Origin: an uncultured Bacilli bacterium
GTDB taxonomy: Bacteria; Bacillota_I; Bacilli_A; RF39; UBA660
Direction of reading: 5' to 3'
DNA: 43,544 bases
Assembly (NCBI GenBank): GCA_944371325.1
Contig: CALVXO010000014.1
Span: 1 to 43,544, forward strand
Part shown: positions 1-43,544 of the stretch, one piece after another
Numbering within the stretch: position 1 is the first letter of the stretch
Layout of the letters: each line of letters opens with the position of its first letter
Notes under the pieces: model-generated
Databases searched by the model: none
Told to the model about the DNA's origin: nothing
What the model saw: only the letters and a program-made list of their open reading frames with translations
Program-made: the position numbers and the translations under genes

Positions 1-111
1 GCACAAACATATCACGATGGAAAATGGGTTATGTTTGATATAACTGATAACTCAATATTAGAGGATTTAAAAAAATTGCTTTTAATTAAAAGAAAACCTA
101 ATAGAAAGTAA
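1..111 (+). CDS. C-terminal end of a DUF3788-like protein (partial)
   Basis: An open frame runs in from the left edge and stops at TAA 109-111, leaving 36 residues. The fragment contains YHDGKWVMFDIT and ends in LLLIKRKPNRK. From memory this resembles the C-terminus of DUF3788 proteins, small cytosolic proteins of unknown function that end in a similar basic IKRKP tail. No catalytic claim can be made from this piece. The next gene follows within 11 to 52 bases depending on its start, so the two could share a transcript. Confidence 0.55.
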   Translation, partial: AQTYHDGKWVMFDITDNSILEDLKKLLLIKRKPNRK

Positions 112-121
112 TATATGTTAT

Positions 122-763
122 GTGATAAATAAATTTGTTGAAAAGATGGGATGGAAAATTTATATGTTAGTAAGTAAAATAATAAGTAGCATTATTGAAA
201 TAATTTTAATTAGTTCTTTACCATTTATTTGGTGGTTAATATCAGCAAAGAAAAAAGAAAATTTTTTTAATTGGATTGGCTTAAAAAAAATAGAAAATAA
301 AAAAACAACATTGATAAATACAATCATAATATCATTAGTTTTTATGACTGTATCTATTCTTACTCTTTATTTGATAAAAGATATTGAAACAGCTACATCT
401 GAATTCAAAGGATTAGGAATAAGTGCCTTACTACCAGCACTTATATATGCTATATTTAATACTTCCTTACCTGAAGAAATATTTTTTAGAGGGTTTTTAT
501 TAAAAAGATTATCAAATAAATTTGGATTTAGAGTTGCAAATGTAATTCAAAGTATAATATTTGGACTACTACATGGAATAATGTTTTTTAGTTTAGTTGG
601 AATTGTTAAAGCAATGATTATTATATTACTTACAGGAATAGTTGCTTATGCTATGGGATATGTAAACGAAAAAAAAGCAAATGGCTCAATTTTGCCTAGT
701 TGGATCATACACGCATTATCAAACATATTCGCCTCAATTATAGCAATGTTTTCTATTATATAA
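122..763 (+). CDS. CPBP-family intramembrane metalloprotease (CAAX/Abi type)
   Basis: The protein is strongly hydrophobic, with several membrane segments. It carries the two hallmark motifs of the CPBP family: EEIFFRG (EExxxR) at about residues 118-124 and FGLLHG (FxxxH) at about 147-152. These Glu and His residues form the intramembrane active site. Family members cleave prenylated or peptide substrates, or handle bacteriocins and their immunity; the substrate here is unknown. Start choice is uncertain. GTG 122 gives 213 residues but has no ribosome binding site. ATG 164, preceded by GGGATGG at a good distance, gives 199 residues and loses no membrane segment. A terminator follows directly, so this gene ends its transcript. 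Confidence 0.85.
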   Translation: MINKFVEKMGWKIYMLVSKIISSIIEIILISSLPFIWWLISAKKKENFFNWIGLKKIENKKTTLINTIIISLVFMTVSILTLYLIKDIETATSEFKGLGISALLPALIYAIFNTSLPEEIFFRGFLLKRLSNKFGFRVANVIQSIIFGLLHGIMFFSLVGIVKAMIIILLTGIVAYAMGYVNEKKANGSILPSWIIHALSNIFASIIAMFSII

Positions 764-777
764 ATTACAATTTATAG

Positions 778-803
778 AGTAGATTTAAATCTACTTTTTT
801 CTT
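778..803 (+). terminator. Rho-independent terminator after the CPBP protease gene
   Basis: A perfect palindrome AGTAGATT/AATCTACT with almost no loop spans 778-795 and is followed by a run of T. It lies 15 bases after the protease stop and separates that gene from the rbgA transcript. Confidence 0.75.
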
Positions 804-815
804 AGGGTGAAAACA

Positions 816-824
816 TGATATAAT
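816..824 (+). promoter_or_regulatory. Extended -10 promoter for the rbgA-mrnC-rlmB-sigH run
   Basis: TGATATAAT is a perfect extended -10 (TGnTATAAT), with no good -35 box 17 bases upstream. It sits 28 bases before the rbgA ATG and just after the preceding terminator. The tight spacing of the next genes suggests one transcript from here. Confidence 0.65.
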
Positions 825-852
825 ATAATAGATTTATGAAGGAGTGACAAGT

Positions 853-1740
853 ATGAGCAAAAATAAAAATGAGGGGGTTAATAAAATTGGTATCAACTGG
901 TATCCAGGTCATATGGCAAAAACTAAAAGACTAGTAAAAGAACAATTAGATTTAATAGATTTAGTTTATGAAGTAATAGACGCAAGAATGCCTTATTCAT
1001 CTAAAATAAAAGATATCGATGAAGTTATTAAAAATAAACCAAGAATTTTAATAATGACTAAATATGATTTATGTGATAAAAAGGAAACGGATAAATGGAT
1101 TAAATATTATGAAGAACAAGGTTATAATGTTTTACCAATCGATTTAGAGAATAAGCCAAATTTAAAACCATTATTTAATTTAACTAACAAAATAATGGAA
1201 GAAAAAAATATAAAAAGAGAAAAAAAAGGTTTATTAAAAAGAAGAACTAGGGTGTTAATAATAGGTATTCCTAATGTCGGCAAATCAACTTTATTAAATA
1301 GATTAGTAGGTAAAAAAGCGGTTGATGTAGGTAATAAACCAGGAGTTACAAAACAATTAAATTGGATTAGAATAAATGATCAATTAGAGTTATTAGATAC
1401 TCCAGGTATTTTATGGCCTAAATTAGATGATCAACAAGTAGCTTTAAATCTTGCTAGCCTAACAGCAATTAAAGAAGAAATATTACCTTTGTTTGATGTA
1501 TGTGAATATATTTTAAATACTTTATATAAATACTATAAAGACAAACTAAAAGAAAGATATGGTATTATAGAATTAACTGAAGACATAATTGATACATTTG
1601 ATATAATTGGTAAAAAAAGAGGTTGTTTAATTAAAGGTGGACAAGTTGATTATGATAAAGTAATTAATGTTATAATAAACGATATTAAAAATGGTTATAT
1701 AAAAAATATAACTTTTGATAGGATTGATGAAATTGGATAA
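853..1740 (+). CDS. rbgA: Ribosome biogenesis GTPase RbgA (YlqF)
   Basis: RbgA is a cytosolic GTPase that acts late in assembly of the 50S ribosomal subunit. The GTPase motifs appear in circularly permuted order, as expected for the YlqF/YawG class: TKYD (G4) at residues 69-72, then GIPNVGKST (G1) at 138-146, GVT (G2) at 164-166 and DTPG (G3) at 182-185. The N-terminal WYPGHM (16-21) is also typical, and a C-terminal helical domain follows. I start at ATG 853, 295 residues, because GGAG at 841-844 sits 8 bases before it; an in-frame GTG at 844 overlaps that site. Its 3' end overlaps mrnC by 14 bases. In Bacillus rbgA lies next to rplS and rnhB, not here. Confidence 0.95.
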   Translation: MSKNKNEGVNKIGINWYPGHMAKTKRLVKEQLDLIDLVYEVIDARMPYSSKIKDIDEVIKNKPRILIMTKYDLCDKKETDKWIKYYEEQGYNVLPIDLENKPNLKPLFNLTNKIMEEKNIKREKKGLLKRRTRVLIIGIPNVGKSTLLNRLVGKKAVDVGNKPGVTKQLNWIRINDQLELLDTPGILWPKLDDQQVALNLASLTAIKEEILPLFDVCEYILNTLYKYYKDKLKERYGIIELTEDIIDTFDIIGKKRGCLIKGGQVDYDKVINVIINDIKNGYIKNITFDRIDEIG

Positions 1741-2110
1741 GAATGTTTTAGTTTTAGCTTATTTAGGGGATAGTGTTTTTGAAATAATAGTTAGAAAATA
1801 TTTAGTAGATCAAGGTATTAATAAAGTAAATATATTACAAAAAGAAGCAATTAAATATGTAAGTGCGAAAGGACAATGTAAATTTGTAACTAAATTAATT
1901 GAAGATAACAAATTAACTAGTGATGAATTAGAAATTTTTTATAGAGGAAGAAATCATAAATCTAATAGTCATCCTAAAAATACCGATATTATAACTTATA
2001 AATATGCAACAGGTTTTGAAGCAATAATAGGTTACTTATATTTAAAAAAAGAATATAAAAGAATTGAAGAAATAGGAGAGTTATTATGTACGTATATGGT
2101 AAAAATGTAG
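1727..2110 (+). CDS. mrnC: Mini-ribonuclease III (MrnC)
   Basis: MrnC is a dimeric RNase III catalytic domain without a dsRNA-binding domain; in Bacillus it matures the 3' and 5' ends of 23S rRNA. The protein opens with LAYLGDSVFE, which holds the catalytic Asp (residue 15), and contains YRGRNHKS and the second acidic segment FEAIIGYLYL, all in the family order. It is 127 residues from ATG 1727, close to the usual 130-145. A TTG at 1715 would add four residues. The ribosome binding site is poor (AGG four bases ahead), so translation is probably coupled to rbgA, whose stop at 1738-1740 lies inside this gene. rlmB overlaps its end by 25 bases. Confidence 0.93.
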   Translation: MKLDKNVLVLAYLGDSVFEIIVRKYLVDQGINKVNILQKEAIKYVSAKGQCKFVTKLIEDNKLTSDELEIFYRGRNHKSNSHPKNTDIITYKYATGFEAIIGYLYLKKEYKRIEEIGELLCTYMVKM

Positions 2111-2745
2111 CAAAAGATATTAACAGTAAAATAGAAAAAGTTTATGTCGCTAATAATTTTAAAGACAAAGAAATACTTAAGAATATTAAAGCACCTATAG
2201 TTTATGTTGATAGAAATAAATTAGATAAAATGGTTGATGGAGTTCATCAAGGAATTGTTTTAAAAATAGCTGATTATGAATATAAAGATATAAGTGAATT
2301 AAATAGTGATATTGTTGTTATGCTAGATCATTTAGAAGATCCACATAATTTTGGAGCAATTATCAGAACTTGTGAAGCAGCCGGTGTTAAAGATATAATA
2401 ATTCCTAAAGATAGAAGTGTAAAAGTTAATAGTACTGTTATGAAAACAAGTGCTGGATGTTTAGATCGAGTAAATATTTATGAAGTAACTAATTTAGCGC
2501 AAACAATAAATTATCTTAAAAAAAACAATTATTGGATTATAGGAACAGATATGGAAGGAACTGATTATAAACAAATTGATTATAAAGGGAAAATTGTTAT
2601 AATAATAGGTAATGAAGGAAATGGTATGAGTAGAATAGTAAAAGAATCTTGTGATTTTATAGCAACAATTCCAATGCAAGGAGAAGTTAATAGTTTAAAT
2701 GCTTCGGTTGCAGCAGGTATTATAATATTTGAAGCAAGGAGGTAG
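2086..2745 (+). CDS. rlmB: 23S rRNA 2'-O-ribose methyltransferase (RlmB/SpoU family)
   Basis: RlmB methylates the ribose of a guanosine in the peptidyl-transferase region of 23S rRNA (G2251 in E. coli) using S-adenosylmethionine. All three SpoU motifs are visible: NFGAIIRTCEAAG (about 88-100), GNEGNGMS (175-182) and NSLNAS (202-207), which form the trefoil-knot cofactor site. VHQGIV near residue 53 marks the end of the small L30e-like N-terminal domain. At 219 residues it is shorter than the usual 240-250, mostly at the N-terminus. GGAGAG precedes the ATG at a good distance. Position between mrnC and a sigH-like gene matches the Bacillus order and supports RlmB over other SpoU enzymes. Confidence 0.9.
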   Translation: MYVYGKNVAKDINSKIEKVYVANNFKDKEILKNIKAPIVYVDRNKLDKMVDGVHQGIVLKIADYEYKDISELNSDIVVMLDHLEDPHNFGAIIRTCEAAGVKDIIIPKDRSVKVNSTVMKTSAGCLDRVNIYEVTNLAQTINYLKKNNYWIIGTDMEGTDYKQIDYKGKIVIIIGNEGNGMSRIVKESCDFIATIPMQGEVNSLNASVAAGIIIFEARR

Positions 2746-2747
2746 TT

Positions 2748-3347
2748 ATGAATTATAAAGAATTTAATGATTATGAATTACTAGAACATATTTATAGTTG
2801 TAACGAGGATGCTAATGAAATAATGATATATAAGTATCGTCCTTTAACTGTTAATTTAGCAAAAAAATTAATCAAATATTGTAATGGGGGAATTGATTTA
2901 AATGATTTAATCCAAGAAGGATTAGTTGGTTTAAATGAAGCTATTAAAACATTTAGAGAAGATAAAGAAACTAATTTTGGAACTTATGCTAAATTATGTA
3001 TTGAAAGAAGAATGTATAGTTTAGTTAAAAGTACTAGAACATATAAAAATAAAATATTAAATGAATCTATTTCTTTAGAAGATGATGATGAAAATAATAT
3101 TGATAAATTTTTAGTAGATAATTCAAATAATCCCTCTGATATGGTTGAAGAAAATGATTATCAAGAAAAAATATTAAGTGAATTAGACAAACAATTAACA
3201 GATTTAGAAAAGCAAGTATTTGAACTTAAGAAAAACTATTTTAATTATAAAGAAATAGCTGAAATATTAGAAAAAGATCCTAAGGTAATTGATAATACCT
3301 TACAAAGAATAAAAACAAAATTAAAAAAAATAATGAAAGAGATATAA
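2748..3347 (+). CDS. sigH: Sigma-70 family factor, SigH-like
   Basis: This is a 199-residue alternative sigma factor with region 2 (DLIQEGLVGLNEAIKTF at about 56-72, then FGTYAKLCIERRM) and a C-terminal region 4 helix-turn-helix (YKEIAEILEKDPKVIDNTLQ). An acidic linker of about 40 residues separates them. Location after mrnC and rlmB, with secE-nusG further on, is the place of Bacillus sigH, which controls early sporulation and competence genes; the yacP gene usually found in between is absent. Its AAGGAGG binding site lies inside the last codons of rlmB, two bases before the start, indicating coupled expression. The regulon in this organism cannot be read from sequence, and nothing here proves sporulation. 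Confidence 0.85.
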   Translation: MNYKEFNDYELLEHIYSCNEDANEIMIYKYRPLTVNLAKKLIKYCNGGIDLNDLIQEGLVGLNEAIKTFREDKETNFGTYAKLCIERRMYSLVKSTRTYKNKILNESISLEDDDENNIDKFLVDNSNNPSDMVEENDYQEKILSELDKQLTDLEKQVFELKKNYFNYKEIAEILEKDPKVIDNTLQRIKTKLKKIMKEI

Positions 3348-3348
3348 A

Positions 3349-4365
3349 ATGAAAGATTATTTTTTAAGATTAGTAAAACAAAATGTTTTTCCTGGGTGTA
3401 ATTATGCTATTATAAGTAATGATGAAGAAATCGGAAGCGTTGGAAATAAAGCTTTGTTTCCTAAAATAGAAAAAAATAATATTGATACTTTATATGATTT
3501 GGCTTCTTTAACCAAAGTAATTGTTACTAATACCTTAATTACCAAATTGCTACAACATAATAAGATAAATTTAAATGATGAAGTAAAAAAATATTTGCCA
3601 AGATTTAAATATAAAAATATAACAATATATCATTTATTAACTCATTCTTCTGGGCTGATATCTGATGTTAATTGGAATGAAGTGCATAATAAAAAAGAAT
3701 TGATTGATTTTTTTTATAATAAAGAATTATTTTATGAAACTTCAACTGATGTTATTTATTCTGATTTAAATTTTATTTTTCTAGGTTTTATAATTGAAAA
3801 AATTTATGGTAAATCTTTGGATGTAGTTGCATATGAAGAAATATTTAAGCCATTAAATATGAAAAATACAATGTTTAATCCTAAATTTAAAGATAAATGT
3901 GCTCCTACCGAAGTTACTTCTGAAAGAGGAGTTGTTAGGGGCATAGTTCACGATGAAAAAGCATGTATGCTAGGTGGCGTTTGTGGTTCTGCAGGTTTAT
4001 TTTCCAACATCGAAGATTTAATAAAGTTTGTGAAAATGATTTTAAATGACGGAATGGTTAATAATAAACAATTTATAAAAAAAGAATATATTGATTTATG
4101 GTTTAAACCTATGGTAATAGGAAAGAAAAAAAACATTAAATCAATTGGTTGGGGTGTTGGTAAAGGTAATGTAACTGGTTCTTTTTGCAGTGATAATACA
4201 ATTTTTCATACAGGTTTTACAGGCAATACTTTGATTATTGATAGAGATAATAAAATTGGTTTTATATTTTTGTCAAATAGGATACATCCAACTAGAGATA
4301 ATAAATTATTAATTTCCAAAAGAAGATATATAGCAAATTATATTTTTAAAAAAATAAAAAAGTAA
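3349..4365 (+). CDS. Serine hydrolase of the beta-lactamase / penicillin-binding family (class C type)
   Basis: The fold is the class C beta-lactamase/DD-peptidase type: SLTK (SxxK, nucleophile Ser53, base Lys56), YSDLN near residue 137 in the place of the YxN motif, and HTGFTG near residue 285 as the third box. Such proteins include peptidoglycan carboxypeptidases, esterases and peptidases. No signal peptide or membrane anchor is visible, so the enzyme may act in the cytosol, which argues for an esterase or peptide hydrolase rather than true lactamase activity. It begins one base after the sigma factor stop, with only a weak AGAGA upstream, so it is likely translated by coupling at the end of that transcript. 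Confidence 0.85.
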   Translation: MKDYFLRLVKQNVFPGCNYAIISNDEEIGSVGNKALFPKIEKNNIDTLYDLASLTKVIVTNTLITKLLQHNKINLNDEVKKYLPRFKYKNITIYHLLTHSSGLISDVNWNEVHNKKELIDFFYNKELFYETSTDVIYSDLNFIFLGFIIEKIYGKSLDVVAYEEIFKPLNMKNTMFNPKFKDKCAPTEVTSERGVVRGIVHDEKACMLGGVCGSAGLFSNIEDLIKFVKMILNDGMVNNKQFIKKEYIDLWFKPMVIGKKKNIKSIGWGVGKGNVTGSFCSDNTIFHTGFTGNTLIIDRDNKIGFIFLSNRIHPTRDNKLLISKRRYIANYIFKKIKK

Positions 4366-4383
4366 TAATTTACTTTTTTATTT
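4352..4383. terminator. Bidirectional terminator between convergent genes
   Basis: A perfect 14-bp inverted repeat (4352-4365 and 4370-4383) with loop TAAT has A-rich and T-rich arms, so it can end transcription in both directions. The stop codon of the serine hydrolase is the end of the left arm, and the convergent gene also stops inside it. Confidence 0.8.
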
Positions 4384-5376
4384 TACTATCCAAGCATTTG
4401 GTAAATATCTTTCGCCCGTATATCCGAAACCACGAGGATCGTTAATAAGTTCATTATTTATAGTTAGAGCAGATGATCCACCACCATCTAAGTTTGCTGC
4501 GTTATAGGCTCCATATTTTTCAAATAAAGTTATCATATCAGCAATAGATATTCCATTACTACCATTTGCTCCTCGACCATCAATTACTAAAAACAAAACA
4601 ATTCCATCTTTTCTTTGAGCTATAGCTGTTCTATTAGCATATCCCCAACCACCATTACCGGATACTTCTGCTGGTATACCATTTACAATTAAGAAAGGTC
4701 CAAATGTCATTGCATCAACCATGCCGTCTTTAATTGCTTCTTCAGCACTATCTGTAGTTAAAATTAATACATGATCTTTGTTAAATCCAATTAATCCTCC
4801 ACCATGTCTATTTGGGGCTCCAACTGATGTTACTTTTCCATCTTGAATAACAGTACCTGTTGGAATTAATTCTTTATTTTTTATGGAAAATCCACTAGCA
4901 TTAATCGCAACAAGTGCATTTTGCGTTTTACTTAATTCAGTTAATTTTTGACCACCAAGTTTAATAAATGAAGAAGTTACTAATTCAACTCTAGAAGCAT
5001 CATAAATTGCTACTAAATATCCACTATAATTATTTTCATCTATCTCAATTAATTTATATAATGTTCCTTCTTCTCTTTCTAGTACTTGTTGTTCATAAAT
5101 TGAATCATAGTTTTCTTTAGGATCTTCGGGTGTACCAATTTGTGAAGCATCGGTATTATTATTACCTTCAATAATACTATTATTTTTTAATACTTGTAAT
5201 ATTGCTTTATCGGAATACAAAACATTTGCAAAATATTGATGATTTCCAGTTGCTAAAGCAGTAGTTACAAACCAATTTCTAAAAGTAGGAAAGGGGCCAT
5301 ATACTACAAATAAAAATATTATTATAAATAGATCAATAATTGCAAATATTATTGTCTTTTTTTTAATTTCCTTCAT
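4378..5376 (-). CDS. Membrane-anchored phosphodiester glycosidase (NAGPA domain)
   Basis: A short N-terminal membrane helix (about residues 8-25) is followed by a linker and a C-terminal NAGPA/DUF2233 domain. Family landmarks are AINASGF, TGTVIQDG, GGGLIGF, DGRGANGSNGIS and NLDGGGSSA. Related enzymes remove phosphodiester-linked sugars, such as the uncovering enzyme for GlcNAc-phosphomannose, and bacterial members act on exported polysaccharide or teichoic-acid linkages. The catalytic domain should face outward. The start ATG (complement of 5374-5376) follows AAGGGG and overlaps the end of the upstream minus-strand gene by 14 bases, so the two are co-translated. The substrate is not visible. 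Confidence 0.85.
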   Translation of the reverse strand: MKEIKKKTIIFAIIDLFIIIFLFVVYGPFPTFRNWFVTTALATGNHQYFANVLYSDKAILQVLKNNSIIEGNNNTDASQIGTPEDPKENYDSIYEQQVLEREEGTLYKLIEIDENNYSGYLVAIYDASRVELVTSSFIKLGGQKLTELSKTQNALVAINASGFSIKNKELIPTGTVIQDGKVTSVGAPNRHGGGLIGFNKDHVLILTTDSAEEAIKDGMVDAMTFGPFLIVNGIPAEVSGNGGWGYANRTAIAQRKDGIVLFLVIDGRGANGSNGISIADMITLFEKYGAYNAANLDGGGSSALTINNELINDPRGFGYTGERYLPNAWIVK

Positions 5377-6697
5377 CTACAACACCCCTTAATATATATG
5401 GATCTAAATAAGAGCCGCTTCCTTTTTCAATTTTAATTTGATTATTAATATATATAGCAGGTCTTATGTAATGTAAATTATTTATATCGTCTTCAAATAA
5501 TTTTTTATCTTCATTTATAATAAAAATAGTTGAATTACTATTTACACTTCTTGTAAAAGTAAATACATTTCCACTATCATATACAAATGGTTCAGCTATT
5601 GACAATAATCCAACATATGCATTGATACTTTCTTTATAAGTTGTAGTGTAATCATTGTTTGAAGCACCATAATAAAAAGGTCCTTCTACTATAAAATCTT
5701 TTTCTTTAAAGTTATTATAATAGTTATTATTTAAGTAATATAATAAACCATTTTCGTTATTTATTTCAGGTAAATTAGTATATTGATTGTATTGTGATTG
5801 ATAAATTGTATCATTTTCTTTAATATATTCTTCACTAACTATTTTGATTTTATTTTCATCTTTAGTAACAACACGCCATAAACTATCATTTAATTTTAAA
5901 TATTCTCCAACATAAATATCTTTTAATAATTCAGGCTCATGATTTAAAATTATATATGGATTATCAATAGTACCATTACCATCTAATACATTAACATCAT
6001 TTTTTAAAGTAATAACTGGTCTAATTTCATGATTTGTATCATTACTAGTTAATTCTGTTTTACCGTCTATTGATATATACCAAGATTTGTTTCCATTAGT
6101 GTTTGTTGTCCAAAAATGTGTTCCGTTATTTAGATAACTATTTTCTCCGCCGGCTTTAATATAATCATCAATACTTAGTAAAGAAATATTATAATCGTTA
6201 TTTGTTTCATTACAACTTGCTTTATCAATTGTATCAAATTTATCTAAACAAATAGTAGTATTTTCTAAATAATCATTGTTTAAAGTAAATATACCAGTGT
6301 TATCTTCATTAATATAATTTAACCATTTATTAATTTGGGAATCAAGATAATTATCTTCACCATAAGAAAGAGAAATTACTGGCTCTTCACTTATTAATGT
6401 GATCGTATTATTTTCATTTACTTTAACAATTCTCCATAAATATCCCATAAATTTTATATAATTATTTTTTGCATCATTTGCAAATCTATAAACATTATTT
6501 TCATTTATTAATGTTGGTTCTATTTCATATTTAGTTGTTCTTTGTTTAATTTGTTCTGCTAACAGACTAGAATAATTAGTATTTTTATCATTTAAAATTT
6601 TATAATAAACTAATCTTCCTAAATAATAAAATCCAAAAATCAATATAATAACAATACTAACATAATTAAATATTTTTTGCTTTTTTTCACTATTCAT
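5363..6697 (-). CDS. Membrane-anchored surface protein with two DUF6273-like repeats
   Basis: A single N-terminal membrane helix (about residues 12-29) is followed by a large outer part rich in Asn, Tyr, Thr and Ser. The outer part is made of two copies of one module. Copy 1 (about 65-255) has YLWRIVKVNENN, SLLSIDDYIKAGG, HFWTT, IRPVITL and GNGTIDNPYI. Copy 2 (about 262-440) has SLWRVVTKDENK, GLLSIAEPF, IRPAIYI and GSGSYLDPYI. This pattern resembles DUF6273-like domains on Gram-positive surface proteins; the function is unknown. The first repeat also has a Cys pair (CLDKFDTIDKASC). It heads a two-gene operon with the phosphodiester glycosidase, from an AAGGAG site and a good promoter. Confidence 0.7.
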   Translation of the reverse strand: MNSEKKQKIFNYVSIVIILIFGFYYLGRLVYYKILNDKNTNYSSLLAEQIKQRTTKYEIEPTLINENNVYRFANDAKNNYIKFMGYLWRIVKVNENNTITLISEEPVISLSYGEDNYLDSQINKWLNYINEDNTGIFTLNNDYLENTTICLDKFDTIDKASCNETNNDYNISLLSIDDYIKAGGENSYLNNGTHFWTTNTNGNKSWYISIDGKTELTSNDTNHEIRPVITLKNDVNVLDGNGTIDNPYIILNHEPELLKDIYVGEYLKLNDSLWRVVTKDENKIKIVSEEYIKENDTIYQSQYNQYTNLPEINNENGLLYYLNNNYYNNFKEKDFIVEGPFYYGASNNDYTTTYKESINAYVGLLSIAEPFVYDSGNVFTFTRSVNSNSTIFIINEDKKLFEDDINNLHYIRPAIYINNQIKIEKGSGSYLDPYILRGVVDEGN

Positions 6698-6719
6698 ATC
6701 CTTACTCCTTATTTTTTAA

Positions 6720-6748
6720 ATTATATCAAATTAAAGTAAATTAAACAA
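6720..6748 (-). promoter_or_regulatory. Promoter for the DUF6273-like / glycosidase operon
   Basis: On the minus strand TTGTTT (6743-6748) and TATAAT (6720-6725) are 17 bases apart. TGATATAAT makes it an extended -10. It lies 22 bases upstream of the start at 6697. Confidence 0.7.
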
Positions 6749-6757
6749 TAATTATAT

Positions 6758-6785
6758 TGTAGAAATTTTATTTATATGGTATTAT
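6758..6785 (+). promoter_or_regulatory. Promoter for the CotH-VTC-DUF4956 operon
   Basis: TTGTAG (6758-6763) and TATTAT (6780-6785) are 16 bases apart, 19 bases before the cotH-like ATG. Its binding site GTAGGTGG follows. The intergenic stretch 6698-6804 is therefore a divergent promoter pair. Confidence 0.6.
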
Positions 6786-6804
6786 ATAGACAGTAGGTGG
6801 TACA

Positions 6805-9663
6805 ATGTTTGATAAAGATAAATTAAAAGATAATACCATTTTAATTGTTATTTTGATAGCAATAGTTGTTGTACTTGCTATAATAGATATGTTTATTAGT
6901 AATAACGACAATTTATTTACGTCGTTAAGCGATGAACAAATAAAAGTAAATAAACTTGTTATAAATGAAATTATGACTTCTAATAAAGGTTCATATGCTG
7001 ATATAAATGGTAATACATACGATTGGATAGAATTATATAATGGGTATGATGAAGATGTTGATTTATCTAATTATACTTTAAGTGATGAAGAATCTGGTAA
7101 AGCTAAATGGATATTTCCAAATGTTACTATAAAAAGTAAAGAATATTTAATTATTTATTTATCTGGAACAAATAGTGAAGGATTATACGCTAATTTCGCT
7201 CTAAATAAAGAAGGAGGAGAATTAGTAACATTAAAAAAACCAAATGGTAAAGTAGTAGATTCTGTAAGAACAGAAAGTTTAGATAAAAATACAACAATGG
7301 TTAGAAATAGTGATGGAGTTTGGGGCATAACAAATGAAATAACTCCGGGATATGATAATAATCAAGAAGGAAGAAAACAATATTTAGAGTCATTAAAATT
7401 AGAAAGTGATGCTTTAGTAATTAATGAATTTCTTTCTAATAACAAAGGTAATTATAATATAAATGGTGAATTTTTATCTTATATTGAAGTAAAAAACACT
7501 AGTGATGAAACAATAAATTTAAATAATTATTTTTTATCAGATGATGCTTCAGAACCATTTTCTTGGAGATTACCTAATATTGAATTAAAAAGTAATGAAG
7601 TATATTTATTTTATACTACAGATTTAAATAATGAAAATAATACAGATTTTACATTGAATAAAAAATCAGGTACAGTTATTTTATCTAAAAATAATAAAAT
7701 AGTAGAACAAGTTGATTATACTAATGTAACTGGTGGTTATGCTTACGTTAAAGTTGATGGCAAATTTTATGAAGGAATTAATATTAGTCCTAGTTATGAT
7801 AATACAGTAGAAGGTGTAAAAGAATTTAATAAAAATAATCGAAGAAATCCTAATGATTTGATAATTAATGAAGTTATGTCTAGTAATAATTCTTATTTAG
7901 CGCAAAATGGTGGAAATTACTATGATTGGATAGAACTATATAATAATAGTGATAAAACAATTAATTTAGGAGATTATACAATTACTACTGATGTAGACAA
8001 TATTAATTTATATAATTTAGAAGATAAAGAATTAAAACCTGGTGAATATTATATTTTAATGGCTTCTGGTAACATTGAAAATAGTAATAGTAGTTATAAA
8101 CATACTAATTTTAAAATATCACCAACAGAAAGTTTATATTTATATAAAAATAATAAATTAGTTGATTCTATATTTATATCAAATATTCCTATAGGATATA
8201 GTTATGGAAGAAATGAAAATAATGGATTTTATTATTTTGAAGATCCAACCCCAGGTAAAAAGAATGGCAATGGTATATCTGAAATAGCGTATACTCCAAC
8301 TTTTGATGTTAATCCAGGAGTATATAATGATATAGATAATTTAACTGTCAAAATAGATGGTACAGGGACTATATATTATACTTTAGATGGTAGTAAGCCA
8401 ACTACTGATTCTAAAGTATATAATGGTCCTATTGTTTTATCAAAAACAACAGTTCTTCGAGCAATAAATTATGAAAAAGGGAAAAAAACAAGTGAGATAA
8501 TGACTGCATCTTATGTTATTAATGAAAATCACACTATGTCTGTTTTATCGGTTTCGATGACTCCTAGTGATTTTAAAAGAATACTTAGTTCTGGTGCAAG
8601 TAATTTAACTTTACCTGCTCATGCTGAATTATATGAAGACGGTAAAAGTTTTTCTATCGATTGCGGAATAAGATTGTTTGGTGGAAGTACTAGATATATA
8701 AATAAAAAAAGTTTTGCTCTTAAATTTTCTTCTAAATATGGTCCATCTAGTTTAGAATATAGAGTATTCGATAATAGAGAAATAACCGAATATAAATCAT
8801 TAGTGCTTAGAAGTGGTTCACAAGATAGTGCTTTTACAATGTTTAGAGATGAATTAGCGACTTCTATTATGGATGATTATGGAACAGTAGATGTTCAAGC
8901 ATATAAGCCAATTATTTTATATATTAATGGTGATTATTGGGGTATTTATTATATTAGAGAAATGGTTGATGAAGATTTTATTGAAAGTCATTATAATGTT
9001 GATGGTAGTTATTCTAATATAGTAAGAATTGATGGTGAAGTAAAATATGGAAGCCGTGATTTTTTCTCTAAGTTATTATCTTTCGTAAAAAATAATGATA
9101 TGTCAAATAATGATAATTATAATAAAGTAAAAGAAATGTTAGATATTGAAAACTATATTGATTTTTGGATAGGGGAGTTATATACTACTAATAATGATAT
9201 TGTTAATTTAAGGTATTTCAATAATTCATTATTAGACAATGGTAAGATTAAAATGATTTTTTATGATTTTGATTACGCTTTTTATAATCATAGTTTAAAT
9301 TATTTAACATGGATGTTAGATCCTAATGGTATGGGGGAATACAAATATGATAATACCTTACTTATTAGATTAATGAAAAATAAAGAATTTAAGCAGTTAT
9401 TTTTAGATAGATTATCTTATAATATGAATAATGTTTGGACAGATGAAAATGTTTTAAATCGATTTAATGAATTAAAAAAATTGTTAGAGCCAGAGATGCC
9501 ACGTAATCAAGAACGTTGGGGTTATACGATGGATACTTGGTATAAAGAATGTGAAAAGTTAGAAAATTATATTAAAAAAAGAAGAAGTTATATGTTAAAT
9601 AGTATCAAATGGTATTATGGGTTAACTAGTAAGGAGATGGAAAAATATTTTGAAAACGTATAG
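6805..9663 (+). CDS. Membrane-anchored CotH-family kinase with lamin-tail domains
   Basis: This 952-residue protein has an N-terminal membrane helix (about 12-31) and then a chain of outward-facing domains. Three lamin-tail-like domains start near residues 50, 203 and 350, each opening with a (L/V)(V/I)INE(I/F/V)(M/L)S-type strand and a WIELYN or YIEVKN strand. A CHB_HEX_C-like segment (IYYTLDGSKPTT, about 520) follows, and then the CotH domain (about 570-930) with FGGSTRYINKKSFALKF, LRSGSQDSAFTMFRDEL, YINGDYWGIYYIREM and the metal-binding MIFYDFDYAF. CotH proteins are atypical kinases known from spore coats; here a surface role is likely. It overlaps the VTC gene by 14 bases. Confidence 0.88.
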   Translation: MFDKDKLKDNTILIVILIAIVVVLAIIDMFISNNDNLFTSLSDEQIKVNKLVINEIMTSNKGSYADINGNTYDWIELYNGYDEDVDLSNYTLSDEESGKAKWIFPNVTIKSKEYLIIYLSGTNSEGLYANFALNKEGGELVTLKKPNGKVVDSVRTESLDKNTTMVRNSDGVWGITNEITPGYDNNQEGRKQYLESLKLESDALVINEFLSNNKGNYNINGEFLSYIEVKNTSDETINLNNYFLSDDASEPFSWRLPNIELKSNEVYLFYTTDLNNENNTDFTLNKKSGTVILSKNNKIVEQVDYTNVTGGYAYVKVDGKFYEGINISPSYDNTVEGVKEFNKNNRRNPNDLIINEVMSSNNSYLAQNGGNYYDWIELYNNSDKTINLGDYTITTDVDNINLYNLEDKELKPGEYYILMASGNIENSNSSYKHTNFKISPTESLYLYKNNKLVDSIFISNIPIGYSYGRNENNGFYYFEDPTPGKKNGNGISEIAYTPTFDVNPGVYNDIDNLTVKIDGTGTIYYTLDGSKPTTDSKVYNGPIVLSKTTVLRAINYEKGKKTSEIMTASYVINENHTMSVLSVSMTPSDFKRILSSGASNLTLPAHAELYEDGKSFSIDCGIRLFGGSTRYINKKSFALKFSSKYGPSSLEYRVFDNREITEYKSLVLRSGSQDSAFTMFRDELATSIMDDYGTVDVQAYKPIILYINGDYWGIYYIREMVDEDFIESHYNVDGSYSNIVRIDGEVKYGSRDFFSKLLSFVKNNDMSNNDNYNKVKEMLDIENYIDFWIGELYTTNNDIVNLRYFNNSLLDNGKIKMIFYDFDYAFYNHSLNYLTWMLDPNGMGEYKYDNTLLIRLMKNKEFKQLFLDRLSYNMNNVWTDENVLNRFNELKKLLEPEMPRNQERWGYTMDTWYKECEKLENYIKKRRSYMLNSIKWYYGLTSKEMEKYFENV

Positions 9664-10336
9664 ACATGAATTAAAATTCATTTTAAATAAAACTTATGCT
9701 CAAATATTAAAACATCGCCTAGCAATGATAATGGAAGTAGATAAAAATTCTATTAATCAGGATAATACTTATTTTATCAGAAGTTTATATTTTGATGATG
9801 TTAATAATAGTGCTTATTATGAAAAAGTTGATGGTGTAGAAAAAAGAAAGAAATACCGCATACGTATTTATAATTTAGATGATTCATTTATTAGATTAGA
9901 ACGAAAAGATAAAGATCGAGATATGACTCATAAAGCACAAACAAAAATAACCAAAGAAACATATCAAAAGATAATTGATAATAATTTAAATGATATAGAT
10001 TTAACTGATGAATTATTAAACGAATTTGTAACAGCAATAAAAACTAAAGGTTTAAAACCAGCTGTAGTAGTTGATTATCAAAGATTAGCTTATACTTATC
10101 CTTTATTTGATACAAGAGTAACCTTTGATGAAAATATAAAATCAGGTAGATTTAATAATGATTTATTTAGTGATAACTATATGACATATGATGTTTTAAA
10201 TGATAATGAAACAGTATTAGAAGTAAAATTTAATGAAATATTACCAAGTCATATTGCTTCAGTTATTATGAATATACCAACAGTAAAACAAGCGATTTCC
10301 AAATTTGCTTTATGTTATGAGAAAAAGGAGATTTAG
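9650..10336 (+). CDS. VTC-domain protein (polyphosphate polymerase-like)
   Basis: The 228 residues form a single VTC domain. It starts with the conserved YRHELKF and continues with RSLYFDD, KKYRIRIYN, RLERKDKD, VVDYQRLAY, VLEVKFNE and a final ISKF. The basic residues line the tunnel barrel that, in yeast Vtc4, makes polyphosphate from ATP. The gene starts with TTG at 9650, chosen because the conserved motif begins three codons later; AAGGAG lies 13 bases upstream, a long spacing. It overlaps the CotH gene and is two bases from DUF4956. The CotH-VTC-DUF4956 trio recurs in many bacteria, but its product is unproven. Confidence 0.88.
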   Translation: MKTYRHELKFILNKTYAQILKHRLAMIMEVDKNSINQDNTYFIRSLYFDDVNNSAYYEKVDGVEKRKKYRIRIYNLDDSFIRLERKDKDRDMTHKAQTKITKETYQKIIDNNLNDIDLTDELLNEFVTAIKTKGLKPAVVVDYQRLAYTYPLFDTRVTFDENIKSGRFNNDLFSDNYMTYDVLNDNETVLEVKFNEILPSHIASVIMNIPTVKQAISKFALCYEKKEI

Positions 10337-10338
10337 TT

Positions 10339-10989
10339 ATGGGATTTTTAGATTTAATAAAAAATGGAGTAGTAGAAGAATTTACTGGAACAATATCAAC
10401 TTTAGATTTATTTTTATCTTTATTAGTTGCATTTGTTTCAGCAATCTTTATAACAATTATTTATAAAAAAACATATACAGGTGTTTCTTACACCAAATCA
10501 TTTGTGTTATCAATTATTTTATTAGCAATGGTAACATCATTAGTAATTAGAACAATTAATTCTAACTTAGCGTTATCATTAGGTATGGTTGGTGCTTTAT
10601 CAATTGTTCGTTTTAGAACAGCAGTCAAAGATCCAATAGATACAGTATTTATGTTTTGGGCAATAGCAGCTGGAATAATGGCCGGTGCTGGTTTATATTT
10701 AATTACTATTATAGCATGTGCTTTATTAGGAGTATTTTATTTAATAAGTTACTCTAAAATGTTTAAACCAATTGAAAAATACTTATTAGTTATTAATACA
10801 AATAAAAAAAATTCAGTTGAAGTATCTAAAATATTTATTAATAAAAATTGTGTTTTAAAAACTCAATCAATAAAAAAAGATAATGTTGAATTAACATATG
10901 AAGTAACGGGTAGAGAATTTGCTAATTTAATGTTAGAATTAAAAGATAATGAATTAATTGAAAGCATGCATATGATTAGTATAAATTAA
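10339..10989 (+). CDS. DUF4956 membrane protein
   Basis: A 216-residue protein with about four membrane segments: near residues 22-41, 54-71, 76-92 and 104-136. The conserved loop SLGMVGALSIVRFRTAVKDP lies between the third and fourth, followed by a cytosolic C-terminal domain of about 75 residues. This matches DUF4956, which commonly travels with VTC and CotH genes. A transport or channel role for polyphosphate or another phosphorylated product is a reasonable guess, not shown. It has a strong AAGGAG site and follows the VTC gene by two bases. Confidence 0.88.
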   Translation: MGFLDLIKNGVVEEFTGTISTLDLFLSLLVAFVSAIFITIIYKKTYTGVSYTKSFVLSIILLAMVTSLVIRTINSNLALSLGMVGALSIVRFRTAVKDPIDTVFMFWAIAAGIMAGAGLYLITIIACALLGVFYLISYSKMFKPIEKYLLVINTNKKNSVEVSKIFINKNCVLKTQSIKKDNVELTYEVTGREFANLMLELKDNELIESMHMISIN

Positions 10990-11018
10990 AAACAAGTTTT
11001 ATAATTTAACTTGTTTTT
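10989..11018. terminator. Bidirectional terminator between DUF4956 and the papain-like gene
   Basis: Stem 10988-10998 (AAAAACAAGTT) pairs with 11008-11018 (AACTTGTTTTT). The DUF4956 stop enters the left arm, and the convergent gene's stop lies in the loop. Confidence 0.8.
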
Positions 11019-11616
11019 TATTTAATTCGATTTCAGGATAGCCATAATCTCTTAATATTTCATTACCTTTAAGGAATTGATCTATTAATGTTTTTCCATC
11101 AATGTCTTTAAAAATAAATTTGTCATCAACGTTAGTTAAAGTTCGGTAAAAACTATTTCCAAATAAATAAGCACTTTCTTCGGTCAATTTAATAAATCCG
11201 TTTTGTAAAAATTTTAACAATAGTTGTGGATTTATTTGCCTTGCATAATGAAAAGGAGATCTACTTTTAACTCTTAAATGATTGATGTATAATTCTTTAA
11301 ATTCATGATCTAAGTATAAAAATTGAATATATGTTGGATCAATTATATATAATCCGTTTTCTTTAAAATCAGCAACAATAAAACTATGACCAACCACATT
11401 ACTTGCTACACATCTATTGGTAATGCAAGGATATATTTTAACATTTAGTTTTTGTAAATATCTACCAATTAAACCTTGAACTAAATCACATTTATTTTCA
11501 AAAGTTTCACTATTAACGATTTCATTAATACTTTGAATTATATATTTTAATAAAGTGATTAATTCTTCTTCTGTTATATGTTCATTATTTATTAATTTGT
11601 TTTCTATTTCATTCAT
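10999..11616 (-). CDS. Putative papain-like (transglutaminase/cysteine-peptidase fold) protein
   Basis: I do not recognise a named family for this 205-residue protein. It has no signal peptide or membrane segment. An N-terminal helical stretch is followed by KCDLVQGLIGRYLQ, VVGHSFIVADF and GLYIIDPTYIQF. The order Cys43, His77, Asp93, with each residue in a helix-start or strand context, looks like the catalytic triad of a papain- or transglutaminase-like domain. This is inference from motif order only. The last 100 residues show no familiar motif. It is monocistronic, convergent with DUF4956, with a start at complement 11614-11616 after GGTGATA. Confidence 0.5.
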   Translation of the reverse strand: MNEIENKLINNEHITEEELITLLKYIIQSINEIVNSETFENKCDLVQGLIGRYLQKLNVKIYPCITNRCVASNVVGHSFIVADFKENGLYIIDPTYIQFLYLDHEFKELYINHLRVKSRSPFHYARQINPQLLLKFLQNGFIKLTEESAYLFGNSFYRTLTNVDDKFIFKDIDGKTLIDQFLKGNEILRDYGYPEIELNKKQVKL

Positions 11617-11668
11617 ATTATCACCAATAATATAATATCAAATAATAAGCACAAAGTATAGTTTTGTA

Positions 11669-11697
11669 TTGTAATTTTTTTATATTTGTGTTATATT
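11669..11697 (+). promoter_or_regulatory. Promoter for the 11724 gene
   Basis: TTGTAA (11669-11674) and TATATT (11692-11697) are separated by 17 bases, 26 bases before the ATG. Confidence 0.5.
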
Positions 11698-11723
11698 ACG
11701 TTATGTAGAAAAAGAGGAAGATT

Positions 11724-12098
11724 ATGGAGAAACAAATTAATTTATCTTTTTATCAAATTATGATGTTTGTTATAGAATTATCAAAAAAGAAAAAAGATAA
11801 TCCAAGTTTAAATGATAATATAGCTAATGCTTTTATGAAACAAATGCTTCAAAGAACAATAGAATTAGATTTTAAATGTTCATCATTTATATTAAGTTTT
11901 AAGGGATTATTTAAGCCATACACTATTAGTCCAAGTATGTATAATTATTTAGTAAATATTACTGGTGTAAATCCATTAGATAAAAAACAATATGCTAGTT
12001 ATATTCCTAAAATAAAACTTTTGGAAGAAGAAATCTTAAATGATTCAACTTTAGATGATGATAAAAATTATCAAGAAAAAATTAAAATAAAAAATTAA
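11724..12098 (+). CDS. Hypothetical 124-residue protein
   Basis: The family is not recognised. It is a small, soluble, lysine-rich protein that looks mainly helical, with no signal peptide, membrane segment or metal-binding motif. The start follows AGAGGAAG at a good distance, and there is a promoter upstream and a terminator whose left arm contains the stop codon, so it is a self-contained transcription unit and probably real. It sits at the right end of the accessory block, just before a decayed Rpn fragment and the secE promoter. Confidence 0.6.
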   Translation: MEKQINLSFYQIMMFVIELSKKKKDNPSLNDNIANAFMKQMLQRTIELDFKCSSFILSFKGLFKPYTISPSMYNYLVNITGVNPLDKKQYASYIPKIKLLEEEILNDSTLDDDKNYQEKIKIKN

Positions 12099-12125
12099 TG
12101 ACTATTTTAAATCATTAATTTTTTT
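12092..12125 (+). terminator. Terminator of the 11724 gene
   Basis: A 10-bp stem (AAATTAATGA 12092-12101 with TCATTAATTT 12112-12121) is followed by T residues. The left arm contains the gene's TAA stop. Confidence 0.75.
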
Positions 12126-12270
12126 AATAGATAAATTAATTACTTTTGATATTTTTTCTAAATCCAAATTTAATTCTAACATCCTTTTAGCAATTTAATT
12201 ACTTTTTTTCGTTAAACCTTTTTCTGTTCCTTGATTAAGAGTTTCATATAAAATTTCTTCATTATTACAT
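12102..12270 (-). pseudogene. Decayed C-terminal fragment of an Rpn-family nuclease
   Basis: Read on the minus strand, this stretch encodes EEILYETLNQGTEKGLTKK, a TAA stop, then IAKRMLELNLDLEKISKV and a final TAG. It matches the C-terminal part of the Rpn gene at 28456-29295 (EEVMYEKGLNQGKEQGLSQG ... VAKEMLELNMDLETISKV). The rest of the gene is missing, and the in-frame stop shows it is dead. Rpn proteins are PD-(D/E)XK nucleases formerly called transposase_31. The fragment fills most of the 329-base gap before secE; the remaining bases 12271-12335 show nothing clear. Confidence 0.75.
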
Positions 12271-12335
12271 CCTACTAGTTATATTCGACAAAAGTATGTT
12301 AATTTCCTACAAATTTATAAAAAATGTTAAAACAA

Positions 12336-12364
12336 TTGACAAAATAGAAAACGTATGATATTAT
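12336..12364 (+). promoter_or_regulatory. Strong promoter for secE-nusG
   Basis: TTGACA (12336-12341) and TATTAT (12359-12364) with a 17-base spacer make a near-consensus housekeeping promoter. It lies 63 bases before secE, leaving a leader of about 57 bases. Confidence 0.85.
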
Positions 12365-12427
12365 TTATGTAGACACAGAAAAGTGTTTTTATTTTGAAAA
12401 AATTTCATATAATTTAAGAGGTGAATT

Positions 12428-12730
12428 ATGAGTAAAAAAGATGAAAAAACTACTAAAAAAGTAAGTACATCAAAAAAAGAAGAAAAAGTTTCAAAAAAAG
12501 ACAAAGTTTCAAAAAAATCTAAAAACACAAAAAAGATAGCTAAAAAAGAAAAAGTTAAAAAAGAAATGTTTTTAACAGGTGTAAAAAAGGAAATGGGCAA
12601 AGTTCGTTGGCCATTAAAAAAAGAAATGATTAAATATTCAATCGCAACTTTATCATTTATAATTTTCTTTGGTTTATTCTTTACTTTAGGTGATTTGATT
12701 ATCGCAGGATTTAAAATGTTGGTGGGATAA
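12428..12730 (+). CDS. secE: Protein translocase subunit SecE
   Basis: SecE clamps the SecY channel of the general protein secretion machine. The C-terminal half is typical: an amphipathic helix with EMGKVRWPLKKEM followed by one membrane helix. The first 45 residues are an unusual lysine/serine/threonine-rich, probably disordered cytosolic extension; many SecE proteins of this type are only 60-70 residues. AGAGGTG precedes the ATG. nusG starts within its stop codon, so the two are tightly coupled. rpmG, usually just upstream in Bacillus, is absent. Confidence 0.95.
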   Translation: MSKKDEKTTKKVSTSKKEEKVSKKDKVSKKSKNTKKIAKKEKVKKEMFLTGVKKEMGKVRWPLKKEMIKYSIATLSFIIFFGLFFTLGDLIIAGFKMLVG

Positions 12731-13263
12731 TGGAAAAAGAATGGTATGTAGTAAACACCTATTCAGGTCATGAAAGTAAAGTAAAAGAAAAATTAGAGAT
12801 GCGTGCTTCTAGTATGGGACTTGAAGATTATATCTTTAGAGTAGTAGTTCCAGAGCAAACAGAAGTAGAATATAAAGATGGGGTTAAAAAAGAAAAAGTT
12901 AAAAAAATGTTTCCAGGTTATATATTAGTTGAAATGATTATGACTGATGAAGCTTGGTTTGTTGTAAGAAACACACCAGGTGTAACTGGATTTATTGGTA
13001 GTAGTGGTAAGGGTGCTAAGCCTTTTCCATTAACGCCAGCAGAAGTTGATAAAATATTAGGCTCAATGGGAATGAGTAGATTAGATATTGCTAATGAATT
13101 GAAAATCGGTGACCAAGTTAAAGTCGTTGATGGACCATTCGCTAATATGTATGGAAAAGTAACAAGTATCAATTTTGAAAAACAACAAGTTGAGGTTGCT
13201 TTAGACTTATTTGGCCAAGAAACTAATGTTGAATTAGAATTAACACAAATTTCTAAAGCATAA
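12730..13263 (+). CDS. nusG: Transcription elongation/antitermination factor NusG
   Basis: NusG binds the RNA polymerase clamp through its N-terminal NGN domain and links it to pausing, Rho or the ribosome through its KOW domain. The NGN domain runs from EWYVVNTYSGHE to about residue 115, with FPGYILVEM and NTPGVTGFIG. The KOW domain follows with KIGDQVKVVDGPFANMYGKV. At 177 residues the size is normal. The ATG shares its A with the secE TAA stop (TAATG) and has GGTGGG just ahead. Confidence 0.97.
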   Translation: MEKEWYVVNTYSGHESKVKEKLEMRASSMGLEDYIFRVVVPEQTEVEYKDGVKKEKVKKMFPGYILVEMIMTDEAWFVVRNTPGVTGFIGSSGKGAKPFPLTPAEVDKILGSMGMSRLDIANELKIGDQVKVVDGPFANMYGKVTSINFEKQQVEVALDLFGQETNVELELTQISKA

Positions 13264-13266
13264 CTA

Positions 13267-13295
13267 TTTACAAATTTAAAAAAAAGTGTTATTAT
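13267..13295 (+). promoter_or_regulatory. Promoter for rplK
   Basis: TTTACA (13267-13272) and TATTAT (13290-13295) are 17 bases apart, directly after the nusG stop. Initiation would be expected at about 13301-13303, at the start of the structured rplK leader. Confidence 0.65.
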
Positions 13296-13298
13296 TAT

Positions 13299-13371
13299 TT
13301 CGCTATATATTTTATTATATAGATGTGGGAGATTGATTTTAAGCGGATGATCATTATAACCACAACGCGAA
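13299..13371 (+). promoter_or_regulatory. Probable L1-binding leader of rplK
   Basis: The leader can form hairpin CTATATA/TATATAG (13303-13309 with 13316-13322), a second stem TGTGG/CCACA (13324-13328 with 13360-13364), and possibly an outer TTCGC/GCGAA stem (13299-13303 with 13367-13371; this arm may start before the RNA and shares base 13303 with the first hairpin). GUGGGAG ... ACCAC resembles the L1 site of 23S rRNA (helix 76-78), and L1 is the known autoregulator of rplKA. L1 binding here is inferred. Confidence 0.55.
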
Positions 13372-13395
13372 AAATTAAATTTAGGAGGTGTTTTC

Positions 13396-13818
13396 GTGGC
13401 AAAACAAATAGCAAGTAAAGTTAAATTACAAATTCAAGCAGGTAAAGCGACTCCAGCGCCACCAGTTGGTACTGTTTTAGGTCCAAAAGGAATAAACCTA
13501 CAAGAATTTTGTACAAAATATAATGATGCAACTAGAGACAAGATGGGAGATGTATTACCAGTTGAAATTACTATCTATGATGATAGAAGTTTCGATTTCG
13601 TAATTAAAACTCCTCCTGCAGCATTCTTAATTAAAAAAGCAGCTAAAGTAAAAGCAGGTTCAGCTAAAGGTAAAAACGGAATCGTTGGTTCAATTACAAA
13701 AGACCAATTAAGAGAAATTGCTGAAACAAAATTACCAGATTTAAATGCTTATACTGTAGAAGATGCAATGAAAATTGTTGAAGGTACAGCTTTAAATATG
13801 GGTATTGAAGTTAAATAA
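13396..13818 (+). CDS. rplK: 50S ribosomal protein L11
   Basis: L11 sits at the base of the GTPase-associated stalk of the large subunit and binds 23S rRNA. The N-terminal signature [19 protein letters not shown] and the C-terminal RNA-binding domain ([19 protein letters not shown]) are intact, and 140 residues is normal. The start is GTG at 13396 behind TTAGGAGGTG. Its stop overlaps the start of an unusual small membrane ORF, which separates it from rplA. Confidence 0.98.
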
Positions 13819-14060
13819 TGTATGAAATTATTAGAATTATTTTAACAATTGTTATTGTAACTATAACTTTTCTTTTAACAAATTATCTTGGTTTATTTGG
13901 CTTTTTAATAGGTATATTTCTATTAGGAATTACGTTTTATATTACAAAGAAAAGTAAACCTAGTTTAATAAGAGTTATAACCGTAACAATATTGTCAATT
14001 TTAATAATTACAATATTAGTAATAATAATTAATTTAATGATTAATTATTTAAATTTATAA
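13818..14060 (+). CDS. Small membrane protein inserted between rplK and rplA
   Basis: This 80-residue protein is almost entirely hydrophobic: segments at about 5-20, 24-42 and 52-76, separated by the short basic loop TKKSKPSLIR. That predicts two or three membrane helices. I recognise no family. The ATG overlaps the rplK TAA by one base (TAATG) and there is no clear Shine-Dalgarno, so translation must rely on ribosomes finishing rplK. That coupling, the full-length frame and tight fit between rplK and the rplA leader favour a real gene. In most bacteria rplK and rplA are adjacent with nothing between. Confidence 0.65.
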   Translation: MYEIIRIILTIVIVTITFLLTNYLGLFGFLIGIFLLGITFYITKKSKPSLIRVITVTILSILIITILVIIINLMINYLNL

Positions 14061-14111
14061 CATAGATTAATTCTATGTGGAAGGAAAAATCCGCTAGACC
14101 ACATAAGGAGG
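14061..14111 (+). promoter_or_regulatory. Second probable L1-binding site, ahead of rplA
   Basis: TATGTGG (14074-14080) pairs with CCACATA (14099-14105), enclosing AAGGAAAAATCCGCTAGA, very like the rplK leader motif GTGG(G/A)AG ... ACCAC. The 3' arm touches the AAGGAGG ribosome binding site at 14105-14111. An alternative hairpin CATAGA/TCTATG (14061-14066 with 14072-14077) overlaps the left arm and excludes it. Confidence 0.55.
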
Positions 14112-14118
14112 TAAGAAA

Positions 14119-14814
14119 ATGAAGAAAGGTAAAAAATATGTTGAAGCAGCTAAATTAGTTGAAAAAAACAAATTATATACTAAAGAAGAAGCTATCGATT
14201 TAGTTAAAAAAACATCAACAACTAAATTTGATTCATCTGTTGAAGTAGCTATGTCTTTAAACTTAGATACTAAAAAAGCTGATCAACAATTAAGAGGTAC
14301 TATTTGTTTACCAAATGGTACAGGAAAAACTAAAAAAATCTTAGTTATTGCAAAAGGACCAAAAGCAGCTGAAGCTAAAGAAGCAGGAGCTGACTATGTA
14401 GGAGATATGGATTATTTAGAAAAAATCGAAAAAGAAAATTGGTTTGATTTTGATACATTAATCGCAACTCCAGATATGATGCCTCAATTAGGTAAATTGG
14501 GTAAAATTTTGGGTCCAAAAGGTTTAATGCCAAACCCTAAAACTGGAACAGTAACTATGGATATTAAAAAAGCAGTAGAAGAGGTAAAACAAGGAAGAAT
14601 CGAATATAGAACAGATTCATATGGAAATGTTCATACAATAATCGGTAAAGTAAGTTTTGACTCTAAAAAATTACTTGAAAATTTAGAAGCCTTTGTTTCA
14701 TTAATTTTAAAAACTAAACCATCAGCTGTTAAAGGAACTTATGTTAAAAATATAAGTGTTTCTTCAACAATGGGGCCTGGTATTAAAATTGATGCAAATT
14801 CTTTTGACAAGTAA
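14119..14814 (+). CDS. rplA: 50S ribosomal protein L1
   Basis: L1 forms the mobile stalk at the E site and in many bacteria represses its own operon by binding the mRNA. The 231-residue protein is full length, with [13 protein letters not shown] near the N-terminus, the domain II segment [14 protein letters not shown] (about 135-148), and a C-terminal return to domain I with [18 protein letters not shown] is well placed. The promoter for rplJL overlaps its last codons. Confidence 0.98.
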
Positions 14815-14832
14815 TAAATAATATGTTATAAT
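14804..14832 (+). promoter_or_regulatory. Consensus promoter for rplJ-rplL
   Basis: TTGACA (14804-14809), a 17-base spacer and TATAAT (14827-14832) preceded by TG (extended -10) give a perfect consensus. The -35 box lies inside the last codons of rplA. This is the best promoter in the window. Confidence 0.9.
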
Positions 14833-14839
14833 TAATTTG

Positions 14840-14952
14840 TTGTGTGAAGTACCGTAGACAGTAGGAGTCGAATAGACTTAATATTTCCTACCGAGGACTT
14901 AGAAAAAAGTTTTCTAATGCTCTTACGGTAAGTAAGGGCATTTTAAGTTTTT
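14840..14952 (+). ncRNA. L10-type ribosomal leader with attenuator
   Basis: The leader between rplA and rplJ contains ACCGTAGACAGTAGGAGTC and, after a gap, CCTACCGAGGACTT, which pair through GTAGG/CCTAC. This is the pattern of the L10 leader in Bacillota, where the L10(L12)4 complex binds. It ends in a terminator-like stem TGCTCTTAC/GTAAGGGCA (14918-14926 with 14932-14940) followed by TTTTAAGTTTTT, so repression may act by transcription attenuation. Confidence 0.85.
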
Positions 14953-14989
14953 GAAATGCGGTATTATATAGATAACAAGGAGGTGTAAT

Positions 14990-15481
14990 ATGGCAAATCA
15001 AAAAATAATTGCTAGAAAGCAAGAAACAGTTAATGAAATAACTAACAAAGTTAAAGAATCATCTTCAACAGTTTTATTCGAATATCATGGTTTAACAGTT
15101 AATGAAACTATGGAATTAAGAAAAAAATTAAAAGAATCTGGTTCTGAATATAAAGTATATAAAAATACTTTAGTAAAAAGAGCTTTAGACGGCTTAAATA
15201 TCGATATGGACTCTGAATTAAATGGACCTAAAGCAATCGCTTTTGGTACTGATGCAGTTGCTCCTATCAAAGTATTAAATGATTTCGCTAAGGATCATCC
15301 AGCATTAGTTATGAAAATAGGTTATGTAGATGGTCAAATAGCTGACATTAATATGTTAAAACAATTAGCAAGCATCCCATCAAGAGACGCATTACTTACT
15401 ATGTTAGCATCTGGATTAATGGGTGTTGTAAAAGATTTATCAATTTGCTTAGATTTATATAGTAAAGATTTAGAAAAATAA
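14990..15481 (+). CDS. rplJ: 50S ribosomal protein L10
   Basis: L10 anchors L7/L12 dimers to the ribosomal stalk and probably represses this operon through the leader upstream. The 163-residue protein shows the N-terminal rRNA-binding domain (EYHGLTVNETMELRKKL, YKVYKNTLVKRAL) and the C-terminal helix that binds L7/L12. AAGGAGGTG is well placed before the ATG. rplL follows by 17 bases. Confidence 0.97.
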   Translation: MANQKIIARKQETVNEITNKVKESSSTVLFEYHGLTVNETMELRKKLKESGSEYKVYKNTLVKRALDGLNIDMDSELNGPKAIAFGTDAVAPIKVLNDFAKDHPALVMKIGYVDGQIADINMLKQLASIPSRDALLTMLASGLMGVVKDLSICLDLYSKDLEK

Positions 15482-15498
15482 GAAAGGAATGATTATAA

Positions 15499-15864
15499 AT
15501 GGCAAAATTTACAAAAGAAGAATTTATTAATGGTTTAAAAGAAATGACTATTCTTGAAGTTAAAGAATTAGTAGACGCTATGAAGGAGGAATTTGGTGTT
15601 GATCCATCAGCTGTTGCTGTTGCTGCTGCTCCAGCTGCTGCTGTAGAAGAAGGACCATCAACAGTTAGTGTAGTATTAACTGCTGCAGGACCTAACAAAA
15701 TCGCTGTTATCAAATTAGTTCGTGAAATCACTGGATTAGGATTAAAAGAAGCTAAAGATGTAGCTGATAACGGTGGAGCTGTTAAAGAAAATATTTCAAC
15801 TGATGAAGCTAATGAATTAAAAGCTAAATTCGAAGAAGCTGGCGCTACTGTTGAATTAAAATAA
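15499..15864 (+). CDS. rplL: 50S ribosomal protein L7/L12
   Basis: This multi-copy stalk protein recruits translation factors. The 121-residue protein has the N-terminal dimerisation domain, the Ala-rich hinge ([14 protein letters not shown] at about 38-51), and the C-terminal factor-binding domain with [27 protein letters not shown] precedes the start. A terminator follows immediately. Confidence 0.98.
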
Positions 15865-15865
15865 T

Positions 15866-15907
15866 TAATAAAGCCTGTACGATTTAGTATGGGCTTATTG
15901 TGTTTTT
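15866..15907 (+). terminator. Terminator after rplL
   Basis: AATAAAGCCTGTAC (15867-15880) pairs, with one bulge and one wobble, with GTATGGGCTTATT (15887-15899), and TGTGTTTTT follows. It may be partial, since the next gene has no clear promoter of its own. Confidence 0.7.
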
Positions 15908-15924
15908 AGAAAAGAGGAAGATAA

Positions 15925-16506
15925 ATGAGTTACTATTTTACTAATGATGAAACATTAAAAAGTGAAATAAAAAAAATAAATGTAATTATCAATAATCTTC
16001 CTTTTTCTTTTTATACTGATAACGGAGTTTTTTCTAAAAAAGGATTAGACTTTGGCACAAGAACGTTACTAGAAAATTTGCCTGATTTAAAAGGAAATAT
16101 ATTAGATATCGGTTGCGGTTACGGCCCAATCGGTATTTACATTTCTAAAAAAAATAATTTATTAGTTGATATGATTGACATAAACAAAAGAAGTTTAGAT
16201 TTAGCAGTTAAAAACTCAAAACTAAATAATGCTAAAACAAACATATTTGAAAGTGATTTATATTCAAATGTTAATAAAAAATATGATTATATAGTAACAA
16301 ATCCCCCTATTAGAGTAGGTAAGAAAATATTATATAAATTACTATTTGAAGCTAAAAATTATTTAAATAAAAATGGTGAACTATGGTTAGTAGTAAATAA
16401 AGATCAAGGGGCTAAAAGTTTAGTTAAGGACTTAAGTGAACAATATGAAACTACAATTATTTGTAAAAATAAAGGTTTTTTCATAATTAGAGCAATAAAC
16501 AATTGA
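15925..16506 (+). CDS. RsmC-like class I methyltransferase (YbxB type)
   Basis: This is a 193-residue S-adenosylmethionine-dependent methyltransferase. LDIGCGYGPIG (about 60-70) is the cofactor-binding loop, and NPPIRVGK (about 125-132) is the NPP(I/F/Y) catalytic motif of enzymes that methylate the exocyclic N2 of guanine. It has only the catalytic half of RsmC, as in Bacillus YbxB, which also lies between rplL and rpoB. The target is probably an rRNA guanine but is unproven. It starts at ATG 15925 after AGAGGAAG and ends in TGA, which overlaps the rpoB promoter. Confidence 0.88.
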   Translation: MSYYFTNDETLKSEIKKINVIINNLPFSFYTDNGVFSKKGLDFGTRTLLENLPDLKGNILDIGCGYGPIGIYISKKNNLLVDMIDINKRSLDLAVKNSKLNNAKTNIFESDLYSNVNKKYDYIVTNPPIRVGKKILYKLLFEAKNYLNKNGELWLVVNKDQGAKSLVKDLSEQYETTIICKNKGFFIIRAINN

Positions 16507-16531
16507 CATGTTGATTAAGATTTGGTAAAAT
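16503..16531 (+). promoter_or_regulatory. Promoter for rpoB-rpoC
   Basis: TTGACA (16503-16508), a 17-base spacer and TAAAAT (16526-16531). The -35 overlaps the TGA stop of the methyltransferase. The leader to rpoB is about 52 bases. Confidence 0.85.
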
Positions 16532-16589
16532 TATAAATTGGTGACATGTACTTTTGTTGCATGATAATATAGTGTATAGGGGTGAAAGA

Positions 16590-19500
16590 GTGGCATATAC
16601 AATAAAAAAATGTGGAGATTATCGTGAAAGAAGAAATTATGCAAAAACAAAAAATGCAATTGAATTAAACAATTTGTTAGAAATTCAAAAAAAATCTTAT
16701 GATTGGTTTATGACAGAAGGCATCAAAGAGGTATTTGATGATATTTTTCCTGTAGAAAGTTTTACAGGAAATTTATCGTTGGAATTTGGTGAATTTTCTT
16801 TTGATCAATCAAAATATTCAATTAAAGGTTGCAAGGAAAGATATGCAACTTATGCAGCACCTTTAAAAGTTCAAGCAAGACTTTTTAATGGTGAAACTGG
16901 TGAAGTTAAAGAACAAGAAATTTTCTTAGGTGATATGCCTATAATGACAGAAACAGGAACATTTATAATTAATGGTGCAGAACGTGTTATCGTTTCACAA
17001 TTAGTTCGTTCTCCAAGTTGTTATTATGGCAAAGAAGTAGATAATAAAAATGGACGTGTTACTATTACTTCACAAATTATTCCAACAAGAGGAACTTGGT
17101 TGGAATATGAAATCGATTCAAGAGATGTTATCTATGTAAGAATCGATAGAACAAGAAAAGTTCCTATTACAACATTACTTAGAGCAATCGGGCTAAATAG
17201 TGATGAAGATATTATTGATTTATTTGGTGAAAATGAATTACTTGCTAAAACTATCGAAAAAGATACCAATAAAAATACTGATGAATCATTAATTGATATT
17301 CATTCAAAATTAAGACCAGGTGAACCATCTACTTTAGATAGTGCTAAAAATCAATTAATAACAAGATTCTTTGATGCATTTAGATATGATTTAGCTAAAG
17401 TAGGACGTTATAAATTTAATAAAAAATTAAATGTTTTAGATAGATTATTAGGTAATAAATTAGCTGAAACAATTAAAGTTGGTGACGAAGTAATCGCTAA
17501 CGATGGTGATTTAGTTACTAAAGAATTATTAGAAAAATTAAAACCAGTTTTTGAAAATGGTTATGGTGTTAAAGAAGTATTAATTAATGAAGAATTAGAT
17601 AATTATAATCGAGTTCAAATCGTCAAAGTATACAACAAAGAAGGCAAAGTAACTAAAATAATCGGTAATGATCAAACAATTACTGAAAAAAGATTAACTA
17701 TTTCTGATATTTATGCTTCAGTATCATACTATTTAAACTTATTTGAAGGTATTGGTTCATTTGATGAAATTGACCATTTATCTAATAGACGTGTAAGACA
17801 AGTAGGGGAATTATTACAAAATCAATTTAGAATTGGTGTATCAAGAATTGAAAGAGTAATTAGAGATAGAATGAGTACTCAAGAATTAGCTGAAGTTACA
17901 CCTAAAACTTTAATTAATATTAGACCACTAACTGCAGCAATTAAAGAGTTCTTTGGATCTAGCCAATTATCACAATTCATGGATCAAACAAACCCTATTG
18001 CCGAATTAGCAAATAAAAGACGTTTATCTAGTTTAGGTCCAGGTGGTTTATCAAGAGATAGAGCCGGTATGGATGTACGTGACGTTAATCCATCACACTA
18101 TGGTAGATTATGTCCAATCGAATCTCCAGAAGGACCAAATATCGGGTTAATTACAGCTTTAGCAAGCTACGCTAGAGTAAATGATTATGGATTTATAATG
18201 ACTCCATATCGTAAAGTTGTTGATGGTAAAATAACTGATGAAGTTGTTTATATGACAGCTGATGAAGAATTAGACCATTATATATCACAAGCAACTGTTA
18301 AATTAGATGAAAATGATTGCTTTGTTGAAAAACAAGTTCCAGTTAGATATCGTGGCGATAACATTATGGTTGAATCTAAAAAAGTTGATTACATGGATGT
18401 TTCACCACAACAAGTAATATCAATTACTACTCAAGGTATTCCATTCTTGGAACACGATGATGGTAAAAGAGCACTTATGGGTGCTAACATGCAACGTCAA
18501 GCTATTCCATTGTTAAAATCTGAAGCTCCTTTAGTTGGAACAGGTATTGAAGCTATCTCAGCTCGTGATAGTGGAGCAGTTGTTATTGCTACTGCTGATG
18601 GTATAGTAGAATATGTTGATGGTAAAAAAATAGTTGTTAAAACTAAAGGTGGTAAAGATACTTATTACTTAAATGGTTATGAAAGAAGTAATGCTGGTAC
18701 TTGTTATCACCAAGTTCCTATTGTAAGAGTAAATGATGTTATTAAAAAAGATCAAATAATTGCTGATGGTCCTTCTACTGATAAAGGAGAAATGGCTTTA
18801 GGTAAGAATGTTACTGTTGCATTTATGAACTTTAATGGATATAACTATGAAGATGCTGTAATCTTAAATGAAAGATTAGTAGCTGATGATGTTTATACAT
18901 CAATTCATATTGAAGATTACCAAATTGAATGTCGTGATACTAAATTAGGTCCTGAAGAGTTTACAAGAGATATTCCAAATATTGGTGAAGATGCTCGTAA
19001 AAACTTAGACGAGAATGGTATTATTAGAATCGGTACAGAAGTACATGATGATGATATTTTAGTTGGTAAAGTAACACCAAAAGGTATGGCTGAATTAACA
19101 AGTGAAGAAAAATTATTACATGCTATATTTGGTGAAAAGACAAGAGAAGTAAGAGATACATCTTTAAGAGTACCTCATGGTGGTGAAGGAATCGTTCACG
19201 ATGTTAAAATATTTACTAAAGAAGATTCTGATGAATTACCAGCAGGTGTATCTAAAATAGTTCGTGTTTATATCGCACAAAAACGTAAAATTTCAATTGG
19301 TGATAAAATGGCTGGACGCCATGGTAATAAAGGTGTTATATCATTAATATTACCACAAGAAGATATGCCTTATATGGCAGACGGAACACCTATTGATATC
19401 TTACTTAACCCACTTGGAGTTCCATCTCGTATGAACATTGGACAAATCTTAGAAATGCATTTAGGTGCTGCTGCTAAAGAATTAAATATTCATGTTATGA

Positions 19501-20216
19501 CTCCAGCATTCGATGGTGCTACTAGAGAAGAAATAATTGATGCTTTAAAAGAAGCTAAATTATCTGAAGATGGTAAAATGATTTTATATGATGGTAGAAC
19601 CGGTGAACCATTTGATAATAGAATATCAGTTGGTGTTATGTATATGATTAAATTACACCACATGGTAGATGATAAATTACATGCTAGATCTACTGGTCCA
19701 TACTCATTAGTTACTCAACAACCATTAGGTGGTAAAGCGCAATTTGGTGGACAAAGATTTGGAGAAATGGAAGTTTGGGCATTGTATGCTTACGGTGCTG
19801 CTCATGTATTACAAGAAATGATGACTATCAAATCAGATGATGTTGTAGGTCGTGTTAAAGTATATGAAGCATTAGTTAAAGGAACACCACTTCCACCAAG
19901 CAGTGTACCAGAAAGCTTTAGAGTATTAATTAAAGAGTTCCAAGCTTTAGGATTAGATATCAGTGTTTTATCTGAAAATGGTAAATTAATTGATATGAAA
20001 GAAGTAGAAGCAATGGATCAAGAAGGCTTTGTAAGTGTTGAAGATTTTGAAAATAGTATTCAACCAATTAAAGAAAATAATGAAGAAAAAAATACTGAAG
20101 AATTAAATGAATCAGAAGATGATTTTGAAGAAGAAGAAAATGATGATTTTGAAGATGAATTAGATGATGAAGAATTTGATGAATCAGAAGAAACAGAAGA
20201 TAAGGAGGCTATGTAA
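16590..20216 (+). CDS. rpoB: RNA polymerase beta subunit
   Basis: RpoB forms one pincer of RNA polymerase and part of the active centre. The 1208-residue protein carries the fork and rifampicin region ([33 protein letters not shown]), [20 protein letters not shown], and the C-terminal [20 protein letters not shown] start at GTG 16590 because AGGGGTG precedes it and the protein then begins like other RpoB proteins; a TTG at 16554 lacks a ribosome binding site. The last 45 residues are an unusually acidic Glu/Asp/Asn tail. rpoC starts within its stop codon. Confidence 0.98.
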
Positions 20217-23200
20217 TGAATATTAATGAATTTGAAGGATTAAAAATTTCAATAGCTTCTCCTGAAAAAATTCGTTCATGGTCTTATGGTGAGGTTAAAA
20301 AAGCTGAAACAATTAACTATCGTACTTTAAAACCTGAAAGAGATGGATTGTTTTGTGAAAAAATATTCGGACCTACTAAAGACTTTGAATGTTCATGTGG
20401 GAAATATAAAAGATTAAGATATAAAAATATTGTTTGTGATAGATGTGGAGTTGAAGTTACTCGTAGTAAAGTAAGAAGAGAAAGAATGGGACACATTGAA
20501 CTTGCAACTCCTTGTTCTCACATTTGGTTTTTTAAAGGTGTACCATCTAGAATTGGTTTAGTTCTAGATATGTCACCTAGAGATTTGGAAGAAGTTTTAT
20601 ATTTCGTATCATATGTTGTTTTAGATCCAGGACCAGCTCCACTAGAAAAAAAACAAACTATATCTGATAAAGAATATCGTGCATATTATGAAAAGTATGG
20701 TAGTGCTTTTAGAGTTGGTATGGGTGCTGAAGCAATTAAAGAATTACTAGAACAAGTAAATCTAGAAGAAGAAGTAAATAAAATTAAAGAAGAAATTGAA
20801 AGTATTAAAGATGTATCTAGTCAAAAAAGAATTAGATTAATCAAAAGATTAGACGTTTTAGATGCTTTCTTAGAATCAGGTAATAGACCTGAATGGATGA
20901 TATTGGAAGCATTACCTGTTATTCCTCCAGAATTAAGACCAATGATTCAATTAGATGGTGGTAGATTTGCTACATCTGATTTAAATGATTTATATAGAAG
21001 AGTTATAAATCGTAACAATCGTCTTAAAAAATTGATGGAATTAGGTGCTCCTTCAATTATCATTCAAAATGAAAAACGTATGCTTCAAGAAGCAGTAGAT
21101 GCTTTATTTGATAATGGTAGACGTGGTAGAAATATAACTGGTGCTGGTAATAGACCTTTAAAATCTTTATCTAGTATGTTAAAAGGTAAACAAGGAAGAT
21201 TTAGACAAAACTTATTAGGTAAACGTGTTGACTACTCTGGTCGTTCAGTTATCGTTGTAGGACCATCTTTAAAAATGTATGAATGTGGTATTCCTAAAGA
21301 AATGGCTTTGGAATTATTTAAACCACATGTAATTCATGGATTGGTTACTAAAGAAATAGCATCAAATATTAAAGCTGCTAAAAAGATGATTGAAAACCAA
21401 GATGAAAGAGTATGGGATATTGTTGAGGAAGTTATTAAAGAACATCCTGTTATGTTAAACCGTGCTCCAACATTACATAGATTAGGTATTCAAGCATTCC
21501 AACCTAAGTTAATCGAAGGTAGAAGTATAAGATTACATCCATTGGTTTGTGCCGCATTTAATGCTGACTTCGATGGAGACCAAATGGCTGTTCACGTTCC
21601 TATTTCTGATGAAGCTCAAGCTGAAGCAAGAATATTAATGTTAGGTGCTAATAACATCTTATCACCTAAGGATGGACAACCAATTGTTACACCTGGTCAA
21701 GATATGATTTTAGGTAACTATTATATTACAATTGAAAAAGATAATTTAAAAGGTGAAGGAAGAGTATTTAAAAATGATAATGAAGCTTTAATGGCATATG
21801 AAAGAAGAGAAATTACATTACATACTCGTATTGCTATTCCAGCTCGTTCATTTAAACACAAAATATTCCCTGATAAATATTTAGATAAATATTTAGTTAC
21901 TACTCCAGGTAAATTATTATTTAATGAAATTTTCCCTGATAGTTTCCAATATATTAATGAAGGAACAGATGAAAATATTGAAAAGATTACACCAAGTAAA
22001 TTTTTCATTGATAAGGGTAAAAACATTAAAGAAGAAATATCTAAAATGGAATTAGTTAAACCTTTTGGTAAAAAAGTATTAACTAAATTAATTGCTCAAA
22101 TATATAAAAGATATCAAACAACTGAAACATCAGTTATGCTTGATAAAATGAAAGATTTAGGATTCAAATATTCAACATTATCTGGTATATCAATCGGTAT
22201 CGGCGATATTATTGAATCTAAGACTAAACCAGAAGTATTAGCTGAAGCAAGAGCTAAAGTAGAAACTATCAATAAACAATTTAAACGTGGTTTAATAACT
22301 GATAGAGAAAGATATGAAAATGTTGTTGCTGCATGGAACGAAGCCAAAGATAAAATTGCTAGCGAGTTAGAAGGATTTATTAAGACTCATAAAGATAATT
22401 CTATTTCTATGATGATCGATTCTGGTGCTCGTGGTAATATGTCTAACTATAACCAAATGGCTGGTATGCGTGGATTAATGATGAAACCAACTGGTGAAGC
22501 AGTTGAAATTCCAATTACATCATCATTTACTGAAGGTGCTAATGTGTCAGAGTTCTTCTTAGCTACCCATGGTGCTCGTAAAGGAGCCGTTGATACCGCT
22601 TTAAAAACAGCTGATGCTGGTTACTTAACAAGACGTTTAGTTGATGTATCACAAGATATGATTGTTAAAGAAGATGATTGTGGAACTACTGAAGGTGTTA
22701 TTGTTGAAGCATTTATCGATGATAAAAATAATACTGTAATTGAAAGTTTAAGAGATCGTATTGTTGGTAGATTCACAAGTAAAAGAGTTATTAATCCAGA
22801 AACAAAAGATGTAATAGCTGAAAGAAATACTTATATTACAGAACAATTAGCTGATAAAATTATTAAAGCAGGTATTACAAAAGTACCTATTAGAACAGTT
22901 TTAACTTGTAAGACTGAACATGGTGTATGTTGCAAATGTTATGGACGTAACTTAGCAACAGGTTCTATTGTTGAAGTAGGGGAAGCTGTAGGTATTATGG
23001 CTGCTCAATCAATCGGTGAACCTGGTACCCAATTAACAATGCGTACTATTAACTCTGGTGGTGTTGCTGGTGACGATATCACTCAAGGTTTACCTCGTGT
23101 TCAAGAATTATTCGAAGCACGTAATCCTAAAGGTAAAGCTACTATTTCTGAAATTAATGGTAAAATTACTAAGATTGAAGAATCTAATGGTAAATATGAA

Positions 23201-23851
23201 ATTACTATTACTAATGATGCTGAAACTAAAGTACATACAACAAACTATGGTGCTAAGATTTTAGTTGAAGTTAATCAAGAAGTTGCAGCCGGTGATAAAT
23301 TAACATTCGGAGCTATCAGTCCAAAAGAATTGTTAGTTGTAACTGACCCAATTACTGTACAACAATATATCTTATTAGAAATTCAAAAAGTTTATCAATC
23401 ACAAGGTGTTAGTATTTCTGATAAACACGTTGAAATTATTGCTAAACGTATGATTTCTAAAATTAAAATTATTTCATCAGGTGATTCATATTATTTACCA
23501 GGTACTATGGTTAATATAAATCATTTTGCTGATACTAATAAACAATTAATCCTTGAAGGAAAAACTCCTGCTTTAGGTAGACCAGTATTATTAGGTATTA
23601 CTAAAGCAAGTTTGGAAACAGATTCATTCTTATCTGCTGCTTCATTCCAAGAAACAACAAGAATTTTAACTGATGCGGCAATTCATGGCAAAGTAGATGA
23701 ATTAAATGGATTAAAAGAAAATGTTATTATTGGTAAATTGATTCCAGCAGGTACTGGAGCTAAAAAATATCGTAAAGCAGATTACGATTTAGAAATACCT
23801 TATATTGATGATGAACCATTAGAAGCTTTAGAGCAAGAATTAATGGATTAA
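20216..23851 (+). CDS. rpoC: RNA polymerase beta' subunit
   Basis: RpoC holds the catalytic magnesium and most of the DNA channel. Visible are the N-terminal zinc site ([20 protein letters not shown] near residue 60), the active-site [12 protein letters not shown] (about 449-460), the second zinc site [14 protein letters not shown] and the trigger-loop/bridge region ending in [14 protein letters not shown]. At 1211 residues it is full length and typical of Bacillota. The ATG shares its A with the rpoB stop (TAATG), with AAGGAGG 8 bases upstream inside rpoB. It ends the transcript at a strong terminator. Confidence 0.99.
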
Positions 23852-23880
23852 TAAAAACACCTATTTTCTAGGTGTTTTTA
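23852..23880. terminator. Bidirectional terminator between rpoC and pgsA-like gene
   Basis: A perfect 12-bp inverted repeat TAAAAACACCTA/TAGGTGTTTTTA with a 5-base loop lies right after the rpoC stop. The convergent gene's stop codon (complement of 23861-23863) is inside the left arm. Confidence 0.9.
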
Positions 23881-24625
23881 TGTATGTTTTTTCTTTTTCT
23901 TCGGCTTTATTTGGTATTAGAGATTCTTTTAAAGTTTTTAATTCTTCAATTTGTTTTTTATAAGGACTAATACTTAAGTCTTCATCATCAGTTTTTTTTT
24001 CTTCTATATTCGGATTTTCTTTCTTTTTTTCTTCTTTCTTTTTATCTATTGCATAATATTGAACAGCGGTACCTAATTGTAAAACATTGGTATAACAAGT
24101 TAAAGCAAATAATGATAATGGAATATTTAATGCTTTTGTTAAATATATTGCTGCTATAAGTACATATAAAACAGTTGTTTTAAATTTACCTAATAAAGTT
24201 GATTTAGGATTGTTTCCTTTTATTTGTGCTTTGAAGTTTATGCTTCCAATTATTGCTTCTAAAATTATTGTTGATAGTATTAGAGATGGGTTAGTGATTA
24301 AAATTGGAACTGCAATACCAATTACAAATAATTTGTCACTAACTGCATCTAGTTTTTGACCATAGTTACTTGTAGCATTCCATTTTCTTGCTAAGAATCC
24401 ATCGAAACAATCTGTTAAGCCTAATAAAGCAGCTATAACTGTTGCTAAAGCAAAATTACCAACTATTGCACAAGGTATTAAAAATACTGGCGCAAAAATT
24501 CTTAATCTAGTTAAGAAATTTGGTATTTGCATTTTAATTCTTTTAATTTTGTTTTTTTCTTTTTTTAAATTAGATACATATTCTTTTCTATAGTATCTAT
24601 ATTGTCTCATCATTTCATCTATCAT
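23861..24625 (-). CDS. pgsA: CDP-alcohol phosphatidyltransferase, PgsA-like
   Basis: This membrane enzyme joins a CDP-activated lipid to an alcohol; the best guess is CDP-diacylglycerol to glycerol-3-phosphate, giving phosphatidylglycerol-phosphate. The full signature D(x)2DG(x)2AR(x)8G(x)3D(x)3D is present from Asp72 to Asp97. NFLTRLRIF before the first helix is typical of PgsA. Odd features are a 32-residue basic N-terminal extension and a C-terminal Lys/Glu-rich tail of about 65 residues, both probably cytosolic. I keep the start at 24625 because AAGGGGG precedes it, while the Met nearer the core has no binding site. The sn-glycerol-3-phosphate supplier gpsA lies in the same window. Confidence 0.8.
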   Translation of the reverse strand: MIDEMMRQYRYYRKEYVSNLKKEKNKIKRIKMQIPNFLTRLRIFAPVFLIPCAIVGNFALATVIAALLGLTDCFDGFLARKWNATSNYGQKLDAVSDKLFVIGIAVPILITNPSLILSTIILEAIIGSINFKAQIKGNNPKSTLLGKFKTTVLYVLIAAIYLTKALNIPLSLFALTCYTNVLQLGTAVQYYAIDKKKEEKKKENPNIEEKKTDDEDLSISPYKKQIEELKTLKESLIPNKAEEKEKTYIKTPRK

Positions 24626-24645
24626 AGTAATTCCCCCTTACAAGT

Positions 24646-24651
24646 ATTTTA
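24646..24651 (-). promoter_or_regulatory. Extended -10 for the pgsA-like gene
   Basis: Minus-strand TGATAAAAT is an extended -10, 20 bases before the start; no convincing -35 is present. Confidence 0.45.
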
Positions 24652-24669
24652 TCATATTTTTGGAACATT

Positions 24670-24747
24670 TTGACATTTTCTTTCATATAATATAGTGTAT
24701 CTATTGATACAATTAGAAAGCTCGTAGGATTACGGCTTTCTTTTTTT
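24670..24747 (+). other. Orphan promoter-terminator unit (short RNA or attenuated leader)
   Basis: TTGACA (24670-24675) with candidate -10 TATAGT (24691-24696, 15-base spacer) is followed by a strong terminator: AGAAAGC-T-CGTA/TACG-GCTTTCT (24715-24726 with 24731-24741) and seven T. No gene lies before it on this strand. It could make an RNA of roughly 45 bases or be a leader attenuator of the glucosaminidase gene. Confidence 0.45.
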
Positions 24748-24779
24748 ATGGAAAAATGTGTTAAATGATGATTTTGGGT

Positions 24780-24808
24780 GTACAAATTTTGTCGAAAAAT
24801 GGTATAAT
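24780..24808 (+). promoter_or_regulatory. Promoter for the glucosaminidase-cohesin pair
   Basis: TGGTATAAT is an extended -10 (TATAAT 24803-24808), with a weak GTACAA -35 at 24780-24785. The ATG lies 17 bases downstream after AAGGTGAGGG. Confidence 0.65.
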
Positions 24809-24824
24809 AATTTAAGGTGAGGGT

Positions 24825-26822
24825 ATGAAAAAGATAATAAATGTTATTTTTGCTGTTATTTTTCTTTTTGTTAGTTTAATTCCCCCTGTTTTTGCAGAAG
24901 AAGTAAGATATGGTTATGTTAGTTCTACTCAAGGTAATGGTATATCAGTAAGATCTGGAGCTGGAACTAGTTATTCTAAATTAAGTGATGGGTTAGGAGA
25001 AGGCGAACAAGTTAAAATATTAGCTGAATATAAACCTGATGATGGAACAGATAGTTCTTGTAGTTTATGGTATAAAATTGAATTTAATGAAGTTGATTCA
25101 GGTATTGGATATGCATGTGCGGATTTGATTAAAATAATTGAAATTCAAACAGATGAAGATTTTGAAGAAAGTTTGGAAGCTTTTCCTGAAAGTTATCATG
25201 ATTCTTTAAGATTATTACACACTATTTATCCTAATGCTATATTTAAAGCATATGATACTAGATTAGATTTTAATACTGTTGTTAAAAATGAAGCAACTTT
25301 AGGTAAAAGTTTAATTTGGGATTCAAATAATTCACGTGATGGTTTAAAGCATATGGATAGTTATAATTATAAAACTAATAAATTTGCTAACAATTATCCT
25401 GGCGGTGGTTCTACATGGTATGCAGCTAGTAAAGAAACAATCGCTTATTATATTGATCCGAGAAACTTTTTAAACGAAAATAGAGTATTTATGTTTGAAA
25501 GTTTATCTTATAGTGCTTCAATTCATACAGTTGATGGAGTTGCTTCTATTTTATCTGGTAGTTTTATGGCTAAGGAGAAAGTTGATGGTGGAAGTAAAAC
25601 ATTTGCTCAAGTAATTTATAATGCAGGAAATAAATATCAAATAAGTCCGTATTATTTAGCAAGCCGTATTTTACAAGAAACAGGATATACAAGAAGTGCT
25701 TTAGTAAAAGGAACTTATCCTAGTTACCCACAATTTAATGGTTATTATAATTTCTTTAATTATGGTGCTAGTGGAACAAATGTTGTTTATAATGGCTTAA
25801 ATTACGCATATAAAAAAGGATGGAATTCTGAAGAAAAGGCTATAACCGGTGGCGCTAGTTTAGTTGGAACCGATTATATAAGTGTTGGACAAGATACTAA
25901 CTATTTTCAAAAATGGGATGTTACGTGTCGAAAAGCTAATGTTAATGATTGTACTTTTTATTCACATCAATATATGCAAAATATTGAAGCTCCATATAGT
26001 GAAGCGGATTCTACTTATGATGGTTATAAAGAAACATTTGGTAGCAAAATGTATGATTTACCTTTTATTTTTACAATACCTGTATATAAAAATATGCCTG
26101 AGAAAGCATTGTTACCAAGTGAAAAAAATCCTATAAATTATTTAAAAACATTGACTGTTAATGGTAAGAGTGTTAGTAACTTTAATAGTTTAAAAACAGC
26201 TTATTCAATAACATTACCATCTAATGTTGGTAGTGTAAGTGTAGGAGCAACTGTTATAGAAAGCAAATCTAAAGTATCTGGTATTGGTACAATTAAAATA
26301 ACTAAAAATGGACAAGTTATACCTGTTACTGTAACAGCTCAAAATGGTGATAAATTAGTTTATAATATTACAGTTAAATTGACTGATGCTGAAAGTATGA
26401 CTTTAGATGATACAATTAATAATATAAAATCTGGAACCTTTAAAGATGGATATATAACCGGGTTAACTAATACTTCAACTATTATAAAAGCAGTAACAGA
26501 TGTTAATGAATTAGCGGATGTTAAAGTTACTGATTTAAATGGTAAAGAAGCTAGTGATTCTGTCGGAACAGGTTATAAAGTAACAATTACCGTTGGTGAA
26601 GAAAGTAAAACTTTTGAAGTTGTTATCTATGGTGATACTAATGGTGATGGTGAAATAGATATATTAGATTTATTAAGAGTTCAAAAACATATTTTAAAAG
26701 CTTCGACTTTAAATAAAACACAAATAAAAGCAAGTGATGTTTCTAAAGATGGAACTGTTGATATATTAGATTTACTTAAAGTTCAAAAACATATTTTAGG
26801 AGCGTCAACTATAAAACAATAA
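24825..26822 (+). CDS. Secreted SH3b-glucosaminidase with C-terminal dockerin
   Basis: This 665-residue exported wall hydrolase has a signal peptide ending near VFAEE (about 26). An SH3b domain (about 30-105) has GNGISVRSGAGTSYSKL. A glucosaminidase domain (about 215-370) has the catalytic-Glu segment LASRILQETGYTRSAL and FNYGAS, as in enzymes that cut N-acetylglucosamine bonds in peptidoglycan. A cadherin-like beta sandwich (about 435-525) follows. The end is a type I-like dockerin with two calcium loops, DTNGDGEIDILDLLRVQKHI and DVSKDGTVDILDLLKVQKHI. A cohesin-like gene follows 10 bases later, its probable docking partner. Confidence 0.9.
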   Translation: MKKIINVIFAVIFLFVSLIPPVFAEEVRYGYVSSTQGNGISVRSGAGTSYSKLSDGLGEGEQVKILAEYKPDDGTDSSCSLWYKIEFNEVDSGIGYACADLIKIIEIQTDEDFEESLEAFPESYHDSLRLLHTIYPNAIFKAYDTRLDFNTVVKNEATLGKSLIWDSNNSRDGLKHMDSYNYKTNKFANNYPGGGSTWYAASKETIAYYIDPRNFLNENRVFMFESLSYSASIHTVDGVASILSGSFMAKEKVDGGSKTFAQVIYNAGNKYQISPYYLASRILQETGYTRSALVKGTYPSYPQFNGYYNFFNYGASGTNVVYNGLNYAYKKGWNSEEKAITGGASLVGTDYISVGQDTNYFQKWDVTCRKANVNDCTFYSHQYMQNIEAPYSEADSTYDGYKETFGSKMYDLPFIFTIPVYKNMPEKALLPSEKNPINYLKTLTVNGKSVSNFNSLKTAYSITLPSNVGSVSVGATVIESKSKVSGIGTIKITKNGQVIPVTVTAQNGDKLVYNITVKLTDAESMTLDDTINNIKSGTFKDGYITGLTNTSTIIKAVTDVNELADVKVTDLNGKEASDSVGTGYKVTITVGEESKTFEVVIYGDTNGDGEIDILDLLRVQKHILKASTLNKTQIKASDVSKDGTVDILDLLKVQKHILGASTIKQ

Positions 26823-26832
26823 GGAGGGTATA

Positions 26833-28308
26833 ATGAAAAAAATTAGTTTAATAATATTTAGTATATTTTTAAGTTTTATAATTATAAACAAAGTAGATGC
26901 TTCTAGTGCAACTATAAGTGTTTATTCTTCTAAATCAACTGTTATAGTAGGTGATACAGTTACAGTAACTGTTAAAGTATCTTCTTCAGCTAACTTAGGT
27001 TCTTGGAATTTTGATGTTGTTCCATCATCTAACTTAAGTTTTGTAAGTTCTAGTTTTGGGGGATTATTTGTTGCAGAATCTTCCTCAAGTTTGAATTCAA
27101 AATCAAAAACGTATACTTTCAAATTTAGAGCAAAATCATCTGGTACCGGTTCTGTTAGTATTAAAAATGCTCGTGTTTTAGACATGGATACTGAAAAAAA
27201 TATGAGTGTTTCAGCTGGTAAAACTAGTTTCAAAATGATGACACAATCTGAATTAGAGTCTACTTATAGTAAAAATAATAATTTATCTAGTTTAAAAATT
27301 GAAGGTTATGATTTAGAATTTAACAAAGATACTTTAGAATATAATATTGATTTGAATTTTGATGTTACTGAAATTAATGTTATAGCTGAACCTGAAGATA
27401 GTAAATCTTCTGTTGATGGAGACGGTAAAGTTACTTTATCACAAGGAATGAATCAAATTAAAATAGTTGTTACTGCTCAAAATGGTAATACAAAAACATA
27501 TGTTATAAATGCGAATGTTAAAGAGATGAATCCTATTGAAGTTAATATAGATGGTAATACATACACAGTTGTTAGACAAAAAGAATTTTTACCTGTTGCT
27601 AGTATGTATTATCAAGAAACAACTGTTAAAATAAATGAAGAAGATGTTCCTGCATATTATAATCAAACTGTAGATTTTACTTTAGTAGGACTAAAAGATA
27701 GCAGTGGGAATGTTAATTTATATTTATATAAAGATGGTAACTATACTTTATATAAAGAAGCTAATTTCAATTCATTAGGTATTTATATTTTAGATATGGA
27801 TGAATCATTAATTCCAAGAGGATATTCTGAAACTAAAATAAATATTGGTGATAAAGAAGTAGTAGCTTATTCAAAAGAAGGTTATGAGTATCCATTAATA
27901 TATGGTTTAAACTTAGAAAACGGTAGTAAAAATTTATATAAATATGATGCTAAAGAAAATACGCTACAAAGATATGAATCAGTTACATTAAATGAAGATT
28001 TATATTTTAATGCTTTAATTGGTATGTTTGGATTTATAATAGTTTCATATATTATATTTATCGTGTTATTATCAAATAAAAATAAACAACAAAAAAATTT
28101 CTTAGATAAAACAATGCGGATGAATATTATTGATGTAAATGATAACGCCTTAGAAAATGTTTTAGGTGTTAAAACTAAAAAAGAATTAAAAAAAGAAAAA
28201 AAATTAGCTAAAAAATTAGCTAAAAAGAATAAAGGTATTGTTGAAAATATAGAAAATAATCCAAAAGAAGAAGATGTAAAAGGCGAAGAAGAAATGGCTA
28301 GTTTATAG
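26833..28308 (+). CDS. Membrane-anchored cohesin-like protein
   Basis: This 491-residue protein has an N-terminal signal peptide (to about 23) and a cohesin-type beta sandwich (about 25-135, with ISVYSSKSTVIVGDTVTVTV, LGSWNFDV and a GTGSVSIKNARVLD strand). A cadherin-like domain (about 150-235) follows, then a region without recognised motifs (about 240-395), one membrane helix (about 402-422) and a Lys/Glu-rich cytosolic tail. TAAGGAGGG precedes the ATG. Being directly after the dockerin protein, it is the likely membrane receptor for it. Cohesin assignment rests on length, strand pattern and context, so it should be tested by structure. Confidence 0.75.
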   Translation: MKKISLIIFSIFLSFIIINKVDASSATISVYSSKSTVIVGDTVTVTVKVSSSANLGSWNFDVVPSSNLSFVSSSFGGLFVAESSSSLNSKSKTYTFKFRAKSSGTGSVSIKNARVLDMDTEKNMSVSAGKTSFKMMTQSELESTYSKNNNLSSLKIEGYDLEFNKDTLEYNIDLNFDVTEINVIAEPEDSKSSVDGDGKVTLSQGMNQIKIVVTAQNGNTKTYVINANVKEMNPIEVNIDGNTYTVVRQKEFLPVASMYYQETTVKINEEDVPAYYNQTVDFTLVGLKDSSGNVNLYLYKDGNYTLYKEANFNSLGIYILDMDESLIPRGYSETKINIGDKEVVAYSKEGYEYPLIYGLNLENGSKNLYKYDAKENTLQRYESVTLNEDLYFNALIGMFGFIIVSYIIFIVLLSNKNKQQKNFLDKTMRMNIIDVNDNALENVLGVKTKKELKKEKKLAKKLAKKNKGIVENIENNPKEEDVKGEEEMASL

Positions 28309-28369
28309 TTAATGTTACCTTAGAATATAATGTTTGGGTTTAATAATGATATATATTAATAAATAGTTA

Positions 28370-28397
28370 AAAAATTGCTAAAAAAGCAATTTTTTTA
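28370..28397 (+). terminator. Terminator after the cohesin-like gene
   Basis: AAAAATTGCT (28370-28379) pairs with AGCAATTTTT (28385-28394), then TTT. It ends the glucosaminidase-cohesin transcript. Confidence 0.8.
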
Positions 28398-28455
28398 TAA
28401 TTATGCAGGAAATCACTATACCTTTGGTTAATAAAACTAATAGGAGGTGATTTAT

Positions 28456-29295
28456 ATAAAACAATTTTATACTGCAAGACATGAACCTATTTTTATGTAT
28501 GCTGCTGTTAAAAAAGAATTTTTAATAGCTATTTTAGAACCAATTTTAGATAAAAAAATTGAAGACTTACAAATACTAAATCCAAATTTAATTCAGGATT
28601 ATTATAAACTACGTGGTCAAAGATTAGATTTATTGGTAAAAACAAAAGATGAGATAATTAATGTTGAATTAAATACTAATTATAGTTAAGAAATAAAAAT
28701 AAGAAATCTACATTATGTTTTTAAATTAGCAAGTGAAAATACAGAAAGAGGAAATAAATACAAAATAGGTTATCCGATAATTCAAGTAAATTTAAATTTT
28801 TATAATAGTAAATATGAAAAATGTGAATATTTATTATATGATAAAACGCATAAAATAGAGTTAACTGATTATATAAAAATATATAATGTAGGTATAGACA
28901 AATACATAAAAAACTATTATAATAATGATAAGAAGTTTACCAAAGGTGAAGAAGCATTAATAATGTTAGATTTAGATAAACAAGGATTAGAAGAATTATC
29001 AGAAAAGAGTGAGATAGTGAATAATTTTAAAGAAGAAGTAGTAAAAGCAAATAATGATGAGTTTGTAGTGGATTGGATAAGTCGCGAAGAAGAACAAAAA
29101 CAATATGAAGAAGTAATGTATGAAAAAGGACTTAATCAAGGAAAAGAACAGGGATTATCTCAAGGCAAGCAAGAAGGAATCGAACAAACTAAAATAGATG
29201 TAGCTAAAGAAATGTTAGAATTAAATATGGATTTGGAAACAATAAGCAAGGTAACTAAATTAGCTAAAGATCAAATAGAAAGTTTAAGAAATTAA
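28456..29295 (+). pseudogene. Inactivated Rpn-family nuclease gene (PD-(D/E)XK, transposase_31 type)
   Basis: The frame from 28456 to 29295 encodes one Rpn-type protein of about 280 residues, broken twice. At the expected start, 8 bases after AGGAGG (28442-28447), the codon is ATA, probably a lost ATG. At 28687-28689 TAA interrupts the nuclease core, after RLDLLVKTKDEIINVELN (Asp and ExN of the fold) and before EIKIRNLHYVFKL; the frame continues intact on both sides. The C-terminus shows the GLNQGKEQGLSQGKQEG repeat and VAKEMLELNMDLETIS helix usual in the family. Rpn proteins promote DNA recombination in E. coli. A single nonsense change suggests recent loss. Confidence 0.85.
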
Positions 29296-29382
29296 ACTTT
29301 TTTTTAGTTATAATTAATAATAATTTTTTAATATTTTTATAATTATATTCTATCATTACCTTAATAGTTAAAATAGAACAAA

Positions 29383-29520
29383 AGTCAAATAAATTTGACT
29401 GCATCTAATCTCACGATTAAATATTTCTCCTTCTTCGGTGGCTTTTGCTTTTTCCTCCAGAGACTAATTTCCGATAGTCGCTACCGTACTTGTTTTTATT
29501 TATTTTATTTGCAGTGAAAT
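29383..29520 (-). ncRNA. Probable omega-RNA (reRNA) at the 3' end of tnpB
   Basis: The stretch just downstream of tnpB is conspicuously GC-richer than its surroundings and can fold on the minus strand: GACTA/TAGTC around 29470, a GGAGG segment, and the end palindrome AGTCAAATTTATTTGACT. In IS605-type elements this position encodes the guide RNA of TnpB, whose guide is taken from flanking DNA next to the right end (here just left of about 29383). The guide itself is not resolved. Confidence 0.55.
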
Positions 29521-29535
29521 TTTTTTGAGGTTTGT

Positions 29536-30681
29536 TCATGTAAATAACTTAGTATTATTTATTAAACCTTCCCACATTATATTTATTGCTGCATTTATAT
29601 CTCGATCATTTTCATTGTTGCATTTTGAACATGTCCATTTTCTTTTATTTAAGTCTTTTAATTCTTTATTTTTATTATTACAATGACTACATATTTGACT
29701 ACTTGGATAATATGTGTCTATTTGATAAAAATGTTTGTTTTGCCATTTACTTTTATATTCTAGTTGTCTTATTATTTCACTTAAACTTGCATCACTTAAA
29801 TATTTGGACATCTCTTTTTTTTCTATTAGTTTTTTTATTTGTATGGTTTCGGTTATTATTAAGTCGTTAGCACTTACTATTTCTTTTGTTATTTTATGAA
29901 TTGTATAATTTCTTGCGTTTTTTAGTTTTTTATATGTTTCTTTTATTTTGTTTTTTATTTTGTAATAATTTTTGCTATATTTTTCTTTTTTGCTTAACCA
30001 TTTTTGTAAATTTTTTATTTTATTTTCATATTTGGTTATGTATTTTTTATTTTCGTATTTTTCTCCGAAACTTGTTATTACTAAATCTTTTACTCCTAAA
30101 TCTATTCCAACTATTGTTTTTGGAATTATATTTTTTTCTTTTATTTCTTGTTCATATAATACTGATACATAGTATTTATTTGTTTCTTTACTTATTGTAG
30201 CATTTATTATTCTTCCTTTTATTTCTTTTGTTTTACGATATCCTCTTATTTTCATATTCTTTAGTTTTGGTAACGTGATTGTTTTGTTTATTATATCTAA
30301 TTTGATATTTTCATATACTTTATTTTTATAGATGTTTTTTATATAGTTTGTGCGATAACTATTTTTACTATATTTGTCTTTATATTTTGGATAATTTTTT
30401 GTTCTATGAAAATTTTTAAAGGCATTTCCTAAATCAAATATAGTAGTTGATAGAGCCATACTATCTACTTCCATTAACCATGGATATGTTTGTTTTAAAA
30501 GTGGTAATTCTTTTATACAATCAAATTTTTGCTTAGTCATTTTATTTTCTTTATATAGTTTTTCTTTTTCATATAACATTGTATTATAGATAAATCTAGT
30601 ACTGCCTAAAGTTTTATTTATTAATTCTTGTTGAATTTTGTTTGGATATAATCTAAATTTATATGCTTTATATATTTTCAT
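29536..30681 (-). CDS. tnpB: TnpB RNA-guided endonuclease (IS200/IS605 family)
   Basis: TnpB is the ancestor-type nuclease of Cas12 and cuts DNA matching its omega-RNA guide. The 381-residue protein is complete: N-terminal MKIYKAYKFRLYPNK, RuvC residues Asp194 (VGIDLGVKDL), Glu278 (LIITETIQIK) and Asp361 (NDRDINAA), and the four-Cys zinc finger C331/C334/C351/C354. I start at 30681 because GGTGA lies just upstream and the family begins there; the longer frame to 30717 adds residues not typical of it. No inactivating change is seen, so it is probably active. Confidence 0.92.
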   Translation of the reverse strand: MKIYKAYKFRLYPNKIQQELINKTLGSTRFIYNTMLYEKEKLYKENKMTKQKFDCIKELPLLKQTYPWLMEVDSMALSTTIFDLGNAFKNFHRTKNYPKYKDKYSKNSYRTNYIKNIYKNKVYENIKLDIINKTITLPKLKNMKIRGYRKTKEIKGRIINATISKETNKYYVSVLYEQEIKEKNIIPKTIVGIDLGVKDLVITSFGEKYENKKYITKYENKIKNLQKWLSKKEKYSKNYYKIKNKIKETYKKLKNARNYTIHKITKEIVSANDLIITETIQIKKLIEKKEMSKYLSDASLSEIIRQLEYKSKWQNKHFYQIDTYYPSSQICSHCNNKNKELKDLNKRKWTCSKCNNENDRDINAAINIMWEGLINNTKLFT

Positions 30682-30701
30682 TTTATCACCACTGTGATTA
30701 A

Positions 30702-30730
30702 ATTTTATCATACGCACATATGTTTGTCAA
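30702..30730 (-). promoter_or_regulatory. Promoter for tnpB
   Basis: On the minus strand TTGACA (30725-30730), 17 bases, and TAAAAT (30702-30707) with TG extension form a near-consensus promoter 21 bases before the tnpB start. Confidence 0.8.
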
Positions 30731-30771
30731 TATACTTATTTAAAATTTTTCAAAGCACTTTCCTAGTATAT

Positions 30772-30800
30772 AAAAAAAGGATAGAAATTAATTTTCTATC
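30772..30800 (-). terminator. Terminator after gpsA
   Basis: GATAGAAA (complement of 30793-30800) pairs with TTTCTATC (complement of 30780-30787), and a run of T follows on the minus strand. The tnpB element abuts its T tract. Confidence 0.75.
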
Positions 30801-30833
30801 TAATTAAAATATTAAGTTAATAACATTTTATAT

Positions 30834-31805
30834 CTATTTTTTTATTAAAAATTCTTTTATTTCATTTGGATTTTTATCATTGAAAATTATATCATAAATT
30901 AAATTAATTATAGGAATATTAACTTTTTTATTATCTAATAATTTGTAAATTGATTTTAATGTATACAATCCTTCAATAGTAGTATTATTTTTATATTGTT
31001 CAATTAATTCTTTCGGATTTCCTTCGCCAATCATTTTACCAAATCTAAAGTTTCTACTTTTAATACTTGTCGCAGTTAATAATAAATCTCCAAATCCAGC
31101 AAAAGAAAGAATTGTATTTTTATTACCATCTAGAGCCTTTATAATTTCTTTCATATCATGTAATGCTTCAGTGATAAACATAGCTTGTGTAGATTCTGGT
31201 AATCCCATTCCATCAATTATACCAGAAGCTATCGCAATGATATTTTTTACGGAACCACAAACTTCGATGCCAACTATGTCATCAGTAGTTCTTAGTTTTA
31301 AACAATCATTTTGTAAAGCATCAATTATAATATTTTTTGTTTCTTCATTTTTAGTAGCTAATGATAGACCAATAGGTACTCTTTTAATTATGTCTATTGC
31401 AAAACTAGGTCCTGATATGACAGCAATTCTATCAGTATTAATATACTTCTTTACTACTGCATCAACGAATAAACAGGTATCTTGTTCAATTCCTTTACTA
31501 GCTATACATATATGTTGATTTTTATAATATTGTTTTAATTCTTTTGATACACTATCAACAAATCCAGCAGGAACTGCAATTATTATTAAATCACATCCAT
31601 CAACCGCTTCTTTTAAGTTGTTTGTATATTCAAAATTATTTGGTAAGACAAAATCAGGTAAAACCCTATTATTAGTATGATATTTTTTTAATTCTTCTAA
31701 TTCACTATCTAATTTTGTCCATATTGTTATTTTATGGTTGTTTTCATTAACCATTGTAGCTAAAGCTAATCCATATGCTCCAGCGCCTAAAATTGTTACT
31801 TTCAT
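30834..31805 (-). CDS. gpsA: Glycerol-3-phosphate dehydrogenase [NAD(P)+]
   Basis: GpsA reduces dihydroxyacetone phosphate to sn-glycerol-3-phosphate in the cytosol. This is the precursor of phospholipids and, through TagD, of glycerol-phosphate teichoic acids. The 323-residue protein begins MKVTILGAGAYGLALA (dinucleotide-binding GxGxxG), then SGPSFAIDI, EVCGSVKNIIAIASGIIDG with the catalytic Lys, and GFGDLLLT. I start at 31805 because GAGGTG lies ahead and the family begins with this strand; a frame extending to 31841 has no support. It is divergent from the teichoic-acid locus, whose substrate it supplies. Confidence 0.95.
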   Translation of the reverse strand: MKVTILGAGAYGLALATMVNENNHKITIWTKLDSELEELKKYHTNNRVLPDFVLPNNFEYTNNLKEAVDGCDLIIIAVPAGFVDSVSKELKQYYKNQHICIASKGIEQDTCLFVDAVVKKYINTDRIAVISGPSFAIDIIKRVPIGLSLATKNEETKNIIIDALQNDCLKLRTTDDIVGIEVCGSVKNIIAIASGIIDGMGLPESTQAMFITEALHDMKEIIKALDGNKNTILSFAGFGDLLLTATSIKSRNFRFGKMIGEGNPKELIEQYKNNTTIEGLYTLKSIYKLLDNKKVNIPIINLIYDIIFNDKNPNEIKEFLIKK

Positions 31806-31821
31806 ATTACACCTCAACATT

Positions 31822-31827
31822 ATTTTA
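31822..31827 (-). promoter_or_regulatory. Extended -10 for gpsA
   Basis: Minus-strand TGTTAAAAT is an extended -10, 16 bases before the gpsA start; the -35 is poor. Confidence 0.5.
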
Positions 31828-31877
31828 ACATATTTCGACACTAATTTTACAAAATTATATATTTTAATTGAGATATA

Positions 31878-31886
31878 TGTTATAAT
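31878..31886 (+). promoter_or_regulatory. Extended -10 promoter for the teichoic-acid locus
   Basis: TGTTATAAT is a perfect extended -10 (TATAAT 31881-31886), 25 bases before the first CDP-glycerol transferase, with no -35. No terminator interrupts the following genes until 43475, so it may serve the whole locus. Confidence 0.65.
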
Positions 31887-31911
31887 TTATATAGCTACAT
31901 GGGGTGAATTT

Positions 31912-33009
31912 ATGACAATATTTATTTATTTGCTGAAATTAAATTTGAAATTAGTATACTTTTTTTTGAAATTATTACCAACAAATAAATCTAAAATAGT
32001 ATTTATTAGTCGTCAATCAAATAATATATCGATTGATTTTAAAATGATTGCTGAAAAATTAAATAAATATAAGGTTGTTATAATATCAAAAAAAATAGAT
32101 ACTGGAATTATTAATTATTTAAAATATTATTTTAATTTGTATAAACAAATGTACCATTTAGCGACTTCTAAAGTTTGTATAATTGATTCTTATTGTATTC
32201 CTGTTTGTATACTTAAACATAAGAAAAATTTAGTTGTTATTCAAATTTGGCATGCTATGGGAGCTATTAAACAATTTGGATATCAAACATTATCAAAAGA
32301 AGCCGGTAGAAATGAAAAAATTTCTCATATAATGTGTATGCATAAAAACTATGATTATGTTTTATCTGGCTCTCAAAGTATGATTGAACCTTTTTCAAAA
32401 GCTTTTAATATCTCTTCTAATAAAATTATTGTAAATGGGTTACCTAGAATCGACTATATAATTAATAATAAAAAAATTTTAAGTAAAAAAATAAAAATGG
32501 ATTATAAATTATTAAAACTCAAAAAAAATATTTTGTATGTTCCTACTTTTAGAAAAAATGAATCTGTTAAAATTAATGAATTAATTAATAACTTTGATTT
32601 TGATAAATTCAATTTAATTATTAAATTACATCCTTCAAGTAACGTAAAAATTAAAAATAAAAATGTTCTTACTTGTTCGGGTTATTCATCTTTACAATTA
32701 TTAACTATAGCTGATTATGTTATAACCGACTATTCAGCAATTAGTATTGAAGCTGCTAGTTTAGATATTCCTATATTTTTATATTTATATGATTATGATC
32801 AATATGTTGATAAAAATGGCTTAAATATTGATTTATTTAGCGAATTTGGTAAATATGCATCTAAAGATATTAAACCAATATTAAAAAGTTTAAAAAAAGA
32901 AAAGTATGATATGAGTATTATTTATAATTTTAAAGAAAAATATTTAGATCCTGATTACGGTAAATATACTGATAAATTAATTAATTTCATTATTGATAAA
33001 ATGGAGTGA
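31912..33009 (+). CDS. CDP-glycerol glycerophosphotransferase 1 (TagB/TagF family)
   Basis: Members of this family transfer glycerol-phosphate from CDP-glycerol to a lipid-linked primer or growing chain on the inner face of the membrane. The 365-residue protein has the GT-B-type core: WHAMG (113-117) with the catalytic His, VNGLPRIDY, LHPSSN, TDYSAISIEAASLDIPIFL near the C-terminus. A hydrophobic, basic N-terminal helix probably binds the membrane. I start at ATG 31912, with GGGGTG upstream; the open frame continues back into gpsA but without a usable start. Being the smallest and most divergent of three, it could be the priming TagB-like enzyme, but sequence cannot prove it. Confidence 0.88.
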   Translation: MTIFIYLLKLNLKLVYFFLKLLPTNKSKIVFISRQSNNISIDFKMIAEKLNKYKVVIISKKIDTGIINYLKYYFNLYKQMYHLATSKVCIIDSYCIPVCILKHKKNLVVIQIWHAMGAIKQFGYQTLSKEAGRNEKISHIMCMHKNYDYVLSGSQSMIEPFSKAFNISSNKIIVNGLPRIDYIINNKKILSKKIKMDYKLLKLKKNILYVPTFRKNESVKINELINNFDFDKFNLIIKLHPSSNVKIKNKNVLTCSGYSSLQLLTIADYVITDYSAISIEAASLDIPIFLYLYDYDQYVDKNGLNIDLFSEFGKYASKDIKPILKSLKKEKYDMSIIYNFKEKYLDPDYGKYTDKLINFIIDKME

Positions 33010-33014
33010 TTTTA

Positions 33015-34289
33015 ATGCTTAAAAATCAAATAAAAAAAACAATAATTGATTTTTCTAAAAAAAATGTTATTTTTAGAAAAATTATTAGAAAAACATTATA
33101 TCTAAAGGGGAAAATAAACTATTTAAAATATTACAACAAATATAAAGTTGATGATAAAATGATATTTTTTGAAGCATATAATGGACGAAATTATGCATGT
33201 AGTCCTAAAGCAATCTATGAATTTATGATTAAAGATGAAAGATTTAAAGATTATAAATTTGTTTGGGCTTTTAAAGATATTGATAAATATAAATTTGATG
33301 AAAATACAATAGTAGTTAAATCAAATAGTAAAGATTATTATAAGTATTTAGCTTCTTCTAAATATTGGATAGTTAATTCTTTAATAGATGTATCTATTAA
33401 AAAGAAAAAAAATCAAATTTATTTACAATGTTGGCATGGAACCCCTTTAAAAAAATTGAGATATGATATTGAAGTTAAGGGTTCTGTGTTGAATACTATT
33501 AATGAAATTAGAAAAAGAAATGATTTAGATGCAGTTAAATTTGATTACTTTATTTCTCCTTCTAAATTTTGTACAGAAAAATTTACTTCAGCCTTTAATC
33601 TTAAAAAATTAGGTAAAGAAAATATTATAATTGAAAAAGGATATCCTAGAAATGATTATTTATTTAATTATAAAAAAGAAGAAGTTGCTAAAATTAAAAA
33701 GAAGTTAAAATTACCTACAGATAAAAAAATAATTTTATATGCTCCGACATTTAGAGATAATCAACATACTTCAGGAGTAGGTTACACATATAATTTAGGT
33801 ATTGATTTTGATAAAATGCAAAAGGAACTAAGTAAAGAATACGTTATCTTATTTAGAACACATTATTTTGTATCAAATTCATTTGATTTTACTAAATATG
33901 AAAACTTTATTTATGATGTTTCAAGTTATGACGATATCAATGAATTATATATAATTTCAGATTTATTATTAACTGATTATTCAAGTGTTTTCTTTGATTT
34001 TGCTAATTTAAGAAGGCCAATGTTATTTTATATGTATGATTTAGATGATTATAAAAATAATTTAAGAGACTTTTATTTTGATTTGGATATTTTACCAGGT
34101 CCTATTGTAAAACAAGAGGATGATTTAATTAAAGAAATTAAAAATATAGATAATTATGATGCAGTATATCATGATAAATATGTAAAATTTAATAATAAAT
34201 TTAATTATTTAGATGATGGAAAAGCAACAAAAAGAGTAGTGGAGGTTATATTTTATGAGAAAAATAATAAAAATTTTAAAGAAAATTAA
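33015..34289 (+). CDS. CDP-glycerol glycerophosphotransferase 2 (TagF family)
   Basis: The 424-residue enzyme has a basic amphipathic N-terminus and the full polymerase-type core: QCWHGTPLKKL with His141, KGYPRNDY, YAPTFRDN, FRTHYF and TDYSSVFFDFANLRRPMLFY. It is expected to add glycerol-phosphate units to the teichoic-acid chain. The ATG at 33015 follows GGAGTGA inside the end of the previous gene, with only five bases between the genes. The next gene overlaps its end by 35 bases. A 29-base stretch at 33975-34003 coding for the TDYSSVFFDFA core is identical to one in the next gene. Confidence 0.9.
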   Translation: MLKNQIKKTIIDFSKKNVIFRKIIRKTLYLKGKINYLKYYNKYKVDDKMIFFEAYNGRNYACSPKAIYEFMIKDERFKDYKFVWAFKDIDKYKFDENTIVVKSNSKDYYKYLASSKYWIVNSLIDVSIKKKKNQIYLQCWHGTPLKKLRYDIEVKGSVLNTINEIRKRNDLDAVKFDYFISPSKFCTEKFTSAFNLKKLGKENIIIEKGYPRNDYLFNYKKEEVAKIKKKLKLPTDKKIILYAPTFRDNQHTSGVGYTYNLGIDFDKMQKELSKEYVILFRTHYFVSNSFDFTKYENFIYDVSSYDDINELYIISDLLLTDYSSVFFDFANLRRPMLFYMYDLDDYKNNLRDFYFDLDILPGPIVKQEDDLIKEIKNIDNYDAVYHDKYVKFNNKFNYLDDGKATKRVVEVIFYEKNNKNFKEN

Positions 34290-36693
34290 AAAAAATATAA
34301 AAAAAATTAATAAATCAAATTTTGCAAAATGGAAATATATAAATTATTATTATCATTTAAAAATAGACAATAGTGTTATATTATTAGAATCACAGCAAGG
34401 AAGAGAAGTTAATGGAAATATTTATTATATTCTAAAAGAATTAAGTACAAATGAAGAATATATTTCTTATAAATTATATTTAACAGTTTTAAAAGAAAAT
34501 AAAGAAAAAATAAAAAAATTCTTATACTGTAAAGGAATAAAAAATGTTAATTTTGTTGAATTAAACACAAAAGAATATTTTAAAATTATATCTAAAGCAA
34601 AATTTCTAATTAATGATAACACCTTTTTACCTTTTTTTATAAAAAAAGAAGATCAAATTTATTTAAATACATGGCATGGAACACCATTAAAAAGTTTAGG
34701 TAAAAATATTAAAAATGATATGCATAATATAGGAAATACGCAAAAAAACTTTTTAATGTCTGATTATTTACTTTATCCAAATGAATATACTAGAGATCAT
34801 ATAATAGAAGATTATATGATTGGAAATTTAAAATGTAATATAAACATAATGATGAGTGGTTATCCAAGAAATAGTGTATTTTTTGATGATGAACAAAGGA
34901 TAAGCATTAGAAAAAATCTTAATTTAGAAGGAAAGCAAGTTATAGCATATATGCCAACTTGGAGAGGTACTGTCCAAAACCAAAAAAATAATGCTCAAGA
35001 TATTAATTATATATTACAAAAATTAGATAAAAAATTAAATTCAAATCAAATTTTGTATGTAAATTTACATCCCATAGAAAAATCAAAAGTAAATTATAAT
35101 AAATTTAGAAAAATAAAACCATTTCCAAGTGATTACGAAACTTATGAATTTTTAAATGCTGCAGATTTATTGATTACGGATTATTCAAGTGTTTTCTTTG
35201 ATTTTGCCAATACAAATCGTAAAATAATTTTGTTTACATATGACAAGAATGAATACCTAAGTGATCGTGGTTTATATATGATGCTAGAAGAATTACCATT
35301 TTCAATAGTATATAATATTAAAGATTTAATAAATGAAATAAATTGTGACAATGATTATAATTATGACGAATTTAAAAAGATTTTTTGTAAGTATGACAGC
35401 ATTAATGTAACAAAAAAAATTTGTGAAAGAATTATCTTGAATAAGCAAAATAATCTTAAAATTGATAAATTAAAATCGAATAAAAAAGAAAATGTTTTAA
35501 TATATCCTGGAAATTTAGCTCCGAATGGAGTTACAGCTTCTTTAAAAAATTTATTATCTTCAGTTGATAGGACCAAACGTAATTATTACCTTCTTTTGGA
35601 TTCTAAATCAGTTCAGCGCTATCAAAATGAATTGTATGATCTTTCAAAATATGTTGATTACATTACAATAAAGGGCCAAATGAATTTAAGTTTATTAAAT
35701 AAAATAATTAATTTGTTTTATCGACATAAATTAATTTCCACTTTTGTTTTTATGAAAATGTTTAGAAGACACTTTAAAACAGAAATTAAGAGGATTTTAG
35801 GAGAATCAAAATTTGATACAGTTATTCAGTTTTCTGGATACGCCTATAAAAAAATATTATTATTATCTTGTTTTGATTGTAATCGAATAATATATGTGCA
35901 TAGTGATATGAAAAAAGAAATTGAAACTAGAAAAAATCAAAGAAAAGATGTTTTAAAATATGCTTATAATAATTATGACAAAATCGCTATCGTAACAGAA
36001 GATTTATTAGATTCAACATGTTATTTTATGAAAAGAAAAAATAAAAATAAAATTATGGTTGTTAATAATCTTATTAATTATGATATAATTAATAAGAAAA
36101 AGAATTTACCAGTCAAAATTGAAAATAGTACAACAATGAATATTTCTTTTGCAAAATTAAATAAAATACTAAATAGCAAATCAAAAAAATTTATTAATGT
36201 AGGTAGATTTTCACCTGAAAAAGGACAATTTAGATTAATAAAATGTTTTGAACGTTTATGGAAAGAAGATAATTCAATTTATTTGATAATTATGGGTGGA
36301 AGAGGAGAACTTTATGAACAAATTGTTGATTATATTTCTAAATTAGAATGTAAAAACAATATTGTTACTATTTATAATGTAAAAAATCCATACGCAATTT
36401 TAAATCGTTGTAATTATTTTGTATTATCATCATTTTATGAGGGGTTTGGGCTTGTATTAGTTGAGGCAAATATATGTAATTTACCAATTATTTCTACAAA
36501 TATTGATGGACCTAAAAAATTTATGGAAAAATACGGTGGAACTTTGGTTGAAAATTCAGAAGAGGGTATTTACAAAGGGATGAAATCACTTTTAAATGAT
36601 GAAATAAAAGTGATTAATGTAAATTATGAAGATTACAATATGTTTGCACTAAATCAATTTGAAAATTTGTTTAAAAAGAAAGGAAAAAGATAA
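34255..36693 (+). CDS. Fusion: CDP-glycerol glycerophosphotransferase plus GT4 glycosyltransferase
   Basis: This 812-residue protein joins two enzymes. The first 390 residues are a CDP-glycerol transferase with NTWHGTPLKSLG (His141), SGYPRNSVF, YMPTWRG and TDYSSVFFDFANTNRK. Residues from about 415 to the end are a GT-B glycosyltransferase of family 4: PGNLAPNGVTASLKNLL, NVGRFSPEKGQ, and YEGFGLVLVEANICNLPI (E-x7-E). A natural reading is that one domain elongates the glycerol-phosphate chain and the other adds a sugar to it. It starts at ATG 34255 after GGAGG, within the preceding gene. The tagD start lies one base after its stop. Confidence 0.88.
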   Translation: MRKIIKILKKIKKNIKKINKSNFAKWKYINYYYHLKIDNSVILLESQQGREVNGNIYYILKELSTNEEYISYKLYLTVLKENKEKIKKFLYCKGIKNVNFVELNTKEYFKIISKAKFLINDNTFLPFFIKKEDQIYLNTWHGTPLKSLGKNIKNDMHNIGNTQKNFLMSDYLLYPNEYTRDHIIEDYMIGNLKCNINIMMSGYPRNSVFFDDEQRISIRKNLNLEGKQVIAYMPTWRGTVQNQKNNAQDINYILQKLDKKLNSNQILYVNLHPIEKSKVNYNKFRKIKPFPSDYETYEFLNAADLLITDYSSVFFDFANTNRKIILFTYDKNEYLSDRGLYMMLEELPFSIVYNIKDLINEINCDNDYNYDEFKKIFCKYDSINVTKKICERIILNKQNNLKIDKLKSNKKENVLIYPGNLAPNGVTASLKNLLSSVDRTKRNYYLLLDSKSVQRYQNELYDLSKYVDYITIKGQMNLSLLNKIINLFYRHKLISTFVFMKMFRRHFKTEIKRILGESKFDTVIQFSGYAYKKILLLSCFDCNRIIYVHSDMKKEIETRKNQRKDVLKYAYNNYDKIAIVTEDLLDSTCYFMKRKNKNKIMVVNNLINYDIINKKKNLPVKIENSTTMNISFAKLNKILNSKSKKFINVGRFSPEKGQFRLIKCFERLWKEDNSIYLIIMGGRGELYEQIVDYISKLECKNNIVTIYNVKNPYAILNRCNYFVLSSFYEGFGLVLVEANICNLPIISTNIDGPKKFMEKYGGTLVENSEEGIYKGMKSLLNDEIKVINVNYEDYNMFALNQFENLFKKKGKR

Positions 36694-36694
36694 C

Positions 36695-37147
36695 ATGAAA
36701 AGAATTTTAACATATGGTACATTTGATTTATTACATTATGGTCATATTAGATTACTAAAGAGGGCAAAAGCATTAGGAGATTATTTAATAGTAGCTTTGA
36801 GTACTGATGAGTTCAACGCTATTAAAGGAAAAAAAGCATACCATAATTATGAAACTAGAAAATTAATGCTAGAAGCAATAAGATATGTCGATTTAGTTAT
36901 ACCTGAAGAAAATTGGGAACAAAAAATTAATGATGTAAAAGAATATAAAGCAGACGTTGTTGTTATGGGAAGTGATTGGGCAGGTAGTGATAGATTCAAT
37001 TATTTAACTGATTATTGTGAAGTAGTATATTTAGATAGAACTGAAGGAATATCTACTACAAAAATAAAAGAGGAATTAAAACTTCAAGAACCTATTAATG
37101 GCATAGATCAAATTCCTGGACAAGATGAAACGAATTTAGGAAAGTAG
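36695..37147 (+). CDS. tagD: Glycerol-3-phosphate cytidylyltransferase TagD
   Basis: TagD makes CDP-glycerol from CTP and sn-glycerol-3-phosphate, the donor for the three transferases upstream. The 150-residue protein has TYGTFDLLHYGH with the HxGH motif (14-17) and RTEGISTT (115-122), both characteristic. The last 20 residues (after KIKEELK) are an extra polar tail. I start at ATG 36695, one base after the previous stop, since the protein family begins with KRILTYGTF; AAAGGA is upstream. dltA follows 10 bases after its stop. Confidence 0.95.
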   Translation: MKRILTYGTFDLLHYGHIRLLKRAKALGDYLIVALSTDEFNAIKGKKAYHNYETRKLMLEAIRYVDLVIPEENWEQKINDVKEYKADVVVMGSDWAGSDRFNYLTDYCEVVYLDRTEGISTTKIKEELKLQEPINGIDQIPGQDETNLGK

Positions 37148-37157
37148 GAAGATAATT

Positions 37158-38675
37158 ATGAAGAAAAGTATAGTTAGTTATTTAGAGGAAAATGCTAAAA
37201 TTTTAAAAGAAAAAACTATTTTTGAAGAAAGTAATAAAAAAGTAAGTTACTCCGAATTTTGCAAAGATTCTAAAATTATTGCCTCTAATATTTTAAAAAA
37301 TGGAGAAGAAATATATAATGAACCAATTGCAATTTTTATAGACAAAAGTATTCAATGCTTGGAAGTAATGTTTGGTATTTTATATAGTGGGAATTGTTAT
37401 TGCGTTTTAGATACTACTTCACCTCAAGAAAGAATTTCGACAATAATTAATACTTTAAATCCTAAATTAATAATTTCTGATAATAAACATATTAGCGAAT
37501 TGTCTAGTTATAATATTCAAAAATTAAATATTGACAGTTTATCTATAACAAATATAAATGAGAAGAAATTAGATAAAGTTGAGAAAAAAAGAATTGATAC
37601 GGATCCAGCCTATATTTTATTCACAAGTGGTTCAACTGGTATTCCTAAAGGAACAGTAATTACACACCGCTCACTTATAAACTATGTTAAATGGTTTGGC
37701 ATAACTTTTAATATTAATGATAAAACAATTTTTGGAAATCAGACACCATTTTACTTTAGTATGTCTGTATCTGATGTTTATTCTACTGTTATGTTTGGAG
37801 CAACTTTAAATATAATTCCAAAAATTAATTTTTCTTTTCCTGTTAATTTAATTAAATATTTAAATGAACATATGATAAATACTATATATTGGGTTCCTTC
37901 CATTATTAGTATAGTAGCAAACTCGAAAATTTTTGATTATATTTTACCAGAGTATTTAGAAAAAGTTTTATTTGCTGGTGAAGTTATGCCAATGCCACAA
38001 TTAAATATATGGAGAAAATATTTACCCAATTTGTTTTATGCTAATTTGTATGGACCTACTGAAACAACGGACATTTGTGCTTATTATATAATAAATCGTG
38101 ATTTTAAAGATAATGAAACGCTTCCAATAGGAAAAGCTTGTGACAATTTAGAAATTATGCTCATTACTGATGATGGAAAACAAGTATCTTCTGATGAAAT
38201 TGGTGAAATATTTGTAAGAGGTTCATTTGTTGGTAATGGATATTATAACAACATTGAAAAAACTAATTTATCTTTTGTTCAAAATCCTTTGAACAAAAAC
38301 TATCCTGAAATTGTATATAAAACTGGTGATTTGGGAAAAATTAATAAATATGGAGAAATAGAGTATTATGGACGTAAGGATTTTCAAATAAAACATATGG
38401 GATATCGCATTGAATTAGGGGAAATCGAAACAAATATAAATTCTTTAGAAGGATTAACTATTTGTGCTTGTATTTATGATATAATTAATAAATTTATAGT
38501 ATTATTTTATGAATCTCAAATATTAAATGATGCTGATGTCATAAATTATTCCGATAAAAAATTATTAAAATATATGCGTCCAAATAAAATTATAAAATTA
38601 TCAAAAATGCCTTATAATGCTAACGGAAAAATAGATAGAGTAGAATTAAAAAAAATATACGAGGAGATGATATAG
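37158..38675 (+). CDS. dltA: DltA-like D-alanine--carrier protein ligase
   Basis: This ANL-superfamily enzyme activates an amino acid with ATP and loads it on a carrier protein. The 505 residues match the DltA length. The P-loop is LFTSGSTGIPKG (about 154-165), followed by YGPTETTD (298-305), YKTGDLG and YGRKDFQIKHMGYRIELGEIE segments, and the catalytic Lys491 in NANGKIDR. The gene for a small carrier follows one base later. D-alanine is the expected substrate because the set sits in a teichoic-acid locus; another amino acid cannot be excluded. AGGAAGA lies before the ATG. Confidence 0.88.
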   Translation: MKKSIVSYLEENAKILKEKTIFEESNKKVSYSEFCKDSKIIASNILKNGEEIYNEPIAIFIDKSIQCLEVMFGILYSGNCYCVLDTTSPQERISTIINTLNPKLIISDNKHISELSSYNIQKLNIDSLSITNINEKKLDKVEKKRIDTDPAYILFTSGSTGIPKGTVITHRSLINYVKWFGITFNINDKTIFGNQTPFYFSMSVSDVYSTVMFGATLNIIPKINFSFPVNLIKYLNEHMINTIYWVPSIISIVANSKIFDYILPEYLEKVLFAGEVMPMPQLNIWRKYLPNLFYANLYGPTETTDICAYYIINRDFKDNETLPIGKACDNLEIMLITDDGKQVSSDEIGEIFVRGSFVGNGYYNNIEKTNLSFVQNPLNKNYPEIVYKTGDLGKINKYGEIEYYGRKDFQIKHMGYRIELGEIETNINSLEGLTICACIYDIINKFIVLFYESQILNDADVINYSDKKLLKYMRPNKIIKLSKMPYNANGKIDRVELKKIYEEMI

Positions 38676-38676
38676 T

Positions 38677-38898
38677 ATGAAAGAAATAATAGAAATATTA
38701 AATGAAATAAAACCTGGAATAGATTATGCAAACGAAAAAAATTTAATAACAAATGAAATTTTGACATCTTTTGATATTGTTATGTTAATTTCATTGTTGA
38801 ATAATAAATTTAATGTCAATATTACACCAATCGAATTAGTACCTGAAAATTTTGAAAATGTTGAAGCAATAGAAAAATTAATTAATAAACTAAAATAA
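38677..38898 (+). CDS. dltC: Carrier protein, DltC-like
   Basis: This 73-residue acyl-carrier-type protein is predicted to carry the activated D-alanine on a phosphopantetheine arm. The attachment serine is most likely Ser31 in ILTSFDIVMLISLLN, where the usual Asp before Ser is replaced by Thr. Helices and acidic character fit the fold. It has GAGGAGA upstream, one base after dltA. Confidence 0.8.
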   Translation: MKEIIEILNEIKPGIDYANEKNLITNEILTSFDIVMLISLLNNKFNVNITPIELVPENFENVEAIEKLINKLK

Positions 38899-38915
38899 TT
38901 TTAATTGGTGATAAT

Positions 38916-40406
38916 ATGAATTATGTTTCATTAGTTTTTTTGATATTTGTTGTTTTATTGATTTCAATTTATTATATATTGCCAAAAAAAAGAAGATGGT
39001 ATGTTATTTTAATTGGTAATATAATTTTTTTCTTGTCTTTAAGTGGCAGTTTAATAATTTTTCTGTTTTTATCCTCTTTAATTGCTTTTTTTACTGCAAA
39101 TTTTATTGATAAATACAAAAATAAAAATAGGATAGTTCTTATTTTATCTATAATATTGATTTTGAGCTTTTTAATTGCTTTGAAATATTCTAATTTTCTT
39201 TTTTCATTAATAAATCCAATTATTAATATAATAGGATTTAATATTCCGTATGCTAATTTAATAATGCCAATAGGTATTTCATATTATACTTTAGAAATGA
39301 TTTCATATGTTGTTGATGTTTATAGAAAAAAAATTAATCCTGAGAAAAATTTTTTAAAATTATTTACTTTCTTTTCATATTTTCCTAAAATAATTGAAGG
39401 ACCTATTAGCAGGTATTCAAATCTAAAAGAAGAAATATTTAATGAAAAAAAGTTCGATTATGAAAATTTTAAATCTGCGTGGGTATTAATTGGCTATGGA
39501 TTTATGAAAAAATTAATAATTGCCGATCGATTAGGAATTTTTGTTGATAATGTCTTTAAAAATAATTATGTAGGAATACCTGTTGCTTTAGCTGTTATTA
39601 TGTATACAATTCAAATTTATTGTGATTTTTCGGGATGTATAGATATTGTAAGTGGAGTATCAGAATTATTCAATATAAAGTTACCAAATAATTTTAAAAG
39701 ACCATTTTTTTCACAATCTATTCAAGAGTTTTGGCGTAGATGGCATATAACTTTAGGTGAATGGTTAAAAGATTATATATTTTATCCTATTTCATTATCA
39801 AAAATAAACATGAAATTAAACTTAAAAGTGCGTAAAATTAAATTTAAACATTTATCTAAGTTTATAATAATTGCATTTCCATTATTTTTTGTTTGGTTCT
39901 TTAATGGCTTATGGCATGGAGCAAGTATAAAATACATACTATATGGTTTATATTATTATTTACTTATGATGTTAGGTGTTCTGTTAAAGCCTGTTTTAGA
40001 TAAAATAGTTATTTTGTTGAAGGTAAATACAAATGTTTGGAGTTTTAAATTGTTTAGAATTTTACGAACACTTTTAATTGTTTGTATTGGAATGTTGTTG
40101 TTTAGAAGTGAAAATGTTAATCAATTTTTTTCTATGATTAAAGGTATGTTTTCTTTATCTTCAAATGTTGTTTTTTCAAATTTAGGATTAAATTTATTAG
40201 ACTTTTTAGTTAGCTGCATTTTTATTATAATAATTTTTTCTATAGAACTTTCTCAAGAATTAGGGATAAATGTTAGAGAAAAATTAAATGATCAAAATTT
40301 AATTTTTAGATGGATTGTCTATTTGTTTATCATTTTTTCAATTTTAATTTTTGGAATATACGGTAGGGGATATGCTGCTAAAAGCTTTATATATGGAGGT
40401 TTTTAA
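38916..40406 (+). CDS. MBOAT acyltransferase, AlgI/DltB type
   Basis: A polytopic membrane O-acyltransferase of 496 residues with about ten membrane segments. Family marks are EGPISRY (161-167), YCDFSGCIDI (235-244), EFWRRWHITL (271-280) and NGLWHGAS with the likely catalytic His334. By position it does the DltB step, moving the acyl group across the membrane to the outer face. Its length and sequence are closer to AlgI-type alginate/exopolysaccharide acetyltransferases than to classic DltB, which has about 400 residues. TTGGTGA is upstream, and the DltD-like gene begins right after its stop. Confidence 0.88.
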   Translation: MNYVSLVFLIFVVLLISIYYILPKKRRWYVILIGNIIFFLSLSGSLIIFLFLSSLIAFFTANFIDKYKNKNRIVLILSIILILSFLIALKYSNFLFSLINPIINIIGFNIPYANLIMPIGISYYTLEMISYVVDVYRKKINPEKNFLKLFTFFSYFPKIIEGPISRYSNLKEEIFNEKKFDYENFKSAWVLIGYGFMKKLIIADRLGIFVDNVFKNNYVGIPVALAVIMYTIQIYCDFSGCIDIVSGVSELFNIKLPNNFKRPFFSQSIQEFWRRWHITLGEWLKDYIFYPISLSKINMKLNLKVRKIKFKHLSKFIIIAFPLFFVWFFNGLWHGASIKYILYGLYYYLLMMLGVLLKPVLDKIVILLKVNTNVWSFKLFRILRTLLIVCIGMLLFRSENVNQFFSMIKGMFSLSSNVVFSNLGLNLLDFLVSCIFIIIIFSIELSQELGINVREKLNDQNLIFRWIVYLFIIFSILIFGIYGRGYAAKSFIYGGF

Positions 40407-41471
40407 ATGAATGAATCAGTAAAAAATTTATTTAAATTTATTATTTTTGTGTCAATAACTTTATTTTTAATATATAAAGTTGGCATTATTTTTGTTCCTG
40501 AAACTATTTCAAACGGAGGATTACAAGGGCAAACGATTACAACTAAAGGATATTATGAATTACCATCAAATTCAATCGATGTATTATTTTTAGGTGATAG
40601 TACTATGCTTAATGCTGTTTCACCAATGGAATTATGGAACAATTTTGGTATTGTATCTTACAATTATAGTGTTTCTTCTGTTAGAACTTATGGGACTTAT
40701 TATATGCTCAAAGACGCTTTAAAAACTCAAAATCCTAAATTGGTGGTTATAGATTCTGATACGATGTTTTACAAATATAAATTTAATGAACCGCATCAAA
40801 GGGCACATATTGATCATTTAAAAAATTTATTTGTAAAGTATGAATTAGTTAATGATGAAAATTATCCTTTTTCTTTTATGGATAAATTATCTGCTTACTT
40901 TCCTCTATTACGATATCATAGTCGCTGGAATGAGTTAAAATTAAAAGATATAAAAAAATTAAATAAAAATTATTATTCAGTTACTAAAGGTTTTGTAATG
41001 GCTTCGTCAGTTATACCTAGTGAAAATTCAGAAATATATATGGATGAATACAATGAAAATGTAAATTTTGAAAATAATTCATACGAATACTTAGAAAAAA
41101 TTTATAACTATTGTACTGAAAAAAATATTTTATTAATGATACTTCAAACTCCTAATAGTAGAGATTGGGGGAAAACTCAATCAAAATTAGTTAAAGAATT
41201 TGCTGATTCTCATAACATTAAATTTTTGGATTTTAACACTTTTGAATTTGGATTAAATTGGAATGAAGATACAAAAGATGGTGGTGCTCATTTAAATGTT
41301 TTAGGCGCAATAAAATTGACTAATTATTTGGGTGGATATTTAAAAAATAATTTTGATTTACCAGACAATAGACAAAATTTTTATTATACAAATTGGAATA
41401 ATGATTATAAATTGTATGAAGCAGAGCTAAATAAATATATTACTAATGCAAATAATAATATAAAAAAATGA
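40407..41471 (+). CDS. DltD-like membrane-anchored SGNH protein
   Basis: A 354-residue protein with one N-terminal membrane helix (about 10-30) and an outward SGNH-hydrolase-like domain. The catalytic nucleophile is probably Ser65 in LFLGDSTML, and the Asp/His pair lies in DGGAHLN near residue 290. DltD proteins complete D-alanylation of teichoic acid at the outer face; AlgX/AlgJ-like SGNH proteins work with AlgI-type acyltransferases in the same way. It starts one base after the MBOAT stop (GGAGG upstream) and ends in TGA overlapping the next start. Confidence 0.82.
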   Translation: MNESVKNLFKFIIFVSITLFLIYKVGIIFVPETISNGGLQGQTITTKGYYELPSNSIDVLFLGDSTMLNAVSPMELWNNFGIVSYNYSVSSVRTYGTYYMLKDALKTQNPKLVVIDSDTMFYKYKFNEPHQRAHIDHLKNLFVKYELVNDENYPFSFMDKLSAYFPLLRYHSRWNELKLKDIKKLNKNYYSVTKGFVMASSVIPSENSEIYMDEYNENVNFENNSYEYLEKIYNYCTEKNILLMILQTPNSRDWGKTQSKLVKEFADSHNIKFLDFNTFEFGLNWNEDTKDGGAHLNVLGAIKLTNYLGGYLKNNFDLPDNRQNFYYTNWNNDYKLYEAELNKYITNANNNIKK

Positions 41472-41908
41472 TGAAATTAGTAATTGAGGAAATAAAAGAA
41501 AATTATGAATATCAAAAGGAAAAAATAATATCTGATACTATTAAAAAATATTACAATATAGATCAACATAGAATTTTGTATACACAAAATGGAAAACCAT
41601 ATATTGAAAATAATAAAGTTTATTTTAGTATTTCAAACGATAATAATATATTGTTAATTGCTTTTGATATAAATCCTATTGGTGCTGATATACAATTTTA
41701 TAGAAAAATTCCCAATTATTTAAAAAAATTTCTTTTAATGGAAGATTTTAATGATATTAATGTCATTAATGAATTTTCTAAAAAAGAAGCAGTTATAAAA
41801 TTGATTGATAGTAAGCTTAATTGTATTAATGATATTGATTTAACTAAATATAAAATTCTTTCATATGAGAATGAAAAATATGTAATTAGTATTGCACAAT
41901 ATCATTAA
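41468..41908 (+). CDS. Small divergent 4'-phosphopantetheinyl transferase
   Basis: Sfp-type enzymes move phosphopantetheine from CoA to a carrier-protein serine. The 146-residue protein shows NGKPYIEN (41-48), YFSISND (52-58), IGADIQ (71-76) and EFSKKEAVIKL (102-112), in the family order. Asp74 and Glu107 keep the metal-binding places, but Gln76 replaces the usual Glu, and Asn57 stands where the His of SxSH is expected. It is also short (family about 220). The start overlaps the previous TGA (ATGA), so it belongs to the operon and most simply activates the DltC-like carrier. Activity is uncertain. Confidence 0.72.
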   Translation: MMKLVIEEIKENYEYQKEKIISDTIKKYYNIDQHRILYTQNGKPYIENNKVYFSISNDNNILLIAFDINPIGADIQFYRKIPNYLKKFLLMEDFNDINVINEFSKKEAVIKLIDSKLNCINDIDLTKYKILSYENEKYVISIAQYH

Positions 41909-41942
41909 AATTATATATATTGATATTATTTGAGGTGTTGAA

Positions 41943-42728
41943 ATGAAAAAATTTATTAACGATATAAAAAAATATTTTAAATATATGATTTATTCAACTA
42001 AATCTAATTTAAAAACTGAGGTTGCTAATTCATATTTAAATTGGCTTTGGTGGATATTAGATCCATTATGTTTTATGTTAGTATATACATTTATAGTTGA
42101 AATAGTGTTTAAAACAAAAGAGCAAAATTTACCGGTTTTTGTATTAGTTGGGTTGACCGCTTGGAATTTTTTTAATGTAACAGTTAATTCTAGTGTAAAA
42201 CTTATTGCTAATAATCAATCAATCGTTACTAAAGTGTATATACCAAAATATATTTTATTATTAATAAAAATGTTCACTAATTTATTTAAGATGTTTATTT
42301 CTTGGGGATTAATTTTAATAATGATGTTAATATTTAAAGTTCCTTATACACTTTATATGTTACAATTTTTCCCAGTGTTATTTGTGTTATTTGTTTTATC
42401 TTTTGGAATTGCATGTATTTTAATGCATTTTGGTGTTTTTGTTGAAGATTTAAGTAACGTTATGACAATATTATTAAAGCTTGCTTTTTATTTGTCTGGA
42501 ATATTTTATTCTATTTCAACAAGAGTACCAGTTCCTTATAATAGATTATTACTCAATTTAAACCCAATTGCTTTTATAATTGATTCATTTAGAAAGACAT
42601 TTTTAAATGCCCAGTTAGTAAATTATAAGATGTTAGGTTTATGGCTTATTATAGGAATATTATTATCAATTATAGGTATTAAAACAATTCAAAAATATGA
42701 AAATAGTTATGCGAAGGTGACAAAATGA
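41943..42728 (+). CDS. tagG: Teichoic acid ABC exporter permease (TagG-like)
   Basis: A 261-residue ABC-2 type permease with about six membrane helices. SNLKTEVANSYLNWLWWILDP is an elbow segment typical of O-antigen and teichoic-acid exporters (stated as a landmark at about 20-40), and the C-terminal NLNPIAFIIDSFRKTFL is characteristic of the family. With the following ATPase it would flip the finished lipid-linked polymer outward. GAGGTG precedes the ATG; the ATPase start overlaps its stop by four bases. Confidence 0.9.
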   Translation: MKKFINDIKKYFKYMIYSTKSNLKTEVANSYLNWLWWILDPLCFMLVYTFIVEIVFKTKEQNLPVFVLVGLTAWNFFNVTVNSSVKLIANNQSIVTKVYIPKYILLLIKMFTNLFKMFISWGLILIMMLIFKVPYTLYMLQFFPVLFVLFVLSFGIACILMHFGVFVEDLSNVMTILLKLAFYLSGIFYSISTRVPVPYNRLLLNLNPIAFIIDSFRKTFLNAQLVNYKMLGLWLIIGILLSIIGIKTIQKYENSYAKVTK

Positions 42729-43459
42729 ATAAAGATGCTATTACAGTTAAAGATTTACATATAAGTTATAAAACTTTAAAGGGATTTTCAATAAAAAAAT
42801 CATTGTTAAAAATGAAAATGAGTAAAGCAGAAGTATTTGAAGCAGTTAGAGGAGTTTCTTTTAGTGTTGAAAAAGGAAAAATATTAGGTATAATTGGCAA
42901 AAATGGTAGTGGTAAATCTACTTTGCTCAGAAGTATAGCTGGTATATTTTCTCCTGATTCAGGAACTATAGATTTACATGGAAATTCAGTATCGTTATTG
43001 TCAATTGGTGTGGGATTTCAAAACAAATTAACAGGTTATGAAAATATATTTTTATCCGGTATGTTGTTAGGGTTTAGTGAAAATGAAATAAAAGAAAGAG
43101 TTAATGAAATTATTGAATTTTCTGAATTAGGTAAATTTATATATAAGCCTGTTTCAAGTTATTCTAGTGGTATGTATTCTAAACTTGCTTTTTCAATAAC
43201 TGCAATACTTGAAACTGATATTATGTTAATAGATGAAGTATTTAGTGTTGGTGATGTTAAATTTAAACAAAAAAGTTATAATAAAATGAAAGAGTTAATA
43301 TCTGATGAAAATAGAACGGTACTTATTGTATCTCATAGTTTAGGGACATTAAAAGAATTATGCAATGAAGTTTTGTGGTTACATGATGGTAAAATAAAAC
43401 AAATTGGTGATCCTGGGGAAGTAATTGCTGCTTACGAGGAATTTATGAAAAAAGATTAA
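42725..43459 (+). CDS. tagH: Teichoic acid ABC exporter ATP-binding protein (TagH-like)
   Basis: The ATPase of the exporter. Walker A is GKNGSGKST (58-66), the signature motif YSSGMYSKLAF near 146, and Walker B MLIDEVFSVGD near 166. The N-terminal segment before the Walker A (ISYKTLKGF ... VFEAVRGVSF) is of the RfbE/TagH polysaccharide-export subgroup. It is 244 residues, lacking the long C-terminal domain of Bacillus TagH (about 530). The ATG overlaps the tagG stop (ATGA). It is the last gene of the locus in this window. Confidence 0.9.
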   Translation: MNKDAITVKDLHISYKTLKGFSIKKSLLKMKMSKAEVFEAVRGVSFSVEKGKILGIIGKNGSGKSTLLRSIAGIFSPDSGTIDLHGNSVSLLSIGVGFQNKLTGYENIFLSGMLLGFSENEIKERVNEIIEFSELGKFIYKPVSSYSSGMYSKLAFSITAILETDIMLIDEVFSVGDVKFKQKSYNKMKELISDENRTVLIVSHSLGTLKELCNEVLWLHDGKIKQIGDPGEVIAAYEEFMKKD

Positions 43460-43474
43460 GTTTATATTGATATG

Positions 43475-43508
43475 AACCCCGTTTCTTGGACATAGAAACG
43501 AGGTTTTT
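43475..43508 (+). terminator. Hairpin with T tract after tagH, overlapping an insertion-sequence end
   Basis: AACCCCGTTTCT (43475-43486) pairs with AGAAACGAGGTT (43494-43505) with one C-A mismatch, followed by TTTTT. It can terminate the tagH transcript. The right arm also contains the GAGG ribosome binding site of the next ORF, so it may block that start in read-through RNA. Confidence 0.6.
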
Positions 43509-43510
43509 AT

Positions 43511-43544
43511 ATGAGCAAATTAAGTTATGAAGAAAAAATAGAAA
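43511..43544 (+). CDS. Start of a probable IS3-type transposase OrfA (partial)
   Basis: The last 34 bases open with ATG 43511 after GAGG (seven-base spacing) and encode MSKLSYEEKIE before the window ends. This opening resembles helix-turn-helix OrfA proteins of IS3/IS150-type insertion sequences. The hairpin just upstream fits such an element's left end. The fragment is too short for certainty. Confidence 0.4.
   Translation, partial: MSKLSYEEKIE

Follow-up and report, generated by a model that had tools for sequence, protein, structure and literature searches.

A predicted private cohesin-dockerin pair for holding a secreted glucosaminidase at the membrane of small-genome gut Bacilli

The plug-and-socket pairing of dockerins with cohesins is best known from cellulose-digesting machines. 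The type I pairs of cellulosomes, represented by structures from Clostridium thermocellum (1ohz) and C. cellulolyticum (1g1k and 2vn5), are built from the same two folds and the same calcium-loop pattern as the pair described here, and resemble it in the near symmetry of the dockerin repeats and in the faces that carry covarying positions. By contrast, the present locus encodes one cohesin and one dockerin, with neither a scaffoldin of repeated cohesins nor a carbohydrate-binding module, its client is a peptidoglycan hydrolase, and the genes for the two partners lie side by side. The non-cellulosomal cohesins and dockerins from glycoside hydrolases of C. perfringens (2w1n, 2jh2, 2vo8, and 2ozn) and from Archaeoglobus (2xdh) are used pairwise rather than on scaffolds (PMC12997984), and they provide the best structural matches to our cohesin. 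In C. perfringens, however, both modules reside on secreted carbohydrate-active enzymes, whereas here the cohesin belongs to a membrane anchor and the client is a wall autolysin. The Limousia mucinolysome likewise comes from a gut bacterium and includes a surface-anchored cohesin protein (cSca5, an LPxTG cohesin), but it differs in having many dockerin enzymes, multi-cohesin scaffoldins, and mucin as its target (PMC12997984). Outside the cohesin-dockerin systems, the arrangement proposed below resembles that of SagB and SpdC from Staphylococcus aureus (6u0o), where a partner holds a related glucosaminidase at the membrane and orients it for cleavage of nascent strands (PMC10581084). In that complex, SagB associates with the membrane in its own right, and its partner SpdC is a membrane CAAX-protease homolog, whereas the link proposed here is the cohesin-dockerin contact. 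In the open-licence literature, we found no account of a dockerin-bearing peptidoglycan glucosaminidase whose gene neighbours that of a membrane cohesin, nor did we find this role described for a non-cellulosomal cohesin-dockerin system.

The window, a stretch of 43,544 nucleotides from an uncultured Bacilli bacterium, contains 2 adjacent genes (Table 1) which very probably encode a private cohesin-dockerin pair, with the secreted glucosaminidase predicted to be held at the membrane by the gene 2 protein. In the proposed arrangement, the glucosaminidase would leave the cell without a membrane anchor of its own, its C-terminal dockerin would fold around calcium and plug into the cohesin, which forms the tip of the gene 2 protein, and a signal peptide plus a single helix would fix this protein in the membrane so that the cohesin faces outward. 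A non-covalent link would then keep the hydrolase close to the membrane's outer face, on a cadherin-like spacer and the membrane-proximal domain, and there it could cut the glycan strands of young peptidoglycan, as does SagB scaffolded by SpdC.

Table 1. Features of the 2 genes, in positions of the window.
Feature	Position	Strand	Basis
Gene 1, 665 aa, SH3b - glucosaminidase - cadherin-like - dockerin	24825..26822	+	ORF, domain searches
Signal peptide of gene 1, residues 1-24	24825..24896	+	hydropathy
SH3_3, gene 1 residues 39-102	24939..25130	+	Pfam match below cut-off
Glucosaminidase catalytic domain, gene 1 residues 195-403	25407..26033	+	SagB model; AtlE and SagB structures
Catalytic Glu285 of gene 1	25677-25679	+	alignment to AtlE
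Cadherin-like domain of gene 1, about residues 436-517	26130..26375	+	local match to gene 2
Type I dockerin, gene 1 residues 602-658	26628..26798	+	Pfam; calcium repeats from D604 and D638
Gene 2, membrane-anchored cohesin protein, 491 aa	26833..28308	+	ORF, domain searches
Signal peptide of gene 2, residues 1-23	26833..26901	+	
Cohesin domain (predicted), gene 2 residues 24-140	26902..27252	+	AlphaFold2, Foldseek, VIA-align, PF00963
Cadherin-like PF12733, gene 2 residues 151-227	27283..27513	+	E 4e-10
Membrane-proximal beta-rich domain, gene 2 residues about 231-388	27523..27996	+	model; family conservation
Transmembrane helix, gene 2 residues 395-413	28015..28071	+	in 138/138 complete homologs
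Predicted cytosolic tail, Lys/Glu-rich, gene 2 residues 414-491 (78 aa)	28072..28305	+	

Gene 1 had been read in the original prediction as a secreted SH3b-glucosaminidase with 2 dockerin repeats, and both the open reading frame and the match to Dockerin_1 (PF00404; E 2e-14; 53.9 bits, the curated cut-off being 22.9; all of model positions 1-57 covered) confirm this reading. The dockerin ends 7 residues from the C-terminus, and its repeats, DTNGDGEIDILDLLRVQKHIL and DVSKDGTVDILDLLKVQKHIL, are 70% identical to each other; by analogy with clostridial cellulosomes, this near symmetry may permit 2 alternative binding orientations. The catalytic region is homologous to AtlE, SagB, and other solved glucosaminidases (E down to 5e-15), and scores 63.5 bits with the NCBIfam SagB model NF052642, under its cut-off of 425. 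E285 aligns with the AtlE residue that differs between entries 4pi7 (E) and 4pi8 (A), and this position is Glu in 132 of 134 members of the gene 1 family. Of the accessory domains, SH3_3 is matched in 29/40 and PF12733 in 22/40 family members, and a short linker domain sits between the cadherin-like domain and the dockerin. By hydropathy, the gene 1 protein of the window has no membrane-like segment besides its signal peptide, and none follows the signal peptide in 130 of the 131 complete homologs of gene 1 (none beyond residue 60).

The start of gene 2 lies 10 bases downstream of the gene 1 stop and is served by the ribosome site AAGGAGGG; this spacing, as well as the signal peptide, sandwich, membrane helix, and charged tail attributed to the second protein, held up in our analysis. 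So did the absence of a carbohydrate-binding module, none being found in our searches of the 2 proteins. The original prediction had left unnamed 2 cadherin-like domains, one per gene, and an extra domain of the gene 2 protein (about residues 231-388). The cadherin-like region of gene 2 matches positions 26109-26390 within gene 1 in a local alignment. The extra domain is conserved in the family and is modelled with a pLDDT of 83-95 over most of its length, and the match list of the fold search with the gene 2 model was filled by the cadherin part rather than by this domain. The pair is flanked by a reverse-strand gene that, by eye, resembles CDP-alcohol phosphatidyltransferases and, on the other side, by nuclease-like fragments and a transposase-like gene.

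Judged by sequence alone, the assignment of the gene 2 sandwich to the cohesins is borderline: PF00963 scores 25.4 bits in the genome scan, just over its cut-off of 24.1, and goes unlisted by a standard Pfam hmmscan, and within the gene 2 family it is matched in 7 of 41 members at E<=0.1. The predicted structure is clear. Structure prediction had been set beforehand as the check on the fold, and AlphaFold2 modelled the sandwich with a pLDDT of 92.1 and a pTM of 0.83 (run on 12 sequences) as the nine-strand jelly roll typical of cohesins. Consistently, the top Foldseek match was the non-cellulosomal cohesin 2xdh (E 2e-6), and the VIA-align comparison returned Z scores of 13.1 with the cohesin of C. 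perfringens GH84C, 11.9 with C. cellulolyticum 1g1k (26% identity), and 11.0 with 1ohz. Cohesins from C. perfringens, C. cellulolyticum, Acetivibrio, Ruminococcus, and C. thermocellum occupied most of the first 36 VIA-align places, with Z of 10.4 to 13.1 over 107-119 residues. The CLIPPER adhesin domain (9ifr) and subunits of the TRAP complex also score high, indicating that the sandwich fold is not exclusive to cohesins. The identification of the domain as a cohesin rests jointly on its fold, its partner, and the coevolution of the two. We also considered whether the short N-terminal domains of the relatives could be an unrelated Ig-like domain and rejected this, since all classes proved to be related in a profile comparison (98.1-99.7% for the class of the window against the others, compared with 0.3% for a cadherin control).

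Throughout a family of small-genome gut Bacilli, the 2 genes form an operon-like unit. Of the 290 genomes sampled from this family, 190 carry a homolog of gene 2, as do 99 of its 143 sampled genera, counts in which a few of the weakest matches may reflect only the cadherin-like domain. The 39 genomes sampled from the rest of the class yielded no such homolog. Among the first 61 family genomes, 47 carried both gene 2 and a dockerin, 10 carried neither, and 4 carried one alone (Fisher P 4e-8). We then assembled 141 loci, namely, the window plus 140 fetched ones, of which 139 contain both genes. The expectation that relatives would keep the genes together was borne out, the dockerin gene lying immediately upstream of gene 2 in 138/139 loci, with a gap of -86 to +30 nt and the dockerin 9 or fewer residues from the C-terminus. 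The glucosaminidase is encoded in the same open reading frame as the dockerin in 135 of the 139 loci. A few cases depart from the general pattern: a cohesin protein with no detected dockerin (L228), a locus that lacks the upstream enzyme (L125), one retaining a single dockerin repeat (G004), and one in which the order is reversed and the dockerin protein is a different one (L124). The pair recurs in Clostridia, in the metagenome-assembled genome L095 and 9 further members of its family, where the partner ends in a membrane helix; within this clostridial set, L256 is a repeat of the L095 locus, the partner in L258 is cut by the contig end, and the glucosaminidase part of L265 lies outside the fetched piece.

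The genome of the window encodes 5 PBP-type transpeptidases, and the window itself contains poly(glycerophosphate) transferase, cytidylyltransferase, AMP-binding, and MBOAT genes arranged as for teichoic acid synthesis and D-alanylation; the transpeptidases and teichoic acid genes together indicate that a cell wall is present. By analogy with SagB and SpdC, the tethered enzyme would serve the wall by trimming glycans near the membrane. An alternative that accepts the pair but assigns it another job, that of a surface hydrolase attacking host or neighbour glycans or killing competitors, appears unlikely to us. The gut habitat would suit such a role, and the dockerins of gut bacteria are often found on glycan-degrading enzymes (PMC12997984). 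Yet the enzyme combines SH3b with a catalytic domain of autolysin/SagB type that persists in those 135 loci, it is the sole enzyme of its kind in the genome, no carbohydrate-binding module was found in either protein, and a tether close to the membrane suits the nascent wall of the cell itself.

At the level of sequence, the dockerin and the cohesin coevolve strongly across the 2 genes. Over 134 pairs, their sequence distances correlate with r of 0.71, and a partial correlation that controls for the catalytic domain and the remainder of gene 2 still gives 0.67 (permutation P 0.002), whereas the dockerin and the catalytic domain of its own protein give an r of 0.27 and a partial correlation of 0.03. 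The dockerin and cohesin coding segments are about 100 bases apart, the gene 2 signal peptide included, which favours a second alternative: that dockerin and sandwich do not bind, their apparent coevolution stemming from DNA adjacency, recombination, or descent. This is very unlikely, because domains that are even closer neighbours are uncorrelated. The dockerin and the 75 residues before it give an r of 0.16, the dockerin and the gene 2 signal peptide 0.07, and the cohesin and the adjoining cadherin-like domain 0.23; bootstrapped differences from the neighbour controls were 0.54 (0.46-0.63) and 0.48 (0.39-0.57), and the partial correlations of the dockerin with each other segment were about 0, except with the cohesin (0.68). 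Thus, neither shared ancestry nor DNA linkage explains the coevolution of dockerin and cohesin.

The same relationship is apparent from discrete types. Helix positions 17-18 divide the dockerins into recognition classes QK, KN, RQ/RK, and LR, with both repeats of one dockerin nearly always in the same class, and the class changes about 30 times on the tree of the remaining domains. With close relatives excluded, the dockerin type was predicted by the cohesin type at 110 of the 122 loci, whereas the catalytic domain predicted it at 72 and the remainder of gene 2 at 50 (majority baseline 63%). Among residue pairs, 3.4-4.0% of those between dockerin and cohesin covary, as opposed to 0.04-0.07% of those between the dockerin and other domains, a roughly 50- to 100-fold difference. 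The covarying dockerin positions, in both repeats, are 10, 13, 14, 17, 18, and 21, and the cohesin residues are 55-58, 63-64, 80-84, and 88-90, in strands 3, 5, and 6 of the model and at their edges; between classes, the alignment is less sure in the region of strands 3-6. In crystal structures, cohesin strands 8, 3, 6, and 5 form the dockerin-binding face (PMC5429695), to which the covarying strands belong. Within the commonest class (Q) alone, the count of covarying residues was no higher than background, so that covariation at residue level is claimed from contrasts among the classes; the distance correlation within this class was 0.61 (partial 0.48, P 0.001). The coevolution of exactly the 2 domains predicted to be partners adds to the evidence available to the original prediction and supports its cohesin-dockerin reading, and we infer that the 2 domains bind each other and do so in a calcium-dependent manner.

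A search for other dockerin proteins, suggested earlier as a check, returned exactly 1 dockerin in the genome of the window, 2 to 4 dockerin proteins in some relatives, and 8 in the Clostridia genome of L095. The higher numbers would fit a small cellulosome-like system in which the gene 2 cohesin is a general dock for several dockerin enzymes, a highly improbable reading given the single dockerin in the genome of the window and the single cohesin in each gene 2 protein. Furthermore, several of the extra dockerin proteins in relatives adjoin a cohesin-like protein of their own, either a membrane protein or one with a sortase motif, and the extra dockerins have other recognition motifs, so that they look like further private pairs. 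A cellulosome proper is out for this genome, as its one dockerin is on an autolysin-type enzyme and there is no multi-cohesin scaffoldin; the gene 2 cohesin was the sole match in the PF00963 genome scan.

In the relatives, dockerin-ended proteins other than the glucosaminidase, among them a papain-like protease, a leucine-rich repeat protein, and a protein of 1846 residues with cadherin-like repeats, are encoded directly upstream of another cohesin-like anchor, in some cases with an NPxTG-type ending. This suggests that these bacteria use adjacent, private plug-and-socket pairs as a general means of anchoring. A broader reading, which we put forward tentatively and at somewhat less than even chances, is that pairs encoded in one operon and specific for each other generally dock secreted proteins in small-genome gut Bacilli and Clostridia, that the glucosaminidase pair replaces a membrane-tethered SagB, and that specificity has switched jointly about 30 times among many naturally orthogonal types. 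The docked proteins in this broader reading would be the wall glucosaminidase, papain-like proteases, and others, with anchors in the membrane or the wall. If the private pair is real, cohesin-dockerin recognition would move from polysaccharide digestion into core cell-wall biology, and reduced-genome bacteria would possess an anchor that binds a peptidoglycan hydrolase one to one, reversibly, and through calcium. With more than 100 natural cognate pairs spread over several recognition classes, the family offers a direct way to study how specificity changes jointly and a source of orthogonal protein connectors, and it provides a testable role for dockerins and cohesins in gut genomes that lack a cellulosome.

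One element of the original prediction, the idea that the cytosolic tail could report or control docking, was not supported and is the least probable of the alternatives: although the tail of the window protein is long and charged, the tails across the family range from 1 to 173 residues (median 47) and are net positive in 92% of cases, as befits a stop-transfer tail, and the clostridial partners stop only a few residues past the helix, so that a plain stop-transfer tail is the better fit. The nearest named relative of the window is Candidatus Faecisoma merdavium, whose contig DVJX01000035.1 has a match in a genome from the same genus.

The same gene pair, a glucosaminidase with a dockerin followed by a protein with a cohesin, a cadherin-like domain and a membrane helix, is found in a family of Clostridia with small genomes, at positions 2617-6194 of L095 (the locus of a metagenome-assembled Clostridia genome) and in loci L257-L265. 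Elsewhere in L095 (321-1401), a cohesin-like piece was recognized by eye beside an LPKTG end, with a sortase-like gene coming next.

Two loci of relatives depart from the usual layout. In L022 (genome G004), the gene-1 homolog ends in 1 dockerin repeat rather than 2, with the cohesin partner still following it; the half-dockerin may be natural, or may reflect an error in the assembly. In L124 (genome G032), the order is reversed, with the cohesin protein preceding a 957-aa dockerin protein, which replaces the usual upstream glucosaminidase.

Further two-gene units, in which a secreted dockerin-ended protein adjoins its own cohesin-like anchor, were noted in 6 loci of relatives (L240, L244, L253, L255, L249, and L254). 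Their dockerin-ended proteins include a papain-like protease, a metallo-beta-lactamase-like/choline-binding protein, leucine-rich repeats, and 12 cadherin-like repeats, and some of the anchors carry an NPxTG-like sorting end.

The conserved beta-rich domain of gene 2, the cohesin-protein gene, contains the conserved motif YKYDAKENTLQR and matched no Pfam family. Elsewhere in the window, the teichoic-acid-like cluster comprises 3 Glyphos_transf proteins, a cytidylyltransferase, an ABC-2 transporter, and AMP-binding and MBOAT genes (dltA/dltB-like). The CAAX-protease-type protein, encoded 24 kb from the glucosaminidase gene, belongs to the superfamily of SpdC, the membrane partner of the glucosaminidase SagB in Staphylococcus aureus. 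By eye, the lamin-tail/CotH gene is followed by VTC-type-like and DUF4956-type-like genes.

Additional features of the window
Feature	Position	Basis or remark
CAAX-protease-type membrane protein	122-763	PF02517
Protein combining a CotH kinase domain with 3 lamin-tail domains	6805-9663	
Membrane-proximal beta-rich domain, gene 2	27523-27996	Conserved
Two adjoining fragments, apparently a broken PD-(D/E)XK (Rpn-like) nuclease gene	28447-29295	By eye
TnpB-like transposase gene, after the nuclease-like fragments	29536-30717	By eye
Teichoic-acid-like cluster	31738-43459
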